Part shown: positions 1 to 64,000 of the stretch, one piece after another
How the letters are laid out: each line of letters opens with the position of its first letter
Numbering within the stretch: position 1 is the stretch's first letter
Origin: Pteria penguin
Taxonomy: Eukaryota; Mollusca; Bivalvia; Pterioida; Pteriidae
Assembly: GCA_035048485.1 (NCBI GenBank)
Contig: CM068590.1
Coordinates: 2,652,593 to 2,716,592 of the forward strand
DNA length: 64,000 bases
Direction: 5' to 3'
Position numbers and translations under genes: made by a program
The notes under the pieces: model-generated
Database searches by the model: none
The model's input: only the letters and a program-made list of their open reading frames with translations
What the model was told of the DNA's origin: nothing

Positions 1-526
1 TGTTGACTGGTGCACGTGTGTGCCACAATGTTGAAAGAGGTTCAGGGAATTGGATCGGAGGCAGTACCTGCTCTGGTGACAAATCTGTTTGAATAGTCGG
101 GTATGATGCCAAAGAAATTAGTTATCAGTGTCTATTGTCGAGCGATTGGCTAGTAGCAGACGGTTCCGGTTTTGTTTCATATCTGACTACATGCATTTCT
201 GAACAGCACTGTATTTTTGACTAATTGATAGACCTAGTTATATTGTAAATTATACCTTATATTTTATAGTTTTTAAGTGAAGTGCGATTTCTTTTGTACT
301 TTGAATTCGTTATATAAAACAAATTAAAGTGATAAACTCACGGGAATCGCTGTTCCATAAATGGAAAAGGGTTTCATATTCCAGAGGAATTAAAGTTGTT
401 CCATCAATTGTGACAGATCTGAACTAAAAATGTTGTTAATGCAGAAATCAACTGAATTTTATTTTATCACCAATCTGCTAGATTCGCCGCCAGACCATGA
501 ACACAAAGAAAATTAAATGATAAGTT

Positions 527-795
527 GAGTGATTGATTGATTGAGTGAATACTGTTCTACGTCACTCCACGATTATTTCACATATATGGTGATGACATCT
601 GCCGGATGCGTTGCGTGCAAATTCAGACATTTAGATCTTTGCAACGAACCCACCCGAAGCAGTGCCACGTCCACCGTCCGAGACCTCTGGTTTTACTGTC
701 TCATCCGAAAGACAGAGCAGCAGTGCGTCAAGTGCAGGAGTCAAACCCGGGACATCTCGAGCCTAGCACCTAATCCACCAACCCACACTGGCTTC
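527..795 (-). mobile_element. tRNA-derived SINE, long family, degraded copy
   Basis: The + strand starts with (GATT)n and a block around TTCTACGTCACTCCACGATT, then the body shared with the copies near 51.3, 59.4 and 60.5 kb. It ends in a degenerate reverse-complemented tRNA-like head (GAGTCAAACCCGGGAC resembles an inverted B box). The element therefore reads on the minus strand, tRNA head first, with the GATT tail at the left. It is more diverged than the 59.4 kb copy, and no target duplication is obvious. Confidence 0.7.
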
Positions 796-799
796 ATTG

Positions 800-1450
800 A
801 TACGTCACTTTCATATGTTTAAGCTTGACTTTAATCACTTTAGCTATAATTCCGGTATATACTTTCAACATCATAACTGATCTACTGATTTTATCTTTGA
901 AATTGTAATGATATGTTTTAAATTGGTTATGAATTTTTAATTTCAGCATTTCTTTATACATAGGTATTAATAAATAATCGCTGACACCTTCTAAAGCTTC
1001 GGGATAATTTTTATGAAACTTTGTTCAATACCACCATTTGAAGATTTGCATAATGGAAAGGGAACGCTGTTCAAAAGTTTACAGGAATAATGACCCTTGG
1101 AATTAGATTAATTTAAAATACATTGTCTTCGCAACTCCTTTTTGATGAACTGGTTAAAAGAAAGATAACATCATAAAGATATGCTTCTTGAACTTGTTAC
1201 AGAATTTTCACATATCATCAAAACTCAATACAACTTTAGTTGGTTAATTAATGAAAGGAGGTAGGATGGGTATCAACAAATACATGTGCGAACCACAAAC
1301 AATTGAAGAGGAAGACTGAACTATCTCAGCAGAATCAAAGGTAATCTAAATTTACCACAATTAGATTAGAAATATAGTAACACGTAGGATAATAAAATGC
1401 AGATGTATTATGTGATGCTTTAATGGTGCTCTATTCTATGGAAAATCTAT
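800..1450. other. AT-rich non-coding stretch
   Basis: No coding frame with recognisable similarity and no repeat was seen between the SINE and the minisatellite. The first 526 bases of the window are equally featureless. Confidence 0.5.
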
Positions 1451-2369
1451 TTTAGAGCCTTGATCTCTACAAAGAGAGTCTATCTTCGGATTTTGATCTC
1501 AGAAAGTCTAAATTAATACCCTGATCTCTACATACACAGTCTACCTTAGAACCCTGATCTCTACATACACAGTCTACCTTAGAACCCTGATCTCTACATA
1601 CACAGTCTACCTTAGAACCCTGATCTCTACATACACAGTCTACCTTAGAACCTTGATATCTACATAGACAGTCTACCTTAGAACCTTGATATCTACATAG
1701 AGAGTCTACCTTAGAACCTTGATCTCTACATAGACAGTCTACTTTAGAACCCTGATCTCTACATACACAGTCTACCTTAGAACCTTGATATCTACATAGA
1801 GAGTCTATCTTAGAACCTTGATATCTACATATGGAGTCTATCTTAGAACCTTGATATCTACATAGAGAGTCTGTCTTAGAACCTTGATATCTACATATGG
1901 AGTCTATCTTAGAACCTTGATATCTACATAGAGAGTCTATCTTAGAACCTAGATGTCTACAAAAAGAGTCTGTCTTAGAACATTTGTCTCTGCATAGATA
2001 ATCTCTCTTAGACACCTTGATCTCTACATAGAAAGTCTACCTTACAACCTTGATCTCTATATAGAGAGTCTATTTTAGAACCTTGATATCTACACAGAGA
2101 GTCTATCTTAGAACCTTGACCTCTACATAGAGAGTCTATCTTATAACCTTGATCTCTACAAAGATAGTCTGTCTTAGAACCTTGACTTCTACATAGAGAG
2201 CCTATCGTAGAACCTTGATCTCTACATATGGAGTCTATCTTAGAACCTTGATCTCTACAAAGATAGTCTGTCTTAGAACCTTGACTTCTACATAGAGAGT
2301 CTATCGTAGAACCTTGATCTCTACATATGGAGTCTATCTTAGAACCTTGATCTCTACATAGAGAGTCTA

Positions 2370-3275
2370 TCTTAGGAAGTTGATTTCCAAACAATGAAAC
2401 TATCTTAGAAGTTGATCTCTACACGGAGTAACCATCCCAGAACCTTGATTCCCGTACAAAGAACCTTGATTTATACACAGAGATAACATGCTTAAATACC
2501 CTTCGTCTATTAATAAATATGCCATCTCAAAGCCTTGATCTCTGTATAGAAAATCCATCTTAGAACCTTGATGTCTACATAGAGAGTCCATCTTAAAATC
2601 TTGATCTCTACATAGAGAGTCTATCTTAGAACCTTGATCTCTACATAGAGAGTCCATCTTAGGAAGTTGATTTCCATAGAATGAAACTATCTTAGAACAT
2701 TGATCTCTACACGGAGTAACCATCCCAGAACCTTGAATCCCATTCAAAGAACCTTGATTTATACAAAGAGATAAAAAATGTTTAAAAAGCCTTCATATAT
2801 TAATACATATGTCATCTTAAAGCCTTGATCTCTGTATAGAGAATCCATCTTAGAAACCTTGATCTCTACATGGAGAGTCTACCTTAGAACCTTGATTTCT
2901 ACATAGAGAGTCTATCTTAGAACCTTGATATCTACATAGAGAGTCTATCTTACAACCTTGATTGCTACATAGAGAGTCTATCTTAGAACCTTGATTTCTA
3001 CATAGAGAGTCTATCTTAGAACCTTGATATCTACATAGACAGTCTATCTTAGAACCTTGACCTCTACATAGGGAGTCTATCTTAGGAAGTTGATTTCCAT
3101 AGAATGAAACTATCTTAGAACATTGATCTCTACACGGAGTAACCATCCCAGAACCTCGAATCACATACAAAGAACCTTGATTTATACAGAGAAATAAAAA
3201 ATGTTTAAAAAGCCTTCATATATTAATACATATGTCATCTTAAAGCCTTGATCTCTGTATAGAGAATCCATCTTA
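2370..3275. repeat. Higher-order repeat blocks inside the 33-bp array
   Basis: A distinctive block starts with GGAAGTTGATTTCCA, runs through CACGGAGTAACCATCCCAGA and ends with AAAGCCTTGATCTCTGTATA. It occurs three times, starting near 2371, 2661 and 3085, separated by ordinary 33-bp units. The second and third copies are nearly identical, including the AAAAAATGTTTAAAAAGCCT segment. This indicates amplification of multi-unit blocks as well as single units. Confidence 0.8.
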
Positions 3276-4639
3276 GAACCTTGATCTCTACATGGAGAGT
3301 CTACCTTAGAACCTTGATTTCTACATAGTCTATCTTAGAACCTCGATATCTACATAGAGAGTCTATCTTACAACCTTGATTGCTACATAGAGAGTCTATC
3401 TTAGAACCTATATATCTACATAGAGAGTCTATCTTAGAACCTTGATTTCTACATAGAGAGTCTATCTTAGAACCTTGATATCTACATAGACAGTCTATCT
3501 TAGAACCTTGACCTCTACATAGAGAGTCTATCTTAGAACCTTGATTTCTACATAGAGGGTCTATCTTATAACCTTGAATTCTACATAGAGCCTATCTCAG
3601 AACCTTGATCTCTACATATACAGTCTATCGTAGAACCTTCATCTCTTCTTTAAAATTTCTGTCTTAGACCCTTTATTTCTACATAGAGAGTCTATGTTAG
3701 AACCCTGATCTCTAGATAGAGAGACTATGTTAGTACCTTGATCTCTACTTAGAGAGTCTATCTTAAATCCTTGATGTCTACATATAGAGCCTATCTCAGA
3801 ACCTTGATCCCTACATAGAGAGTCTATCTTAGAAAATTGATCTCATTATAGAGAGTCTATCTTAGAACCTTGATTTCTACATAGAGATTCGATCGTACGA
3901 CCTTGATCTCTACATAGAGAGTCTATCTTAGAACCTTGATCTCTACATAGAGAGTCTATCTTATAACATTGACCTCAACATAGAGAATCTATCTTAGGAC
4001 CCTGATTTCTACATAGAGGGTCTATCTTAGAAACTTGACTTCTACATAGAGAGTCTATCTTAGGACCTTGACCTCTACATAAAGGGTAAATCTTAGAACC
4101 TTGGCCTCTAAATAGAGAGTCTATCTTAGAACCCTGATCTCTACATAGAGAGTCTCTCTTAGGACCTTGATATCTACATAGAGAGTCTATCTTAGAACCT
4201 TGATCTCTACATAGAGAGTCTATCTTAGGACTTTCTTCTCTACATAGAGAGTATATCTTAAAACCTTCATCTCTACATAGAGAGCCTATCTTAGAACCTT
4301 GATCTCTACATAGAGAGTCTATCTTAGAGCTTTGATCTCTACATAGAGAGTCTATCTCAGAACCTTGAATTCTACATAGAGATTCTATCTTAGAACCTTC
4401 ATCTCTACATAGAGAGTCTTTCTTAGAACCTTCATCTCTACATAGAAAGTCTATCTTAGAGCCTTGATTTCTACATAGAGAGGCTATCCTAGATCCATGA
4501 TTTTTACATAGAGAGTCTATCTTAGAACCCTGATCTCTACAAAGAGAGTTTATCTTAGAACCTTCATGTCTACAAAGAGAGCCTATCTCAGAACCTTTAT
4601 CTCTACATAGAGTGTCTATCTTAGGACCTTGATCTCTAT

Positions 4640-4910
4640 ATACAGAGCCGATCTAACAGCGTTGACCTCTACATAGAGAATCAATCGTACAACCTTGATC
4701 TCTACATAGAGTGTCTATCTTAGAAACTTGACTTCTACATAGAGAATCTATCTTAGGACCTTGATCTCTATACAGAGAGCCGATCTAACAGCGTTGACCT
4801 CTACATAGAGAATCTATCGTACAACCTTGATCTCTACATAGAGTGTCTATCTTAGAAACTTGACTTCTACATAGAGAATCTATCTTAGGACCTTGACCTC
4901 TACATAAAGA
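4640..4910. repeat. Tandem ~132-bp block (four 33-bp units)
   Basis: The block containing GCCGATCTAACAGCGTTGAC followed by the GAATCTATCGTACAACC and GTGTCTATCTTAGAAACTTG units is present twice in succession with only a few differences. It is a recent four-unit duplication within the array. Confidence 0.7.
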
Positions 4911-6485
4911 GTATATCTTAGAACCTTGGCCTCTAAATAGAAAGTCTATCTTAGAACCCTGATCTCTACATATAAAGTCAATTGTAGAACCTTGATCTCC
5001 ACATAGACAGTCTATCTTAGAACTTTGGCCTCTACATACAGAGTCTATCTTAGAACCTTCATTTCTACATAGAGAGTCTATCTTAGAACCTTGATTTCTA
5101 CATAGAGAGTCTATCTTAGAACCTTGATCTCTACATAGAGAGTCTATCTTAGAACCTTGATTTCTACATAGAGAGTATATCTCAGAGCCTTAATTTCTAC
5201 ATAGAGAGTCTATCTTAGAACCCTGATCTCTACATAGAGATTCTATCTTAGAACCTTCATCTCTACATAGAGAGTCTATCTTAGAACATATATCTCTACA
5301 TAGCGAGCCTATCTTAGAACCTTGATGTGTATATAGAGAGTCTATCTTAGAAACTTGTCCTCTACATAGAGAGTCTATCGTAGAACCTTGATCTCTACAC
5401 AGAGAGTCTATCTTAGAACCTTCATCTCTACATAGAGAGTCTATCTTAGGACTTTGTGCTCTACATAGAGAGTGTATCTTAGAACCTTCATTTCTACATA
5501 GAGAGTCTATCTTAGAACCTTGATCTCTACATAGACTGTCTATCTTAGTACCTTGATCTCTACATAGAGAGTCTATCTTAGAACCTTGACATCTACATAG
5601 AGAGTATATCTTAGAACCCTGATCTCTACACAGAGAGTCTATCTTAGAGCATTGATATCTACATAGAAAGCCTATCTTACAACTTTGATCTCTACATAGA
5701 GAGTTTATCTAAGAACCTTGATGTCTACAAAGACAGTCTATCTTAGAACCTTGACATCTACAGAGAGAGTCTATCTTAGAACCTTGATCTCTACATAGAG
5801 GGTCTATTTTATAACCTTGACCTCAAAATAGAGAATCTATCTTAGTACCCTGATCTCTACATAGAGTGTCTATCTTAGAAACTTGACCTCTACATAGAGA
5901 GTCTATCTTAGGATCTTGACCTCTACATAAAGAGTATATCTTAGAACCTTGGCCTCTAAATAGAAAGTCTATCTTAGAACCCTGACCTCTACATATTATG
6001 TCTATTGTAGAACCTTGATGTCTGCATAGATAGTATATCTTAAAACTTTGACCTCTACATACAGAGTCTATCTTAGAACCTTCATCTCTACATAGAGAGA
6101 CTATCTTAGGACCTTGATCTCTACATAAAGAGTCTATCTTAGAACCTTTATCTCTTCATAGAGAGTCTATCTTAGAACTTTGATCTCTACATAGAGAGTC
6201 TATCTTAGAACCCTGATCTCTACATAGAGACTCTATCTTAGAACTTTGATCTCTCTAAAAAGTCGATCTTAGAACCATGATTTATGCACAGAGATAGTAT
6301 ATTAGAACCTTGATTTCCATACATAGATATCATCTTAGAACCTTGATTTAGACATAATGAGAGCATCTTAGAACCTCGATCTATTAACAAGGATATACAA
6401 TATATACAATCACAAAAACTTGATCTCTTCATAGATATTCCAACTTAGAAGTTTGATCTCTACATGGAGATACCACAATAGAGTA

Positions 6486-6580
6486 TGTAACCAGGGGACG
6501 CTTACTCCTCCCGGGCATCTGGTCTCATCTCGATTTTATTGGGGTTCGCATTTGTCTGAATATGACACTATACACGACAT
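6486..6580 (+). mobile_element. Solo Penelope-like 3' tail inside the minisatellite
   Basis: The segment CAGGGGACGCTTACTCCTCC followed by GGGCATCTGGTCTCATCTCG and GGGGTTCGCA matches the tails downstream of the reverse-transcriptase fragments at 15.5, 29.8 and 44.5 kb. No coding remnant accompanies it. It interrupts the 33-bp array, whose degenerate units resume near 6640. Confidence 0.7.
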
Positions 6581-6639
6581 TGTCCTTTTATTCGATGAAC
6601 TATGAAATATGGTTTAGCCTTCGGCGCTTCTGCCGCTTT

Positions 6640-6875
6640 TACGTTTTCTACATAGCGATACTATCGTAGAATCTTGATCTATTAAGAAATATACCATCTT
6701 GGAATCTTGATGTCTGCATATAGAGTCTATCTTAAAGCCTTCATTTCCGTATAAAGATATAATCTCAGAAACTTGATCTCTTCATGGAGATTCTATCTTA
6801 GAACCTTGATTCCAAGATAACAAACTTCATTTATACACAGAGACAGCAACCTAGAACATATATCCATTAACAAAT
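6640..6875. repeat. Degenerate continuation of the 33-bp minisatellite
   Basis: Units such as TCTTGATGTCTGCATATAGAG and GAACCTTGATTCCAAGATAA are recognisably related to the main array but heavily diverged. Confidence 0.6.
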
Positions 6876-6889
6876 ATTCAATTTTAGAA

Positions 6890-7445
6890 CCTTGCTGTTT
6901 ACATACAGAGTCTATCTTAGAACTTTTATCTCTACATAGAGATTCTATTTTAGAACCTTGCTGTTTACATACAGAGTCTATCTTAGAACTTTTATCTCTA
7001 CACGGAGATTCTATTTTGGAACCTTGCTGTTTACATACAGAGTCTATCTTAGAACTTTTATCTCTACACGGAGATTCTATTTTAGAACCTTGCTGTTTAC
7101 ATACAGAGTCTATCTTAGAACTTTTATCTCTACACGGAGATTCTATTTTAGCACCTTGCTGTTTACATACAGAGTCTATCTTTGAACTTTTATCTCTACA
7201 TGGAGATTCTATTTTAGAACCTTGTTGTTTACATACAGAGTCTATCTTAGAACTTTTATTTCTACATGGAGATACTATTTTAGAACCTTGTTGTTTGCAT
7301 AATTGTCTATTTTAGAACTTTTATCTCTACATGGAGATTCTATTTTAGAACCTTGTTGTTTACATACAGAGTCTATCTTAGAACTGTATCTCTACATGGA
7401 GATTCTATTTTAGAACCTTGATTTATACACAGAGATACCATTTTA
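6890..7445. repeat. 66-bp-period minisatellite (paired 33-bp units)
   Basis: About eight copies of a dimeric unit alternate between a half with GCTGTTTACATACAGAGTCT and a half with TTATCTCTACACGGAGATTC. The dimer derives from the 33-bp family but was amplified as a 66-bp unit. The period keeps plus-strand frames open (75 and 99 codons), which are by-products. Confidence 0.88.
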
Positions 7446-8385
7446 GAACTTAAAACCCTAACTGCCATCGGCCGGCTGATTTGGGCCGATTGTAACATCC
7501 TTTGACTGCTATCGAGCGGATTGGGCCGATGCTCAAGAATAGCAAACTTATAAATATTTAATTACCAGAAATGAAGTGAGAATGATGAAATAATTTTCGA
7601 AATTGTTTATGTTCAACTTCATAATGACATCATGCAAACGTTATTTTCATTTGAATTCATTGCGTTGAGTACAAATAGAAATGTCTACCATTTGGGTAGA
7701 GTTTTACCAACGGAGCCTGAAAGGCGCACTGCTTTTCAAGAAAATCCAATCTTGCACAACATGCCACAGCAAAACGCTGAACCAACAGAGTAGTTGAATA
7801 TACTTATGCAACAGTGACTAATATTGAACTGGTGGATTTTGTGGTGGTGGTGGTGGTGGTGGTGTGTGTGTGTGTGTGTGGGGGGGGGGGGGTTGCACCC
7901 CCAACTTTGATTGGAAAATGTAATTGTAGGATTCATGAATGTCATTTTCGACCATTTCTAGGTGGACCGAATAGTGCAAAAGCAAAACCTCCCTTCTAAA
8001 ACTTTTAGATCCGGCTATGTATTGACCCATCTCTTTTGAGGAATATGTATTGAATTTCGTGACGTTATACATTTTTCAATGTTGTCCTAGGTATGACCGA
8101 GGTGTCAATTATTGTGACGTCATCTGATATATGTTCTATATTTATTATAACCACTAGGCTGGTGTCACTGCTGGTGGACTGATAATCCCTGAGGGCATCA
8201 TAAGTCTAGTTTTCAGTGCTTTTGTACTGACATGAGATTTTCTGTCATCAGATTAAGAAAATCACTCTAAAACTATGGAGTATCTACCTCATGCATAGCT
8301 CTGTCCTTAGATAGGTTCTTTGGTTCACTTTTCGGTCAATTTGGTTTTAACACTGCTCAGTAACACAGTAATTTTAATTAGAATA
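7446..8385. other. Non-coding with a compound GTG/GT/G microsatellite
   Basis: A (GGT)n-(GT)n-G12 tract lies at about 7841-7892, and GC-rich palindromic bits around GGCCGATTGTAAC lie near 7465-7530. No gene is supported; short frames through the microsatellite are artefacts. Confidence 0.5.
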
Positions 8386-8662
8386 ATAAGTAGTTTACAT
8401 CGGTATTTACTTCTCTATTGTATGTACTGTACTTCATCAATATGTACCTTGATACAGAATTCAACCAGTGTATATCTTTACCACACACAATGATCTTAAT
8501 AATAATCATTAGTATATTAGTATAGAATTAGATTGATAAGTAGTTTACATCGGTATTTACTTCACTATTGTATGTACTGTACTTCATCAATATGTATCTT
8601 CATACAGAATTCAATCAGTGTATATCTTTACCACACATAATGATTTTAATAATAATCAATAG
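8386..8662. repeat. Tandem duplication, ~149-bp spacing, two copies
   Basis: The segments at 8386-8513 and 8535-8662 both begin with ATAAGTAGTTTACATCGGTA and end with AATAATCATTAGTA or AATAATCAATAGTA. They differ at only about six positions, so the duplication is young. Its function is unknown. Confidence 0.88.
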
Positions 8663-10361
8663 TATTATCAAAAATGAGTGGCTCATGCTTGGTTAGCTAA
8701 CTTACTCCGAATGCCTTAAACACACAACAAATTTAAGAAATATTTCATTCAGTGAATACTTTGCAGGACTTTAAGATGATTGATAAGAGTGTTTTAGACC
8801 AGAACTATGCATGCTGGTCTACATTGTAAATTTTATCCAGAATGGGGTTCGCCAGCTGTACGTGTCAGATAAAGATGTAGTTGCGTTCTGGTGGTGCTTA
8901 CTTCTGGTTGCGGCTCCAGTGGTCACTGCCAATAAACTATTAAATTCTCTTATTCTGAGAACAAAAATGAAGAATGAAATAAACGAAATGCGATTGATAT
9001 TATGTTTAAAACAAGTTTGTCGGATTTTTTGCCCCGTTCATTTTTTTTTTTTTATTTCATGATATTTTTCAGTCTTTCAGTGCAGTTTAATTATTCCCTT
9101 TTAATCTATTAACAGGTATGCCTTATTCCTCCCTATTTTCTACGTTCGCATTTGCGTCTATCATGTCTCCAATGCCTTCACTTAGACTTTTTAAAGGTCT
9201 ATTTTTCCCGGAAAGATTATAACTTTATCAATATTGTTTTTGCAGTTTATATTGAACATATAACATATTTACAGTTCTTGAAATGTATAGCATTGCAAAA
9301 TTGTATTAGGTATGCCATGCACATACTATTAAGGGTCACTGTATGGTTAACGCATCCTCGTTTAAAACCAATTCTTGTCGTTTCTGAAGGTAGCATGCAA
9401 TGCATATATACACATCCCCTGAAATTCAGTGCTTCCCGCACTGGAAAAAAGTTGACAGCTTTTGAGAATAACACACAACTGTATGTACTAGAACTACTCA
9501 GTGTAGTAAACGCATTTCCGGTACCACTCACACCGTTATAAAGCGTCACATTTAAGATAACATGGTAATTATTTGAAATACAAATGAAAAATAACGATTC
9601 TAATTCGTGTTCCGTTTTCCGGTTCGGCTCACTATTTCATATGTATTATGTATAGGTACAAGGTCTATTTTATTTCGAGCGCACGTTTTCGGTTCCTGTC
9701 AATATGTGTACCATATACATTGTATATTTCTGTTTCCGGTTCCGCTAAAACTCTTTTGTTTCCAAAAGATTAGATAAAATTTAACGAGTCTACACCCACT
9801 ATACATATATAAACACAGAGACCACACTACCAGTATTTCCGGTTCCGCTCTTGAATTTGATATCTTTAGCAGCTTGTAGCAGCAGTATATCGTCGTGGTA
9901 TACATTCCTCTCTCCGATCACTCTCCCCTGATCATCCTGTCTTCCTCTCTGTCACAATCAATACTCGTTAGATCCAACAAGTAATTCTATTTAGTCATTA
10001 CTGGGGAGTAAACAGATTGAGGATTTATTAGAGAAGATCCCATACAACCTATCACCTTGCTCTTAACCATGTAGGGAGAGGTATGCGTGTGAGGAAATCG
10101 CACAAGTATACGTCGACATGTCACGTTGTAATCAAATCCAAAAACGGTAGAGGAATCTGGTAACGGGACATATCAAAGCGTAATATTGTGGGGGGGAATT
10201 GGGATCAAAATAATGTAGAGATGTTGTTGACTGATTTTCAAATCACTTTCTTTACATAGTCTCATAGTCTAACGTATTCTGTGTAGGTCGACAGGGGAGA
10301 TTAAATTAGATCCCACAATATATGATGATTTCATGTTTGTTAATGTAATATACAATAATAA
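8663..10361. other. Non-coding; recurrent TTTCCGGTTCCGCT motif
   Basis: No gene is recognised. Variants of TTTCCGGTTC(C/G)GCT occur near 9613, 9687, 9730 and 9835, spaced roughly 40-105 bp apart. Open frames of 100-129 codons at 9152-9549 lie on both strands over the same bases and have no recognisable domain. Confidence 0.4.
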
Positions 10362-10535
10362 TATGAATTATGGCTTGGTTGGTTGGTTGGTTGGTTGATT
10401 GGTGTTTTACGTCGCTTTCAACAATATTTCAGCTATATCGCGACATGGAAGCAGGAGGTTACCAACCTCTTAAACATAGTGGCTCAACCCGGGAATCGAA
10501 CCACTACACCAAGCCTGCCGCCTATGAATTATGGC
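10362..10535 (-). mobile_element. Short tRNA-SINE with 13-bp target duplication, head deletion
   Basis: The + strand reads (GGTT)n then GGTGTTTTACGTCGCTTTCA, the body GCAGGAGGTTACCAACCTCT, and a reverse-complemented tRNA head. About 35 bp of the head, between B box and A box, are missing relative to the copy at 14.3 kb. The element proper is 10375-10522 and is flanked by TATGAATTATGGC at 10362-10374 and 10523-10535. The perfect duplication shows a recent insertion. Confidence 0.92.
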
Positions 10536-10765
10536 AATAGGAATGACGTCGTTATCATTATACTCCAAAACATTTAAGGCCAATATTTGATAACCAAAAT
10601 ATATTCAACTTACTTGTTAAAATTTCATTCTAGTTTAAATAATCATAATGATATACTTCTGTTCTGTTTATTATAGATAGTTTTCACTGAGTGTAAATTT
10701 ATTGGAGTTACCTCCCGTAGTCAGCAATATTTGCGGTCAAACGAGATTTTTATTCATAGTATTAT

Positions 10766-10805
10766 CAGGGTCGTATATATCTAAATTTAGATATATACGT
10801 CCCTG
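10766..10805. repeat. 40-nt near-perfect palindrome
   Basis: CAGGGTCGTATATATCTAAA is followed immediately by its complement with a single mismatch. A related half-palindrome sits at 14170-14204 (CAGGGACGTATATATCTAAA then CATATACGTCCGTG). Both look like fused termini of an inverted-repeat element family. Confidence 0.75.
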
Positions 10806-11595
10806 GTATTATCGATTTCTGGATCTTCATTCCGGGAGGATTTTCACTATTTGGCACCAAAATTAACAGTTTTGAAATAAATTATATCTTATTATTTTTT
10901 GGTCTGTAAGCAATTGCTATTTTAAAGATGATTTTAAAGAAATTCTGTATTCATGTCGATTAGAGCACAAAACTTCACACTTTAATTGACCCACAAAATG
11001 ACTGACAATGGGAGATAACATCTGTGAATTTTCACTCAGTGAAAACTATATATTGATATTTAACATACAGTATGATGACTTAACCTTAATTGATTTATTA
11101 CACATGTCTGACAGTATGCTAGCATTGAAACATGATATGATCAGTTAGTAAAACTTAGTATAACTTCTAAAAAAAGTATCAAATTGATTGGTTAATGCCA
11201 ATAATGGACAATTATATATCAAATTGATTTATTTATTAAGGGATAACATGCCTGTGGTTTAAAATTTGAAAACACAAAAATGTTATCCCCGTTCTAATGC
11301 AAACTGTCTACATTGCATTTTAGAAGTCTACAGATATGGAGAAGTCAAACAGCTGATTGTGTCCATTTACTTATATGCGTATTATGCAAACGCACTATAA
11401 AATACTTCTCATTTTGCAGTAAATGTCTTACATGAATATTAAAAAAAGTATGATTGAATTGAAACAATATTATTCATCTTCAATATGTTGCTCTCAATAA
11501 GATGTGTGTCGTCTGCACGGGCGCGTCTTAATCTATCTTCACCAAAACCATATAGCACTAGCCTACCTGAGATAAAAAACTCATCATCCCTCTCA
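10806..11595. other. AT-rich, no gene seen
   Basis: This is low-complexity AT-rich sequence. Nothing coding is recognised and no repeat was matched elsewhere in the window. Confidence 0.4.
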
Positions 11596-11597
11596 GG

Positions 11598-11865
11598 GTG
11601 TACTGTATACCGTACATGTAGCGTGGAAGTTGGAAAATCCTCGTTGCCACGGTGGGCTGTCCACGTCTGTCCTCCGTGGACACCTCGCGAGGCCACTTTT
11701 CTGTCCACGTTAATGCTTTCTAATACAATTTGCCATTTACCTGTACTTGTCCTCGCGAGGTCAAAAACGGACAAGTTTTTCACACCTTTTACCTGTATTT
11801 GTCCTCTGGTGGTCAAAACGGACAAGGTTTTCACACCTTTTAATTAACCTGTCCCCCACTGGACG
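11598..11865 (+). repeat. Dispersed GTCCACG-rich repeat, copy 1
   Basis: The segment starting TACCGTACATGTAGCGTGGA and continuing with GTCCACG, CATTTACCTGT and GGTCAAAACGGACAA blocks is related, in inverse orientation, to 14640-14812. Inside it the CCTGTACTTGTCCTCGCGAG and CCTGTATTTGTCCTCTGGTG sections form a local ~60-bp tandem repeat. Open frames on both strands here are not conserved in the other copy. Confidence 0.65.
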
Positions 11866-11869
11866 TAAG

Positions 11870-13130
11870 GGATATTACATAGATGGGCCGGTATTTTGCA
11901 AATGTATCATGAAATATTTCGTTAAATAATACAAAAGGAAAGAAAAAAATGACCGTTTTTCAATGACCACGCCAGTAGATAGCTTCAGATTGAGACAAGA
12001 CCGGTTTCAGAGTTGAACTACATACGGCTCTGATAATAGCCTTTACGTTGTTTGAGTTGTTTTATTGTATTTGTTCAGTCAACCGAAAAAGTAACATGTT
12101 TGCCTGTTAAGTTTTTTCCACATGCATGTAATTCTTCATTTAACAGACGAATTTAGAAGAATCTATCTGAAGTTAAAGAAATGCAAATTGCTCACACGAT
12201 TTACACTCTTATTATATTCAAAATAATTCATTTATAATAATGCATGATGGCGATATTAAGGACAAATAAATGTGGTTTTAAAGATATAAATGCCCTATCA
12301 AATAAAACCAATCTACCGATCTTTATTAAATAATGTTATCATTTGAATAAAGGTTCATAATATTCATAATAAATTGAAATACTGTTTAATATTTGTTGAC
12401 TACCTGATTATTTATTTCCGCGTAAAAAATTTCAAAGAAATTCTTTTGTGTTCTGATTAAGTAATTAACCATTTTAAGCAAAAGTAATGATCTTAATCAT
12501 TGCATGAAAGGTTAATTAAAATCATTATAAAATACCTGTTAAAGTATGTTTTTACAATTAAGTGTCGCTAAAGACTTCTTTCAAGTACCGGTAACTCTTA
12601 AAGAGCGAGATATTGGTGTGTATTAATAAATTGTGTACTAGCATTACTATTTTATATTTAAAAATTAATTATTATCAGATTTCTTGTGATTTATTACTCC
12701 CCCTCAACAGCAAAATCTAAGAACCATATCTCCGGCAAAGGGAGAAAACCCAAAAATGAATAACCCCCCCCCCCCCCCTCTTTTATTTGTACTTGTTGAG
12801 TATGAAGAATTGTACGATGTTTCAGTCAAATATCTTATTCGCCAATACAATGGGCGATTTTCCTATTGCAAGTCTAAGCATTGTGCTGTAAGCCTACAGA
12901 GCAAAAAATTTAAGTGAAAGATCGACGCCACCTAACGACCGAGTTAAAGTAACGACACGTCAACCCCCCCCCCCCCTTCTCTCTCTCTCTCTCTCTCTCT
13001 CTCTGCTGTGCACGAGATATCGTTTGCAAACGTATTTTAAACTTTTTCAATACAACCAAAATATATATTTGTGTATGTATTAATGTAAAACATGCAAGGT
13101 TCAGTGTTCAGTCGGGTCATCATCTTTTAT
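11870..13130. other. AT-rich non-coding with C-tracts and (TC)n
   Basis: Poly-C tracts lie at 12767-12778 and 12964-12976, the latter followed by (TC)n to about 13005. No coding sequence is recognised. Confidence 0.5.
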
Positions 13131-13138
13131 ATATAATT

Positions 13139-13620
13139 GCATGATCGTATCCGTGAAATTAATAAAAAAAAAATAGATACGATCGTATTGGGCAAGAATA
13201 TGTAACGAGACAAAACAATAAAAAAAAAGGGGGGGGGGTCCTCTCTGTTTAGGTCAAACGGCACTTAGTCCAGGTAACCTTACGACTGGAGCACGCGTGT
13301 TGTGTGAAGTCTATTGTTCTACTTCATCCTGGTAGCGAATAAGGGTTTGACTTATGACACTGATTAATACACGGAATTAGACGATCGTATCCGATGAAAT
13401 CATAAGATACATACGGCCCTATATCTGGCAGGAATATGTAAGAAGCTAAGAAATTTAAAGGGAGGGGGGGGGGGGTGTTTTGAAAGATACTTTTCTTTCC
13501 TGTTTAGGTAAGAAAACGACCGACACTCTAGTTTCCCTTGCGACTCCAGTGCGCATGCTTTGTCTTTTGTTCTGAGATTATAAATATTTTTCAAAAGTTT
13601 GCCTGCACTTCACCAGGAAG
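13139..13620. repeat. Diverged tandem duplication (~240-bp spacing)
   Basis: Both halves begin with GATCGTATCCG and contain GGCA(A/G)GAATATGTAA, a G-tract, a CTGTTTAGGT block, a CGACT(G/C)(G/C)AG block, and then TTGTTCT. The first copy is 13139-13375 and the second 13381-13620. The shared order of blocks shows one duplicated unit. Confidence 0.7.
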
Positions 13621-13969
13621 ATAAAAGAATACTTAAAAAAGAAGAAACCCGACAAAAGAAAATAATAATGAATAAAATAGAATGAAGATCAATGTCCATA
13701 TGTATTAATATTTACCAGAATTAATCAATCGCGTATTTCATCGTAATCGCATGTAATATTTCAAAATCTGAATATGTTTATCAGAGCAATCAATAATGAA
13801 TATCATATCACATATAATATGAATTTATTTGATTTTAAAGTCGGCTTTACTGAACTGACCCCACAAGTAGTAATTGCGCTCTTCAATTCGGATCGTTGCC
13901 TTCTTTAATTAAGAGTCCGAAATAGGTATTACAAAGAAACTCGGCACACTCTCGGAATAATAAATCATT

Positions 13970-14110
13970 TTTTGTGTGCATGTCCTTGGTGACTTTTGTC
14001 ATACAGCTTTGTCAGATGTCTTCAGTTTTCTCTTTTAATCTTATACACTTATACACGTATCTGTACAATAACCAATCAGCTTGTCTTTACCGATTTCATT
14101 CAAATACCAT
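13970..14110 (-). repeat. Dispersed repeat family R1, inverted copy
   Basis: The block TGTGCATGTCCTTGGTGACT followed by TCATACAGCTTTGTCAGAT is the reverse complement of the block at 36845-36920. A third copy (plus orientation) is near 28730-28850. It is an unclassified dispersed repeat. Confidence 0.75.
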
Positions 14111-14282
14111 TGATGCACTTTTACGACAAGTAGATATACGGGTATAAAGAACGTAGTTATACGTCCAAACAGGGACGTATATATCTAAAACATATACGTC
14201 CGTGCTCCAGGTGCGCACTATATTTTCAATTTTTATATAAAAAATGCGTTCTAGTTTTAAAAATATGTAGAACAGCAGAATA

Positions 14283-14478
14283 CCTTAAGATACAGGGGCA
14301 GGCGTGGTGTAGTGGTTAAGCGCTTGGCTTGCGGCGCCGACGATCCGGGTTCGATTCCCGGGTTGCGCCACTATGTTTAAGAGGTTGGTAACCTCCTGCT
14401 TCCATGTCGCGATATAACTGAAATATTGTTGAAAGCGACGTAAAACACCAATCAACCAACAACCAACCTTAAGATACA
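14283..14478 (+). mobile_element. Complete short tRNA-SINE with 12-bp target duplication
   Basis: The element is 14295-14466 (172 bp), flanked by perfect CCTTAAGATACA copies at 14283-14294 and 14467-14478. The tRNA-like head carries an A box (TGGTGTAGTGG) and a B box (GGTTCGATTCC), the RNA polymerase III internal promoter. It is followed by the body CCTCCTGCTTCCATGTCGCG and GAAAGCGACGTAAAACACCA, and an (AACC)n-type tail. This is the only full-length copy of the short family in the window. It is annotated as a SINE rather than a tRNA gene because the head is fused to the body, which recurs at 10.4 and 17.8 kb. Confidence 0.95.
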
Positions 14479-14639
14479 TTTCAAACGTTCATTGTGTAAT
14501 CAAGCAGAGGAGATTTAAAAAGATGTTAAATGATTATTAATCAAGATATCTTAAATCTAATTTCGTTATTTTTCATGCTTCACTGAACAAAAACAATACG
14601 CATCATCATAAGGTCGCTGCCTTTTTAGCACTATCATAC

Positions 14640-14812
14640 CCATTTACCGGGACATATTTGGTGTCCACGTTTGACCGTCTGACGGCGCGGACACAGGTAA
14701 ATGACCACCTATATACGCGGTCAATATGGCCGATATACAGGGACAGTGTCCACGCGTGTCCGCGGCTTTACACGCCCAAATCCAATGTCCACGCTACATG
14801 CACGGTACATGT
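14640..14812 (-). repeat. Dispersed GTCCACG-rich repeat, copy 2 (inverted)
   Basis: The reverse complement begins GTACCGTGCATGTAGCGTGG and contains CATTTACCTGTGTCCGCG and GGTCAAACGTGGACA, matching copy 1 at 11598-11865 in block order. The inverted pair could be the ends of a ~3.2-kb element, but no coding sequence lies between them. Confidence 0.6.
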
Positions 14813-14904
14813 TTGAACTATCCTCTTGTCTAATATTTCCTTTAGACTAAATCCATCTTAAAATTTCAGTATAGTAAAAATATCTTGGTGGATCCACTAG
14901 ACTT

Positions 14905-15726
14905 ATTGGCTATTGGCTTCAATTTTACTTACAGATATATAGATGAATTGCTTTCAATTAATAATCCTTTATTCGCGGATAACCTTAGCATCATCTATCC
15001 AAGTGAACTGGAGGTCAAAGAAACCACAGAAAGTAGTAATTCTACTTCGTATTTAGATATTATGTTGTCTTTCGACATTAATGGTCAATTGAACACCTCA
15101 CTCTATGACAAACGTGACGATTTCAATTTCGCTATCACAATCTTTCCTTTCATAAGTAGCAACATTCCATCATCGCCCGCATACGGCGTATTCATTTCTC
15201 AGTTATTACGTTATTCCAAAGCATGTTCAAATTACAATGACTTTGTTCTGAGGGCGAGGCGACTTTCAGTTAAGCTACTCAACCAGGGTTAAATATGTGC
15301 TAGACTAGCAACGTCACTGAGGAAGTTCTCCGGTCGTTACGAGACTCATATGACTCCATATGATATCTCGTTATCCAGACTTTTAAATGATATTCTGGAC
15401 TGAGACCGACTCCGATCATTTTACACAAATTTGACACCTTCTTTACTAGAAGGTTACCTACTTCGACTTCTCCATATATAAATACATATGGAATTTACAC
15501 GATTTGACTCTTTCTACTGGGTATATGTGACGGGTGTTGCTAGCAAGCAGGAGATGCTCACTATCCCCGGGCACCTGATCTCACTCCATCACAGGGGTTC
15601 ACATATGCTGTTCAAGTAGACATATTTTGTTATTTTCCATTTGTTTTTCATTTTTATTGATTTTGTATGTCCTCTGGTTTCATGATTTTTGGACTTGTGG
15701 TTTGGATTTATCCATCATCTTTACAT
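14905..15726 (+). pseudogene. Penelope-like reverse transcriptase fragment, 5'-truncated
   Basis: The frame begins mid-domain (FNFTYRYIDELLSINN, motif C) and follows the C-terminal third of the reverse transcriptase at 42.7-44.7 kb almost base for base. In motif C the usual YIDD is kept. A TAA at 15290-15292 replaces a tyrosine codon, but the frame then continues to the normal terminator (DILD then TGA at about 15401). The untranslated tail with GTGACGGGTGTTGCTAGCAA follows. The left junction at about 14905 is a simple 5' truncation, typical of target-primed reverse transcription. The right end coincides exactly with the end of homology to the 44.7 kb copy (TCATCTTTACAT), which defines the family 3' terminus. 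It is an inactive fossil copy. Confidence 0.88.
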
Positions 15727-16106
15727 TCGATTCCGGCGCGTTCTAGATTTATCCGCCATATATTGTTTACATTGACAAGCATCCGTAATCCAAATTTAAA
15801 TTTTGTGGCGTGCACTCAAGTATTTACATACCTGAAATTTACTTTCATCATCCAATGAAGTTTCGTGTTATTTATATGTGTGCTTTAGAATATATTTTTA
15901 TTAGGGAGCATTTATGACACAGTTCATTTACATTTATTTTCAAGTTTATCTTTTTTCTTTATATAATTTACAAGTATTTACATATTATAATCATAACTCA
16001 AGTTTATTTATCGTTTTCTTTATAGATCTATACTTTACAAGTATTTAAATCATGGTTCATTTGAAGAAGTTCAAATGATCGAATACAATCCATTACCTAA
16101 ATCGGA

Positions 16107-16400
16107 TTGGTTATTATTTATTAGTGGTGGTTCATTTTGTTATGTGTCTAGGAACTGGTTATGATTTGTTAATGGTGGTTCATTTTGTTATGTGTCTAGG
16201 AATTGGTTATTATTTGTTAATGGTGGTTCATTTTGTTATGTGTCTAGGAATTGGTTATTATTTGTTAATGGTGGTTCATTTTGTTATGTGTCTAGGAATT
16301 GGTTATGATTTGTTAAAGGTGGCTCATTTTGTTATGTGTCAAGGAATTGGTTATTATTTGTTAACGGTGGTTCATTTTGTTGTTTGTCTAGGGATTGTTT
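16107..16400 (+). repeat. 48-bp minisatellite, six copies
   Basis: The unit GTGGTTCATTTTGTTATGTG followed by TCTAGGAATTGGTTATGATTTGTTAATG is repeated six times with few changes. Being a multiple of three, it keeps a 156-codon frame open that reads a 16-residue hydrophobic repeat. There is no independent support for a protein. Confidence 0.92.
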
Positions 16401-17817
16401 TATATTTGTTGTGGTTAATTCTGATTTTATTTCTTTTATCTCTTTTAAGAAATCTTCTTTATTTTCTACTGATTTTGCCTCCACAAAATATTCCCTATTT
16501 TCTACATTTATTCTCTTTTACTAAATTTATTTTGAGATATGTTGTGAATGTTAATTATTTACCGTTTTGTTTTAAGTTTTTCTTCAAAGTTTGATTGAGT
16601 CATCTGTTTTTGCAGTAGGTTTTTTTTTTCATTGATTACACCCTAGATTTATAAATCCTTTAACCATCTGATTGAATTACATTTATTTAAGGTATTTGCG
16701 GTTTGAATATCAGTCCTTTTCTATCAACATCACATATTCTTAACTATCAAAAATGGTAGTTTTGTAATAGAAAATTAGTAACTTTGTTGTATAGTGTGTT
16801 CCGATACAACCCGGTTTTCCTGAAATTAGCTAGAGTATAACGTTATCTCCCTCAATGGATTAAAACCCTCGGACATTATTAATTACTGTCCATACAAAAC
16901 TGCTTCATTTAACTTAATTTTGTAATATAATAATATTGTAAATCTTAATGTTTTATTGAAAATATTCAACTGATTGATTATATCTACTGATTAATCGAGA
17001 CTTAATTCACAAAATCTGCCCTGATAATTAGTAAATTTCTCAAAATTTTGATGAAAACTTGGCAGTAATGGAAAAAGTCCGAGAGTCGTACTCCAACATG
17101 GCTGTTAATGCTAGTAGTGTGACATCACATGGACAGACTCTATTGTTCTGCTCTAATTTTTGAGTGAATAAACAGATTTGATTATGTTGTTTTCGTGTGT
17201 GACAAGATTAACAATAATTTTGGCATTAAGAAGCAAACATGCAGTCTTAATTTCACACACAGTCGCCCATCCCCTTCCACTGACCATTTGACAGATATAT
17301 GATGCATTGCCATCACACTGATAATAAAATAGTAAAATTTCACAATCTGCATACATGTATTTTTAAGGAAAATCAATAATATTCTTTTCATTTGAAACGC
17401 AAAGATATTTATCATTTTCACAATACGTAGAAACGTTCGCGTCCATTCCATTCCCATAACGAACTGCATCAACATGTTTTTTTTTTTTTTTTTGCCACTT
17501 AGATGGACCATAATTCTGGGGGTTTTAGACTTAATTATTGGTGATTGACATTTTACCTGAAATTTTATCAGATAGCAATTCAAAATATGTAATTACCAAT
17601 GTATTTTAAACCTATTTAGACTTATATACCAGTTGAAACCGATAATCTTTGACTGTTTTCTTTTGGGCTCAGTAAGCCATACAGTAGCACTAAGCGAGGT
17701 CTGACGTCATGAATTGACGTCACGGATTGACGTCATAGATTGTCATAATTTCTGTTAGTAGAAAATTCTAGAGGATGTCTACTCGGAATTTTTATGATTC
17801 ATACAAGTGCTTTTATT
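16401..17817. other. AT-rich non-coding
   Basis: No gene is recognised. CRE-like TGACGTCA motifs cluster near 17702-17741, where TGACGTCA(C/T) occurs three times in 40 bp. That could be regulatory, but no adjacent gene start is visible. Confidence 0.35.
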
Positions 17818-17990
17818 TATTTCGATTTAGTTGGTTGGTTGATTGGTGTTTTACGTCGCTTTCAACAATATTTCAGTTATATCGCGACATGGAAGCAGGA
17901 GGTTACCAACCTCTTAAACATAGTGGCGCAACCCAGGAATCGAACCCGGATCGTCGGCGCCGCAAGCCAAGCGCTTAATATTTCGATTTA
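17818..17990 (-). mobile_element. Short tRNA-SINE, head-truncated, 12-bp target duplication
   Basis: It has the same body as the 14.3 kb element in reverse orientation, at 17830-17978. It lacks the A-box part of the tRNA head (5' truncation at GCGCTTAA). Perfect TATTTCGATTTA repeats flank it at 17818-17829 and 17979-17990. Confidence 0.93.
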
Positions 17991-19372
17991 TAGCAATCCA
18001 TATGTTGTAATTCATTTTAAGTTATGATTTCTTTTTTAAATTATTTATGTTTATTTAATTGTATTTGAATAATTAAGAGAACCGTTTAGATTCTCGACTT
18101 ATCTGGCGATGTTCTGGTTATGCTACATCTAGTCTGATCTCGCGATACCGGCAGCCATTATTCTCAATCCCTACAACGTTTTAATCAAAGGGCGCTTATG
18201 CTTATCAAGCTTCTAGATACCGATAGCATTGTAAACAAACATGGCGGCGTTTTCGTCAGACAAAAATCCAACTCATAGTATGTAGACAGCAAAATTCATT
18301 TTACTTATTTTGGGCATAATTTTCTTATCTTTAGTGGACTTCGTCCCGGCCTGCAGCAATAGATGGGATTCTAATGCAATAAAGTGCAATGTTTGTCCTT
18401 TAGATTATGATGATGTTTTAATTTGGTTTCTTGTATTAATAATGATGATAAAGGATGTTAATGTGAAAGAATTTTGTCAAAATGTCAATTTTGTTTTCTT
18501 CTCATTTTTATGAATTTTTAAGAAATTGAAAAAAAAATAAATAAAAAAAGAAAGAAAAGAAAAAAAAAATCCTTGTTTTGTGTACTTTTATGTAAAATAA
18601 AACGATAATTTCCATACATACCAAAACAATAATACGATAACAGTTGGTGCTGTTCAGAATGTTCGTCAAGCACCATGAAATAGAAATTTTGACATGAAAA
18701 TAAATCGTTAAATACGTAATTTATAAAAAATAATTAGTTTACAAATAAAAGTTCATTTGCTTCTTTTTATTAAATAAATCAAGAAAACTGACACAGAAAT
18801 GTGTAAATATAACTAATTAAGAAAAAGGGGTCAAACAGTACTGATTTAGGAATGGAGTTAGACGCCAATGTTAAATCACATAACTTTCTATATCATTCTG
18901 TTCACCGATGGATTCTGTTTATTGATCACATGCAACCGGTCTGACGATGAAGACGTTGACTGGAAAATATGTGGCCCCGCCCTGGATCCACCATTTGACG
19001 GACCTTTCTGAGAAAAATAAAAGCCTTATAAGGACCATTGACTATCAAGTTTCATCAAAATCTCTTCATTGATCTTTAACAAAAAGTTATGACTAGAGTT
19101 CACTTGAGATTTCGCTTAAACTAAAGTTTGTCTGTGTGTGGTGGGGAAGGAAAGGGGGATTGGGTAGAACTGACGAGACTGCATATGCTTACTTGATTTG
19201 TTTCATTGATTCGTAATTATGCCAAACTATTATTATTTCCCTTATTGTTGCTGTCTGTTCTATGTATCAAACAAAAACCATAGTAACAACCATTTAATTT
19301 TTAGGGAGAGGCGGGAGGTGGGCTTTGCAAAAAAAATAAAAATGCTCCGGCTCCCAATGTAAGAAAATTAAT

Positions 19373-19373
<1 letters not shown>
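17991..19373. other. Non-coding, A-rich segments
   Basis: Poly-A-like tracts lie near 18520-18570. No coding sequence or recognisable repeat was found, apart from GGATCCACCA-type debris near 18975. Confidence 0.35.

Positions 19374-19447
<74 letters not shown>
19374..19447. repeat. (ATA)n microsatellite
   Basis: An uninterrupted ATA trinucleotide tract of about 74 bp. The tyrosine-run frame on the minus strand is an artefact. Confidence 0.97.
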
Positions 19448-19449
<2 letters not shown>

Positions 19450-19734
19450 GATAGTAAATTAATAAGAATAATAATCCAGACAGTTGGTGAAAATGCAGTT
19501 CTTTGGTACGAATATTTTTCGTACTACGTACTCCCTTAACCCAATCTCTTCCCCATCCCCCCACCCCCACCCCCAACACACACACACAAACATGTACACA
19601 AAATTTAGTAGATAAGTGGTAAAATATATTATCCAGCCCTCAAAATTGAGGACAAACGAATTCAATCTCTGAAAATAGGTAAAACATTTTCGGGTTCACG
19701 CAAATCTTTTTGCACCCCGTCCCCTGACCCCTTT

Positions 19735-20528
19735 TCAGTTTATGCTATCTCGTGACACGGAGCGTCGGTTTATACGGTCTTATGAATCCAAAACAACAAC
19801 GAAACACCAGAGGATCTCATACCACTTTGACCATTTGATCACAAGCCAGCCACCTGACAAACAGTTATACCTGCTATTTATAGCAATCTAAGAAAAAGAT
19901 GAGCCTCGATATGAGAAATTGGAATTCCCCTCACTCACACCACTCTATAGAAACATGTATGGGCATCATTAGAGTATAAGAACACTGAATCCTTATCAGG
20001 AGGAACTCCTCTATGATCTTACAGAATCGTTTACATATTGATCATCTTTCTGATTCAGTCGTACTTTCTTTTTCATCAAACTGACATTTAACCTTATTTG
20101 TATTAAGGACATTGCATTACATCAGTTTCCTGTTTATCGTATCAGACTTCATTGAAAGTGAGGACGGGATTTTGCCACGCTCTTCAATTTCATGATTCTT
20201 GAACTACAAAGTCTATTTTACCCATAACATATTTGTATAAATTTCAGACCCAGCAGAGAGGGTAGGGGTTGATTACAGCACCCCCTCTCCCTTCCCAGTC
20301 CCGATAATTTTTCCGAGCAGGGTAAAAGTTTTATGGTCAATGCAGACAGTCTTTGTAAACAGTGTGTATTTTCTCTAATCCTCTCTAAGAATTCCGTTCT
20401 TTTGTAGAAAGTCTTCCAAGGTTTTTTTTCCTTTTTTTTCTTTTGGCAAATGTAGGAGTTATCTTTCTTTCACAATGAAATTCATTTCTGAAAATTCCGT
20501 ATTATTTGTTTCGTTTTGTAGAAAAAAG
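19735..20528 (+). other. Upstream region of TRIM-like copy A
   Basis: Blocks such as ATTGCATTACATCAGTTTCC and GAATCGTTTACATATTGATC recur upstream of copy B (32.9-33.5 kb) and in the orphan segment at 41.6 kb. GAAAATTCCGTATTAT and TGTAGAAAGTC blocks are shared with copy C (47.9 kb). A pyrimidine-rich tract ending TTTTGTAG just before the ATG looks like a 3' splice site for a 5'-UTR intron in all three copies. Confidence 0.6.
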
Positions 20529-21475
20529 ATGGCAGATCACCAGCGACCGATTCCATGTGAGGTCGATGGCTGTGGTAACTCTGCGCAATATCAATGCCTG
20601 AATTGTGAAGACGTTCTCTGTATCTGGTGTAAAGAGAAGCACGAAATGAAAAGAAAAACCCACAGGTTTGTCCTATACTCAGAGAGGGAAAAACAAATTT
20701 GCCAGAAGCACACTGAAAAAAATATCTTTGTTGGTGCAAGACATGTAATGAAGCATGTTGCTTAACATGTGTCTTAACATCACATAAGGAACATGTGATT
20801 AGACAGAAAGCGTCAAAAAAGATTTCGGAGGGCCCTTTCAGGATTGCCTGACACAATGGAAAAATCTTCTCCTCGAAGCCACACAAAAGACGACCCAGTA
20901 CAAATAGAACATCCAGAAAATTGACCAAGATTTGGTTTCCCATGCAAATCTTATCCATGACGCCGTAGACAAGAGCTTAGCTAAAATACGGAGCGAACTT
21001 AGAGAAATCAGCGAAAAGAAAGAAACGACACTTCAAGCACAAGAAAAGTCAATAAACGATAAGTATGAACAATTTAAAAGAAATGTTGAAGGACTGGAGG
21101 AACTAGTACAAAAAGGTGATATCAGTCTATTAGAGCACAAGCTTGATATCGCCGATATGAAAGCCCTTTCAGCACATACCCGACAGTCACCTCCGAGTTA
21201 CACTCCTGGTCAAACTGATGTTCAAACGATAGAAACCATGATCGGGAATCTGAACTCATCTGTACAGAATTTAAGAAAGAAAGTCTCACTCGATGGACCT
21301 CCTGCAGAACCGATCCCACGGGCGTCCGCGCCTGTTACGTCATTACTCTCCGCGCAAGCAGTAGTGTCATCATTCCGTCCGGATTATGGCTATCCGTACA
21401 TCGCCTGTACCACGTCATCAGGTATGGCCTGGGTGAAGACTGGCTCGACACGTATACAACTGATGAACAATAACG
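20529..21475 (+). pseudogene. TRIM-like B-box gene copy A, truncated pseudogene
   Basis: The start MADHQRPIPCEVDGCGN matches copies B and C. The first B-box is intact, with its Cys/His zinc ligands in the first ~45 residues. The frame shifts inside the second B-box near 20725, where the aligned amino acids pass into another frame. A short deletion follows near 20810 and an in-frame TAG lies near 20907. From about 20932 the coiled-coil region (EISEKKETTLQAQEKSINDK) and the linker are clean again, through to IACTTSSGMAWVKTGS. Similarity to B and C stops abruptly at 21475, before the propeller-like domain (about 200 codons missing). The lesions rule out a full-length TRIM protein. The truncation point lies 430 bp left of the RecQ helicase remnant, so the loss may be linked to that insertion. 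Confidence 0.88.
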
Positions 21476-21553
21476 GTAAACGTTATTTACTATCGGTTAT
21501 TTGTTTTGTTTGTTGGGGCTTCAATGCCATGACTATGCTGGCTTCGGCTCAGG

Positions 21554-21595
21554 GCCGATTGTGATTCACAATCGGCTTTTTTTTTTTTTTTTTTT
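21554..21595 (+). other. Perfect 11-bp hairpin followed by T19
   Basis: GCCGATTGTGA, a one-base loop and TCACAATCGGC are followed at once by 19 T residues. In bacteria this would be a textbook terminator. In a eukaryote it is more likely a transposon end or a retroposed small-RNA 3' end, immediately downstream of the truncated TRIM-like copy A. Confidence 0.6.
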
Positions 21596-21904
21596 GCACA
21601 ACTGCAGGAAATAAGGTCACAGGTGAGTAATACATACCTTATTTTAATTCAAAACTGCAAGATTTCTTGTAAAACATCCATTTTAAATACATTATTTCAC
21701 GTGTAAACTTTCGTAGCGATTTGAAAACTTTGCTCGGCGGCCATTTGTAATGACATCGGGGGAATATTCGGGTCGCGATGTCACATGGTTTCCTTATTTG
21801 GTATCAATTTCCTTTTATAGAAAATGGTAGTAAAATTATAGTAAAACTTGTGTAACACATGAATAAGACTGTATCTTGAGATTTTAGCGCCGAAAATTGG
21901 CAAA

Positions 21905-24900
21905 ATGGCTGTCGAAAGGGCGATACAAGAAACATTAACATAACTGCATATTGAATATGTTTTAAAAAAAGAACAATTGGACAAAAAAAGGATGTTTTTG
22001 CTGTGTTACCCACTAGATATGGAAAATCTATTATCTACACCTTGATGCCTTTCATTGTGGATAAGGTTCAAATATTTATAATTTATTTTTTGTTACTTGG
22101 TCTGAAGGTGTGTTTAAAGTTTAAAAATAAATTTCAAAAACTATTTATTTAATTATATTTTTTGTAAATTATTTACAATAATTAAAGTGTGTATGGTTTT
22201 TTTTTTTTATTATTATTATTTTTGGCAAAGCAGTACGAGATAACTTGCCTACAGTATTTCTGTCTGTCCAGTGATCCATTTTTTTAACATAGTCAATAAA
22301 ACAACCATACTTAAATCAGAGAGCACTTAAATTATTTAAAATGACAATGATCATGTAATGAGGAAGGGAGGGGGTAAAACGATGAAGATTTTTTTTTAAT
22401 AAGAAAGAAACAATCTCATGTATTTGTTTTCATTTTTTTATTTATAGTTTTAACACTCAGTTTTAGTGATTTCACCACTACTAGCTTTGATTGCAGACCA
22501 AGTAGAAATAATGAGGTCAAAGGAAATAGAAGTTGTGTCTCTTCGTGATTGTAAAGTTGCAGGTTACAAAGATTTTATATTGATTTCTACGTAAAACAAA
22601 AAAGCAAAAACAAATATAACAAAATAAACCTGTATTACATTTAGTATTATCATAATCAAAATTTAACACATGTTAAATTTGTCCATTTCATAAATTCTAT
22701 TCTAATATTATATTTTAGACTTCCCCACAGCAGCCTCTGTAATTTTTTTCAACACCTGAAGCTGCCATCTCAAATAGATGGAAAATTACTTTGAAAGAAA
22801 AATCTAATATTAGTTTAACAGTGTATGATGAAGCACATTGTATATCTACATGGTACGAACACCTTAATTATATCTTATATAAAGATTTGTTATCTGCAAA
22901 GCTTGTTGAAACAACAAGTAATTACTTTGTCATACTAAGTCACTATGTTTTTATCTTTAATCATCTTGACTATCAAGAAAAATATGAGAAGTAAACTTAA
23001 TTTGCATAATAATATATAATAACCATTTGTGTTTTGTGATATTTTTTTCATTTATTTAAATTTTTGTTATTATTTATTTGAAGGGGGATGGATTTTAGGC
23101 CAGAGTATAGACATACAGATGGATGCAGTCCTAACATAACATGCACGTTAACGCGAAAAGCGGTCACGAGGACTGCTTGAGCACACGTGCTAGGACTGCT
23201 CGACCGGACGCGCGTGCGCTCCTTGCGTTAACGCGGGAGGAAATTCGCGTTAACGCGATTTATTCCCGCGTGCGCTCGGTCCAGTCGAGCGTTCACATGC
23301 CTTCATTTGTAATTCTCTGTGCAGTGGTGCGGATGGAGGAAATAAAAGGGATCTAATTAAATTACTGCAAATATAAATACGTGTGTTATATATAATATTA
23401 AAATGACACTCTGCATTAAGCGTTTCATATGTAAAATGATAATGGAAATTACGGCGTAGACATGCACTAAGGTATTTATGAAAAAAAAACTTCGTCAGTT
23501 TATAGAATAAAGAATCTAGGATAATTACATTATAATTCTATTTTATCAATTTATTTTAATCAATTAAATTATGTATTTATTTCTTATTTGTTTATTTTTA
23601 AATAAATTATTTATGTATTTATTCCTATCTATATATTTATTATTGGGTTTTTTTTTAATTATCTATTTTTCAGAAAATATGAATACCATGATTATCATCA
23701 TTATTATTAAAGTTATTATTAATGTTATTAATTTTCTTCTTCTTCTTCTTTTTCTTCCTCGTATTATTATTATTATCATAAAATAAGAATAAATTTCATT
23801 ATATTCAATGTTCGGAAATTGTATTCAATATCTTTAAAATTCATCCCTTAACTCATAAACGTTTTATCTAATTCTAAATATTTACCTACATGCACGCAGT
23901 AATATGTTCTTATATTCAAATATAAAATGTATAACTCGATTCTCCTTCAAATCCTTCTCTATGTACATGTTAATGTAAGTTTTAAGTTGTAAGCAAGCGA
24001 ACGTGGCTGTCAAGCACGTTCACGCGGCAGTCAAGCGCGTGAACGCAGCAGTCAAGCGCGTTAACGCGGTCTCGAAATTAAGTTCACGAGAAACTCTGCG
24101 TTAACGCAGACGCGTGTGCTCAGCAGTCCTGAGCGCACGAGGAAAGCAAACTTCACGTTAACGCGACGTTAACACAATGTTATGTTAGGACTGCACCCCA
24201 CTGTATAAGTGCCTTACAGTCTATATTTGATGTGCCAAATCTTGTCCTGACTGCAACTGCAACACAACAAATTAAAGAGGACATTTTCACAGTGCTTTCT
24301 TTTGATGACAAGACAAACATCATGGTTAATCTGCCTGACAGGTGAATATTATAATGAAAATATTTTGTTCATTATCACAAATTGAAAGCATAAGCACTAT
24401 ATTAAAAATTCATATAAAGATGGGAAGGGATATCATTTTTTATCTCTTTTAGAAAATACAAGGGGTTGGAGTGTTAATATAAACCACCATCAATTTTATT
24501 TTTCTGTTACATGTCTATTGACTTGATCTCATTTTGTATTTAAAGGCCAAATGTCTTTCTTCATGTTCAACCTGCAACAGAAAATTTTGAAAAGGACTTG
24601 GATTGGATACTCGAATACCTCAAAGGAGAGAAGAGTAAAAAAAGAAAGATCATATTATTTGTAGATTCTTTAAATAAGTGTTTTCAAATCGACTTATGGA
24701 TAACTTCTAACCTTATGGATGATATTTATCATAACAAGGAAAGATCTTCAGCAAACAGACGAGTTGAAATGTTTCATGCAAATACTGACTCTGATACTAA
24801 AAACAGAATATTGACAGATTTTACAAGTGATCATAGCATTATTGAATTGCTAATATACACGATAGCTATTGGAATGGGAATCAATATTAAAGACATTGAG

Positions 24901-25272
24901 TTAATTATACACTGGGGTCTTCCAAAATCTACTTTACATTATTGGCAAGAAATAGGACGCTATGCAAGAGACAATAGAGAGGGCTTTGTTATTTCATATG
25001 TTTACCCAAGATGTTTATTAAATGCAGAGACTGGAATCAAAGAATTAGCTAGTGCATGTGATAAGCAGGAATGGATACGTACATCAATTTTAAAGGAATT
25101 TCAATTGAGTGAAATGAGCAAATGCGAACTTAAAAGACTTGGAGACTTGACTCAATGTTCTAAATTGTGTACTAAAGTATGCAAATGTGAACAATGCAAA
25201 TGCTGTACAAATTGTAGAATAAAATGCTCTTGTCCTTTAAAATGTGAGAACATTCTGTCAAATTTTGATTAA
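21905..25272 (+). pseudogene. RecQ-type helicase of a mobile unit, multi-exon, interrupted
   Basis: Inferred exons: 21905-22065, 22497-22590, 22731-22852, 23084-23123 continued at 24196-24341, and 24546-25272. Helicase landmarks appear in order: Walker A DVFAVLPTRYGKS (a usual Gly is Arg), DQVEIMRS, the DEAH box DEAHCISTW, then FRPEYRH, motif III LTATAT, motif IV IILFVDSL, motif V AIGMGINIKDIELIIHWGLP and motif VI YWQEIGRYARD. It ends with a Cys-rich tail (CSKLCTKVCKCEQCKCC). Splice phases agree across most junctions. Damage: an in-frame TAA about 13 codons after the proposed start, a frame change before motif I, and a 1,072-bp inverted-repeat insertion in the fourth exon. RecQ enzymes are 3'-5' DNA helicases. 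The short length, lack of RQC/HRDC domains and pairing with the DUF6589-like gene point to a transposon-borne helicase rather than a cellular one. Confidence 0.82.
23124..24195. mobile_element. 1,072-bp inverted-repeat element inserted in helicase exon
   Basis: The termini are perfect inverted repeats for 19 bp (TGCAGTCCTAACATAACAT at the left; its complement at the right). They continue as imperfect arms of 90 bp or more that share GGACTGCT(T)GAGCACACG. Both arms are unusually GC-rich and carry many copies of GTTAACGCG-like motifs. The middle is AT-rich with no coding capacity. Removing exactly 23124-24195 restores the helicase reading frame (…YRHTDG joined to PHCISALQ…). This fixes the boundaries and suggests insertion without a retained target duplication; if TGCA is a 4-bp duplication, the frame would be off by one. 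It is a non-autonomous DNA transposon of unknown superfamily. Confidence 0.88.
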
Positions 25273-25349
25273 TTGTTTAATATATACCAGTAAAAAGTAA
25301 AAGAAAAAAGTGGCATTTTATTCATGGTTTTAATCATCTTGCATTTGTT

Positions 25350-28300
25350 TTATAACAAGTAACCGTTTAGCATATTCTTTTTTAACCGCTCTAGTCTTGC
25401 ATTTAACTTTAAAGGATTAACATTTGTGAGTATCTTAAATTCAAAATCTGGAAATGCACTGTGTCCTCTTCCTGGTTTGTTGATGAATATCTCTTCAGGT
25501 CCCATTAGTTCAATAAATTTTATAATGTCTTTCGATCCATCAATTAATGCCTTTTTATGTTTTTTGACTCTGTAACGTTGTACATCGTAAACATGTTTTA
25601 GTGTTTTTCCCAAGCCAACCATCTGGCTGTGTCTCGCTATGGTTTCGCCTTTTACACTGTCTGTAATATTAAATATAGGTATAAACAGACTTTTGAACAA
25701 TAGCTGTAAGAAGCACATACATTGCTTACCTCAGAGTTCAATGATAATTTCTGAAAAGTGTTTTTAAAGAAATAAGAAGTTAAAAAATTACAAAATACTG
25801 CTTTTAAATCAAATAATTCTATGATATACATATAGATACCTTTATACTCATGATTTAGGTGTTCCATATGTAAATCCATTGCAATATTGTTTCCTGTTCC
25901 ATCTCTAGTATTTACTGTTCTATTCCATGATAACGTGTGTCTTAGTCTTGGGGATACTGCACCATTGATAGCTGACAACAGACGTTGGCCGGAAGAAAGT
26001 ATTTTGGATGATTTTTCTAAAAAAACTGCAACATATCAAATTTCCAATGCAGTATAATTCTTTCCCCATCATTTTCTCGTATCGCATCTCTCCTTGCTTT
26101 CTGGTTTAACCCTCTCCAAATTACCATTAAGGCATAGTTCTTCTTATGATCTGTCAAAGCATTTGCGACATATTGCCGTTTACCTTTCTTTGGTTTTTCA
26201 CATTTCCTACATTCCTCAGAACAATACCATCTCCCACTAGGCACATCATCTTCATTCCTTTCAAGGCATTCAAGATGGAACCATCCACCATTTGCACAGA
26301 GTTTATTTTCACAATATATCATTAATCCAGGCTTGTCTTGTCTACATATGCAATATTCATTATCATCAGCATTATCAGTATTGTGTAGATCTACTGCTCT
26401 ATTTACAATACCCATACAGGATAGAAAGCACATGTCAACAATTTCTCTAGCTGTCTGTTCTAATAACTGAAGTTTGTCTTCTCTTTCCTCAGAAAAGTTG
26501 AAGGGCTCTTCATCCACATTCTGGAGTTTTAAAATATGAAGGGCTGCTAATGTGATATACCCATCACAGCAAAAATATAAAAATTCTTCATCATGGTAAA
26601 AATCTTCCTTGACATTATGGGTAACACTTCTGTGATTAAAGTAATTTTTCAATTGGAAAAGAGTCCCTTTATCACGCACACTTTTTCCGCTATATAGTTC
26701 ATGATATGCAACCTGAAATATTTAAAATTTCATATAAAATATATTTCATTTAAAAAAACAAACAATGAATAATGCACAAGTTTTCTTTTTGTTTACAACT
26801 ATAATACCTTATAATTAGGGGGAAAAAGAAAGAATATTAATTCATCAGAGTTACATTGACCTTGTCAAAATGTCCATGACCTTTGATATATTATAAAAAT
26901 TGAATTTCAATTTTACCTGAAGCAAAAGCAGTCTCTTGTGCCATTCTTGAATGGACATCTTAAGACCCTGTAGCTGTGACCATGGATTGTTACCATTTAT
27001 TCTTGCTGATTGGACATCATTCCCCCTTTCACAACTTAATCCATCAGCATGCAAGGGTATAATAAATGGGGCACCATCTGGCTTCAGTGGAACATACTTT
27101 TGATAGATCTCCATTATCTCAATCATTTCTGATGTTTTACTTTCATCTTTATCAATAATACCAAGAGGAACCTTAAACATACAATTTTAATTATATAGAC
27201 ATGTAAATATATTATCTTTTTGATTTTAAACTAAATCATTAAAATAAACTTACTGCATACAAGTGTAAAGAAAACACACTTGGGGCAAAACTTCTATTTA
27301 ATAAAACAAACTTAATTTGTAATGCCACAAAAAGGATATAAAGATAAATAAAATAGTAAATGTTACATTCTATTATTACACTTTACTTACAATTTCACTT
27401 TGTAAAGAAGATTCCTTTTGGTAGGGATGGTGAATGTGAGTATTCACCTCAACATCTTGAAATATTGAGATGTTATCATGCAGTGTATCCTCATTGTTAT
27501 TGTTGTAAGTTTCCAGCTACCTGTTCTTTCCACATAGTTACTTCTCTATCAAACCCTTTTCTCAATCTGTCTATGGCAGATCTTGTACCTTTAATGCCCA
27601 TACACAAACCTAAATGTTGTAAGTTGGCAAACTCCTTGAAAAAGAACATTTGAAGTTAAGTCTTTTTAAACACTTGATAATCAATATTATAGTAAAAATG
27701 GTAAATTGTAAATATTTTAAAACTAATTAATTTGTGTGCTTTGTTACTTTAATTAATTAACATAATTAAAAATATATAAAAGTAGGACTAAATTTGAGAA
27801 ATTGTTTATAAAAAAATAACAAATATAATGAAGGATAATTTTTGGTGGACAAATGAGAGTTATAGAAATAAAAGTAAACATTTTAAACATACAGCTCTTA
27901 ATATAATTACCTCTCTTTTGTAACCAGAAAGCCAAAGTTGGATAGAATAGATCTCTTGGAAACCATTCATAAGTCTTGGAGCTCTTTGGTATAATATCTG
28001 CGATACTATAGATCCAATAGTAGGAATAACAGATACATCAGAATTGGATACAAGTCCCAAATTTTTAACAGACTTGGTAGAAGTTAAACAGCCGATCAGT
28101 GCACTTGAAAGTACTGGGCAATCTCTGGATAATTCCTCATACCTTAAATCCCATGAGAATTTTTTTATTTCATCTATTTTTTGGTGCCCACTGAACAAGG
28201 AATCTTTATTTTTGCAAACTGTTGCAACCTCATTTCTTACTGTTTCTTGGATGTACGTTTTTAACGCTTTTTTAAATCCGACACGATAATTTGCTAAAAT

Positions 28301-28375
28301 TTTTATTGCTTTCCCATAATGTCTCTGATTTATATGTCTGATGGCCTTTTTCACTTCTGAAGCAGCTTGTGAAAT
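25350..28375 (-). pseudogene. PHD-finger / DUF6589-like protein gene, multi-exon
   Basis: Inferred minus-strand exons: 28375-27911, about 27634-27521, 27171-26917, 26712-25840 and 25660-25350 (TAA). Upstream exons and the start codon were not found. Recognisable segments in order: QILYQRAPRLMNGFQ; LQHLGLCMGIKGTRSAIDRL; HADGLSCERGNDVQSAR with LQGLKMSIQEWHKRLLLLQ; RDKGTLFQLKNYFNHRSV; a PHD finger (CICRQD…YCENKLC…WFHLEC…WYCSEEC, all eight C4HC3 ligands present); and NIAMDLHMEHLNHEYK. These resemble the invertebrate/fungal DUF6589 family, recalled from memory. One frame change, probably in a T7 run near 26018-26026, separates the PHD part from the MEHLN part. A stop or missing exon after 27521 is also unresolved. 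It converges on the helicase gene with only 77 bp between stop codons. The function is unknown; a transposase-like or chromatin-reading role is inference. Confidence 0.72.
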
Positions 28376-28493
28376 CTATATTAAACGTTTGTTATAAATG
28401 AAAATTTGTCTAAAAATGTTATTTCAAACATTTTCATTAAATTTCTGGATTCGGTAAATTAGAGATTACAATAATGAAGCAGTGTGATAGGAT

Positions 28494-28525
28494 ATTATTA
28501 TTATTAATATTATTATTATTATTAT

Positions 28526-28599
<74 letters not shown>

Positions 28600-28614
28600 T
28601 GATTATTATTATTT
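28494..28614. repeat. (TTA)n/(GTA)n compound microsatellite
   Basis: TTA repeats pass into about 29 AGT/GTA trinucleotides and then back into ATT. Minus-strand poly-threonine and poly-leucine frames are artefacts. Confidence 0.96.
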
Positions 28615-28684
28615 GGTCTCTCTCCGCGTCCCAAGAAACAACTTTCGAAAAGCTGAGCAAATTCTCATTACTGCTTTCGTTTTT

Positions 28685-28860
28685 CATGAAAATATGTAAA
28701 GAAATATAGTTTGGACATCATTCAAGAAGACATATGAGCAGGCTGTATGGCACAAATCATGCAAATAAATAGAAAATTAACATGGAAAAAGACATTACAA
28801 AAATATTCGATTGTACTGCAGTCACGATGCCGACTTTGGACGATCACTTAAAGTAATAAA
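28685..28860 (+). repeat. Dispersed repeat family R1, diverged copy
   Basis: It shares GGCACAAATCATGCAAATAA-like and GACATTACAAAAATATTCGA blocks, and the CGA(T/C)GCCGACTT(T/C)GGACG motif, with 36865-37000. Confidence 0.65.
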
Positions 28861-29351
28861 CTTCCCTCAATCCGTGTGGTTAATCGGTTTACGGGCACCC
28901 ACCTTTCAGCTCACTGCAAAATACATTTAAAACATATAAATAATCCTCTATATAGAGAACAAGGATCAACAGGTTTCTCAAGACGAGAAGTCATAAAATT
29001 CTCACATGAAACGTTTACAGAATAGTATACTAGTATCAAAAATATGTCATGCGATATCAACGAGTAAAGCGTTCTCTGTCCGTCTGTCAGCGAGCTAAGA
29101 TCATTGATCTGTAGGAGTTTCGAGTAACAGTCACATGTAAAGAGACTTAGGATTTTGTCTCCCCTGAAAAATGTTAGACAGGCTCGTCATAGAGTTCCGA
29201 CCGCCCTGTTAGTCAACGTGCAGAGCTTGTGTAAGTCTGTATAGGATTGCAGAGGGGCCCAATACAAGACCCATTGTCTTAGCGAGATCTCGGGGACAAA
29301 CTGCCAATATCGAAGGCGTTTAATAATTTTAGAATCCGTCGACATGAAATT
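28861..29351. other. No feature seen
   Basis: Unique-looking sequence without a supported reading frame or repeat, between repeat R1 and the retroelement fragment. Confidence 0.3.
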
Positions 29352-29890
29352 ATGGGAACTTTGACCCTCTTTCCGTTTCTTTGCAGCAATATCCCGTCCT
29401 CACCTGCCTATGGAGTTTTTATATCTCAACTTATAAGGTACGCAAGAGCCTGTTCTCTATGCGACGGTTTTATTCCAAGGGCCAAACGACTGGCCACTAA
29501 GTTGCTCATGCAGGGATATGTTAAAGAACGTCTGAAATCGTCACTGAGGAAGTTCTACGGTCGCTATGGGGATCTTGTACGAAAATATGATGTGCCTCTT
29601 TCTAGAATGATTGATAATATTCTGGAATGCGACTAAATGACCTGTTCAGTGAACACCAAATATGACTTTGTATACCAATTTTGTACTTTCGTATGTAAAA
29701 TTAGGAAACCAAAACTCTTGATTTTGACATGTTTCTTAAGAACTGCTGTGACGGGTGATATATGCAAACAGGAGACGCTTACTCTCCCCAGGCACCTGGT
29801 CTCACCTCGGAATTTTTCAGTATTTCGGGGTGCACAACAGTTTCTTTTTGAATATTACACGATTTTGTATTTGTCCTTGGACTGAAAATG
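29352..29890 (+). pseudogene. Penelope-like element fragment: RT C-terminus plus 3' tail
   Basis: The frame to 29636 matches the last ~90 residues of the element reverse transcriptase: NIPSSPAYGVFISQLIRYAR, KLLMQGY and SLRKFYGRY. It ends at a normal stop. The tail that follows contains GTGACGGGTGATATATGCAA and CAGGAGACGCTTACTCTCCC. It is a different subfamily from the 15 kb and 44 kb copies, since the coding part has diverged. An (AAAT)n tract at about 29938-29985 sits close to the 3' end. Confidence 0.82.
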
Positions 29891-30274
29891 ATTAACGGTT
29901 TGGTACTTCTTCGATATTGATTCACATGATGTGTATCAGGTAAATAAATAAATAAATGGAATAAATAAATAAATACATAAATATAAAAAAGAAAAAAAAA
30001 TACCTGTATGTCACTCCGTGGGTGCTACAAAGACTACAAGCAGATGCCGTATTGTTTCACTAGTATTCCCCAAAGTGAAAAATTCAGAAATTATGAAAGA
30101 AAAAAAAACAGCGCTTAGAAAGGGCATTTGTAGACAAATTTTCCTTTTCTATAATAGTACAGATAGGATTACGCATGAATTCTATACGATAACAGTGAAG
30201 AGGTTTTTTATACCGTTATGGATGTAACGAGAATCAAGGAATGTAGTCCCTCATCCAAAAACAATTTTACAAAG

Positions 30275-31440
30275 GGGGGGAATTTTACAGACATACCTCA
30301 TGTGAAAGTACATTCTCTAGGAAACATTTTAAGCGATGTTTGCACTCTGGCCGTTGGGGCTTTACTGAGTTTTTTTATCAAAAATTGCTGTAAATTGGAA
30401 ATTTTGAAGAAAATGTAAGCAACTCCATAAATTCATGAAAAAAAAACATGTAATCTTATAGATGTTTATATGATTTTTCCAATAAAAGAGGTTTCAGTAC
30501 CATATCATGCATGAAAAGAGCACTCCTAATACCTCAAAGCGACAAAAACCCGCATCTCCTGCCACTTTGTTATTTCCAGTTAACAAATGCCTCTTTTGTG
30601 ACAAGGAAACAATAAAGGTAAAGGATACTAAACAAAATGTTACTAGATGTGTAACAAAATGCGCTAAAGAGTCTATCAAAGCCGCAGTTGCCAATAAATG
30701 TGACGATCAGCTTTTGTGTTAAGTTTTGAACCAAGATCTTTTTGCAAGGGAAGCATGGTATCACAATGCTTGTCGATGAAAGTATACACGAAGTGAGACT
30801 AGGCATGTGTCTCACACAGATTCTGAAGCATATGTCTGATGCTGCCCACAAAAACGCATTTGGTTTAATATGTAATTACATTAAGGAGCATGGGGGGTTG
30901 GGGGTTGGGGGGGGGTTATGGGGTGTCTTTCAAATTATGCATTTGCAAAGTGTATAGACATTCCTATATCATGATGCATTTAAACTCATAAATGATAAAG
31001 CATAAATAATTCATAAAGATTTTCCAATTTTCAGCGATTTTCATAATCGGCATCACTTAATGAAAAATATTTTTAAATATCCCTTTTCAATACTTCATGA
31101 TAGGGTAATTGCCATATCATGAGATAGATTAGACATTGTTTTATCATTCCATAACCATTAAAACAAATATTTGGATCTACACAAAGCCGGATAGACGAAA
31201 GGAAATAAAATAAGGAAAAAATCAATTTTGCAAAAATAGTACATATAACCATAAAAATAAAAAAAAAAAAAAAAAAAAATCAAATTTCCAATTTTCAGCG
31301 ATTTTTGATTAAAATCTTATGTTTTTGCCCCAAAACCCAGTAAAGTTCCAACGGCCAGATTACAAACACCGCTCATTTTGTAGCATTTTTAATAAGCTTT
31401 CAGAAAAATATATCCTCTAAAATTCCTCCTAAGAGGGGTG
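30275..31440. mobile_element. Candidate element with ~150-bp imperfect inverted ends
   Basis: The left arm (30275-30415) contains CTGGCCGTTGGGGCTTTACT, then ATCAAAAATTGCTG and AAATTGGAAATTTTG. The right arm (31275-31440) contains the reverse complements AAATTTCCAATTTTCAGCGA, CCCAGTAAAGTTCCAACGGCC and CCTCCTAAGAGGGG. The zinc-finger pseudogene lies between them, which suggests one element carrying that gene. No target duplication was identified, and the arms are well diverged. Confidence 0.55.
30507..30890 (+). pseudogene. Zinc-binding protein pseudogene of a transposon-associated family
   Basis: The reading frame gives CLFCDKETIKVKDTKQN, then VTKCAKESIKAA, then (across a TAA at about 30720) NQDLFAREAWYHNACR, and (across a TGA at about 30777) KYTRSETRHVS. 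After a frame change comes AHKNAFGLICNYIKEH. The C-x2-C … H-x3-C arrangement and the phrase 'DLxAxEAxYHxxC' are typical of an uncharacterised protein family that is repetitive in molluscan and cnidarian genomes (from memory). Two nonsense codons and a frameshift make it non-functional. Nothing upstream of 30507 is recognisable. Confidence 0.6.
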
Positions 31441-31495
31441 GGGGGGGGGGGTATATGACAACTCAAGGTGTAATGTATTTGCGAATCTTAGGTAT

Positions 31496-32095
31496 AAGTA
31501 TATCGTGGAGGTGGGTGTACTGGGGATAATCAAGGCATACAGGTATATCGTGGAGGTGAATGTATTGGGGATAATCAAGGCATACAGGTGTTAACATGGA
31601 GGTGGATTATGGGGGATAATCAGCGGATACCGGTGCGAAGGTAGGTGTCGGGGATATTCAAGGTATACAGGTGTGCATCTTGTAGGATGTAAGTTTGGAG
31701 GATAATCAAGGGATACGAATGGGGATCTTGGAGGTGGTATATGGAATAATCAAGGGACAGAGATGCTGATCCTTGTGTTATTGTGTGGGGGATAATCAAG
31801 GGATACATATGCATGTGTGCATCACTGAGTTGGTGTGGGGATAATCAAGGGATACAAGTGTGTGTCGTGGAGGTGAGTGTGTGGGGTAAAATGAAGGAAT
31901 ACAAGCGTGTGTCGTGGAGATGGATGTGTTGGGGGATAATCAAGGGATACTTATGCATGTGTGCATCATTGAGTTGGTGTGGGGAATAATCAAGGGACAC
32001 AAGTACGTGTCGTGGAGGTGACTGTGTGGGGTATAATCAAGAGATTTATGTGGATCATGGAAATACGTGGGGGATAATCAAGGGTTTTCTCGGGA
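31496..32095. repeat. ~50-bp degenerate minisatellite (GGGGATAATCAAGGGATAC)
   Basis: About twelve units share GGGATAATCAAGG(G/C)ATAC and a GTGTCGTGGAGGTGGATGTG part. Unit length varies from 48 to 60 bp. A related, more diverged array lies on the other side of TRIM-like copy B at 35675-36240. Confidence 0.85.
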
Positions 32096-32287
32096 GAATT
32101 TAAGAGATTTGCATGTGGGGAGATAATTAAGGTCTTTAAGTAAATTTTTTAGTGTATTAATATTTTCCGTAGGAAAGATTTATGAAAACCTTAGACTCTA
32201 TACAAGAACGGATTCTAAAATAAATGTACATATATAGATACAGCATTCAGTTTTTTATCTAACTGGGTGATGGAAATTCTGATAATG

Positions 32288-32546
32288 TTTGTATGTATGT
32301 ATGTATGTATGTATGTATGTATGTATGTATGTATGTATGTATGTATGTATGTATGTATGTATGAGTGTGCATGTATGTATGTATGTATGTATGTATGTAT
32401 GTATGTATGTATGTATGTATGTATGTATGTATGTATGTATGTATGTATGTATGTATGTATGTATGTGCGTATGTATGTATGTATGTATGTATGTATGTAT
32501 GTATGTATGTATGTATGTATGTATGTATGTATGTATGTATGTATGT
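32288..32546. repeat. (GTAT)n microsatellite, ~259 bp
   Basis: Tetranucleotide GTAT/ATGT repeats with two interruptions (ATGAGTGTGC and GTGCGT). Six overlapping frames of 90-127 codons on both strands are by-products of the repeat. Confidence 0.98.
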
Positions 32547-32879
32547 GTTCAAAGTGACACCATATACCATAATCGTCCCTGAAAATTACTGGATGCAAGG
32601 TGAATTTGATGGGAATAGCTTGGAAGCTGCAGTGGTATAATAAAGGGGGTGGGGGTGTTCAGAAACATACTTGCACTTTCAGTATTGATAGAGATGGAAT
32701 TAGGGCGCATGTGTCCCCTCTGGTCCTTTCTCAATTGCTTTTGGGTCTTTAAACCGGTATATTATATGAAGGATGTTAGAGAATAACTGTTCTATGCTAG
32801 CTTGAATTTTAATACATTAATATGTACTATGTATAGACATCGAACTACGTTGTACGTTATTACGGAAAAGCCACGCTTT

Positions 32880-33506
32880 CAGAATTCTGAAAATCCCCTA
32901 AATGCAACAATTCTATAGAAGCATGCGCAGACCTTGTCAAAGTATTAGGGCACTGAATTCATATCAAGAGTACCTCCTCCACGTTCTGACAGAACGGTTT
33001 TTATTTCTGCCACCTATCTGACGTACTCGTACTTTCTTTTTTCATTAAATTGACTTTTAACCTTAAAATCCAAGGCTGTAAAAAAGAAGGAGGTGAACTG
33101 TTGATAGGAGCATTAGAGGCTACCTTCGTGTAGGTAATGTCTATGTATTACACTACATCGTCTCGCCTTTTGTTGTAAATTGCATTATATCAATTTCTTT
33201 TATGTTATTCATTGTGTCGGACCTCGTTACAAGAGAGGGGAATTCAATTCGCTTTTCATTTTCATGATTCTTGATGTGCAGAGTTGGTTTTATCCATCTC
33301 CTACATAGATTTCAGGCCCCTGCCAAACCTCTAATTATGTTACCGTACATGTATACAATTCTATCAGTAACAAAGGCAATTATCTATATACATAATCACG
33401 CATTTTTATGTAGCCTTCTATTCTCTACGGGCCTGAATTAATTATAAATCATTTGTGGATTTTTTATGAACTCTTTTTTATTATTTGTATCGTTTTGCAG
33501 AAAAAA
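32880..33506 (+). promoter_or_regulatory. Upstream/5'-UTR region of TRIM-like copy B
   Basis: Homology blocks shared with copy A and the 41.6 kb segment (ATTGCATTATATCAATTTCT and CAAGGCTGTAAAAAAG-type) cover this stretch. TTTTGCAG at 33493-33500 is a strong splice acceptor six bases before the ATG, implying a 5'-UTR intron. No confident TATA box or initiator was identified. Confidence 0.45.
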
Positions 33507-35129
33507 ATGGCAGATCACCAGCGACCGACTCTATGTGAAGTAGATGGTTGTGAGAATCCAGCGCAATATCAATGTCTGAATTGTGAAGACGATTTCTGTA
33601 TCAGGTGTAAAGAGAAACACCAAGGAAAAAGAAAAGCACACAAGTTTGTCATATACTCAGAGAGAATGAAACGAATTTGCAAGAAACACACTGAAAATAA
33701 ATACCTTTATTGGTGCAAAATATGCAGTGAACCTTGTTGTGGTACATGTGCCATCACATCACATAATGGGCATACCGTCGTCGAAATAGAGGATGCAATC
33801 TGCGATAAGAAAGAAAACGTAAAAAGGGACTTAGGAGGACCCTTTCGGGTATTTCTGACACAATGGAAAAATCTCCTGCACGAAGCCAAACAGACGAAAA
33901 CTGCATATGAAGCCAACATGTTTAAACTTGACCAAGACTTAGTTGGGCATGCAAAACGTCTCCATGCAGCCATAGATAAGAGCTTAGCTAAAATACGGAG
34001 GAAGCTGAGAAAAATCAGTGAAAAGAAAGAGGAAACACTTCAAGCACAAGAAAAGTCAATAAATGACAAGTATGAACAATTCAAAAGAAATATTGAACAA
34101 CTAGAGGAACTTGTACAAATAAGTGATATCAGTCTATTAGAAAACATGCTTGATATCACCGATATGGAAGTCCTTCCAGCCCTCACCCGACCCTCACCTC
34201 CTAGTTACACTCCTGGCAACATTGATGATCAAACGATATTCACAATGATCGGGAACCTAGACTCGTTTGTAGGGGATTTAACAAAGGAAATCTCAGTCGA
34301 TGTTGGAAATAACAGACCTGCAGAACCTTTTCCACGAGCGTCTGTGACGTCATTACTATCCACGCCAGTTGTAGTATCATCATTCCGTCATGAGTATGCT
34401 TATGATCTTGATTATGTATTTGGTTATCCATACATCGCCAGCACCACGTCATCAGGTCAGGCCTGGGTGACGACTGATTGGAGACATATACACTTGATGT
34501 ACCATTACGGTGATGTACTGGATATTATCGACACTGGTTTCGACGTCAATAGTTTTACCACCACAGTAAATGAAGATGCCCTCATTACAGGCAATTGCTG
34601 TATCACGTCAGCTTCAAAAGAAGCATCGTCATGGAATGTAAACACCTTATTTGAAACGCAATACGACCCACAGGCAATTTGTTCGCTACGTAACGGTGAC
34701 GTCGTCGTGACGTCAGGCATCGGTGAACACCGGGTCATCCAGTACAGTATTAAAGGGGCAGTGGTACATGAATTTGATGCAAGCTTGTTTTCCGATCCAT
34801 GTGCAGTAGCTGTCAATAAAGTGAACGTGGATTTGTACGTGTGTGATGGAGGAAAAGTATTAGTGTTTGGGAAAGACAACACACTACGCTACACATACAC
34901 AGGCTTTGATGGAACATCATTCAACCCCTGGGACGTCAGTACTGATAACAATGGCCGCATTCTCATCACCGACAACAACAACAAAATACACATTCTGGAC
35001 AAGGAGGGCAGCTTTCTTCAATATTTACAGTATCCTGGACTGAAGAATCCACTGTATGTTAGTGTAGACAGCGAGGGGCGAGCCTGGATCGGGGAGGAGA
35101 AAAGAGAGGTTAAAATAGTGAAATACTAG
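33507..35129 (+). CDS. TRIM-like protein copy B (two B-boxes, coiled coil, propeller-like C-terminus)
   Basis: A single intact coding exon of 540 residues. The ATG at 33507 is chosen because it directly follows a splice acceptor and aligns with copies A and C; the open frame extends 18 codons upstream into non-coding sequence. Residues ~9-48 form a first B-box-type zinc finger (CEVDGCENPAQYQCLNCED…CIRCKEKH). Residues ~57-96 form a second (ICKKHTENK…WCKICSEPCCGTC…SHNGH). Residues ~105-245 are charged and coiled-coil-like (KISEKKEETLQAQEKSINDK). The C-terminal ~260 residues have NHL-like blade motifs (NGDVVVTSG, VAVNKVNVDLYVCDGGKVLV, DNNGRILITDNNN, DSEGRAWIGE). There is no RING domain, so E3 ligase activity cannot be assumed. 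In bivalves such proteins are expanded and often discussed as immune or RNA/protein-binding factors; the role here is unknown. Confidence 0.93.
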   Translation: MADHQRPTLCEVDGCENPAQYQCLNCEDDFCIRCKEKHQGKRKAHKFVIYSERMKRICKKHTENKYLYWCKICSEPCCGTCAITSHNGHTVVEIEDAICDKKENVKRDLGGPFRVFLTQWKNLLHEAKQTKTAYEANMFKLDQDLVGHAKRLHAAIDKSLAKIRRKLRKISEKKEETLQAQEKSINDKYEQFKRNIEQLEELVQISDISLLENMLDITDMEVLPALTRPSPPSYTPGNIDDQTIFTMIGNLDSFVGDLTKEISVDVGNNRPAEPFPRASVTSLLSTPVVVSSFRHEYAYDLDYVFGYPYIASTTSSGQAWVTTDWRHIHLMYHYGDVLDIIDTGFDVNSFTTTVNEDALITGNCCITSASKEASSWNVNTLFETQYDPQAICSLRNGDVVVTSGIGEHRVIQYSIKGAVVHEFDASLFSDPCAVAVNKVNVDLYVCDGGKVLVFGKDNTLRYTYTGFDGTSFNPWDVSTDNNGRILITDNNNKIHILDKEGSFLQYLQYPGLKNPLYVSVDSEGRAWIGEEKREVKIVKY

Positions 35130-35279
35130 AGAAACTTTATGTACACTCTATGCGGTTACAAAGCGCTGATTTTTATCTATCTAGCTAGCGTTGTTGTTTC
35201 TTATTTCTATTTACATTTTGTCAACGTCGATGGAAGTGCAATTTACCTTATCATTTATGTCAAAGGATATCTTTGCCGT

Positions 35280-35370
35280 GTGATCAACCATCTTCGCAAG
35301 CCAAGGCTTCGTTTCGTACGTAGTGCAGTAGAACGAAACGAAGCCTTGGCTTGCGAAGATGGTGATCAAC
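35280..35370. mobile_element. 73-bp fold-back element with 9-bp target duplication
   Basis: The element 35289-35361 consists of two perfectly complementary 29-nt arms (CATCTTCGCAAGCCAAGGCT… and its complement) around a 15-nt loop. GTGATCAAC is directly repeated at 35280-35288 and 35362-35370. It sits in the 3' flank of TRIM-like copy B, about 150 bp after the stop, where it would form a 29-bp hairpin if transcribed. The corresponding flank of copy C lacks it. A 9-bp duplication would suit a Mutator-like or Merlin-like MITE, but the family is not determined. Confidence 0.93.
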
Positions 35371-35674
35371 CTGATTAAAACCAAATCCCTACTTCGCTCG
35401 TCGTTTCTGATAATTGCGACTTATCAGCAAACGGGAGCGAATTAGAGGTCTGATTTCAATTAGATTGGCCGTGTGATATTATGATATTTGCTTCTGTGTT
35501 TTTCGTAATAACAAAGTTAGAGACGAATGAAACAAATTTTCAGGCAAGGAGATACGGTGTAAGTTTGCTTATCTTACAGCATAATATGACATGGGAACTC
35601 ATTCAGATCTCGGGGTAATACACACCAGACCAACTATCTGTATACTATCTGTATATCTAATTCAAATGATCTGT

Positions 35675-36240
35675 TTAAGAATAATCACTCTATTGGTGGA
35701 TCATGGAGTCGGAAATATATTAGGATTACTTAAGGAATTAATTGGTATAGATCATACAGTTATGTATGTGGGAAATAATTCAGTGCGGGATCGGGGTAAA
35801 TGGTGTATTAGTAACAAACAGATGATTCAGTCAGATGGTGTGATCATGAATTAAAAGGATAAACAAGGAATATAATTACACGGGGATCGTGGAGGTCAAT
35901 GTATGGTGATGTATGTAGGGGATCCTAAAGGAATGCAGTTGTGGATTGGGGAAGTGGATGTGTGGGTGATAATGAAATGACCTATCGGTGGATCTTGGTG
36001 TTCGATATGTCTGGAATAAATAAGGGGTTCTGTGGAGGATCATATAGTTGTGTATGTAGGGAATAATCAAGGGATTCGTGGAGATGATTGTTTGGGAAAG
36101 AAAGGGGGGTTAATCAAATGATTAAATGGTAGACTATGAAATTGAGTATGTGGGTTATAATAAGGGTATTCAGTGGTGGAGATTGGAATTGTGTATATGG
36201 ACCTACTTCTCGATTGTGGGAGCGGTGTATGGGAGATTAT
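35675..36240. repeat. Diverged relative of the 31.5 kb minisatellite
   Basis: Recurrent GTGGATC(A/T)TGGxG…GTATGTxGGG(A/G)ATAAT blocks at irregular 40-60-bp spacing correspond to the GGGGATAATCAAGGGATAC units on the other side of TRIM-like copy B. AATAATCAAGGGATTCGTGG at 36062-36081 is the closest match. Confidence 0.6.
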
Positions 36241-36399
36241 CAAAAGGGAGGCTTCATTGAGTTCTGTTTCGAACGAAAATAAAATAATAGTTTTGTAATA
36301 TTGGAATTCCATGAATTTAATTATAAATAAACATATATCAGTACAGATCTTTCGTGTTTTATTACAATGTCACAAAGCTTTCTTTGTCATGCTGAAACA

Positions 36400-36595
36400 C
36401 CTATCATGCGCGAATACAGAGGGGGTCCAGAACCACCCCCCCCCCACCCCCTAGAATCCGAAAATTTTACCCCCCAAAAAAGGTAATATTTGGGCATTTT
36501 TGAGGTTCGACCCCCCCCCCCTCGTCTAAGAGAAAAATTTACCTTTTTTGGTTGGACCCCCTCTGACAAAAATTTCTGGAATCGCGCATGCCTAT
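36400..36595 (+). mobile_element. MITE family M1, copy 1 (186 bp)
   Basis: The element 36405-36590 starts CATGCGCGAATACAGA and ends TCTGGAATCGCGCATG, imperfect inverted termini of about 16 bp. CCTAT is repeated on both sides (36400-36404 and 36591-36595). The internal sequence is G/C-homopolymer-rich and matches copy 2 at 38.2 kb in reverse orientation (GGTTGGACCCCCTCTGACAA). Confidence 0.85.
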
Positions 36596-36844
36596 GCTGA
36601 TAATTTTGTGTTTGAAGTAAAACAATATCAGAGATATTATCAGATGTAAACATTTATCATTTAATGAAATTATTCTAATCAAAACCTACAGCTCCCCATC
36701 CCCTCCCTTTTTTCTATTTTCTTTTTATTTCGGTAAAACCAATCGCTTTAGTATGCATATCTTTTGTTTCCATAGGTATTTAAACCGATTAGATACATTT
36801 ATACTCTGCTTATTCGAAATCTGGAGCTTTAAATTCGTACATCA

Positions 36845-37010
36845 TCCTTTCAATAAAAAGAGAAAACAGAAGATATCTGACAAAGCTGTATGACACAAAT
36901 CACCAAGGACATGCACAAAAAAAATTTGTAATAATAGGAACGACATTACAAAAATATTCGATTGTGCTACTGTTACGATACCGACTTCGGACGGTCAATT
37001 GAAGGTTCAA
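36845..37010 (+). repeat. Dispersed repeat family R1, reference copy
   Basis: It contains GACAAAGCTGTATGACACAA, ATCACCAAGGACATGCACA and GACATTACAAAAATATTCGA. It is matched by inverted sequence at 13970-14050 and direct sequence at 28730-28850. It has no coding content and its class is unknown. Confidence 0.75.
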
Positions 37011-37744
37011 TTGTATAAAATCTAATTGAAGTTGCTACCTTATCCCGCCAACTTTGAGGTATATGACTAGTTGATAGTGTTTCAGTCAACCACATTATGT
37101 ATGAATTCTTTTCCAAAAATAAAAAAGGGGCATCTTCCCAGCTTTTCTCGTAAAATTTATCTTTTGCTGTAATCATTGTTCAATGTATATATAGTTCCAA
37201 AGAAGTCTAAATGTATTTAATTTTCTCAAAATAATTCAAAACATTTGTTATAAACATTACACACTTCGACGATGGTAGACAAGAGAAGATACTGTTATCA
37301 AATTCTGATCATAAGACATATGCGCGCACATGACATATATAATTTAGGATAGGACTTGCGTAAGATCGATAACAAAACAAAGGAATGTGCATATGTAAAG
37401 GGTTTTTGTAATTTCAAATTATCTAAAACACGTCATCCTATTTTCAGAACATAAGTGATAAAGCAAATGAGTTATATGAGTTATATTCAGTGTTTGTTTA
37501 ATACATATAAGGTCATATTACATCTTTTGAACAAGTGCAGCAGAGAGCTTCTTTATCAATTAAAGTAAAAAGAAGAATGCTTTTGTTTACGAGAAATCCT
37601 TTAAGCGTAGAAGATTTTAAAACATTTTATATACGGTAGTTCAACCCCATGGCAATAAACTGAACATTAATAAAAATGAAATTGTGACCCGATAATGAGG
37701 TTTACACCGACATTTTATATTTGCCAGAGAGAAGACGGGAAACA
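37011..37744. other. AT-rich, no feature seen
   Basis: No repeat or coding frame is supported. Confidence 0.3.
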
Positions 37745-38110
37745 GTAAATGCCGGTGTCATATAGTAGGTCTTCCCCTCACAGTAGATTTATCCCGGAAA
37801 GCTAACTATATAGTAACCCCCTGGGAAGAAGCGGAATATATTAGCTCTAACGGATATAGGAGGTCTCCCACTCGGAAGACAATCTATATAGAACCTCTTC
37901 CCCATAGGGGAAATTGGCTATACAGTACCCCTTCCCTCGTAGGGAAAATTGGCTATATAGTAGCTCTTCCTCCTTGGGGAAAATTGGCTATATAGTAGCT
38001 CTTCCGCCACATTCTCAAGCCCGCAGGTATTAGCCAAAGTCTCCCACATTTTCAATTCCGCAGGTATTAAGTACTTTTTCTCACCTTTTGAAGCCTGCAA
38101 ATATTAGTTT
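37745..38110. repeat. Degenerate minisatellites (37-38-bp units)
   Basis: 37745-38005 repeats GGGGAAAATTGGCTATATAG with TAGCTCTTCC(T/G)CC at about 37-bp spacing (two good and four diverged units). 37999-38105 repeats CACATT(C/T)TCAA(G/T)(C/T)CCGCAGGTATTA at about 38-50-bp spacing (three units). Confidence 0.75.
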
Positions 38111-38228
38111 TTGACTTTTCCTCTGATATGGCAATGGGAATGAGGCTATCATATAGTGGGTCTTCTCTGATATATAAGATTTTCTAGAAGATTATTATGT
38201 AGTGATCACCTCTTGTAGCCTCTTCACA

Positions 38229-38411
38229 ACTCCCCGTGCGCGGATCCAGAATTTTTTGTCAGAGGGGGTCCAACCAAAAAGAAAAGTAAATTTATTTCTT
38301 AGACGAGGGGGGTCCAACCCCAAAAATGCCCAAATATTACCTTTTTTTGTAAAATTTTCAGATTCCAGGGGGGTGGGTACCCTCCCCTTCTGTATCCGCG
38401 CATGACTCCCC
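38229..38411 (-). mobile_element. MITE family M1, copy 2, 7-bp target duplication
   Basis: The element 38236-38404 starts GTGCGCGGATCCAGAA and ends TTCTGTATCCGCGCATG. ACTCCCC is perfectly duplicated at 38229-38235 and 38405-38411. The internal sequence is the reverse complement of copy 1 at 36.4 kb. Confidence 0.9.
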
Positions 38412-39089
38412 GTACATGTTTGATGATCCAGTGCTTTACAAGTGTAATAAAAGTACCACAGTTCTAACATTCCTACACTATTGAAAACCTTCACGTGATT
38501 GTGTACAACCACTTCGTGTGTGGTGTCTTAGTCGAAAGTCAATTTTATAGCAGTAGTTCAGAGACGCTTGAACTAACGACCGTTGTCTTTAAAACCCCAC
38601 GCTCTACAGACTGGTCTAATGGACTAACACACTATCTAATCCTAGTAGAAACATGTTGTACACAAAATCAACACTCAGCAGTAACCACTGATGACGAACA
38701 GTTCTAATTGTCTAACAATAGCGTATTAGTTACATCTGCATCATTTAATAATTTTGCTATGAAACGAAGAAAAAAAAAAGATTTGAACTAGTACATTGTG
38801 AAAAAGTGCTTTAATATCAGTTTAATAATTAATGAATATGGGGCGCCTTTTTACTTTTTAATCCAAAAATGGGGATCACCTCATGGTGTCAAATGGATTC
38901 CACAAAATGGATGTCGCAGACCAGTCGCCTGACGTGGCCCCCATACTATTTTCAAATCCTGGATCAGCCCCTGATTTAAACAAAATTATGAAATGTAGCT
39001 GAAGCACCATGGTTCCTAATTTCAATGAGAACTGTTTCTAAATTTCTGTAATCAAAAGATCCCAAAGCAATAATATAAGATGTGCTGCT

Positions 39090-39260
39090 ATTGGCTGATA
39101 AAATCGTGCGCACGACATTGCTATTTTGGTGCGTACAACTTAGTAAGTTGTGCGCACAACATAATTATCTCGTGCGCATGATGTTTTATATCGTACGCAC
39201 AACATAACAATCTCTTTCACACGACTTACTACATGTAAGTAGCGCGCACGAGATACTTTT
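39090..39260. repeat. Repeat rich in self-complementary GTGCGCAC motifs
   Basis: It contains TCGTGCGCACGACATTGCTA, AAGTTGTGCGCACAACATAA and TCTCGTGCGCATGATGTTTT. CGTACGCACAACATAA and GTAGCGCGCACGAGATA follow. Palindromic cores are spaced about 30-60 bp apart, alternating GTCGTGCGCACGAC-like and TTGTGCGCACAA-like forms. This looks like a structured MITE or satellite monomer; copy number elsewhere is unknown. Confidence 0.7.
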
Positions 39261-39414
39261 TTCCACGTGTATCTATATATATACAATCTACAACAATGTT
39301 TCAATGTATTCTGGTATTAGCGCATTGACTTCAACAACAACATAACGTGTAACTATCTGACATCACTAATCCTCGCACAGAAATTGTTCTACGCATCCCG
39401 TCTGTACTATACTT

Positions 39415-39675
39415 CCCTCAGTGTACGCACAAAGTAATGGCATAGGACACTGTGTCTACATTAATCTATGTTTCTTGTGTACAATGTTCCCTTAGTTTGA
39501 GCACACAATAATGGCAGAAGACACTGTGTCTATATTACTCTATGTTCCTTGTATACATTGCTCCCTCAGTTTGAGCACACAATAATAGCAGAAGACACTG
39601 TGTCTACATTGCTATTTGTTTCTTGTAGACATTGCTACCTTAGATTCCGCACAGAGTAATGGAAGGAGACGTATT
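39415..39675. repeat. ~82-bp tandem repeat, about 3.3 copies
   Basis: The unit contains GAGCACACAATAATGGCAGA, AGACACTGTGTCTACATTAC and TCTATGTTTCTTGTATACAT. Each unit bears the palindrome GACACTGTGTC. The last unit is truncated and diverged. Confidence 0.85.
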
Positions 39676-40011
39676 ACTCTCGGTTTTTCGTGGGAATGAT
39701 TTACTAATTTACTTTTGAAACATACAGCACCAAGTACAGAAAAGGTGATAGATAAACTATTTATATATCTACTGTGAACATTTATAAAACTGTATCTTAT
39801 TCTTGCTTTCCTATTGATTTGAACCTAACAGGAACTACTCTTGAAATCCGAATAAGGACCAAGTGTAGTGGTCGGGAGGGTCTGACTTAAGTGTTCTTAT
39901 ATCTTTTTTCCCGATGTTGTGAGGTAGTGGCATCTTCTACATAGTGTTTGTTCACATTCATGTATATATACAGTGCTGAATTATATTTTATTCGTCTGTA
40001 TGTAAGGGCAT

Positions 40012-40150
40012 TCAGGGCGGGTGTGGTTAGCCAAACAGGAAACGCTCTTCCTCCCGAGCACCTGGTTTCAGAGGTCCGTGAATGCTCACTGTGGTACATT
40101 GTTGTTAGTGCCATAGTCATGCAACACCAGTTACTTTCGTATTTTTATGT
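40012..40150 (+). mobile_element. Solo Penelope-like 3' tail, second subfamily
   Basis: GGCGGGTGTGGTTAGCCAAA then CAGGAAACGCTCTTCCTCCC and GAGCACCTGGTTTCAGAGGT matches the common tail. It continues with TCACTGTGGTACATTGTTGT and TGCCATAGTCATG, which recur at 53.1 kb but not downstream of the 15/44 kb copies. No reverse-transcriptase remnant lies upstream. Confidence 0.72.
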
Positions 40151-40319
40151 AATCAATTATATATTAATTGAATTATTATGACTTTTTTTTAAAGAAATCT
40201 CTACAACATTTTTCTTATTATTTATCCATTCTTACTGAAAGGGCTCAAATATAATTTCTTTATTATTAGAAAAAATAATGTATATTATGTCATAACGGTA
40301 AGCGTTATGAAATAAACAT

Positions 40320-40400
40320 AGTGGTAAAACCTGGGAATCGAATCGATAACCTCAACTCTGCCAGCTTTTCACTTAGCCTTTAAACCGAATCTGCCAATAT
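40320..40400 (-). mobile_element. Degraded tRNA-like SINE head
   Basis: CCTGGGAATCGAATCGATAACC resembles an inverted B box, and the following pyrimidine-rich block could be a decayed A-box side. Weakly supported. Confidence 0.35.
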
Positions 40401-41250
40401 ATTCGTCGTCCGTCCTTCAACAATTTGTTATCGCTACTCCTCTGAGATATGATTATGAGCTAGAAGTATTCCCTATGTGATCTAGTGCATATGAAATTTT
40501 GAACTTGATCCCCGCCCTCGAGTAGTCTTGAAATCGTGTAATGGCTTTTCTTACAGTAGAGATGTTTATACTGTATAGTCTAATTTGATTTGATTTCTTT
40601 CCCTATACAGTCAGAAGTGAAACAAAATCCAATACAAACGATCGTTCAATAAGCTCCCTCTATCGGCGGTAGTAGGCAGGGGATGCGGGTTTCAGCCCCT
40701 TTGGTCAAAAACTTTTGCCCAAGAAAGGTCTTTTTGTCCAGGTTCAGGGCTTCCACCCAAACCCCAACCTTTCCTGACTAAAAAGCTTACATGCATGGCA
40801 GGCCGTAACGGCTTTTTAGCCATTCTATATTTGCGTAGTATTGATGTTTCAGATTTATTTGAAGATCAGAACAGACTCAGCTCTATGACAAAATCCACCA
40901 CGTGTACACCAAACATCCCAGAGTATGGAGAAGACATAATAAACATCACAGAAAGCTTCCTTTACATGGCACCTGTGGTATCGACTGAAAACAGTGAATT
41001 TAAATGAAAATTAGACTGGAGTTACATACTCCTGCTTGTTATTGCTTCGCGAAGAACATAAAATCTAGACAGGCATTGCCAAGCTAAGTGAAAATGCGCA
41101 ATTTTCTAATTCCAAAATTTGCCAAATTGCAGGAGCTTTAAGGGGGACTCACCTTCTTTGTCCCCTCAGCTGGGCTCCTGCTTGATACCTATGCAGTCCA
41201 TAGGCACCTCGCCTGGCTTCACCCCAAACTCTTAAACATGGATCCCCCCC
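40401..41250. other. Non-coding, no confident gene
   Basis: A 70-codon frame at 40795-41007 has no recognised domain. The stretch GTTTCAGCCCCTTTGGTCAA to CAACCTTTCCTGAC looks repeat-like but has no partner in this window. Confidence 0.3.
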
Positions 41251-41251
41251 T

Positions 41252-41259
41252 GTGTGTGT

Positions 41260-41336
<77 letters not shown>
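41252..41336. repeat. (GT)n microsatellite
   Basis: An 85-bp GT/TG dinucleotide tract, followed by three GTGTGGAAAA units. Confidence 0.97.
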
Positions 41337-41337
<1 letters not shown>

Positions 41338-41584
41338 AAAAGTGTGGAAAAGTGTGGAAAAATCGGAAGATGAAAGTTACAGTAACAGGCGGTAGGGTAT
41401 AAATTACGGGACTACATATCCTTACTTAATTTGTTTGTTTAAGCCAAAATACTAAAATTCTACTTATTCAATGGCATCTGCTCGCTGCGTCACATACACA
41501 TTTAGATCATACAAATCTATATCTACCGTCACACCTTAACAAAATGATGTACACTAGCTTATATGTGTACAGTGAAACATGCTA

Positions 41585-41960
41585 TCTATAGAAATCAAAC
41601 TTAGTGATTTTTTGATAAGGACAAGCCTATGTGATGATGATGATCTAACCGAGTCGTTTACATATCGGTCACCCGTCTGATTTAGTCGCACCTTCTTTTC
41701 GTCAAATTCAAACTTATACTTGCCGAGGCTGTAGATAGGGAGGTAGTCAGACTGTTCATCGGAGCAATTAAGAATCCCTTTATGTGAGTAATGTCAGTGA
41801 TATCAAGTCCAACGACTTTATGTCTTTTGATTTTTTATATTGCATTATATCGATCTCTTTTACTTTCAATTCTGTTCAATGTGACGGACGAAAGGGGAGG
41901 TAAGTCATTTCTGTGATATGTATTCTAAGAGTCAAACGACGTCTTTAAGTCTTTTCTGAT
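41585..41960 (+). other. Orphan copy of the TRIM upstream region
   Basis: GAGTCGTTTACATATCGGTC, CCGAGGCTGTAGATAGGGAG and ATTGCATTATATCGATCTCT match, in order, the segments upstream of copy A (20.0-20.16 kb) and copy B (32.98-33.24 kb). No B-box coding sequence follows; the homology ends where the Penelope-like elements begin. It marks a fourth TRIM-like unit whose gene has been lost or displaced. Confidence 0.7.
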
Positions 41961-41975
41961 AACTGTTTCTTCACC

Positions 41976-42740
41976 AAAAAGGGTTCGCGCAAATATAAAT
42001 TTATTGTTTTAAGATATCCAGATACATATTTTGTGAAAAACCACTCTGAATCGAAAAATAAGTACTCTGAAGATGACATAAAAACATGCTGGACTCATTG
42101 ATTGACAATATATATGTTGCGTTCGGTGACCAGGTCTTCCAACAAATCATCGGAATCCCTATGGGGACTAACTGTGCTCCTTTGCTAGCCGATTTGTTCC
42201 TTTCGTCGTACGAAATTGACTTTTATACAAAATCTTATAGGTCAAAATAAGAAGCAATTGGCTTTGTCCTTTAATTTTACATTCAAATATATTGATGATG
42301 TACTAACTATAAATAACAAAAACTTTTATACATTCGTATATACAATATATCCAAAGGAACTTGAAATTAAGGACACTACAATATCCAATTCATGTACTTC
42401 ATATTTAGATCTACTTATTGATGTCGACCGAGATGGTAAACTTACTACTTCAATTTATAACAAACGTGATGACTTTAGTTTCCCCATTGTTAGCTTTTCA
42501 TATACTAGTAGCAACATTCCTTTATCACCTGCGTACAGTGTTTATGTATCCCAATTGATTCCATATGCGCGAGCGTCATCTGAATATTGCTCTTTCATTT
42601 ATCGAAGCTAATTACTAGGAGAAAAGCTACTCAAACAAGGATATGAGATATCACGACTTATGTCAACACTCCGGAAATTTTACGGTCGTTATAAGGACCT
42701 TATTTGCTCATATGCTGTATCGTTGTCTGACATGTCATTA
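41976..42740 (+). pseudogene. Penelope-like reverse transcriptase remnant, frameshifted
   Basis: Segments SESKNKYSEDD, then (new frame) LIDNIYVAFGDQVFQQIIGI and PMGTNCAPLLADLFLSSYE, then (third frame, from about 42216) FKYIDDVLTINNKNF, SYLDLLIDVDRDGKLTTS, NIPLSPAYSVYVSQLIPYAR and RKFYGRYKDL. The motifs follow the next element closely but at lower identity. At least two frameshifts and a nonsense codon disrupt it. It lacks the 3' tail and abuts the following copy directly at about 42740, a head-to-tail arrangement often seen in Penelope-like elements. Confidence 0.82.
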
Positions 42741-42745
42741 CTGGT

Positions 42746-44718
42746 GATCTCGATATAGTTAAAAACACTAAATTAAGAGAATTTTAACTTAAAGGTCCAA
42801 AATACAGAGAACCCAGATCATTCACATGGAGCCAAAATTTTGAGAATATTATGAACTGCTGCGAGGAAAATGCCACACGATGGGCAAAAAGAGAGGAAGT
42901 ACAAGTCGACACTCTTTCGGAATGGATAAAATCTATTGCAGTACTGCTGAGATCAAAACTTAAAAAATTACAAGGTTCTGTAAACACCAGATTCGAATCT
43001 ATTTTTAAAGATGCTGATGTTGTCAGAGAACTTACCTTCCTCCAAGAACATTATATCATTACACCAGCAGATAAAGCATCTTAAAATTATACATTTACTT
43101 GTAAGAAATATTACTTTGACAGCCTAGTGAAAGAATTAGGATTAAATTCAGTTCCAGGAAATCCTACTTATATTCTCACGAACTTTTCGATTTCGGAAGT
43201 ACTCGAGAATCATAAATCTGTCCTCAATACGTTTGGTATTGACTCAAATAAATTGAATTTAGAACTTCCATATTTGTACTGTATTCCAAAAATGCACAAA
43301 ACTCCGTACAAACAACGCTTTATCGCTGGTTCCTCGAAGTGTTCCACAAAATCTGTATCGATGCTTCTCACAAAAATATTATCAGAAATTAAATCTGGCC
43401 TTTATAGATATTGCGAAACAGTATATTCCAGAAGTGGAATTAATCAAATGTGGATCCTTAAAAATTCAAAAGAGTTGTTAGAACATCTAAAATCTAAAAG
43501 TTTTACTAAAATTCACTCCATCAAGTCTTTTGACTTTTCGACTCTTTACACAACGATCCCTCATCAGAAATTAAAAGACAGATTAGCGGAAAGTATTCAA
43601 AATGCATTTACTAGTAAAAACGGAAGCCGCAAATTCAAATATATAGTAATAGGCCACGATAAAACTTACTTTGTTAGGGAAAATTCTGATTCAAAAAATA
43701 AATACACTGAAACAGCTGTCATCCAGATGTTGAACTTTCTTATCGATAACATTTTTGTGGTGTTTGGAGGTAAGGTTTTTCAACAAATTATCGGCATTCC
43801 AATGGGCACTAACTGTGCTCCGCTTCTGGCTGACATATTCCTTTATTCATACGAAGCTGAGTTCTTTCAGTCTTTGCTTTCGCAAGGAAAAAAACAATTG
43901 GCTCTTGGCTTCAATTTTACTTACAGATATATAGATGACTTGCTTTCAATTAATAATCCTTCATTCGCGGATTACCTTAGCATCATCTATCCAAGTGAAC
44001 TGGAGGTCAAAGAAACCACAGAAACTAGTAATTCTACTTCGTATTTAGATATTATGTTGTCTTTCGACATTAATGGTCAATTAAACACCTCACTCTATGA
44101 CAAACGTGACGATTTCAATTTCGCTATCACAAACTTTCCTTTCATAAGTAGCAACATTCCATCATCGCCCGCATACGGCGTATTCATATCTCAGTTAATA
44201 CGTTATTCCAGAGCATGTTCAAATTATAATGACTTTGTTCTGAGGGCTAGGCGACTTTCAGTTAAGCTGCTCAACCAGGGTTATATATGTGCTAGACTAG
44301 CATAGTCACTGAGGAAGTTCTACGGTCGTTACGAGACTCTTATTACTCCATATGATATCTCGTTATCCAGACTTTTAAATGATATTCTGGACTGAGACCG
44401 ATTCCGATTACTTTACACAGATTTGACACCTTCTATACCAGAAGCTTACCTACTTCGACTTCTCCATATATAAATACATATGGAATTCACACGATTTGAC
44501 TCTTTCTACTGGGTATATGTGACGGGTGTTGCTAGCAAGCAGGAGATGCTCACTCTCCCCGGGCACCTGATCTCACTCCATCACAGGGGTTCACATATGC
44601 TCTTCAAGTAGACATATTTTGTTATTTTCCATTTGTTTTTCATTTTCACTGATTTTGTATGTCCTATGGTTTCATGATTTTTGGACTTGTGGTTTGGATT
44701 TATCCATCATCTTTACAT
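42746..44718 (+). pseudogene. Penelope-like element, best-preserved copy (RT + 3' tail)
   Basis: One frame runs from about 42746 (DLDIVKNTKLREF) to the terminator near 44395. It is interrupted by stops at 42785, 43082 and 44303, so the longest uninterrupted part is 392 codons (43127-44305). Reverse-transcriptase landmarks: YCIPKMHKTPYKQRFIAGSS, motif A SFDFSTLYTTIPH, motif B IIGIPMGTNCAPLLADIFLY, motif C YRYIDDLLSINN, then SYLDIMLS and YDKRDDF. No GIY-YIG endonuclease is visible downstream; upstream is truncated. Absence of a C-terminal endonuclease would suit either an endonuclease-deficient or a Naiad-like (N-terminal endonuclease) Penelope clade. The 3' tail ends at 44718 at exactly the same base as the 15 kb copy. 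It is inactive but recent. Confidence 0.88.
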
Positions 44719-46183
44719 GTTGACTTCTTTATTTAACAGTAACTAAACCATCTGTATTACCTATACTATATAGCAGTATTCTTACTGCTTATGACATATA
44801 CCTATTTGACTTGGGGCTTGGCTTCAATCTACCTAGCCACCCCCATCCCACCATTCCAACCCCAATAATTTGTAGTGAGGCCCATCGCAAATGACTTAGT
44901 TCAAATTAATCAAAATGCCTTGTTTGCAATTTTCGCATCAATAATTTATCGGGAAATATTTTTAACATGTAAATCAAAATCATATCATTAGAATATTCAT
45001 TTTGATATCTTCTCATTTCTTAAATTTCATCTCATTTGGAGAAGAAATAAAGAAATTAGGGCAATTTGAAAATAGCTAAAATCATTAAAATATCTAACAA
45101 TACCGCGGCGGTACAGCGAGATGTTTATTTTGCCTTATAATTGACGGCGCGCTCAGAATCAATGAGCATAAAAGCGATATGTTCACTGGCGTTGTTCGGG
45201 GTCACGAATGTATCAAATCCAGTGAAGTGGGGTTTTTCAGGTAGATACGTCCATTACCTGTAAACAGCTGATCGCCGAAGCGAAAACGATGTACGATGCG
45301 GGCACACATAAGTTTTTTAAATATATAATTTTCACTTTTTAATTTATTTCTACCGGCCCATAATATGCGATAAGTATGTTTCCCCCGATTCATTTGATAC
45401 CATTTTTATGAAAATATACCTAGAAATGACTACAAACATTTAAAAATAAAAAGATAGCGTCTTCCTCTTTGCCAAAACAACGGTCCGCCATATTGTTTCA
45501 CGAGTTATTTGATTACATCGATATACATATTAAACAATCGTACATTATAATGTTCTCAAATAAGAGAACACATAACGAAAGCAATGTCTATAGAAGTAAT
45601 TATGATTATCCTGTTTGCGAAAAAATTACCCCGTAGCTATTATTTACAAAGTTTTATTTCTCAAAAGTTTCATTTCATCATTCATGATGTAATTTGAAGA
45701 ACGGCGTAGGCGCGTGGGTTAATACTTACCGTGAACGATTTTTACATTCGAATTGATAATTATTGGTATTTACATTAATTAAATATTTGACGATTTCATA
45801 TAGTTTATTGAAATTTTGTAGCTCTATTAATACGATTTTACACGAGTTTCCTCTGACTCGGGGCGACCTCCACGTATTGTCGTATAGAATTATGTACAGA
45901 AATACACATTTCAATGTAATAAATACCAAGACATATATTGTGCGATAAAATAAGACATCATTTCATCATTTAGTTTACATTGACCCCACTGTTTACAACT
46001 TCAGACTTACATTTTAATTGCAGATAAGTCTAGACCTCTGCGAAAGGAAGGTGGGGGCGGGGGGATAATTTATTCATATTTAAGGAAGATATTTTTGTTA
46101 AAGGAAAAATGACGAGACTCAGCGCCTATTTTGATTCAAATGATTTGGTTTTAATCCTCTTTAATTAATTTTGGTATTCATAT
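44719..46183. other. Non-coding, no gene recognised
   Basis: AT-rich sequence with a few GC-richer patches near 45110-45160 and 45250-45310. No supported reading frame. Confidence 0.35.
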
Positions 46184-46350
46184 CAGTGGCGAATCCAGAA
46201 TTTCCGAAATGGGAGGGGGGGGGGGAGGCGCACAAGTGAAAGTCCAATAAAAACCAAAATACTCTGCCAATTTAGGGGCGAAATCTGAAGATTTGCTCAT
46301 AATTGTGGCAAAAAGGGGGAGCGATCCCTATAAATTTAAATCCGCCACTG
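46184..46350. mobile_element. hAT-like MITE (CAGTGGCG termini)
   Basis: It starts CAGTGGCGAATCCAGAATT and ends AAATTTAAATCCGCCACTG. The inverted termini CAGTGGCG(G)AT are characteristic of hAT-type elements. The expected 8-bp target duplication is not clear (ATTCATAT against TAGATATT). Internal G-tracts are present and there is no coding sequence. Confidence 0.75.
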
Positions 46351-46980
46351 TAGATATTAAAATGAGAGAACAAGTATATAACAATGAGAGAACAAGTTGT
46401 GTTAAGGTATTACGAAACGCCAATCGTCGCGTGACCTAAGACTCACGAAAAAAAAAAAAAGAAATAAAAGTTTTAAATTTGTAATTTTTTATTTAGATAA
46501 CTGTGTATTGAAGACTTTATAGAAAATAATTCTAATTTTAATATTCCCGATATACCTGCAATTGGCACTCGAAAAAGTGTGTTTTTCAGTACAGCTCGCA
46601 CGAAAACACCAGCGACAGCGTTGACGCTTCGTCATGTCCAATCAGATGGCCAGTACCAAGACGAATTCTATAATATCTTTCATAGTTGACTTCCTAATCA
46701 AGTTGCAATATTTTCAATATATCGAGAGTATATCGAGGTAACGCCGTCTAGGGCGATCACCTGTCACCTCTGCGGCTAAATTATTACGTAATATCACCTC
46801 AACTGGCTGTTTGACCTAGCAAATATCAACCTTCATTTCGTACATTTCAACAGCGTTCAAGATATTAATTAGCGATCTTAATACACTGGGTATTCATATT
46901 AATGAAAGACAAGGACTAGTTATCAGATTTCCTGTTAATTGTGAAGGATGATCATGAAGGAAAAATAAAGAACAGGAATT
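46351..46980. other. Non-coding
   Basis: An A-tract lies at 46447-46462. No supported gene or repeat. Confidence 0.3.
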
Positions 46981-46984
46981 GAAA

Positions 46985-47610
46985 TCAACCAAACTTTACG
47001 ACAATTTGTATTCATGAAGAGTTTATATTTGAGATTTTAACACTTTTAATAAAAGTTTTTGTGTTTTTAAAATAATGAATATAATACATATAGTAGATTA
47101 GTATAAAACATTAAGCTATACTATGATAAATTAAAAGGTATGTGATATTTTTCACATTTTTTTAAAAGAGTTATCCGCCCCTGATTTAGGTAAAAATGTT
47201 TTTGCTTATACAGAGCTTATTTTTTGTCATACAATCTAAATTCCTTCAAATATCCTCATAAGTAACCATTTTAAATAACTTTTTACATTATTATGAATCC
47301 TTGTATAAGTTTTTAGAAAAATGACCTTGGACATTTGGACTTCGTCATTATCATCAAAGTGAAAAACCATTCTTCCTCAAGTTTAAGAGATTATATTTGA
47401 GATAATAAGACTTACAACCAATGTTTTTATCTTTTTCCGTAATACCTGTAGTACATGGAGTAGATTAATATAAATAAATCACAAATTTTATGCATAGCTG
47501 ATTAAGTTATACGCTCATAAAATTAGGAGGTTGTGCATTTTCATTTGCTTGAAAAATGTGTAAAAATGCAATATTGTCCATTTTCAAATCCTCATATCTT
47601 GTAAAGTACT
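46985..47610. repeat. Diverged tandem duplication, ~390-bp spacing
   Basis: TTATATTTGAGATTTTAACA … ATATAGTAGATTAGTATAAA … TTCAAATATCCTCATAAG at 47022-47262 correspond in order to TTATATTTGAGATAATAAGA … GGAGTAGATTAATATAAATA … TTCAAATCCTCATATC at 47391-47600. Confidence 0.55.
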
Positions 47611-47699
47611 CGAGATAAACCCGTGAAATTTTCAGAGTTTGTTGACTATAAAACATGCTATGTAACTTACTTATTCTCTGGTATATTGTGATACAAATT

Positions 47700-47809
47700 A
47701 TTTAAAGGTATCTAAAAAGTGTATCTCATGTGTTTTTAAGGAAAGAGTTTGGGCCTCCCTATAATTTGGAAATAATTTTATACTAAATGCAGATAGTCTT
47801 TCTATACCG

Positions 47810-47862
<53 letters not shown>

Positions 47863-48020
47863 TCCTCTTAGAGATTCATCCACAAAGAACTGAATTTATT
47901 TATTATAATTTGTAGAAAGTCTCACAAGGTTCCATTTTGTCTCAAAGTAGGAGTTATCTGTCCTTGGCGATTAAATTCATTTCTGAAAATTCCGTATTAT
48001 ACGTTTTGTTTTGTAGAGAA
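47700..48020 (+). promoter_or_regulatory. Upstream/5'-UTR region of TRIM-like copy C, with (CT)n
   Basis: A (CT)22 tract at about 47814-47857 replaces the sequence present at the same place upstream of copy A. AAATGCAGATAGTCTTTCTAT, TTTGTAGAAAGTCTCACAAGG and GGAGTTATCT blocks are shared with copy A (20.34-20.47 kb). TTTTGTAG ends four bases before the ATG, a likely splice acceptor. Confidence 0.55.
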
Positions 48021-49670
48021 ATGGCAGATCTCCAGCGACCAACTCCGTGTGAGGTCAACGGCTGCGAGAACCCCGCTCAATATCAATGTCTGAATTGTGA
48101 AGACGTTCTCTGTATAGAATGTAAAGAAAAACACGAAAAGAAAAGGAAAACTCACAAGTTTGTCCTCTACTCAGAGAGAATGAAACGAATTTGCCAGAAA
48201 CACACTGACAATAAATTCATTTATTGGTGCAAAAGATGTTGTGAACCGTGCTGTGCAATATGTGCCATAACATCACATAAGGGACATGGTATGGAAGAAA
48301 TAGAGAGCGCAATCTTTTACAAGACAGAAAGCGTAAAAACAGAGTTGGGAGGGCCATTTCAGGAATATATGACTCGATGGAAAAATCTCCTCCTCGAAGC
48401 CAAAAAGACAACGACTGAATACAAGGATACCATCCAGAAAATTGACCAAGATTTGGTTTCCCATGCAAATCGTATCCATGAAGCTGTCGACAAAAGCTTA
48501 TCTAAAATTCGAAGTGAACTTAGAGAAATAAGCGAAAAGAAAGAAACGATACTTCAAGGACAAGAAAAGTCAATAAACGATAAGTATGAACAATTCAAAA
48601 GAAATATTGAACAACTAGAGGAACTTGTACAAATAAGTGATATCGGTCTATTAGAACACAAGCTTGATATCGCCGATATGAAAGCCCTTCCAGCACTCAC
48701 CCGACCGTCACCTCCTAGCTACACTTCAGGTCAAATTGATGATCAAACGATTTCCACAATGATCGGGGACCTAAACTTATCTGTACAGAATTTAAGAAAA
48801 AAAGTCTCACTCGATGCAGGAAATGTCACAGCTACTGTAAAACCTATACCACAAGTACCACAAGCGTCCGCATCTGTAACGTTATTGCTATCCACGCCGG
48901 TAGTAATATCATCCTTCCTTCCTGATAATCCTGGCGGCTTGTACGATCTTGTTTTTGGTTATTGTTATCCAGACATCGCCTGTACCACGTCATTACGTCG
49001 GGCATGGGTGAGGACTGGTTGGACACGTGTACAGCTGATGAATCATCACGGCAAAGTACTGGATACTATCAACATAGGCTTCGACTTCAATAGATTCACC
49101 ACTTTAAATGGAGATGTCCTCATTACTGGCAAGCGCTGTATCAAGTCAGCTTCAAAGGAAGCGACATCACGGAGATTAAGTACATTATTTCACACGCAGT
49201 ACAATCCACATGCAATATGCTCGCTAAGTAACGGTGACGTCGTCGTGACGTCAGGCAGCAAGGAACACCGGGTCATCCAGTACAGTAGTAAAGGTACAGT
49301 TCTATATGAATTTGATCCAGACTTGTTTTCCGATCCATGTGCCGTAGCTGTGAATAAAGTGAACGAGGATCTATACGTGTGTGACAGAGGAAGATTATTA
49401 GTATTTGGGAAAGACCACAGACTACGGTACACATATACAGGCTCCGATACGACATCATTCAAACCCTGTAACGTCAGTACTGATAGGAATGGCCGTGTTT
49501 TCATTACCGACATCAACAACCACAATATACACATTCTGGACAAGGATGGAAACTTTCTCCAATATTTACAATATCCTGGACTAAACGAGCCAAGGTACGT
49601 TGATGTAGACAGCGAGGGACGTGCGTGGATCGGGGAGATTGGAAGAAACGTGAAAGTAGTGAAATACTGA
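48021..49670 (+). CDS. TRIM-like protein copy C (two B-boxes, coiled coil, propeller-like C-terminus)
   Basis: Intact coding exon of 549 residues. The ATG at 48021 follows the splice-acceptor-like TTTTGTAG and aligns with copies A and B; the frame's upstream extension is non-coding. B-box 1 at residues ~9-48 (CEVNGCENPAQYQCLNCED…CIECKEKH) and B-box 2 at ~57-96 (ICQKHTDNKFIYWCKRCCEP…HKGHG) retain their Cys/His ligands. A coiled-coil-like region spans ~105-245. Linker residues ~275-300 differ most from copy B (an added PIPQVPQAS stretch). The C-terminus has NHL-like repeats (SNGDVVVTSG, VAVNKVNEDLYVCDRGRLLV, DRNGRVFITDINN, DSEGRAWIGE). There is no RING. Upstream sequence is closest to copy A, so A and C form a sub-pair. 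The cellular role is not evident from sequence. Confidence 0.93.
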   Translation: MADLQRPTPCEVNGCENPAQYQCLNCEDVLCIECKEKHEKKRKTHKFVLYSERMKRICQKHTDNKFIYWCKRCCEPCCAICAITSHKGHGMEEIESAIFYKTESVKTELGGPFQEYMTRWKNLLLEAKKTTTEYKDTIQKIDQDLVSHANRIHEAVDKSLSKIRSELREISEKKETILQGQEKSINDKYEQFKRNIEQLEELVQISDIGLLEHKLDIADMKALPALTRPSPPSYTSGQIDDQTISTMIGDLNLSVQNLRKKVSLDAGNVTATVKPIPQVPQASASVTLLLSTPVVISSFLPDNPGGLYDLVFGYCYPDIACTTSLRRAWVRTGWTRVQLMNHHGKVLDTINIGFDFNRFTTLNGDVLITGKRCIKSASKEATSRRLSTLFHTQYNPHAICSLSNGDVVVTSGSKEHRVIQYSSKGTVLYEFDPDLFSDPCAVAVNKVNEDLYVCDRGRLLVFGKDHRLRYTYTGSDTTSFKPCNVSTDRNGRVFITDINNHNIHILDKDGNFLQYLQYPGLNEPRYVDVDSEGRAWIGEIGRNVKVVKY

Positions 49671-50000
49671 ACATTATCTACGTACTATACGGATACAAAG
49701 TGCTGATTTTTATTTTATTTTATTTCTTTCTTTCTTTCTTTATTTTTGTTTTATCTATAAAGAGTTGTCGTTCAGTACATTCATCATATCCTGATTGTAT
49801 TTTGTCAACGTCGATGGAAATGGCCTTTAACTGATTGTGAATTTGAAAGTTTATATTTTCCATGCAATAATATGATATTTACCTTCTGTTTTCCTTTGCA
49901 AGTAATCAACTATCACAAATAAATACAGAGTTAGATGCGCGTACATACACCTAAAATGAACATGGTGTAACATTACTCACTTTACAACATAAAGAAAACA
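49671..50000 (+). other. 3' flank of copy C, conserved with copy B
   Basis: AAAGTGCTGATTTTTAT and TTTTGTCAACGTCGATGGAA are shared with the sequence after copy B, so the duplication unit extends at least 150 bp past the stop. A possible polyadenylation signal AATAAA is at 49918-49923. Confidence 0.55.
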
Positions 50001-50394
50001 ACATAATGAATTTTCATGTTAATTAATACAAACATTCCACCTTTCTGTTCACATCTAACGCACATACATATGTTTGATGCATCAAATTTATAGTTAATTA
50101 ATACCAATATTCTATATTTCTTTTCTATCTTCTTTGTTTTTTTTTTTTCTTGTTTCATAGCATGAACCTAACCACAACTCAGAGTCTGTTGGTTACGCGG
50201 TGATCGTAATGATGTAGGAAATCATAAGAAAAAAAAATAAATAAATAATAGGAACATACATCACATAATAGAACACAATAGGTCAATAGGTAATTTTTAC
50301 ATTCCATAACCTGCTTAGACTCCTCTTTCTGAAACCCCCCCCCCCCTTTTTTTTCGAACAAACAAAAATACACAGAGCTTTGCAATTTCTGGAT

Positions 50395-50495
50395 CATCAT
50401 CAGCATAATCATTATCACCACCATTTTTATCACCAGCATCATCGTCATTATCATCATCATCACCATTTTTATCATCACCATCATCATCATTTGAA
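50395..50495. repeat. (ATC)n-like imperfect microsatellite
   Basis: Interrupted CAT/ATC/ATT trinucleotides. The Met/Asp-rich minus-strand frames here are artefacts. A C8T8 homopolymer pair lies just upstream, at about 50335-50355. Confidence 0.85.
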
Positions 50496-50499
50496 TACA

Positions 50500-51284
50500 A
50501 CATACGAATCAAGTGTCAGCAAAATAGAATTATCAAAAATATGACTACACTGCAGATCGTGAAATGTTTTGGCGTAAAATTTGTTGTAATTAAATGAGGT
50601 TTTGTTTATCAAAAGGTCCTAGGTACGAATCCAACAGGCGGCTCGCCGGGTGATACACTAAAACCCGAAATCCCATGTCACGTGACATGAAAAAGATCGC
50701 TTAGGTTGAAATACCTGTGACATACGTTAAGACCGAGTGCCATTACCACATATGTGGATTACTCTTGGCGTAATATTGGTCGGTAGAGTGGTGCTTTCAA
50801 TAACTTTTACGTGCACTGAATGTCAGGCGCTTAAACACAACAACAAGCCTGTCCCTTTTCAGTGTAACGTTGCATAATAAAGAAACAAAGAACATAACGT
50901 GAAACAAGAAGGAATCAAAATTCTATATACTTGAATGTTTCTCATAAAAAAAAAACAATCTCTATTCACAAATTGTTGGCCACTCAGCGTTTATCCAGTA
51001 AATGAAAGATAAATACCGTGTATGTTACATGTACTATATTTATTTATTTATTAAGTTTCTGGATGGATTTCAGCCTTTTATCGATGATATTTTTACTTTT
51101 TCAGATATTTTTTTTTTCGGATTTGTGCCAGAGTTCACACTATTTTCTAAATCCATATAAAATATAAATAATCCCGCTTATGATCTCGCCAGATTTGTTT
51201 GTTTACCAGTAAACTGAAAATTCATTGAAATTTTAATTCATATTAGACTCGTGATAATACATATTTGCACTCGAGATATATGGA
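50500..51284. other. Non-coding; possible decayed SINE
   Basis: GGTCCTAGGTACGAATCCAA (50616-50635) resembles a tRNA B-box region and CAGGCGCTTAAACACAACAA (50824-50843) resembles SINE flank sequence. The relation to the other SINEs is not convincing. Confidence 0.3.
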
Positions 51285-51480
51285 TATTTTTTATCTTTGC
51301 AACGGACCCACCCGAAGCAGCGAGGGATCTTTTATGTGCCACGCCTACCGTGACACACAACCTTGGTTTCTACAGTTTCATCTGAAAAACAGAACACTGG
51401 TGTGCCAACAGCGGGAACTGAACACGGGAACTTTCGGTCACAGGCCGAGCACCTCATCCAATGGGCCACACCGACTTCAA
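51285..51480 (-). mobile_element. Long-family tRNA-SINE, partial copy
   Basis: ACCCGAAGCAGCGAGGGATC, TTTTATGTGCCACGCCTACC and a decayed inverted tRNA head (CGAGCACCTCATCCAATGGG) match the 59.4 kb copy. The GATT end is missing. Confidence 0.82.
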
Positions 51481-51594
51481 TTATATATGATAAATCATAC
51501 AGTTATATATATGATAAATCATATTTATTGTAATATAAAGCCCCTCCCCTTGTCATATTTTCCTATTAATAACAGTAAAGTACATACTTAACTT

Positions 51595-51890
51595 TTTAAG
51601 ACAACTGTAAGAGTTGTAACAGACAGGGTGAAAATTATGACCGTTCTCGGGAATCGAATCCCGAACCTTCCGCCTTAAAGAAAGACGTAAACACCACTGA
51701 GCTATTTGAACAAACATCCGGCACAATCCCCACCTCAGCAAGAGGTTTACAAACACTTGAAACCCAAGACAGAAAAAAAAACTCTGGCTCATATGAAGGT
51801 CACTCTCGTGGCACCAAATCTGTAACAGGCAGGGTTAAAACATTATGGTCTGATCCGGGAATCGAACCCAAAACCTTCCGCTTTTTTTAT
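51595..51890 (-). mobile_element. Third SINE family, two adjacent partial copies
   Basis: The first copy (51595-51713) has an inverted B box (GGGAATCGAATCCCGAACCT) and A box (ACCACTGAGCTATTTGAAC), equivalent to a tRNA-like head. The second (51815-51885) repeats AACAGGCAGGGTTAAAACAT, GGGAATCGAACCCAAAACCT and TCCGC, and stops before the A-box side. Confidence 0.7.
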
Positions 51891-52745
51891 ATGTACCATG
51901 CATAGATTTAGGGGAGGGGAGCGGGGTGTAAAGAGGGTCTGGATCCCTTGGAATTCGTCAAAAATTCATTTCTTCCATTCCCCCATATAACTTACTGAAA
52001 ATCATAGGTTCCAACCATCTGGCCCCCTCCCCCTATTTAACTTGACTGGATCCCCCGGCCCCCGCCTTGCAAATTTTCGATCTTCCTATATGCACCATGG
52101 CACAAAAAAAAAACAATCATTATGCATCATTGAACCAAATCTAATACGTATGAACAAATGCACCTCCATACTCAGTAAACGAGTTCACATCCCTATACTT
52201 ATTTTCCTTGTTATTGACATGAAGAAAAATAAATGAAGACAAGAATACATATAGTGTTGTGATTAATTATTTAGAAAGACCTATTTTGATTTTAATGGAT
52301 CAACAAACATACCTCTACTCGCTTGATATAATTTTTATAACTCAGACATATTAATATTGGCGAAAACATCTCCATCTACATTATACATATATATATATAT
52401 ACAAAGCACATACAATACACAGAGATAGAGGGATTTCATGATAAATATTGAATTATTACATAAACGAACTGTCTACAATCATAAAATATAAACTTAACAC
52501 TAAGGTTTTACTGGACAGAGAGTACACAGGAGTATCACATGTATCTAACCCTTTCCCTACCCACTCTGTGTTTTGGTCACTCTAAAACCCTTTCATACAA
52601 TTTAAAATAATAAATAAAACACGTCTGAAATGATGTGCACTGAGCTGATAAAGGAGAAGGGTCGGTAATTGGTTAAAATGGCCCACCATATGCAAGATGA
52701 TTTCAAGCCTCCTGATGATACGTATATCTAAATGGAAGCTTAATA
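51891..52745. other. Non-coding, G/C-tract rich start then AT-rich
   Basis: The stretch 51900-52070 has CCCCCTCCC and GGAGGGGAGCGGGG patches reminiscent of the M1/hAT-like MITEs but without clear termini. (TA)n lies at about 52384-52401. Confidence 0.35.
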
Positions 52746-52750
52746 CAAAG

Positions 52751-52864
52751 CTGTAATGATTACAGCAATGGGTCATCTGTGTAATAATTACAGCAATGGG
52801 TTATCTGTGTAATGATTACAGCAATGGGTCATCTGTGTAATGATTACAGCAATGGGTCATCTGT
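52751..52864. repeat. 28-bp tandem repeat, four copies
   Basis: TAATGATTACAGCAATGGGT followed by CATCTGTG is repeated four times with two substitutions. Confidence 0.92.
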
Positions 52865-53034
52865 TATTTCTGCACACTTTACAATATTAGAAAAAATTAA
52901 CCATTTTGTCTGATTTGAATAATTAAGAACAAATTGCAGATTTTTCATCGATTTCAATTTTTTATGTATAGAGTGCAGGCTTTCACCAATGCTATTCTTT
53001 TATGAAATATATGTACTTTCTAGCTAAACAAATG

Positions 53035-53150
53035 ACCCACACTCCTCCTGGCCACCTGTCCTCACGAATGAATTTCAGGGGTCCCTAAATGTTCACTGTG
53101 GAACATTGTTGTTTGTGCCATAGTTATGTGACGTCAGTTACTTTGGTATT
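53035..53150 (+). mobile_element. Solo Penelope-like 3' tail, second subfamily
   Basis: CCCACACTCCTCCTGGCCAC, then TCACTGTGGAACATTGTTGT and TGCCATAGTTATG and CAGTTACTTTGGTATTTT match the 40.0 kb solo tail. It is degraded at the 5' side. Confidence 0.68.
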
Positions 53151-56100
53151 TTACATTACTTAATATATATGCCTGCTTTGAGAATTCAAATTAACCTCCC
53201 TGCTTAATTAAGACTTAATTAGTCTTCTTTCATTTAAAATGAACAAGATGTTTGTGAAACATGAATGCCGCGGGCAACAACATAGTCCAAATGAGGCAAA
53301 TTTTGAAATGTAGGTCAAAGGTCACGGCCACTGCAACAAGGTCAAAGACCTTGGTGTAGTTTGAAAGGATTTTATTAGTGGAGTATCGACTACCACAAAT
53401 TGCTGAACAAAAATCTGCCAAAATGTTGGGCCAAAATGGCATCTTAACGACCTTGCTCCTTTATTAGCGTTTAAAACATCTAATCCATCTTCTTTTCCAC
53501 TATTTCTCACTTCCATAGCTTACAATAACACAACACAAAGTGAAACAATCCTTCCATTTCACTTCACTTTTTTAAAAGAGGTGAGATCCTCCACAGCTGA
53601 ACAAACAGACAATTCATGCATCACAAATGTAGAATTGAAAAATCTTGTACATGTCGCATTTGTATAGGAAATCCAAGTGTCAATGACAATTTGTGGAAGT
53701 GAGAGCAATAAGCATTAAGCAATGTTGGCAAGCTTTTGAATACCGATTTTAGATTTTATACTTCATGAATCGGATTGAATATATAATCAGAGAACGAGGT
53801 GTCAATATTAACATGTGATAAAAGTAAAAACAACAGTACTGTAAATCACTCGTTATTTACAATGATTTTATTTCTTGGATCATGATTCCATGCGAAATTG
53901 GAAGTTCTCCCTTTCCTTGATTTGGCATAATACTATGATAAGAGCATGGGCTCTCCCAAAACTAATGTATTACCAATATATCCAAAGGGCACAATAGCAA
54001 ATAAGTCACATGAAATAGAAGTGATTTACGGTACTTTATAACTTTATTATTAAATTATATCATACGACTAAATATAACATAAGTTATAGTTTGATAAATT
54101 GGATGAATTTAGTTGAATATGTTATCTAAAATGATTTGTAAATCACATGATACATACTATAATTCTCTACGACATACTCAATTTATCATATTATATATAA
54201 CAAACAAATAAAATACAGAGAAATAATTCCAAATTATGATCACAGTATCACAATGAAAGGAATCTGATTCATTTTCTTAACAAAAGATCAACTACTGAGT
54301 TGCAAATTGTAAAACTGAATTATCATTTTCTGCATGGAACTTGAGTATATACCCATCCACTTCACAATGAGTACAATAACAGGGGTGTACAGCAAAACCC
54401 TAATGAGGCTTGACCATTCTCACATCAGGGGGTGTGAAGCATTGTCTATTTGTGGTTACAGCCATACACTGCGTTACACTTCTTTACAATATCATAAAAA
54501 AAAATAATTGAAATATGGAGTAGATAATTAAAACTGAATCATTACTATTTGCTTTTACTGTTTTTTAAATGAATACTATATAAGGGATGTATAATTACAA
54601 TACGACTTCAGTCCTGAAAATCATATTCCTACTAATATTCCAAACTGCATTAAATCACCCTGTCTATGTAGGGTCATCTTAAATGAATTTGATGTTATAT
54701 CTACCTTTTGCGTAGGGTTAGTAGTGACTTAACAATATCTTTAACAAAAATCTACAACGCAAATCCCATAATTCAATGTAACTCTGCAAATAGTGTAGTA
54801 CAAGAAGCTGAGAAAATGTATTCTACATTTAATAAAGGTCACAAAAATGTAAAGCTAAGTGAAATGTAAAAAGAAATAGATATAAAATTGTAGAAAGGGC
54901 TCTGAAATCATGCGTATCACAAAGAATTAATCTAATTCATTGGAAACGCCAATTAAGAAGAAGCTAACTTTCATCATAACATCATACAGAGGGAGTCAAA
55001 CAGAACAGCCATATACTATACAATTTCTACAGCTACTTCAACATATTAATTTTTAAGATTAAAAACAATTTCAAGAAACATGTGGCTATGTTGCGCCTTT
55101 AAATACATGTATTTTCAAAATGAGACATCGCATAAACAGTAATAATGTTAGTAAATCTAATATAACATTAAAACAGGAAAGTATGGTGAATATAACCGAC
55201 TAACTACACCATAAACTAGGAGTATCTGGATGCAAAACATTCTTCCAGCATATTTAGTGGCTAATACATGTATATTCCGTAATAGGTTTCATGTTTCTTA
55301 GATCTCTATTCATTTCCCATAACTGACTGTTCATCACACACTCGACATCGCACCTTTTGGCATATTTTTTTCATTATGATGTCATAAATAAATGGCCCAT
55401 CAAACATGAATTTGACTGTGACGTCACGATGAAACTACATAATGGGCTTGGTTATAGTTGGATCTCGCTATCCCTTTATTGTACCATCAAATGTCAACAT
55501 TAAATGACGTCACAGGAGATGGTAATAGAATTCTCCTATGATAACATGATTGCCTGGGCTTCCAGGTAAATGCTTATTTAAGGTCTCTAGTCACGTCAGG
55601 AGTGAACACACACAGCTAAAGCACAACGGGAAATGAGCACTGTGAAGCACAGAGCACATTGATATGTACAACTTGGGACATTGTATAGTGTAAAGAACCA
55701 GCAAGCACAGTGTAGCATACAGCATAATGCAGGTATGCATTCTGAAATACAGAGAGCACAAACAGCACAATGACACTGCAATACAGACCATTATTTACAG
55801 AGCACACACAGCACAATCTCACTATGCAATCTGCAACACAGAGCATTTTGTACGGAGCACAAAAACACAGGGGCAGGCAACAGGTCTTACCGCTATGTAA
55901 GCAAAAGCACAATGTCAAATGAGCACTGACTAACAGAGCACAATGATATGTTCAGCTTGGAACACTAATAAAATGGACAAATAGCACGCTGACTGCTCGA
56001 CACAACGAGCAAGTGGAAATACTGCAACGCATATGAACCAAGTATTGCGACAGTATATACAACAGCAAGGCAGTTACAATCCAACCTGCCTTACAGACCA

Positions 56101-57526
56101 TCTGTCTTTTGCAACCACCTGTCTTTACGAGCCCTCTTTTATTGTTGTTTACAACTAACTGTCTGTACAAAACCAATGTTCTTTTAGAGGCCACCTTCAT
56201 TACGTCGCGACATTTCATCGTCATTATGTCGCCACATTTTCATGTTCATTACGTTGCCACGACGGCTTCTTCAGACATCTTTATCTGAAGTCCTTGATTT
56301 TGATCCTAAAACCTTAATTCATGTAGTGTACACAAACAAACATATAATAGAAGATGAATCACAAACACTTAAAAGAAGACATACTGAAAGATGATTTGTC
56401 ATATTTCAATCTATAAAATTCATATATACTATAAAAAGAATTCACTAACTGTTTTGTATCAACTGCCATCGAAGTTTTGTAACATAAACTAACAATAAAA
56501 AATAAAGAAAGACTCTAATGTTAACACAGAAATTTCATACAAAACAAACAAGAGCGTCAGATAAAACAAAAACAGAAAAGAAAGTATACGTCATTAGCTT
56601 CCTGATTATTTGCTTTAAGGGTGAAAATAGACACTACAGAATGGTTAACATGGACTGGTACAAAATATGTGAATATATGTGTAGTCGGAGTGGGCAAACA
56701 CTTACACCTCTATGTCATGAAAACTTAGTTGGAATGTCTGGATCTTGCAAGCGAAGAGTTTAAACATACAGATCACTAACCGTCTGGGTATTAATATTAT
56801 TGTCATGGAGAACGAAAAAATGCAAGGCTTTTTAGCTCGCTTTCTATAATCTTTCAATTGTGTCGCAACAAGAAAGCATGAGATAACCAACCTCTTCAGC
56901 ATTATGGCCAAACACGAGATTTGAACCTGGACTGTCTGCACTGTAAAGTAAGCATTTAACTATTACAACAAGTCTCGTCCTGGTGGAAGCGGGAACGAAT
57001 TAAAGTAAGTAAATAAGGTCCTCTATCAATAATTGATGTCAGGATATAGGTGAAATATTCCATATATAGTATTTAAAATCAACAAAATGAAAAATACCCT
57101 GAAGTTTTTGTTGGCATTGAATACAGAGACTGTAGGTTTCCAAGTACCAGGTGTGTTGCTTATGCTGGTATCAGAAATAGAGATGTGAAAGATGGGCAAA
57201 TGGGCCCACAGACAACGATATCACCAACTGAGCATGTGATACTAAAACGAAAATAAATTGACTTAGCATTATCAGCTTATTGTTTGCAAAGACCAGCAAG
57301 TTTCTTTTCCCATATCTCATATTTGAAACAGGTAAGATCCGAATACATAGAAGTAATTTCAGCAAAATTTATGGTAATCTGACTGTTCTATAATCAACAT
57401 GTTCATTTCTTACGATCTTTATACACTGATTACACCATGAGTTTTTCACTATGTTAGCTATGATATGCATACAATGAAGAATGACTAATTTAAATAACGA
57501 AGTATCTATCAAAAAGATGGAGTAGG
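53151..57526. other. Long AT-rich interval downstream of the NUDT9-like gene
   Basis: About 4.4 kb with few repeats and no supported exon. Part may be the 3' UTR of the minus-strand NUDT9-like gene. Minus-strand AATAAA candidates exist (for example the complement at 56138-56143), but none can be chosen. CRE-like TGACGTCA(C/T) motifs lie near 55420 and 55505. Imperfect GAGCACA-rich repeats occupy 55610-55975, where AAAGCACAA(C/T)G…AAATGAGCACTG occurs at about 55617 and 55903. A degraded SINE-like segment lies at 56840-56985. Confidence 0.45.
56815..56985 (-). mobile_element. Decayed short tRNA-SINE
   Basis: GCATGAGATAACCAACCTCT, CAGCATTATGGCC and GAGATTTGAACCTGGACT parallel the body and inverted B box of the short family (GGAGGTTACCAACCTCTTAA, CATAGTGGC, AATCGAACCC). 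Confidence 0.55.
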
Positions 57527-60500
57527 TCACCAGCTGGCATTCCGTCGCTTAGCAACCTCTGCTATAAAGTCTATATGACTGGCGTAAAGGTCAAGTTCAC
57601 TACTTAAATCTGTCCACCTCACTGACATGGCATCATCACCTGTAATGAGCAAAGCCAATTAAAATTATATCCTACTTATTCAATTTTAGGATAGATTTGC
57701 TTAAAAACTGAACCAGTTTCTTCTTATGGTCTATCATAGAGCCTCATAATGACATCTGATGTGGATACCGAATGAAAATTTGGAGTTTCTTCAACTTCCT
57801 CAATTGACTGATTCAGAAATCTGTCATTGCCATATATAGGCAAAATCAACACACTACTCAAAATCTTCTTTTCTGGCGGATATTTTCTCTTCATAGTTGC
57901 AGTAAAATATATTGGATATATAATAATCTGAATAAAGAAAAGAAATTTAAACCTTCCCATATAAACCTTTCTGTAGAAAGACAAAGAAAATTTCTCTTTT
58001 TGCAATATTCCTGGCAATCCTGCAGCTTTATTCATAACTACATGTAAGTTAGAGTTATCTGTCTTGTCTTCAACTACATTTGATCTGAGGAACTCTTAAT
58101 TGCAGATCTAGAGATATAAAAGTTTCGCGCTCCGGATATGTTCTTAAAGTGCAGAAGATTTCTGTGAGATTTTATTGTGAACTACAGTAGTACATTGTGA
58201 GACTTTCTTGGTTTATAGTGGACTATCTCACTATACAGTGAAAGTGCTTGTCTGGTACCTCAAAAGTTTGCCTAAATGACATACCAGAATGCCTCAAACT
58301 TGGACTAAATGGCAAACCAGAATGAAGCAGTGAGCAGTAGAGGGCAAAACTGATCACCTGAGAATTTTTTTTTTCTAGTAGTCAGGATAAGACCCTGATC
58401 ATCAGATCACTAAGCTGGCATGTTTAACACCAATGGACACGGTCCTACCATCTAACCTTCTTTATCTCATGAGATTGACAATGTGATAAGTACAGCCGGG
58501 GCCGGTTGTTCAGAGATGGAATAAGTCCAACTCCAGGGGCAAACCAGTACTTCTTGGATAGAATTAAATTTCAGAATTTCAACCATCGTGTGAGACCCAC
58601 GGGGTAGATCGTACTTCACTAACCCCGTGGGACAATACAAACAAAAACCTTCGGAAGGTGTGTCTGAAATCCTGCGTTTTCATTGGTCCACCACGACACC
58701 GTGATGATCCATTGAAACGACACCTAATATCGGCAAAACGGGGTTGTGTTACCTGTGTCGTAATATGGCGGCGATCGACGATGTAAATTATACCAAGCTT
58801 AAGATGCTGCAAGATTTCAAATTAAAAGAATTACAAAAATTTCAGAAACATGCTAATATACAAGCTTTGGTTATGGAGAGATGTTATGTCTTCATATCCG
58901 TCAAAACAGGAGTTCAAACACTTCCTTTGGTATGCAGGATTGATTTGATTGGTTGTGGGGGCGGTGTCTGATGACATGAATATTAATGAGTTCCGATGTT
59001 TTTTGTTTGTATTGTCCAGCGGGGTTTGTGCGGTACGATCAACACTATGGGTTTCACACGATGAATTTCAACCAGTTGCTCAAATTTTTTATTCCAGGAA
59101 TAACTTTATTGCAGGGATAATGTTTTTTTCTCATGGAACTGACTCAGAGTATCTTATTCCATGAAAAATATATATATTGTCGGAATAAAAGGTGTGGTCA
59201 CAGAAAAGAGAAACAGTGTGATTAAATTACATTCGATATTAAATTAAACAACATTAAATTTGCTTATCCTAGTAATAACATTCATATTTACACTTGTACA
59301 TTGAATAAGTTATTCCACTTTTTACCTTAATGCAACACTTTTTTTATCCTAGGCATAACAATGATTGATTGATTATTGTTTTACGTCAATCCACGATTAT
59401 TTCACGTATATGGTGACGGCATCTGCCTGATGCACTGCAAACAAATTTAGACCTTTGCAACAGACCCATCCGAAGCAGTGAGGGATCTTTTATGTGCCAC
59501 GCCTACCATGACACGGGACCTCGGTTTTTACTGTCTCATTCGAAAGTCAGAACATGGCAGCTCCCAGAGCAGGAGTCGAACCTGGGACCTCTCAATCATG
59601 AGCCGAGCACCTTATCCACTCGGCCACATCGGCTTCCCAGGGATAAAAATCCGAGGAATAAGAAAATTTTACACAAGACACTCTTATCCTAGGAATAAAG
59701 TTAAAACCTATTTGATTGGCATGTCTTACCAGCACAGAGGTCTATCTGTCCCAGACTTGTTCCATCCTCATCATGGAAGTTCAGGGCCACCGTCTCCATC
59801 CAGGCGTTGTCCGTGTTACGTGGATCGTCCACATATCCTCGATAAATCTATAAAATATTTGCAATCTGTTATTTGCTTGCCATATCAGTGTTCCTATTCA
59901 TGCAGAATGGTGCATGAATCACGCATATTTAGACAGAATTCATGCAAAAAATTTCACATACATGCGTTTTCATGCGACCGATGTACTAAAAAGTATAATG
60001 TACATATTAGAAGTTCCCTCATAAATAACATAAAACAATCATTTAAACACTTTAGGCAGTGTTGTTTATAGATGAGTTGGTAAAAAAAATGTAGGTTAGA
60101 ATGCCAGTAACGTGCTGACACACAATGTGCATGATTTGTAGTGCTAAAACATAGGTATCGACTACGGTATACACTTTTAATGACAACTCGTTTCTAATCA
60201 CGCTTCATAGATTTTTCTCTAGTACTGACTGACTTTACTGAGTCTTCCAAATGAAAAGCGTACGAAACAACTGATGGCGAAACTTTAAGAGACAATGATG
60301 GTTCTCATAAAAACTAAAAGTGCACTTATAAGTTCAAACGATTTAACATATATAATCCAGGGTTTTTAAATCCAGTAGTTCTTACCTTTACCCTCAGAAC
60401 TGGTGGCCATACTTTCATGTTTCAATATATGGGGGTATAAAACCCTCATTTCAATATTTCATTAGGAACGCTACTTATTACTGATGGATGCCACGACAAG

Positions 60501-63500
60501 ATTATTTCACTTATATGGTGGCAGCACTAGTCCCGTGCATGGCTTCATCACTTTGACCAACGCACTGACCAGAAGCAGCGAAGGATCATTTATGTGCCAT
60601 CCGTATACATGTACTTTAGACACGAGGGCCTCAGTTAATACTGTTCCATAGAAAGGAGACAGAGAAAGTTAAATCAATGGTTTGGGCACTTTTCCCAAAC
60701 ATAGGACAGAACTACAGATGGACTGACAGGCAGACCTGACAGACAGATGTGGCCATCTCTTAAGGAACTGGGGAATAAAAAGCTAAAGAGAAAGTAAGAG
60801 TGGATGGTTTACATGGAAGCAGGAGGTCATCTGCCTCTTAATCATCATAGCACAATCTGGGAATCAAAAATCCCTGGTCAAAATATGTATCTCAGGTAGA
60901 AAAATAGACCTTATTAAATGGAAATTCCCATACAACATTTATTTAGTAACCAAATAGTGATATGAAACATATGAAAAAATAAAAACAAAAAAATAGTAAT
61001 AACTTGGTTATATCTTTAAAAATAGTTTTTTGGCTTGACAAACCTGAGTTTCAAGTGGCAAATCTATAAAAGGGAAACAGTAGTATACAAGAAGAAATAC
61101 TTTGCCACATTAATTTATTCTTGATTTTAGTGTGCTGTACAGTTGCGAAGGTCTTTGATAAGAGTCTGTTTTCATCAAATCATACGGATAGTCCTCATTT
61201 TCTTTTCCATATATGGAGTATTAACCTAGATTGGTACAGAGCACATTTTGTATCAATTCTTAATAAAACAAGTTTAACAGTTATCGTTTACACAGACCAT
61301 ATATAAACACCTGACCACATCAACCTAGGATTTCTTACTTCTTCTCCTGAGTTAAATAAAACTTCTAGTTTCTTCTCAATCCTATTCCTCTGTGCGTCTG
61401 TCATTTCCAGGGAGTTGAGGGCCTCCTCCCCAAACTCTCTTCTCAGTGTAGCTGTAATCACTTCACCAGCATCTACCATACCCTGAAATTCAAACATCAA
61501 GGTTGATGAATGCTATAATTATCCCTTCAATGGCATTCTCGCAATTTGATTGGTTAACAGCTGTCATCAGAACTGTGTTTTTTAATACCCCATGACAATA
61601 AGTGATCAGCAGATGTCACATGTGGTCTATGTAAGGTCAAAGACTCGGACATACAACCTTTAGTGCCAGATCAAAGTTTAAATCAAAGGTGCACTACTTC
61701 AAGTCAGATGCTTTGACATATCACAATAACATCTGTACCTTTCATGGTTAAGGAGAAGAATGGCAGACAAGATTGTAGGGAAAGAAAAACAAATGGACAG
61801 ACACACGACATTTTAATGCCGGCATATAGAAAATGTTTCATATACTATTAGACTGATGATTAAAGAATGAAACAAATTAAACTGCATTTTTTTGTTGAAT
61901 TATAAAACATTTTCCTCTATAAAACCTGAAAGCACAAGGTTCAAATTCTAAACAGAGAAAAATGGGTGGCCAAATCCTGTAATAGTTTGAAATCAGTCAA
62001 AGAAGTAAGTTTTCAGCACTTACCCCAGGAATGGCCCACTGGTGATTATCTTTTCGTTGTACAGAAACAAACTGTAAGATCGGCTTTCCGTCTTTGCCTA
62101 ATATTTTCTTATCATTATCATCCCTCTTCCATCTATAAAGAACACCAATATCAAAATCAACATCAATATCAACATCCACAACAATATCAACATCTACATT
62201 AATATCAATACCCAGATACCATACCAATATCAACTGTATCAACATCAATATCAACATCTACATCCACTTCAATATCAGTATCAACATACATATCAACATC
62301 TATATCAACATCAATAACATCAACCTCACATCAATATCAACATCAATATCAACATACATTTTAACATCTATATTAACATCCATAACATCAACCTCAACAT
62401 CCACATCAATATCAACATACATATCAACATCCACATCAATATCCACATCAACATCCATACCAACATCCACATCAACATCCATATCAACATCCATATCAAC
62501 ATCCACATCAACATCCACATCAACATCCATATCAACATCCACATCAACATCCATATCAACATCCACATCAACATCCACATCAACATCCATATCAACATCC
62601 ACATCAACATCCATATCAACATCCACATCAACATCCATATCAACATCCACATCAACATCCACATCAACATCCACATCAACATCCACATCAACATCCATAT
62701 CAACATCCATATCAACATCCATATCAACATACATATCAACATCCATATCAACATCTATATCAACATCCATATCAACATCCACATCAACATCCATATCAAC
62801 ATCCATATCAACATCCACATCAACATCCATATCAACATCCATATCAACATACACATCAACATCCATATCAACATCCATATCAACATACAGATCAACATAC
62901 ATATCAACACTCACATCAACATACATATAAACATCAATATCAACATCCACATCCAAATCATCATCCATATTAAGATTATTTCCTGTTGATTGACAGGTTA
63001 CCTGCAGGATTCCCTGAAGGGGTATCAGCAGGACACCTTGTAGGGGATACCAGCAGGACACTGTGTAGTGGGTACCAGCAGGACACTGTGTAGTGTGTAC
63101 CAGCAGGACACCTTCCAGGGGGTACCAGCAGGACACTAGTAGGTACCAGCAGGACACCTTCCAGGGGGTACCAGCAGGACACCTTGTAGGGGATACCAGC
63201 AGGACACTGTGTAGTAAGTACCAGCAGGACACCTTCCAGGGGGTACCAGCAGGACACCTTGTAGGGGGTTCCTGCCAGGGACCTAGTATGAGAACCTGCA
63301 GGGCACCTTGTATGGGACACCTGCACAATCCCTTGTAGGGGCACCTGCTGGACACCTTGTAGGAAACATCTGCCAGCAATATGTAGGGGACATCTACCCA
63401 ACACTATATAGGAAGCACCTGTCAGGTACCCTGTAGGACTATTCTTCAATTAACGAACATGTACATGTATCTGCTTCTCTATCTAGATGTAAGGTTTTTA

Positions 63501-64000
63501 TAAGATAAAACCATGTGTTTTAGCTATGATGGAAAAGAGCATACAGAAAGTAATTTGAAAAGGCCACGAACTCGTTCAAGATAATTTTGGTAAATGCAAT
63601 TTTGTTTAGTAATCTGAGGTGTTTGTTTTCAGAAAACTGCACAATGCAACACATAATATTGAAAAACCGAGCTGGAATTCCTTACTGCCTAGGGTGGGTG
63701 AGGTGCAGTGGTGACAGGTATAAATTTCCATGCATCCGCTAGATAATGCCTCATCATGTAAATGAAATAATCGTAACATGACAAAAAGCAAGAAACAAAT
63801 ATCCATAATTATATTGAGGTAAGAGGGGTCAGAATGGTAAGGGAGATAAGAGAGGAAGGGATCAAAATTGGGAGTATTTTTCGGTCTGGACTTGGTACTT
63901 TTGTTTTATTTTTTCATTAGAACAGGAGATGGTTTTTACTGGCAATGTGAACCAATAAATTTACTACGTATAATTACCGGGTAACGATAGGATCGGCTGC
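57527..64000 (-). CDS. NUDT9-type ADP-ribose pyrophosphatase, 3' five exons (partial)
   Basis: Inferred minus-strand exons: 64000-63978 (AADPIVT, cut by the window edge), 62132-62024, 61482-61339, 59847-59730 and 57639-57527 (TGA). All have GT/AG junctions and consistent phases (2, 0, 0, 1). They read [20 protein letters not shown] … QWAIPG, then [20 protein letters not shown] (a complete Nudix box: G-x5-E-x7-REFGEE), [33 protein letters not shown] … and [20 protein letters not shown] … KRRNASW. NUDT9 hydrolyses ADP-ribose to AMP and ribose-5-phosphate, with Mg2+ bound by the Nudix-box glutamates, all present here. The catalytic REFGEE argues for an active enzyme. TRPM2 channels carry a homologous C-terminal domain, and without the N-terminus a TRPM2-like fusion cannot be excluded. 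The C-terminus is shorter than in human NUDT9. Confidence 0.93.
58574..59073 (+). mobile_element. 478-bp element with inverted ends, 11-bp direct repeat and helicase exon-1 fragment
   Basis: GAATTTCAACC is perfectly repeated at 58574-58584 and 59063-59073. Between them, 58585-59062 begins ATCGTGTGAGACCCACGGGG and ends with an imperfect complement (…ACTATGGGTTTCACACGAT). The inverted arms are about 70 bp and include GGACAATACAAACAAAAA and its complement. Inside, an ATG at 58765 opens [20 protein letters not shown], then KELQKFQ…[18 protein letters not shown]. This looks like the N-terminus of a RecQ-type helicase up to a degenerate Walker A, after which the gene is missing. The element lies in an intron of the NUDT9-like gene, in opposite orientation. 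It looks like an internal-deletion derivative of a helicase-encoding transposon. Confidence 0.85.
58765..58971 (+). pseudogene. RecQ-type helicase N-terminal fragment
   Basis: 69 codons from the ATG. The order MAAIDDV… LKELQKFQ … [18 protein letters not shown] parallels RecQ-family N-termini ('LkxxQxxxIxxLxxxxDVFvxxxTGxGKS'). The Walker A lysine region is altered (KTGVQTLPL instead of TGxGKS/T-x-x-P) and the frame ends soon after. It has similar spacing but little identity to the helicase at 21.9 kb, so it belongs to a different subfamily. Confidence 0.55.
59075..59360. repeat. TATTCC(A/T)(A/G)GGAATAA-type short repeats
   Basis: TTATTCCAGGAATAAC, TATCTTATTCCATG, TATCCTAGTAATAAC, AAGTTATTCCAC and TATCCTAGGCATAAC recur here. 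TATCCTAGGAATAAAG follows after the SINE at 59.68 kb, so the SINE interrupted this stretch. Confidence 0.5.
59361..59636 (-). mobile_element. Long-family tRNA-SINE, best-preserved copy
   Basis: The complement begins with a tRNA-like head: A box TGGCCGAGTGGATAAGG (serine-tRNA-like) and B box GGTTCGACTCC. The body follows with GGCACATAAAAGATCCCTCA and TTGCAAAGGTCTAAATTTGT, then the block CGTGGATTGACGTAAAACAA and an (AATC)n end. It lies in the NUDT9-like gene's intron, 94 bp from an exon. The long and short SINE families share the GTTTTACGTC…ATATTTCA…TATAT 3' segment, so they probably share a 3' domain. Confidence 0.92.
60482..60655 (-). mobile_element. Long-family tRNA-SINE, head missing
   Basis: AGATTATTTCACTTATATGG, AGAAGCAGCGAAGGATCATT and TATGTGCCATCCGTATACA match the SINE body. 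The tRNA head and GATT tail are gone. Confidence 0.72.
60805..60875 (-). mobile_element. Short-family SINE remnant
   Basis: ACATGGAAGCAGGAGGTCAT, CTGCCTCTTAATCATCATAG and CTGGGAATCAAAAATCCC correspond to the body and inverted B-box end of the 14.3 kb element. Confidence 0.6.
62141..62965. repeat. (ATCAACATCCAC)-type hexamer/dodecamer array
   Basis: About 825 bp of ATCAACATC(C/A)A(C/T) units, based on a 6-bp motif with 12- and 18-bp higher order. It lies within the NUDT9-like intron and runs to within about 9 bp of the splice acceptor at 62133. The minus-strand open frame that reads alternating Val-Asp/Met-Asp for ~200 codons is a by-product. Confidence 0.95.
62995..63440. repeat. 25-bp minisatellite (ACCAGCAGGACACCTTCCAGG)
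   Basis: About sixteen units built on ACCAGCAGGACACTGTGTAG or ACCAGCAGGACACCTTGTAG with GGGGT/GTGGGT joins. Central units (63048-63270) are nearly perfect 25-mers; outer units decay. It is in the same intron as the preceding array. Confidence 0.93.
63441..63977. other. NUDT9-like intron, unique part
   Basis: No exon or repeat is recognised between the minisatellite and the donor site (complement GTAATT at 63972-63977). Confidence 0.5.

Follow-up and report, generated by a model that had tools for sequence, protein, structure and literature searches.

A broken DNA-transposon remnant in Pteria penguin with a RecQ-type helicase gene and a PHD-finger-bearing DUF6589 gene, most likely of the AcademH lineage

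Results

We analyzed a window of 64,000 nucleotides (C11:2652593-2716592) from a genome assembled into 49 contigs, 838,482,794 bases in all. A pair of convergent genes in this window is, with high probability, what is left of a DNA transposon, now broken. Its sister copies contain a RecQ-type helicase gene and a DUF6589 gene, likely that of the transposase, which converge tail to tail; inverted ends enclose the two, with target duplications of 9-10 bp outside them. The lineage to which the element most likely belongs is AcademH.

Structure of the window copy

The exons of both genes were placed with relatives as a guide; their borders are approximate and the splice sites putative. The remnant occupies 21478-28375. 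Homology to the copies on C1 and C3 begins at 21478, and the start given in the initial annotation (21905) was therefore too far inward. On the other side, homology to L003, the stretch with the C3 copy, extends to 28314, and 28315-28375 was assigned to the remnant through an exon match. The left terminal inverted repeat (21478-21818, + strand) matches the C1 copy at either end and lacks its outer 23 bp. The terminus TAGCTTCAATATTTCGCCACACC, present in other copies, is absent from this left end.

The helicase gene lies on the + strand. Exon 1 (21905-22068) has the GKS motif together with an internal stop and a frameshift, exon 2 (22454-22576) contains VISPLLALIADQ, and exon 3 (22743-22853) contains DEAHCISTW. 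Exon 4 is split into two parts, the first with DFRPEYRH (23085-23115) and the second with LVLTATAT (24204-24342). The last exon (24544-25272) matches Helicase_C at 56.9 bits (Pfam cut-off 23.5) and ends in a Cys-rich tail. The DUF6589 gene is on the - strand. From its 5′ side it consists of an exon for an N-terminal helical region (27908-28375), fused exon remnants (27388-27631), an exon carrying what is proposed as the second catalytic D (26917-27186; the D of HADGLSCER is at 27043-27045), an exon with the PHD finger (26206-26367) and the proposed catalytic E (25862-25864) at 25841-26721, and a last exon (25350-25661). DUF6589 (PF20231) matches at 27186-26851 with 37 bits (Pfam cut-off 27). 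As first reported from the letters, the genes converge: the stop codon of the helicase gene is at 25270-25272 (+), that of the DUF6589 gene at 25350-25352 (-), and exactly 77 bp (25273-25349) separate them. Their naming as a RecQ-type helicase and a DUF6589/PHD gene is borne out by these matches and by those of the finger to ING2 and YNG1.

Both genes are decaying, as had also been noticed. As we read its frames, the helicase gene contains one or more in-frame stops and is frameshifted in exons 1 and 3. A 1,088-bp insertion at 23116-24203 separates the two parts of its exon 4. The ends and the TA duplication of this insert suggest a Tc1/mariner-like MITE; the C1 and C3 copies do not have it at the corresponding site. 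Similar MITE-like sequence is also seen in the C13 stretches L006-L011. Near 26020 the DUF6589 gene is interrupted by a frameshift and a stop codon, and it is missing two parts that its relatives have, the block that holds the first conserved D and the N-terminal Cys-rich region. Because the first-D block is present in both sister copies, the window copy has lost about 0.8 kb at 27507-27512, where the exon remnants are fused.

When 21440-21960 was compared with 28376-29700, no convincing pair of inverted ends was detected in the window; the right end is lost. The window copy begins just inside the terminus, at the point where a TRIM-like fragment (20401-21480) breaks off. This fragment is the first of three TRIM-like paralogues (20401-21480, 33414-35129 and 47909-49713) and is truncated at the edge of the transposon remnant. 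The paralogue at 33414-35129 has an open frame of 571 aa with B-box and NHL matches. Beyond the remnant, no convincing match to the 3′ half of the TRIM-like gene was found in the window outside the other two paralogues.

Other repeated DNA occurs in the window. A tandem-repeat array of diverged copies covers about 6 kb (1438-7450). A tRNA-Arg prediction (14297-14369) lies within a repeat with related stretches near 17834-17978, 56830-56970 and 60811-60868, and this repeat is perhaps a tRNA-derived SINE. Reverse-transcriptase-like coding pieces, presumably Penelope-like, are repeated at 14905-15726, 29283-29636 and 42045-44718; an open frame of 406 aa at 43085-44305 gave no Pfam match.

Sister copies, inverted ends and target duplications

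Twelve stretches of the genome were retrieved and compared with the window copy. The C1 copy (L001/L002) and the C3 copy (L003) contain both genes in the same convergent order, and their inverted repeats begin TAGCTTCA, with the terminus TAGCTTCAATATTTCGCCACACC. The C3 element is 6,758 bp long. Its inverted ends of 57 bp are 98% matching, and it is flanked by a 10-bp target duplication with 10/10 identity (ATCACATTTG). In the C1 element the inverted ends are about 360 bp long and interrupted by a nested insert; the target duplication is 9 bp, with 8 of 9 positions matching.

A second family (L023-L026) is represented by copies at C13:35.8 Mb and C5:12.7 Mb, which are about 92-96% alike in their main aligned pieces. 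Its gene layout is also convergent. The C13:35.8 Mb copy, 9,616 bp long, has the ends TAGCCGCAAGTAGTGG, and its 10-bp duplication agrees at 9 of 10 positions; in the C5:12.7 Mb copy only one such end was found. Two end patterns were found, TAGCTTCAATATTTCGCC... and TAGCCGCAAGTAGTGG..., the latter in the second family, and the target duplications were measured in three elements. In the C1 copy, the C3 copy and the second family, both genes sit inside shared inverted ends. The helicase and DUF6589 genes therefore form one mobile unit with inverted ends and 9-10 bp duplications. This had been proposed from the window before any copy was compared, along with a search of the flanks for terminal repeats and target duplications, and both were found.

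Eight stretches of C13 (L005-L012, 0.2-6.5 Mb) carry the left end of the element and helicase sequence; no DUF6589 match was found within their 10 kb. Their 16 outer bases are near-identical and come in two versions, so these stretches look like segmental duplicates of one insertion.

Genome-wide neighborhood of the two genes

The last helicase exon, used as query, gave at least 88 matches in the genome, and the exon with the PHD finger at least 33. Clustering at 10 kb reduced these to 71 helicase loci and 24 loci for the DUF6589 query. Eight of the 24 matched only around the PHD finger (query 105-185) and served as the control; this cut was chosen after viewing the matches. A helicase match lay within 10 kb of 10 of the 16 DUF6589 loci, compared with 0 of the 8 PHD-only controls and an expected rate of 0.0017 per locus. 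At the remaining 6 of 16 there was no helicase match within 10 kb. The initial annotation had suggested such a neighborhood check across bivalves, cnidarians and sponges; the two genes do co-locate in the one genome that we covered. By subtraction, 61 of the 71 helicase clusters have no DUF6589 locus by this query, and these 71 are unsorted and will include host RecQ and other helicases.

Judged by match strands, six of the ten pairs are convergent (the window, C1, C3, C5:12.7 Mb, C13:35.8 Mb and C4:30.6 Mb) and four are divergent (C5:48.7, C6:38.5, C8:17.7 and C13:27.5 Mb). The pairs at C4:30.6 Mb, C6, C8 and C13:27.5 Mb are known from match strands only. Two distant helicase loci, L013 and L014, showed no DUF6589 inside the 10 kb fetched. 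For L014 there is a DUF6589 gene 8 kb away, beyond the fetched stretch; for L013 none was found. At L013 (1712-2935 and 4763-6005; C3:11.46 Mb) a helicase of the same type stands near an open reading frame that may resemble a MULE transposase. This locus is perhaps another helicase-carrying element.

Relatives of the two proteins

DUF6589 proteins of Priapulus, of seven bivalve species and of the gastropod Gigantopelta, nine in all, have 43-53% identity. A profile search for DUF6589 added two Mytilus proteins, one Pinctada protein and a more distant fish protein. In Pfam, DUF6589 is listed with function unknown.

Among the best 120 of 6630 helicase matches, the six closest (P0010-P0015) have 38-51% identity, four of them from Pinctada, Sinanodonta, Saccostrea and Dreissena; beneath these six, the named matches in the same 120 are mostly bacterial RecQ. 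Among solved structures, the helicase matches RECQ5, WRN and RecQ best. The Cys-rich tail is common to the close relatives that extend that far. Three of the relatives (P0010-P0012) were scanned for domains; Helicase_C and DEAD matched, and RQC and HRDC did not, in agreement with the absence of RQC and HRDC first remarked on in the window. Host RecQ or PHD genes are rejected on the domain content of these scanned relatives and because sister copies have inverted ends and target duplications. In Pinctada, the helicase and one DUF6589 protein come from contigs of the same length (59,165,298), which lends weak support to the pairing. No relative was found in viral contigs (queries A3 and P0010) or in prokaryote genome contigs (A3 only).

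A PHD finger inside the likely transposase

D374, D526 and E848/E853 (P0001 numbering) are among the acidic positions that the DUF6589 alignment shows as conserved; D374 was placed by motif and reads differently in one relative. We infer that the DUF6589 protein, the likely transposase, is of the DDE type, with the D of CFDNVN, the D of ADGLSCER and the E of DLHMEFLNKEYK as putative catalytic residues. AlphaFold models of P0001 (12 sequences) and P0132 (13 sequences) were of poor quality, with mean pLDDT values of 49.5 and 42.6, respectively.

The PHD finger (P0001 688-732) falls between the second D and the E, within the span of the DUF6589 profile (425-897). The PHD gene had been seen at first as a separate chromatin-reading partner of the helicase. 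Because the finger lies within the most likely transposase, we no longer regard it as one. The best solved-structure matches of the window finger are ING2 (5.1e-10), YNG1 (1.6e-9) and ING1; the PHD-type Pfam matches of the window exon are all under the curated cut-offs. All eight zinc ligands (C4HC3) are present, as are the Y, M and W positions found in ING2 (9m4s) and YNG1 (2jmi). These aligned residues are presumably the H3K4me3 cage residues of ING2. All nine relatives that have a finger retain M and W, and eight of them have an aromatic residue at the Y position; P0003 has E there. PHD fingers of the ING/YNG1 type are H3K4me3 readers, and the finger of the element is predicted from its conserved residues to bind H3K4me3.

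The number of fingers differs among related genes. The window family has one. The locus at C4:21.0 Mb also has one, with L replacing M, and no helicase within 10 kb. Two tandem fingers were found in a related DUF6589 gene in L021 (2057-2338; C5:48.70 Mb), whose helicase is 8 kb away and divergent. In L023/L024, of the second family, no PHD finger was detected at E up to 1. It is possible, although we hold this only tentatively, that the families with 0, 1 or 2 fingers (gained, doubled, lost) represent a natural experiment in the chromatin targeting of a DNA transposon.

Discussion

AcademH, of the Academ superfamily, was reportedly described by Kojima in 2020. A later paper by the same author gives AcademH as helicase-encoding with duplications of 9 or 10 bp and AcademX with 3 or 4 bp, and links these lengths to their helicase and nuclease (excerpt of PMC10045372). 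Since the helicase and the 9-10 bp duplications match these published marks, AcademH is the most likely assignment; for AcademX, 9-10 bp is the wrong length. The initial annotation spoke of a poorly described transposon. It is a DNA transposon, and to judge from that excerpt its kind had already been described (PMC10045372), so that part of the claim does not stand. The possible novelty is that the likely transposase has an internal PHD finger; no report of a PHD finger in such a transposase was found among the papers listed in the literature searches (titles and abstract openings). Terminal inverted repeats and an animal host from a group with an Academ expansion, the bivalves, add to the likeness. 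AcademH is also given as low-copy elements in three fungal phyla (excerpt of PMC10799480); Academ is not mentioned in PMC12730594.

A separate helicase-carrying superfamily, resembling AcademH only in the helicase and the length of the duplication, seems to us very improbable. It draws on the facts that DUF6589 has no known function in Pfam, that no paper in the literature searched names DUF6589, and that AcademH is known here from its description and not from its sequence. However, both the helicase and the 9-10 bp duplications fit the published description of AcademH, and Academ has expanded in bivalves, with 100 curated elements (excerpt of PMC10294476).

KolobokH or a related Kolobok-type element, likewise equipped with a RecQ helicase, was considered in place of AcademH, and we find this very improbable. 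Kolobok target duplications are TTAA, whereas those found here are 9-10 bp, which disfavors KolobokH; the helicase here also lies on the opposite strand, tail to tail, and the host is an animal. In favor of this reading, KolobokH is a DNA transposon that likewise encodes a RecQ helicase, and in the red-algal element Kolobok-1_CCri the helicase is on the complementary strand (excerpt of PMC9587614). That two unrelated host genes or pseudogenes adjoin by chance can practically be dismissed: the window copy has no inverted-end pair of its own and adjoins duplicated TRIM-like genes, but the sister copies have both genes, inverted ends and duplications, and 10 of 16 loci show co-location.

For an element of the AcademH lineage, transposition might proceed as follows. 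The DUF6589 protein would bind the ends of the element and insert it with a 9-10 bp stagger. The helicase could unwind the ends or the target, or aid repair of the donor gap. The PHD finger, if it binds H3K4me3 as its conserved residues predict, would couple transposition to active chromatin and might steer where the element lands.

This arrangement resembles RAG1/RAG2 and PiggyMac, in which a DDE recombinase is coupled to a zinc finger that binds histone H3; for the present element the DDE type is proposed and the binding predicted. The PHD finger of RAG2 is said to tie V(D)J cleavage to active chromatin. In RAG the finger sits in the partner protein, whereas the ING-type finger of the present element is located in the proposed catalytic region of the likely transposase itself. 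It differs likewise from the fingers of ING2 and YNG1 in that it belongs to a transposon protein and is present 0, 1 or 2 times depending on the family. The cysteine-rich domain of PiggyMac differs from a canonical PHD finger, and its binding to H3 is weak regardless of methylation (excerpt of PMC8086355).

DUF6589, a domain of unknown function, is now tied to inverted-repeat DNA transposons with a RecQ-type helicase and 9-10 bp duplications. If the finger reads H3K4me3, the element would have a chromatin reader built into the catalytic region of its own DNA transposase. Because a single genome holds families that differ in finger number (0, 1 and 2), such targeting can be tested by comparing the positions of their copies with those of promoters.
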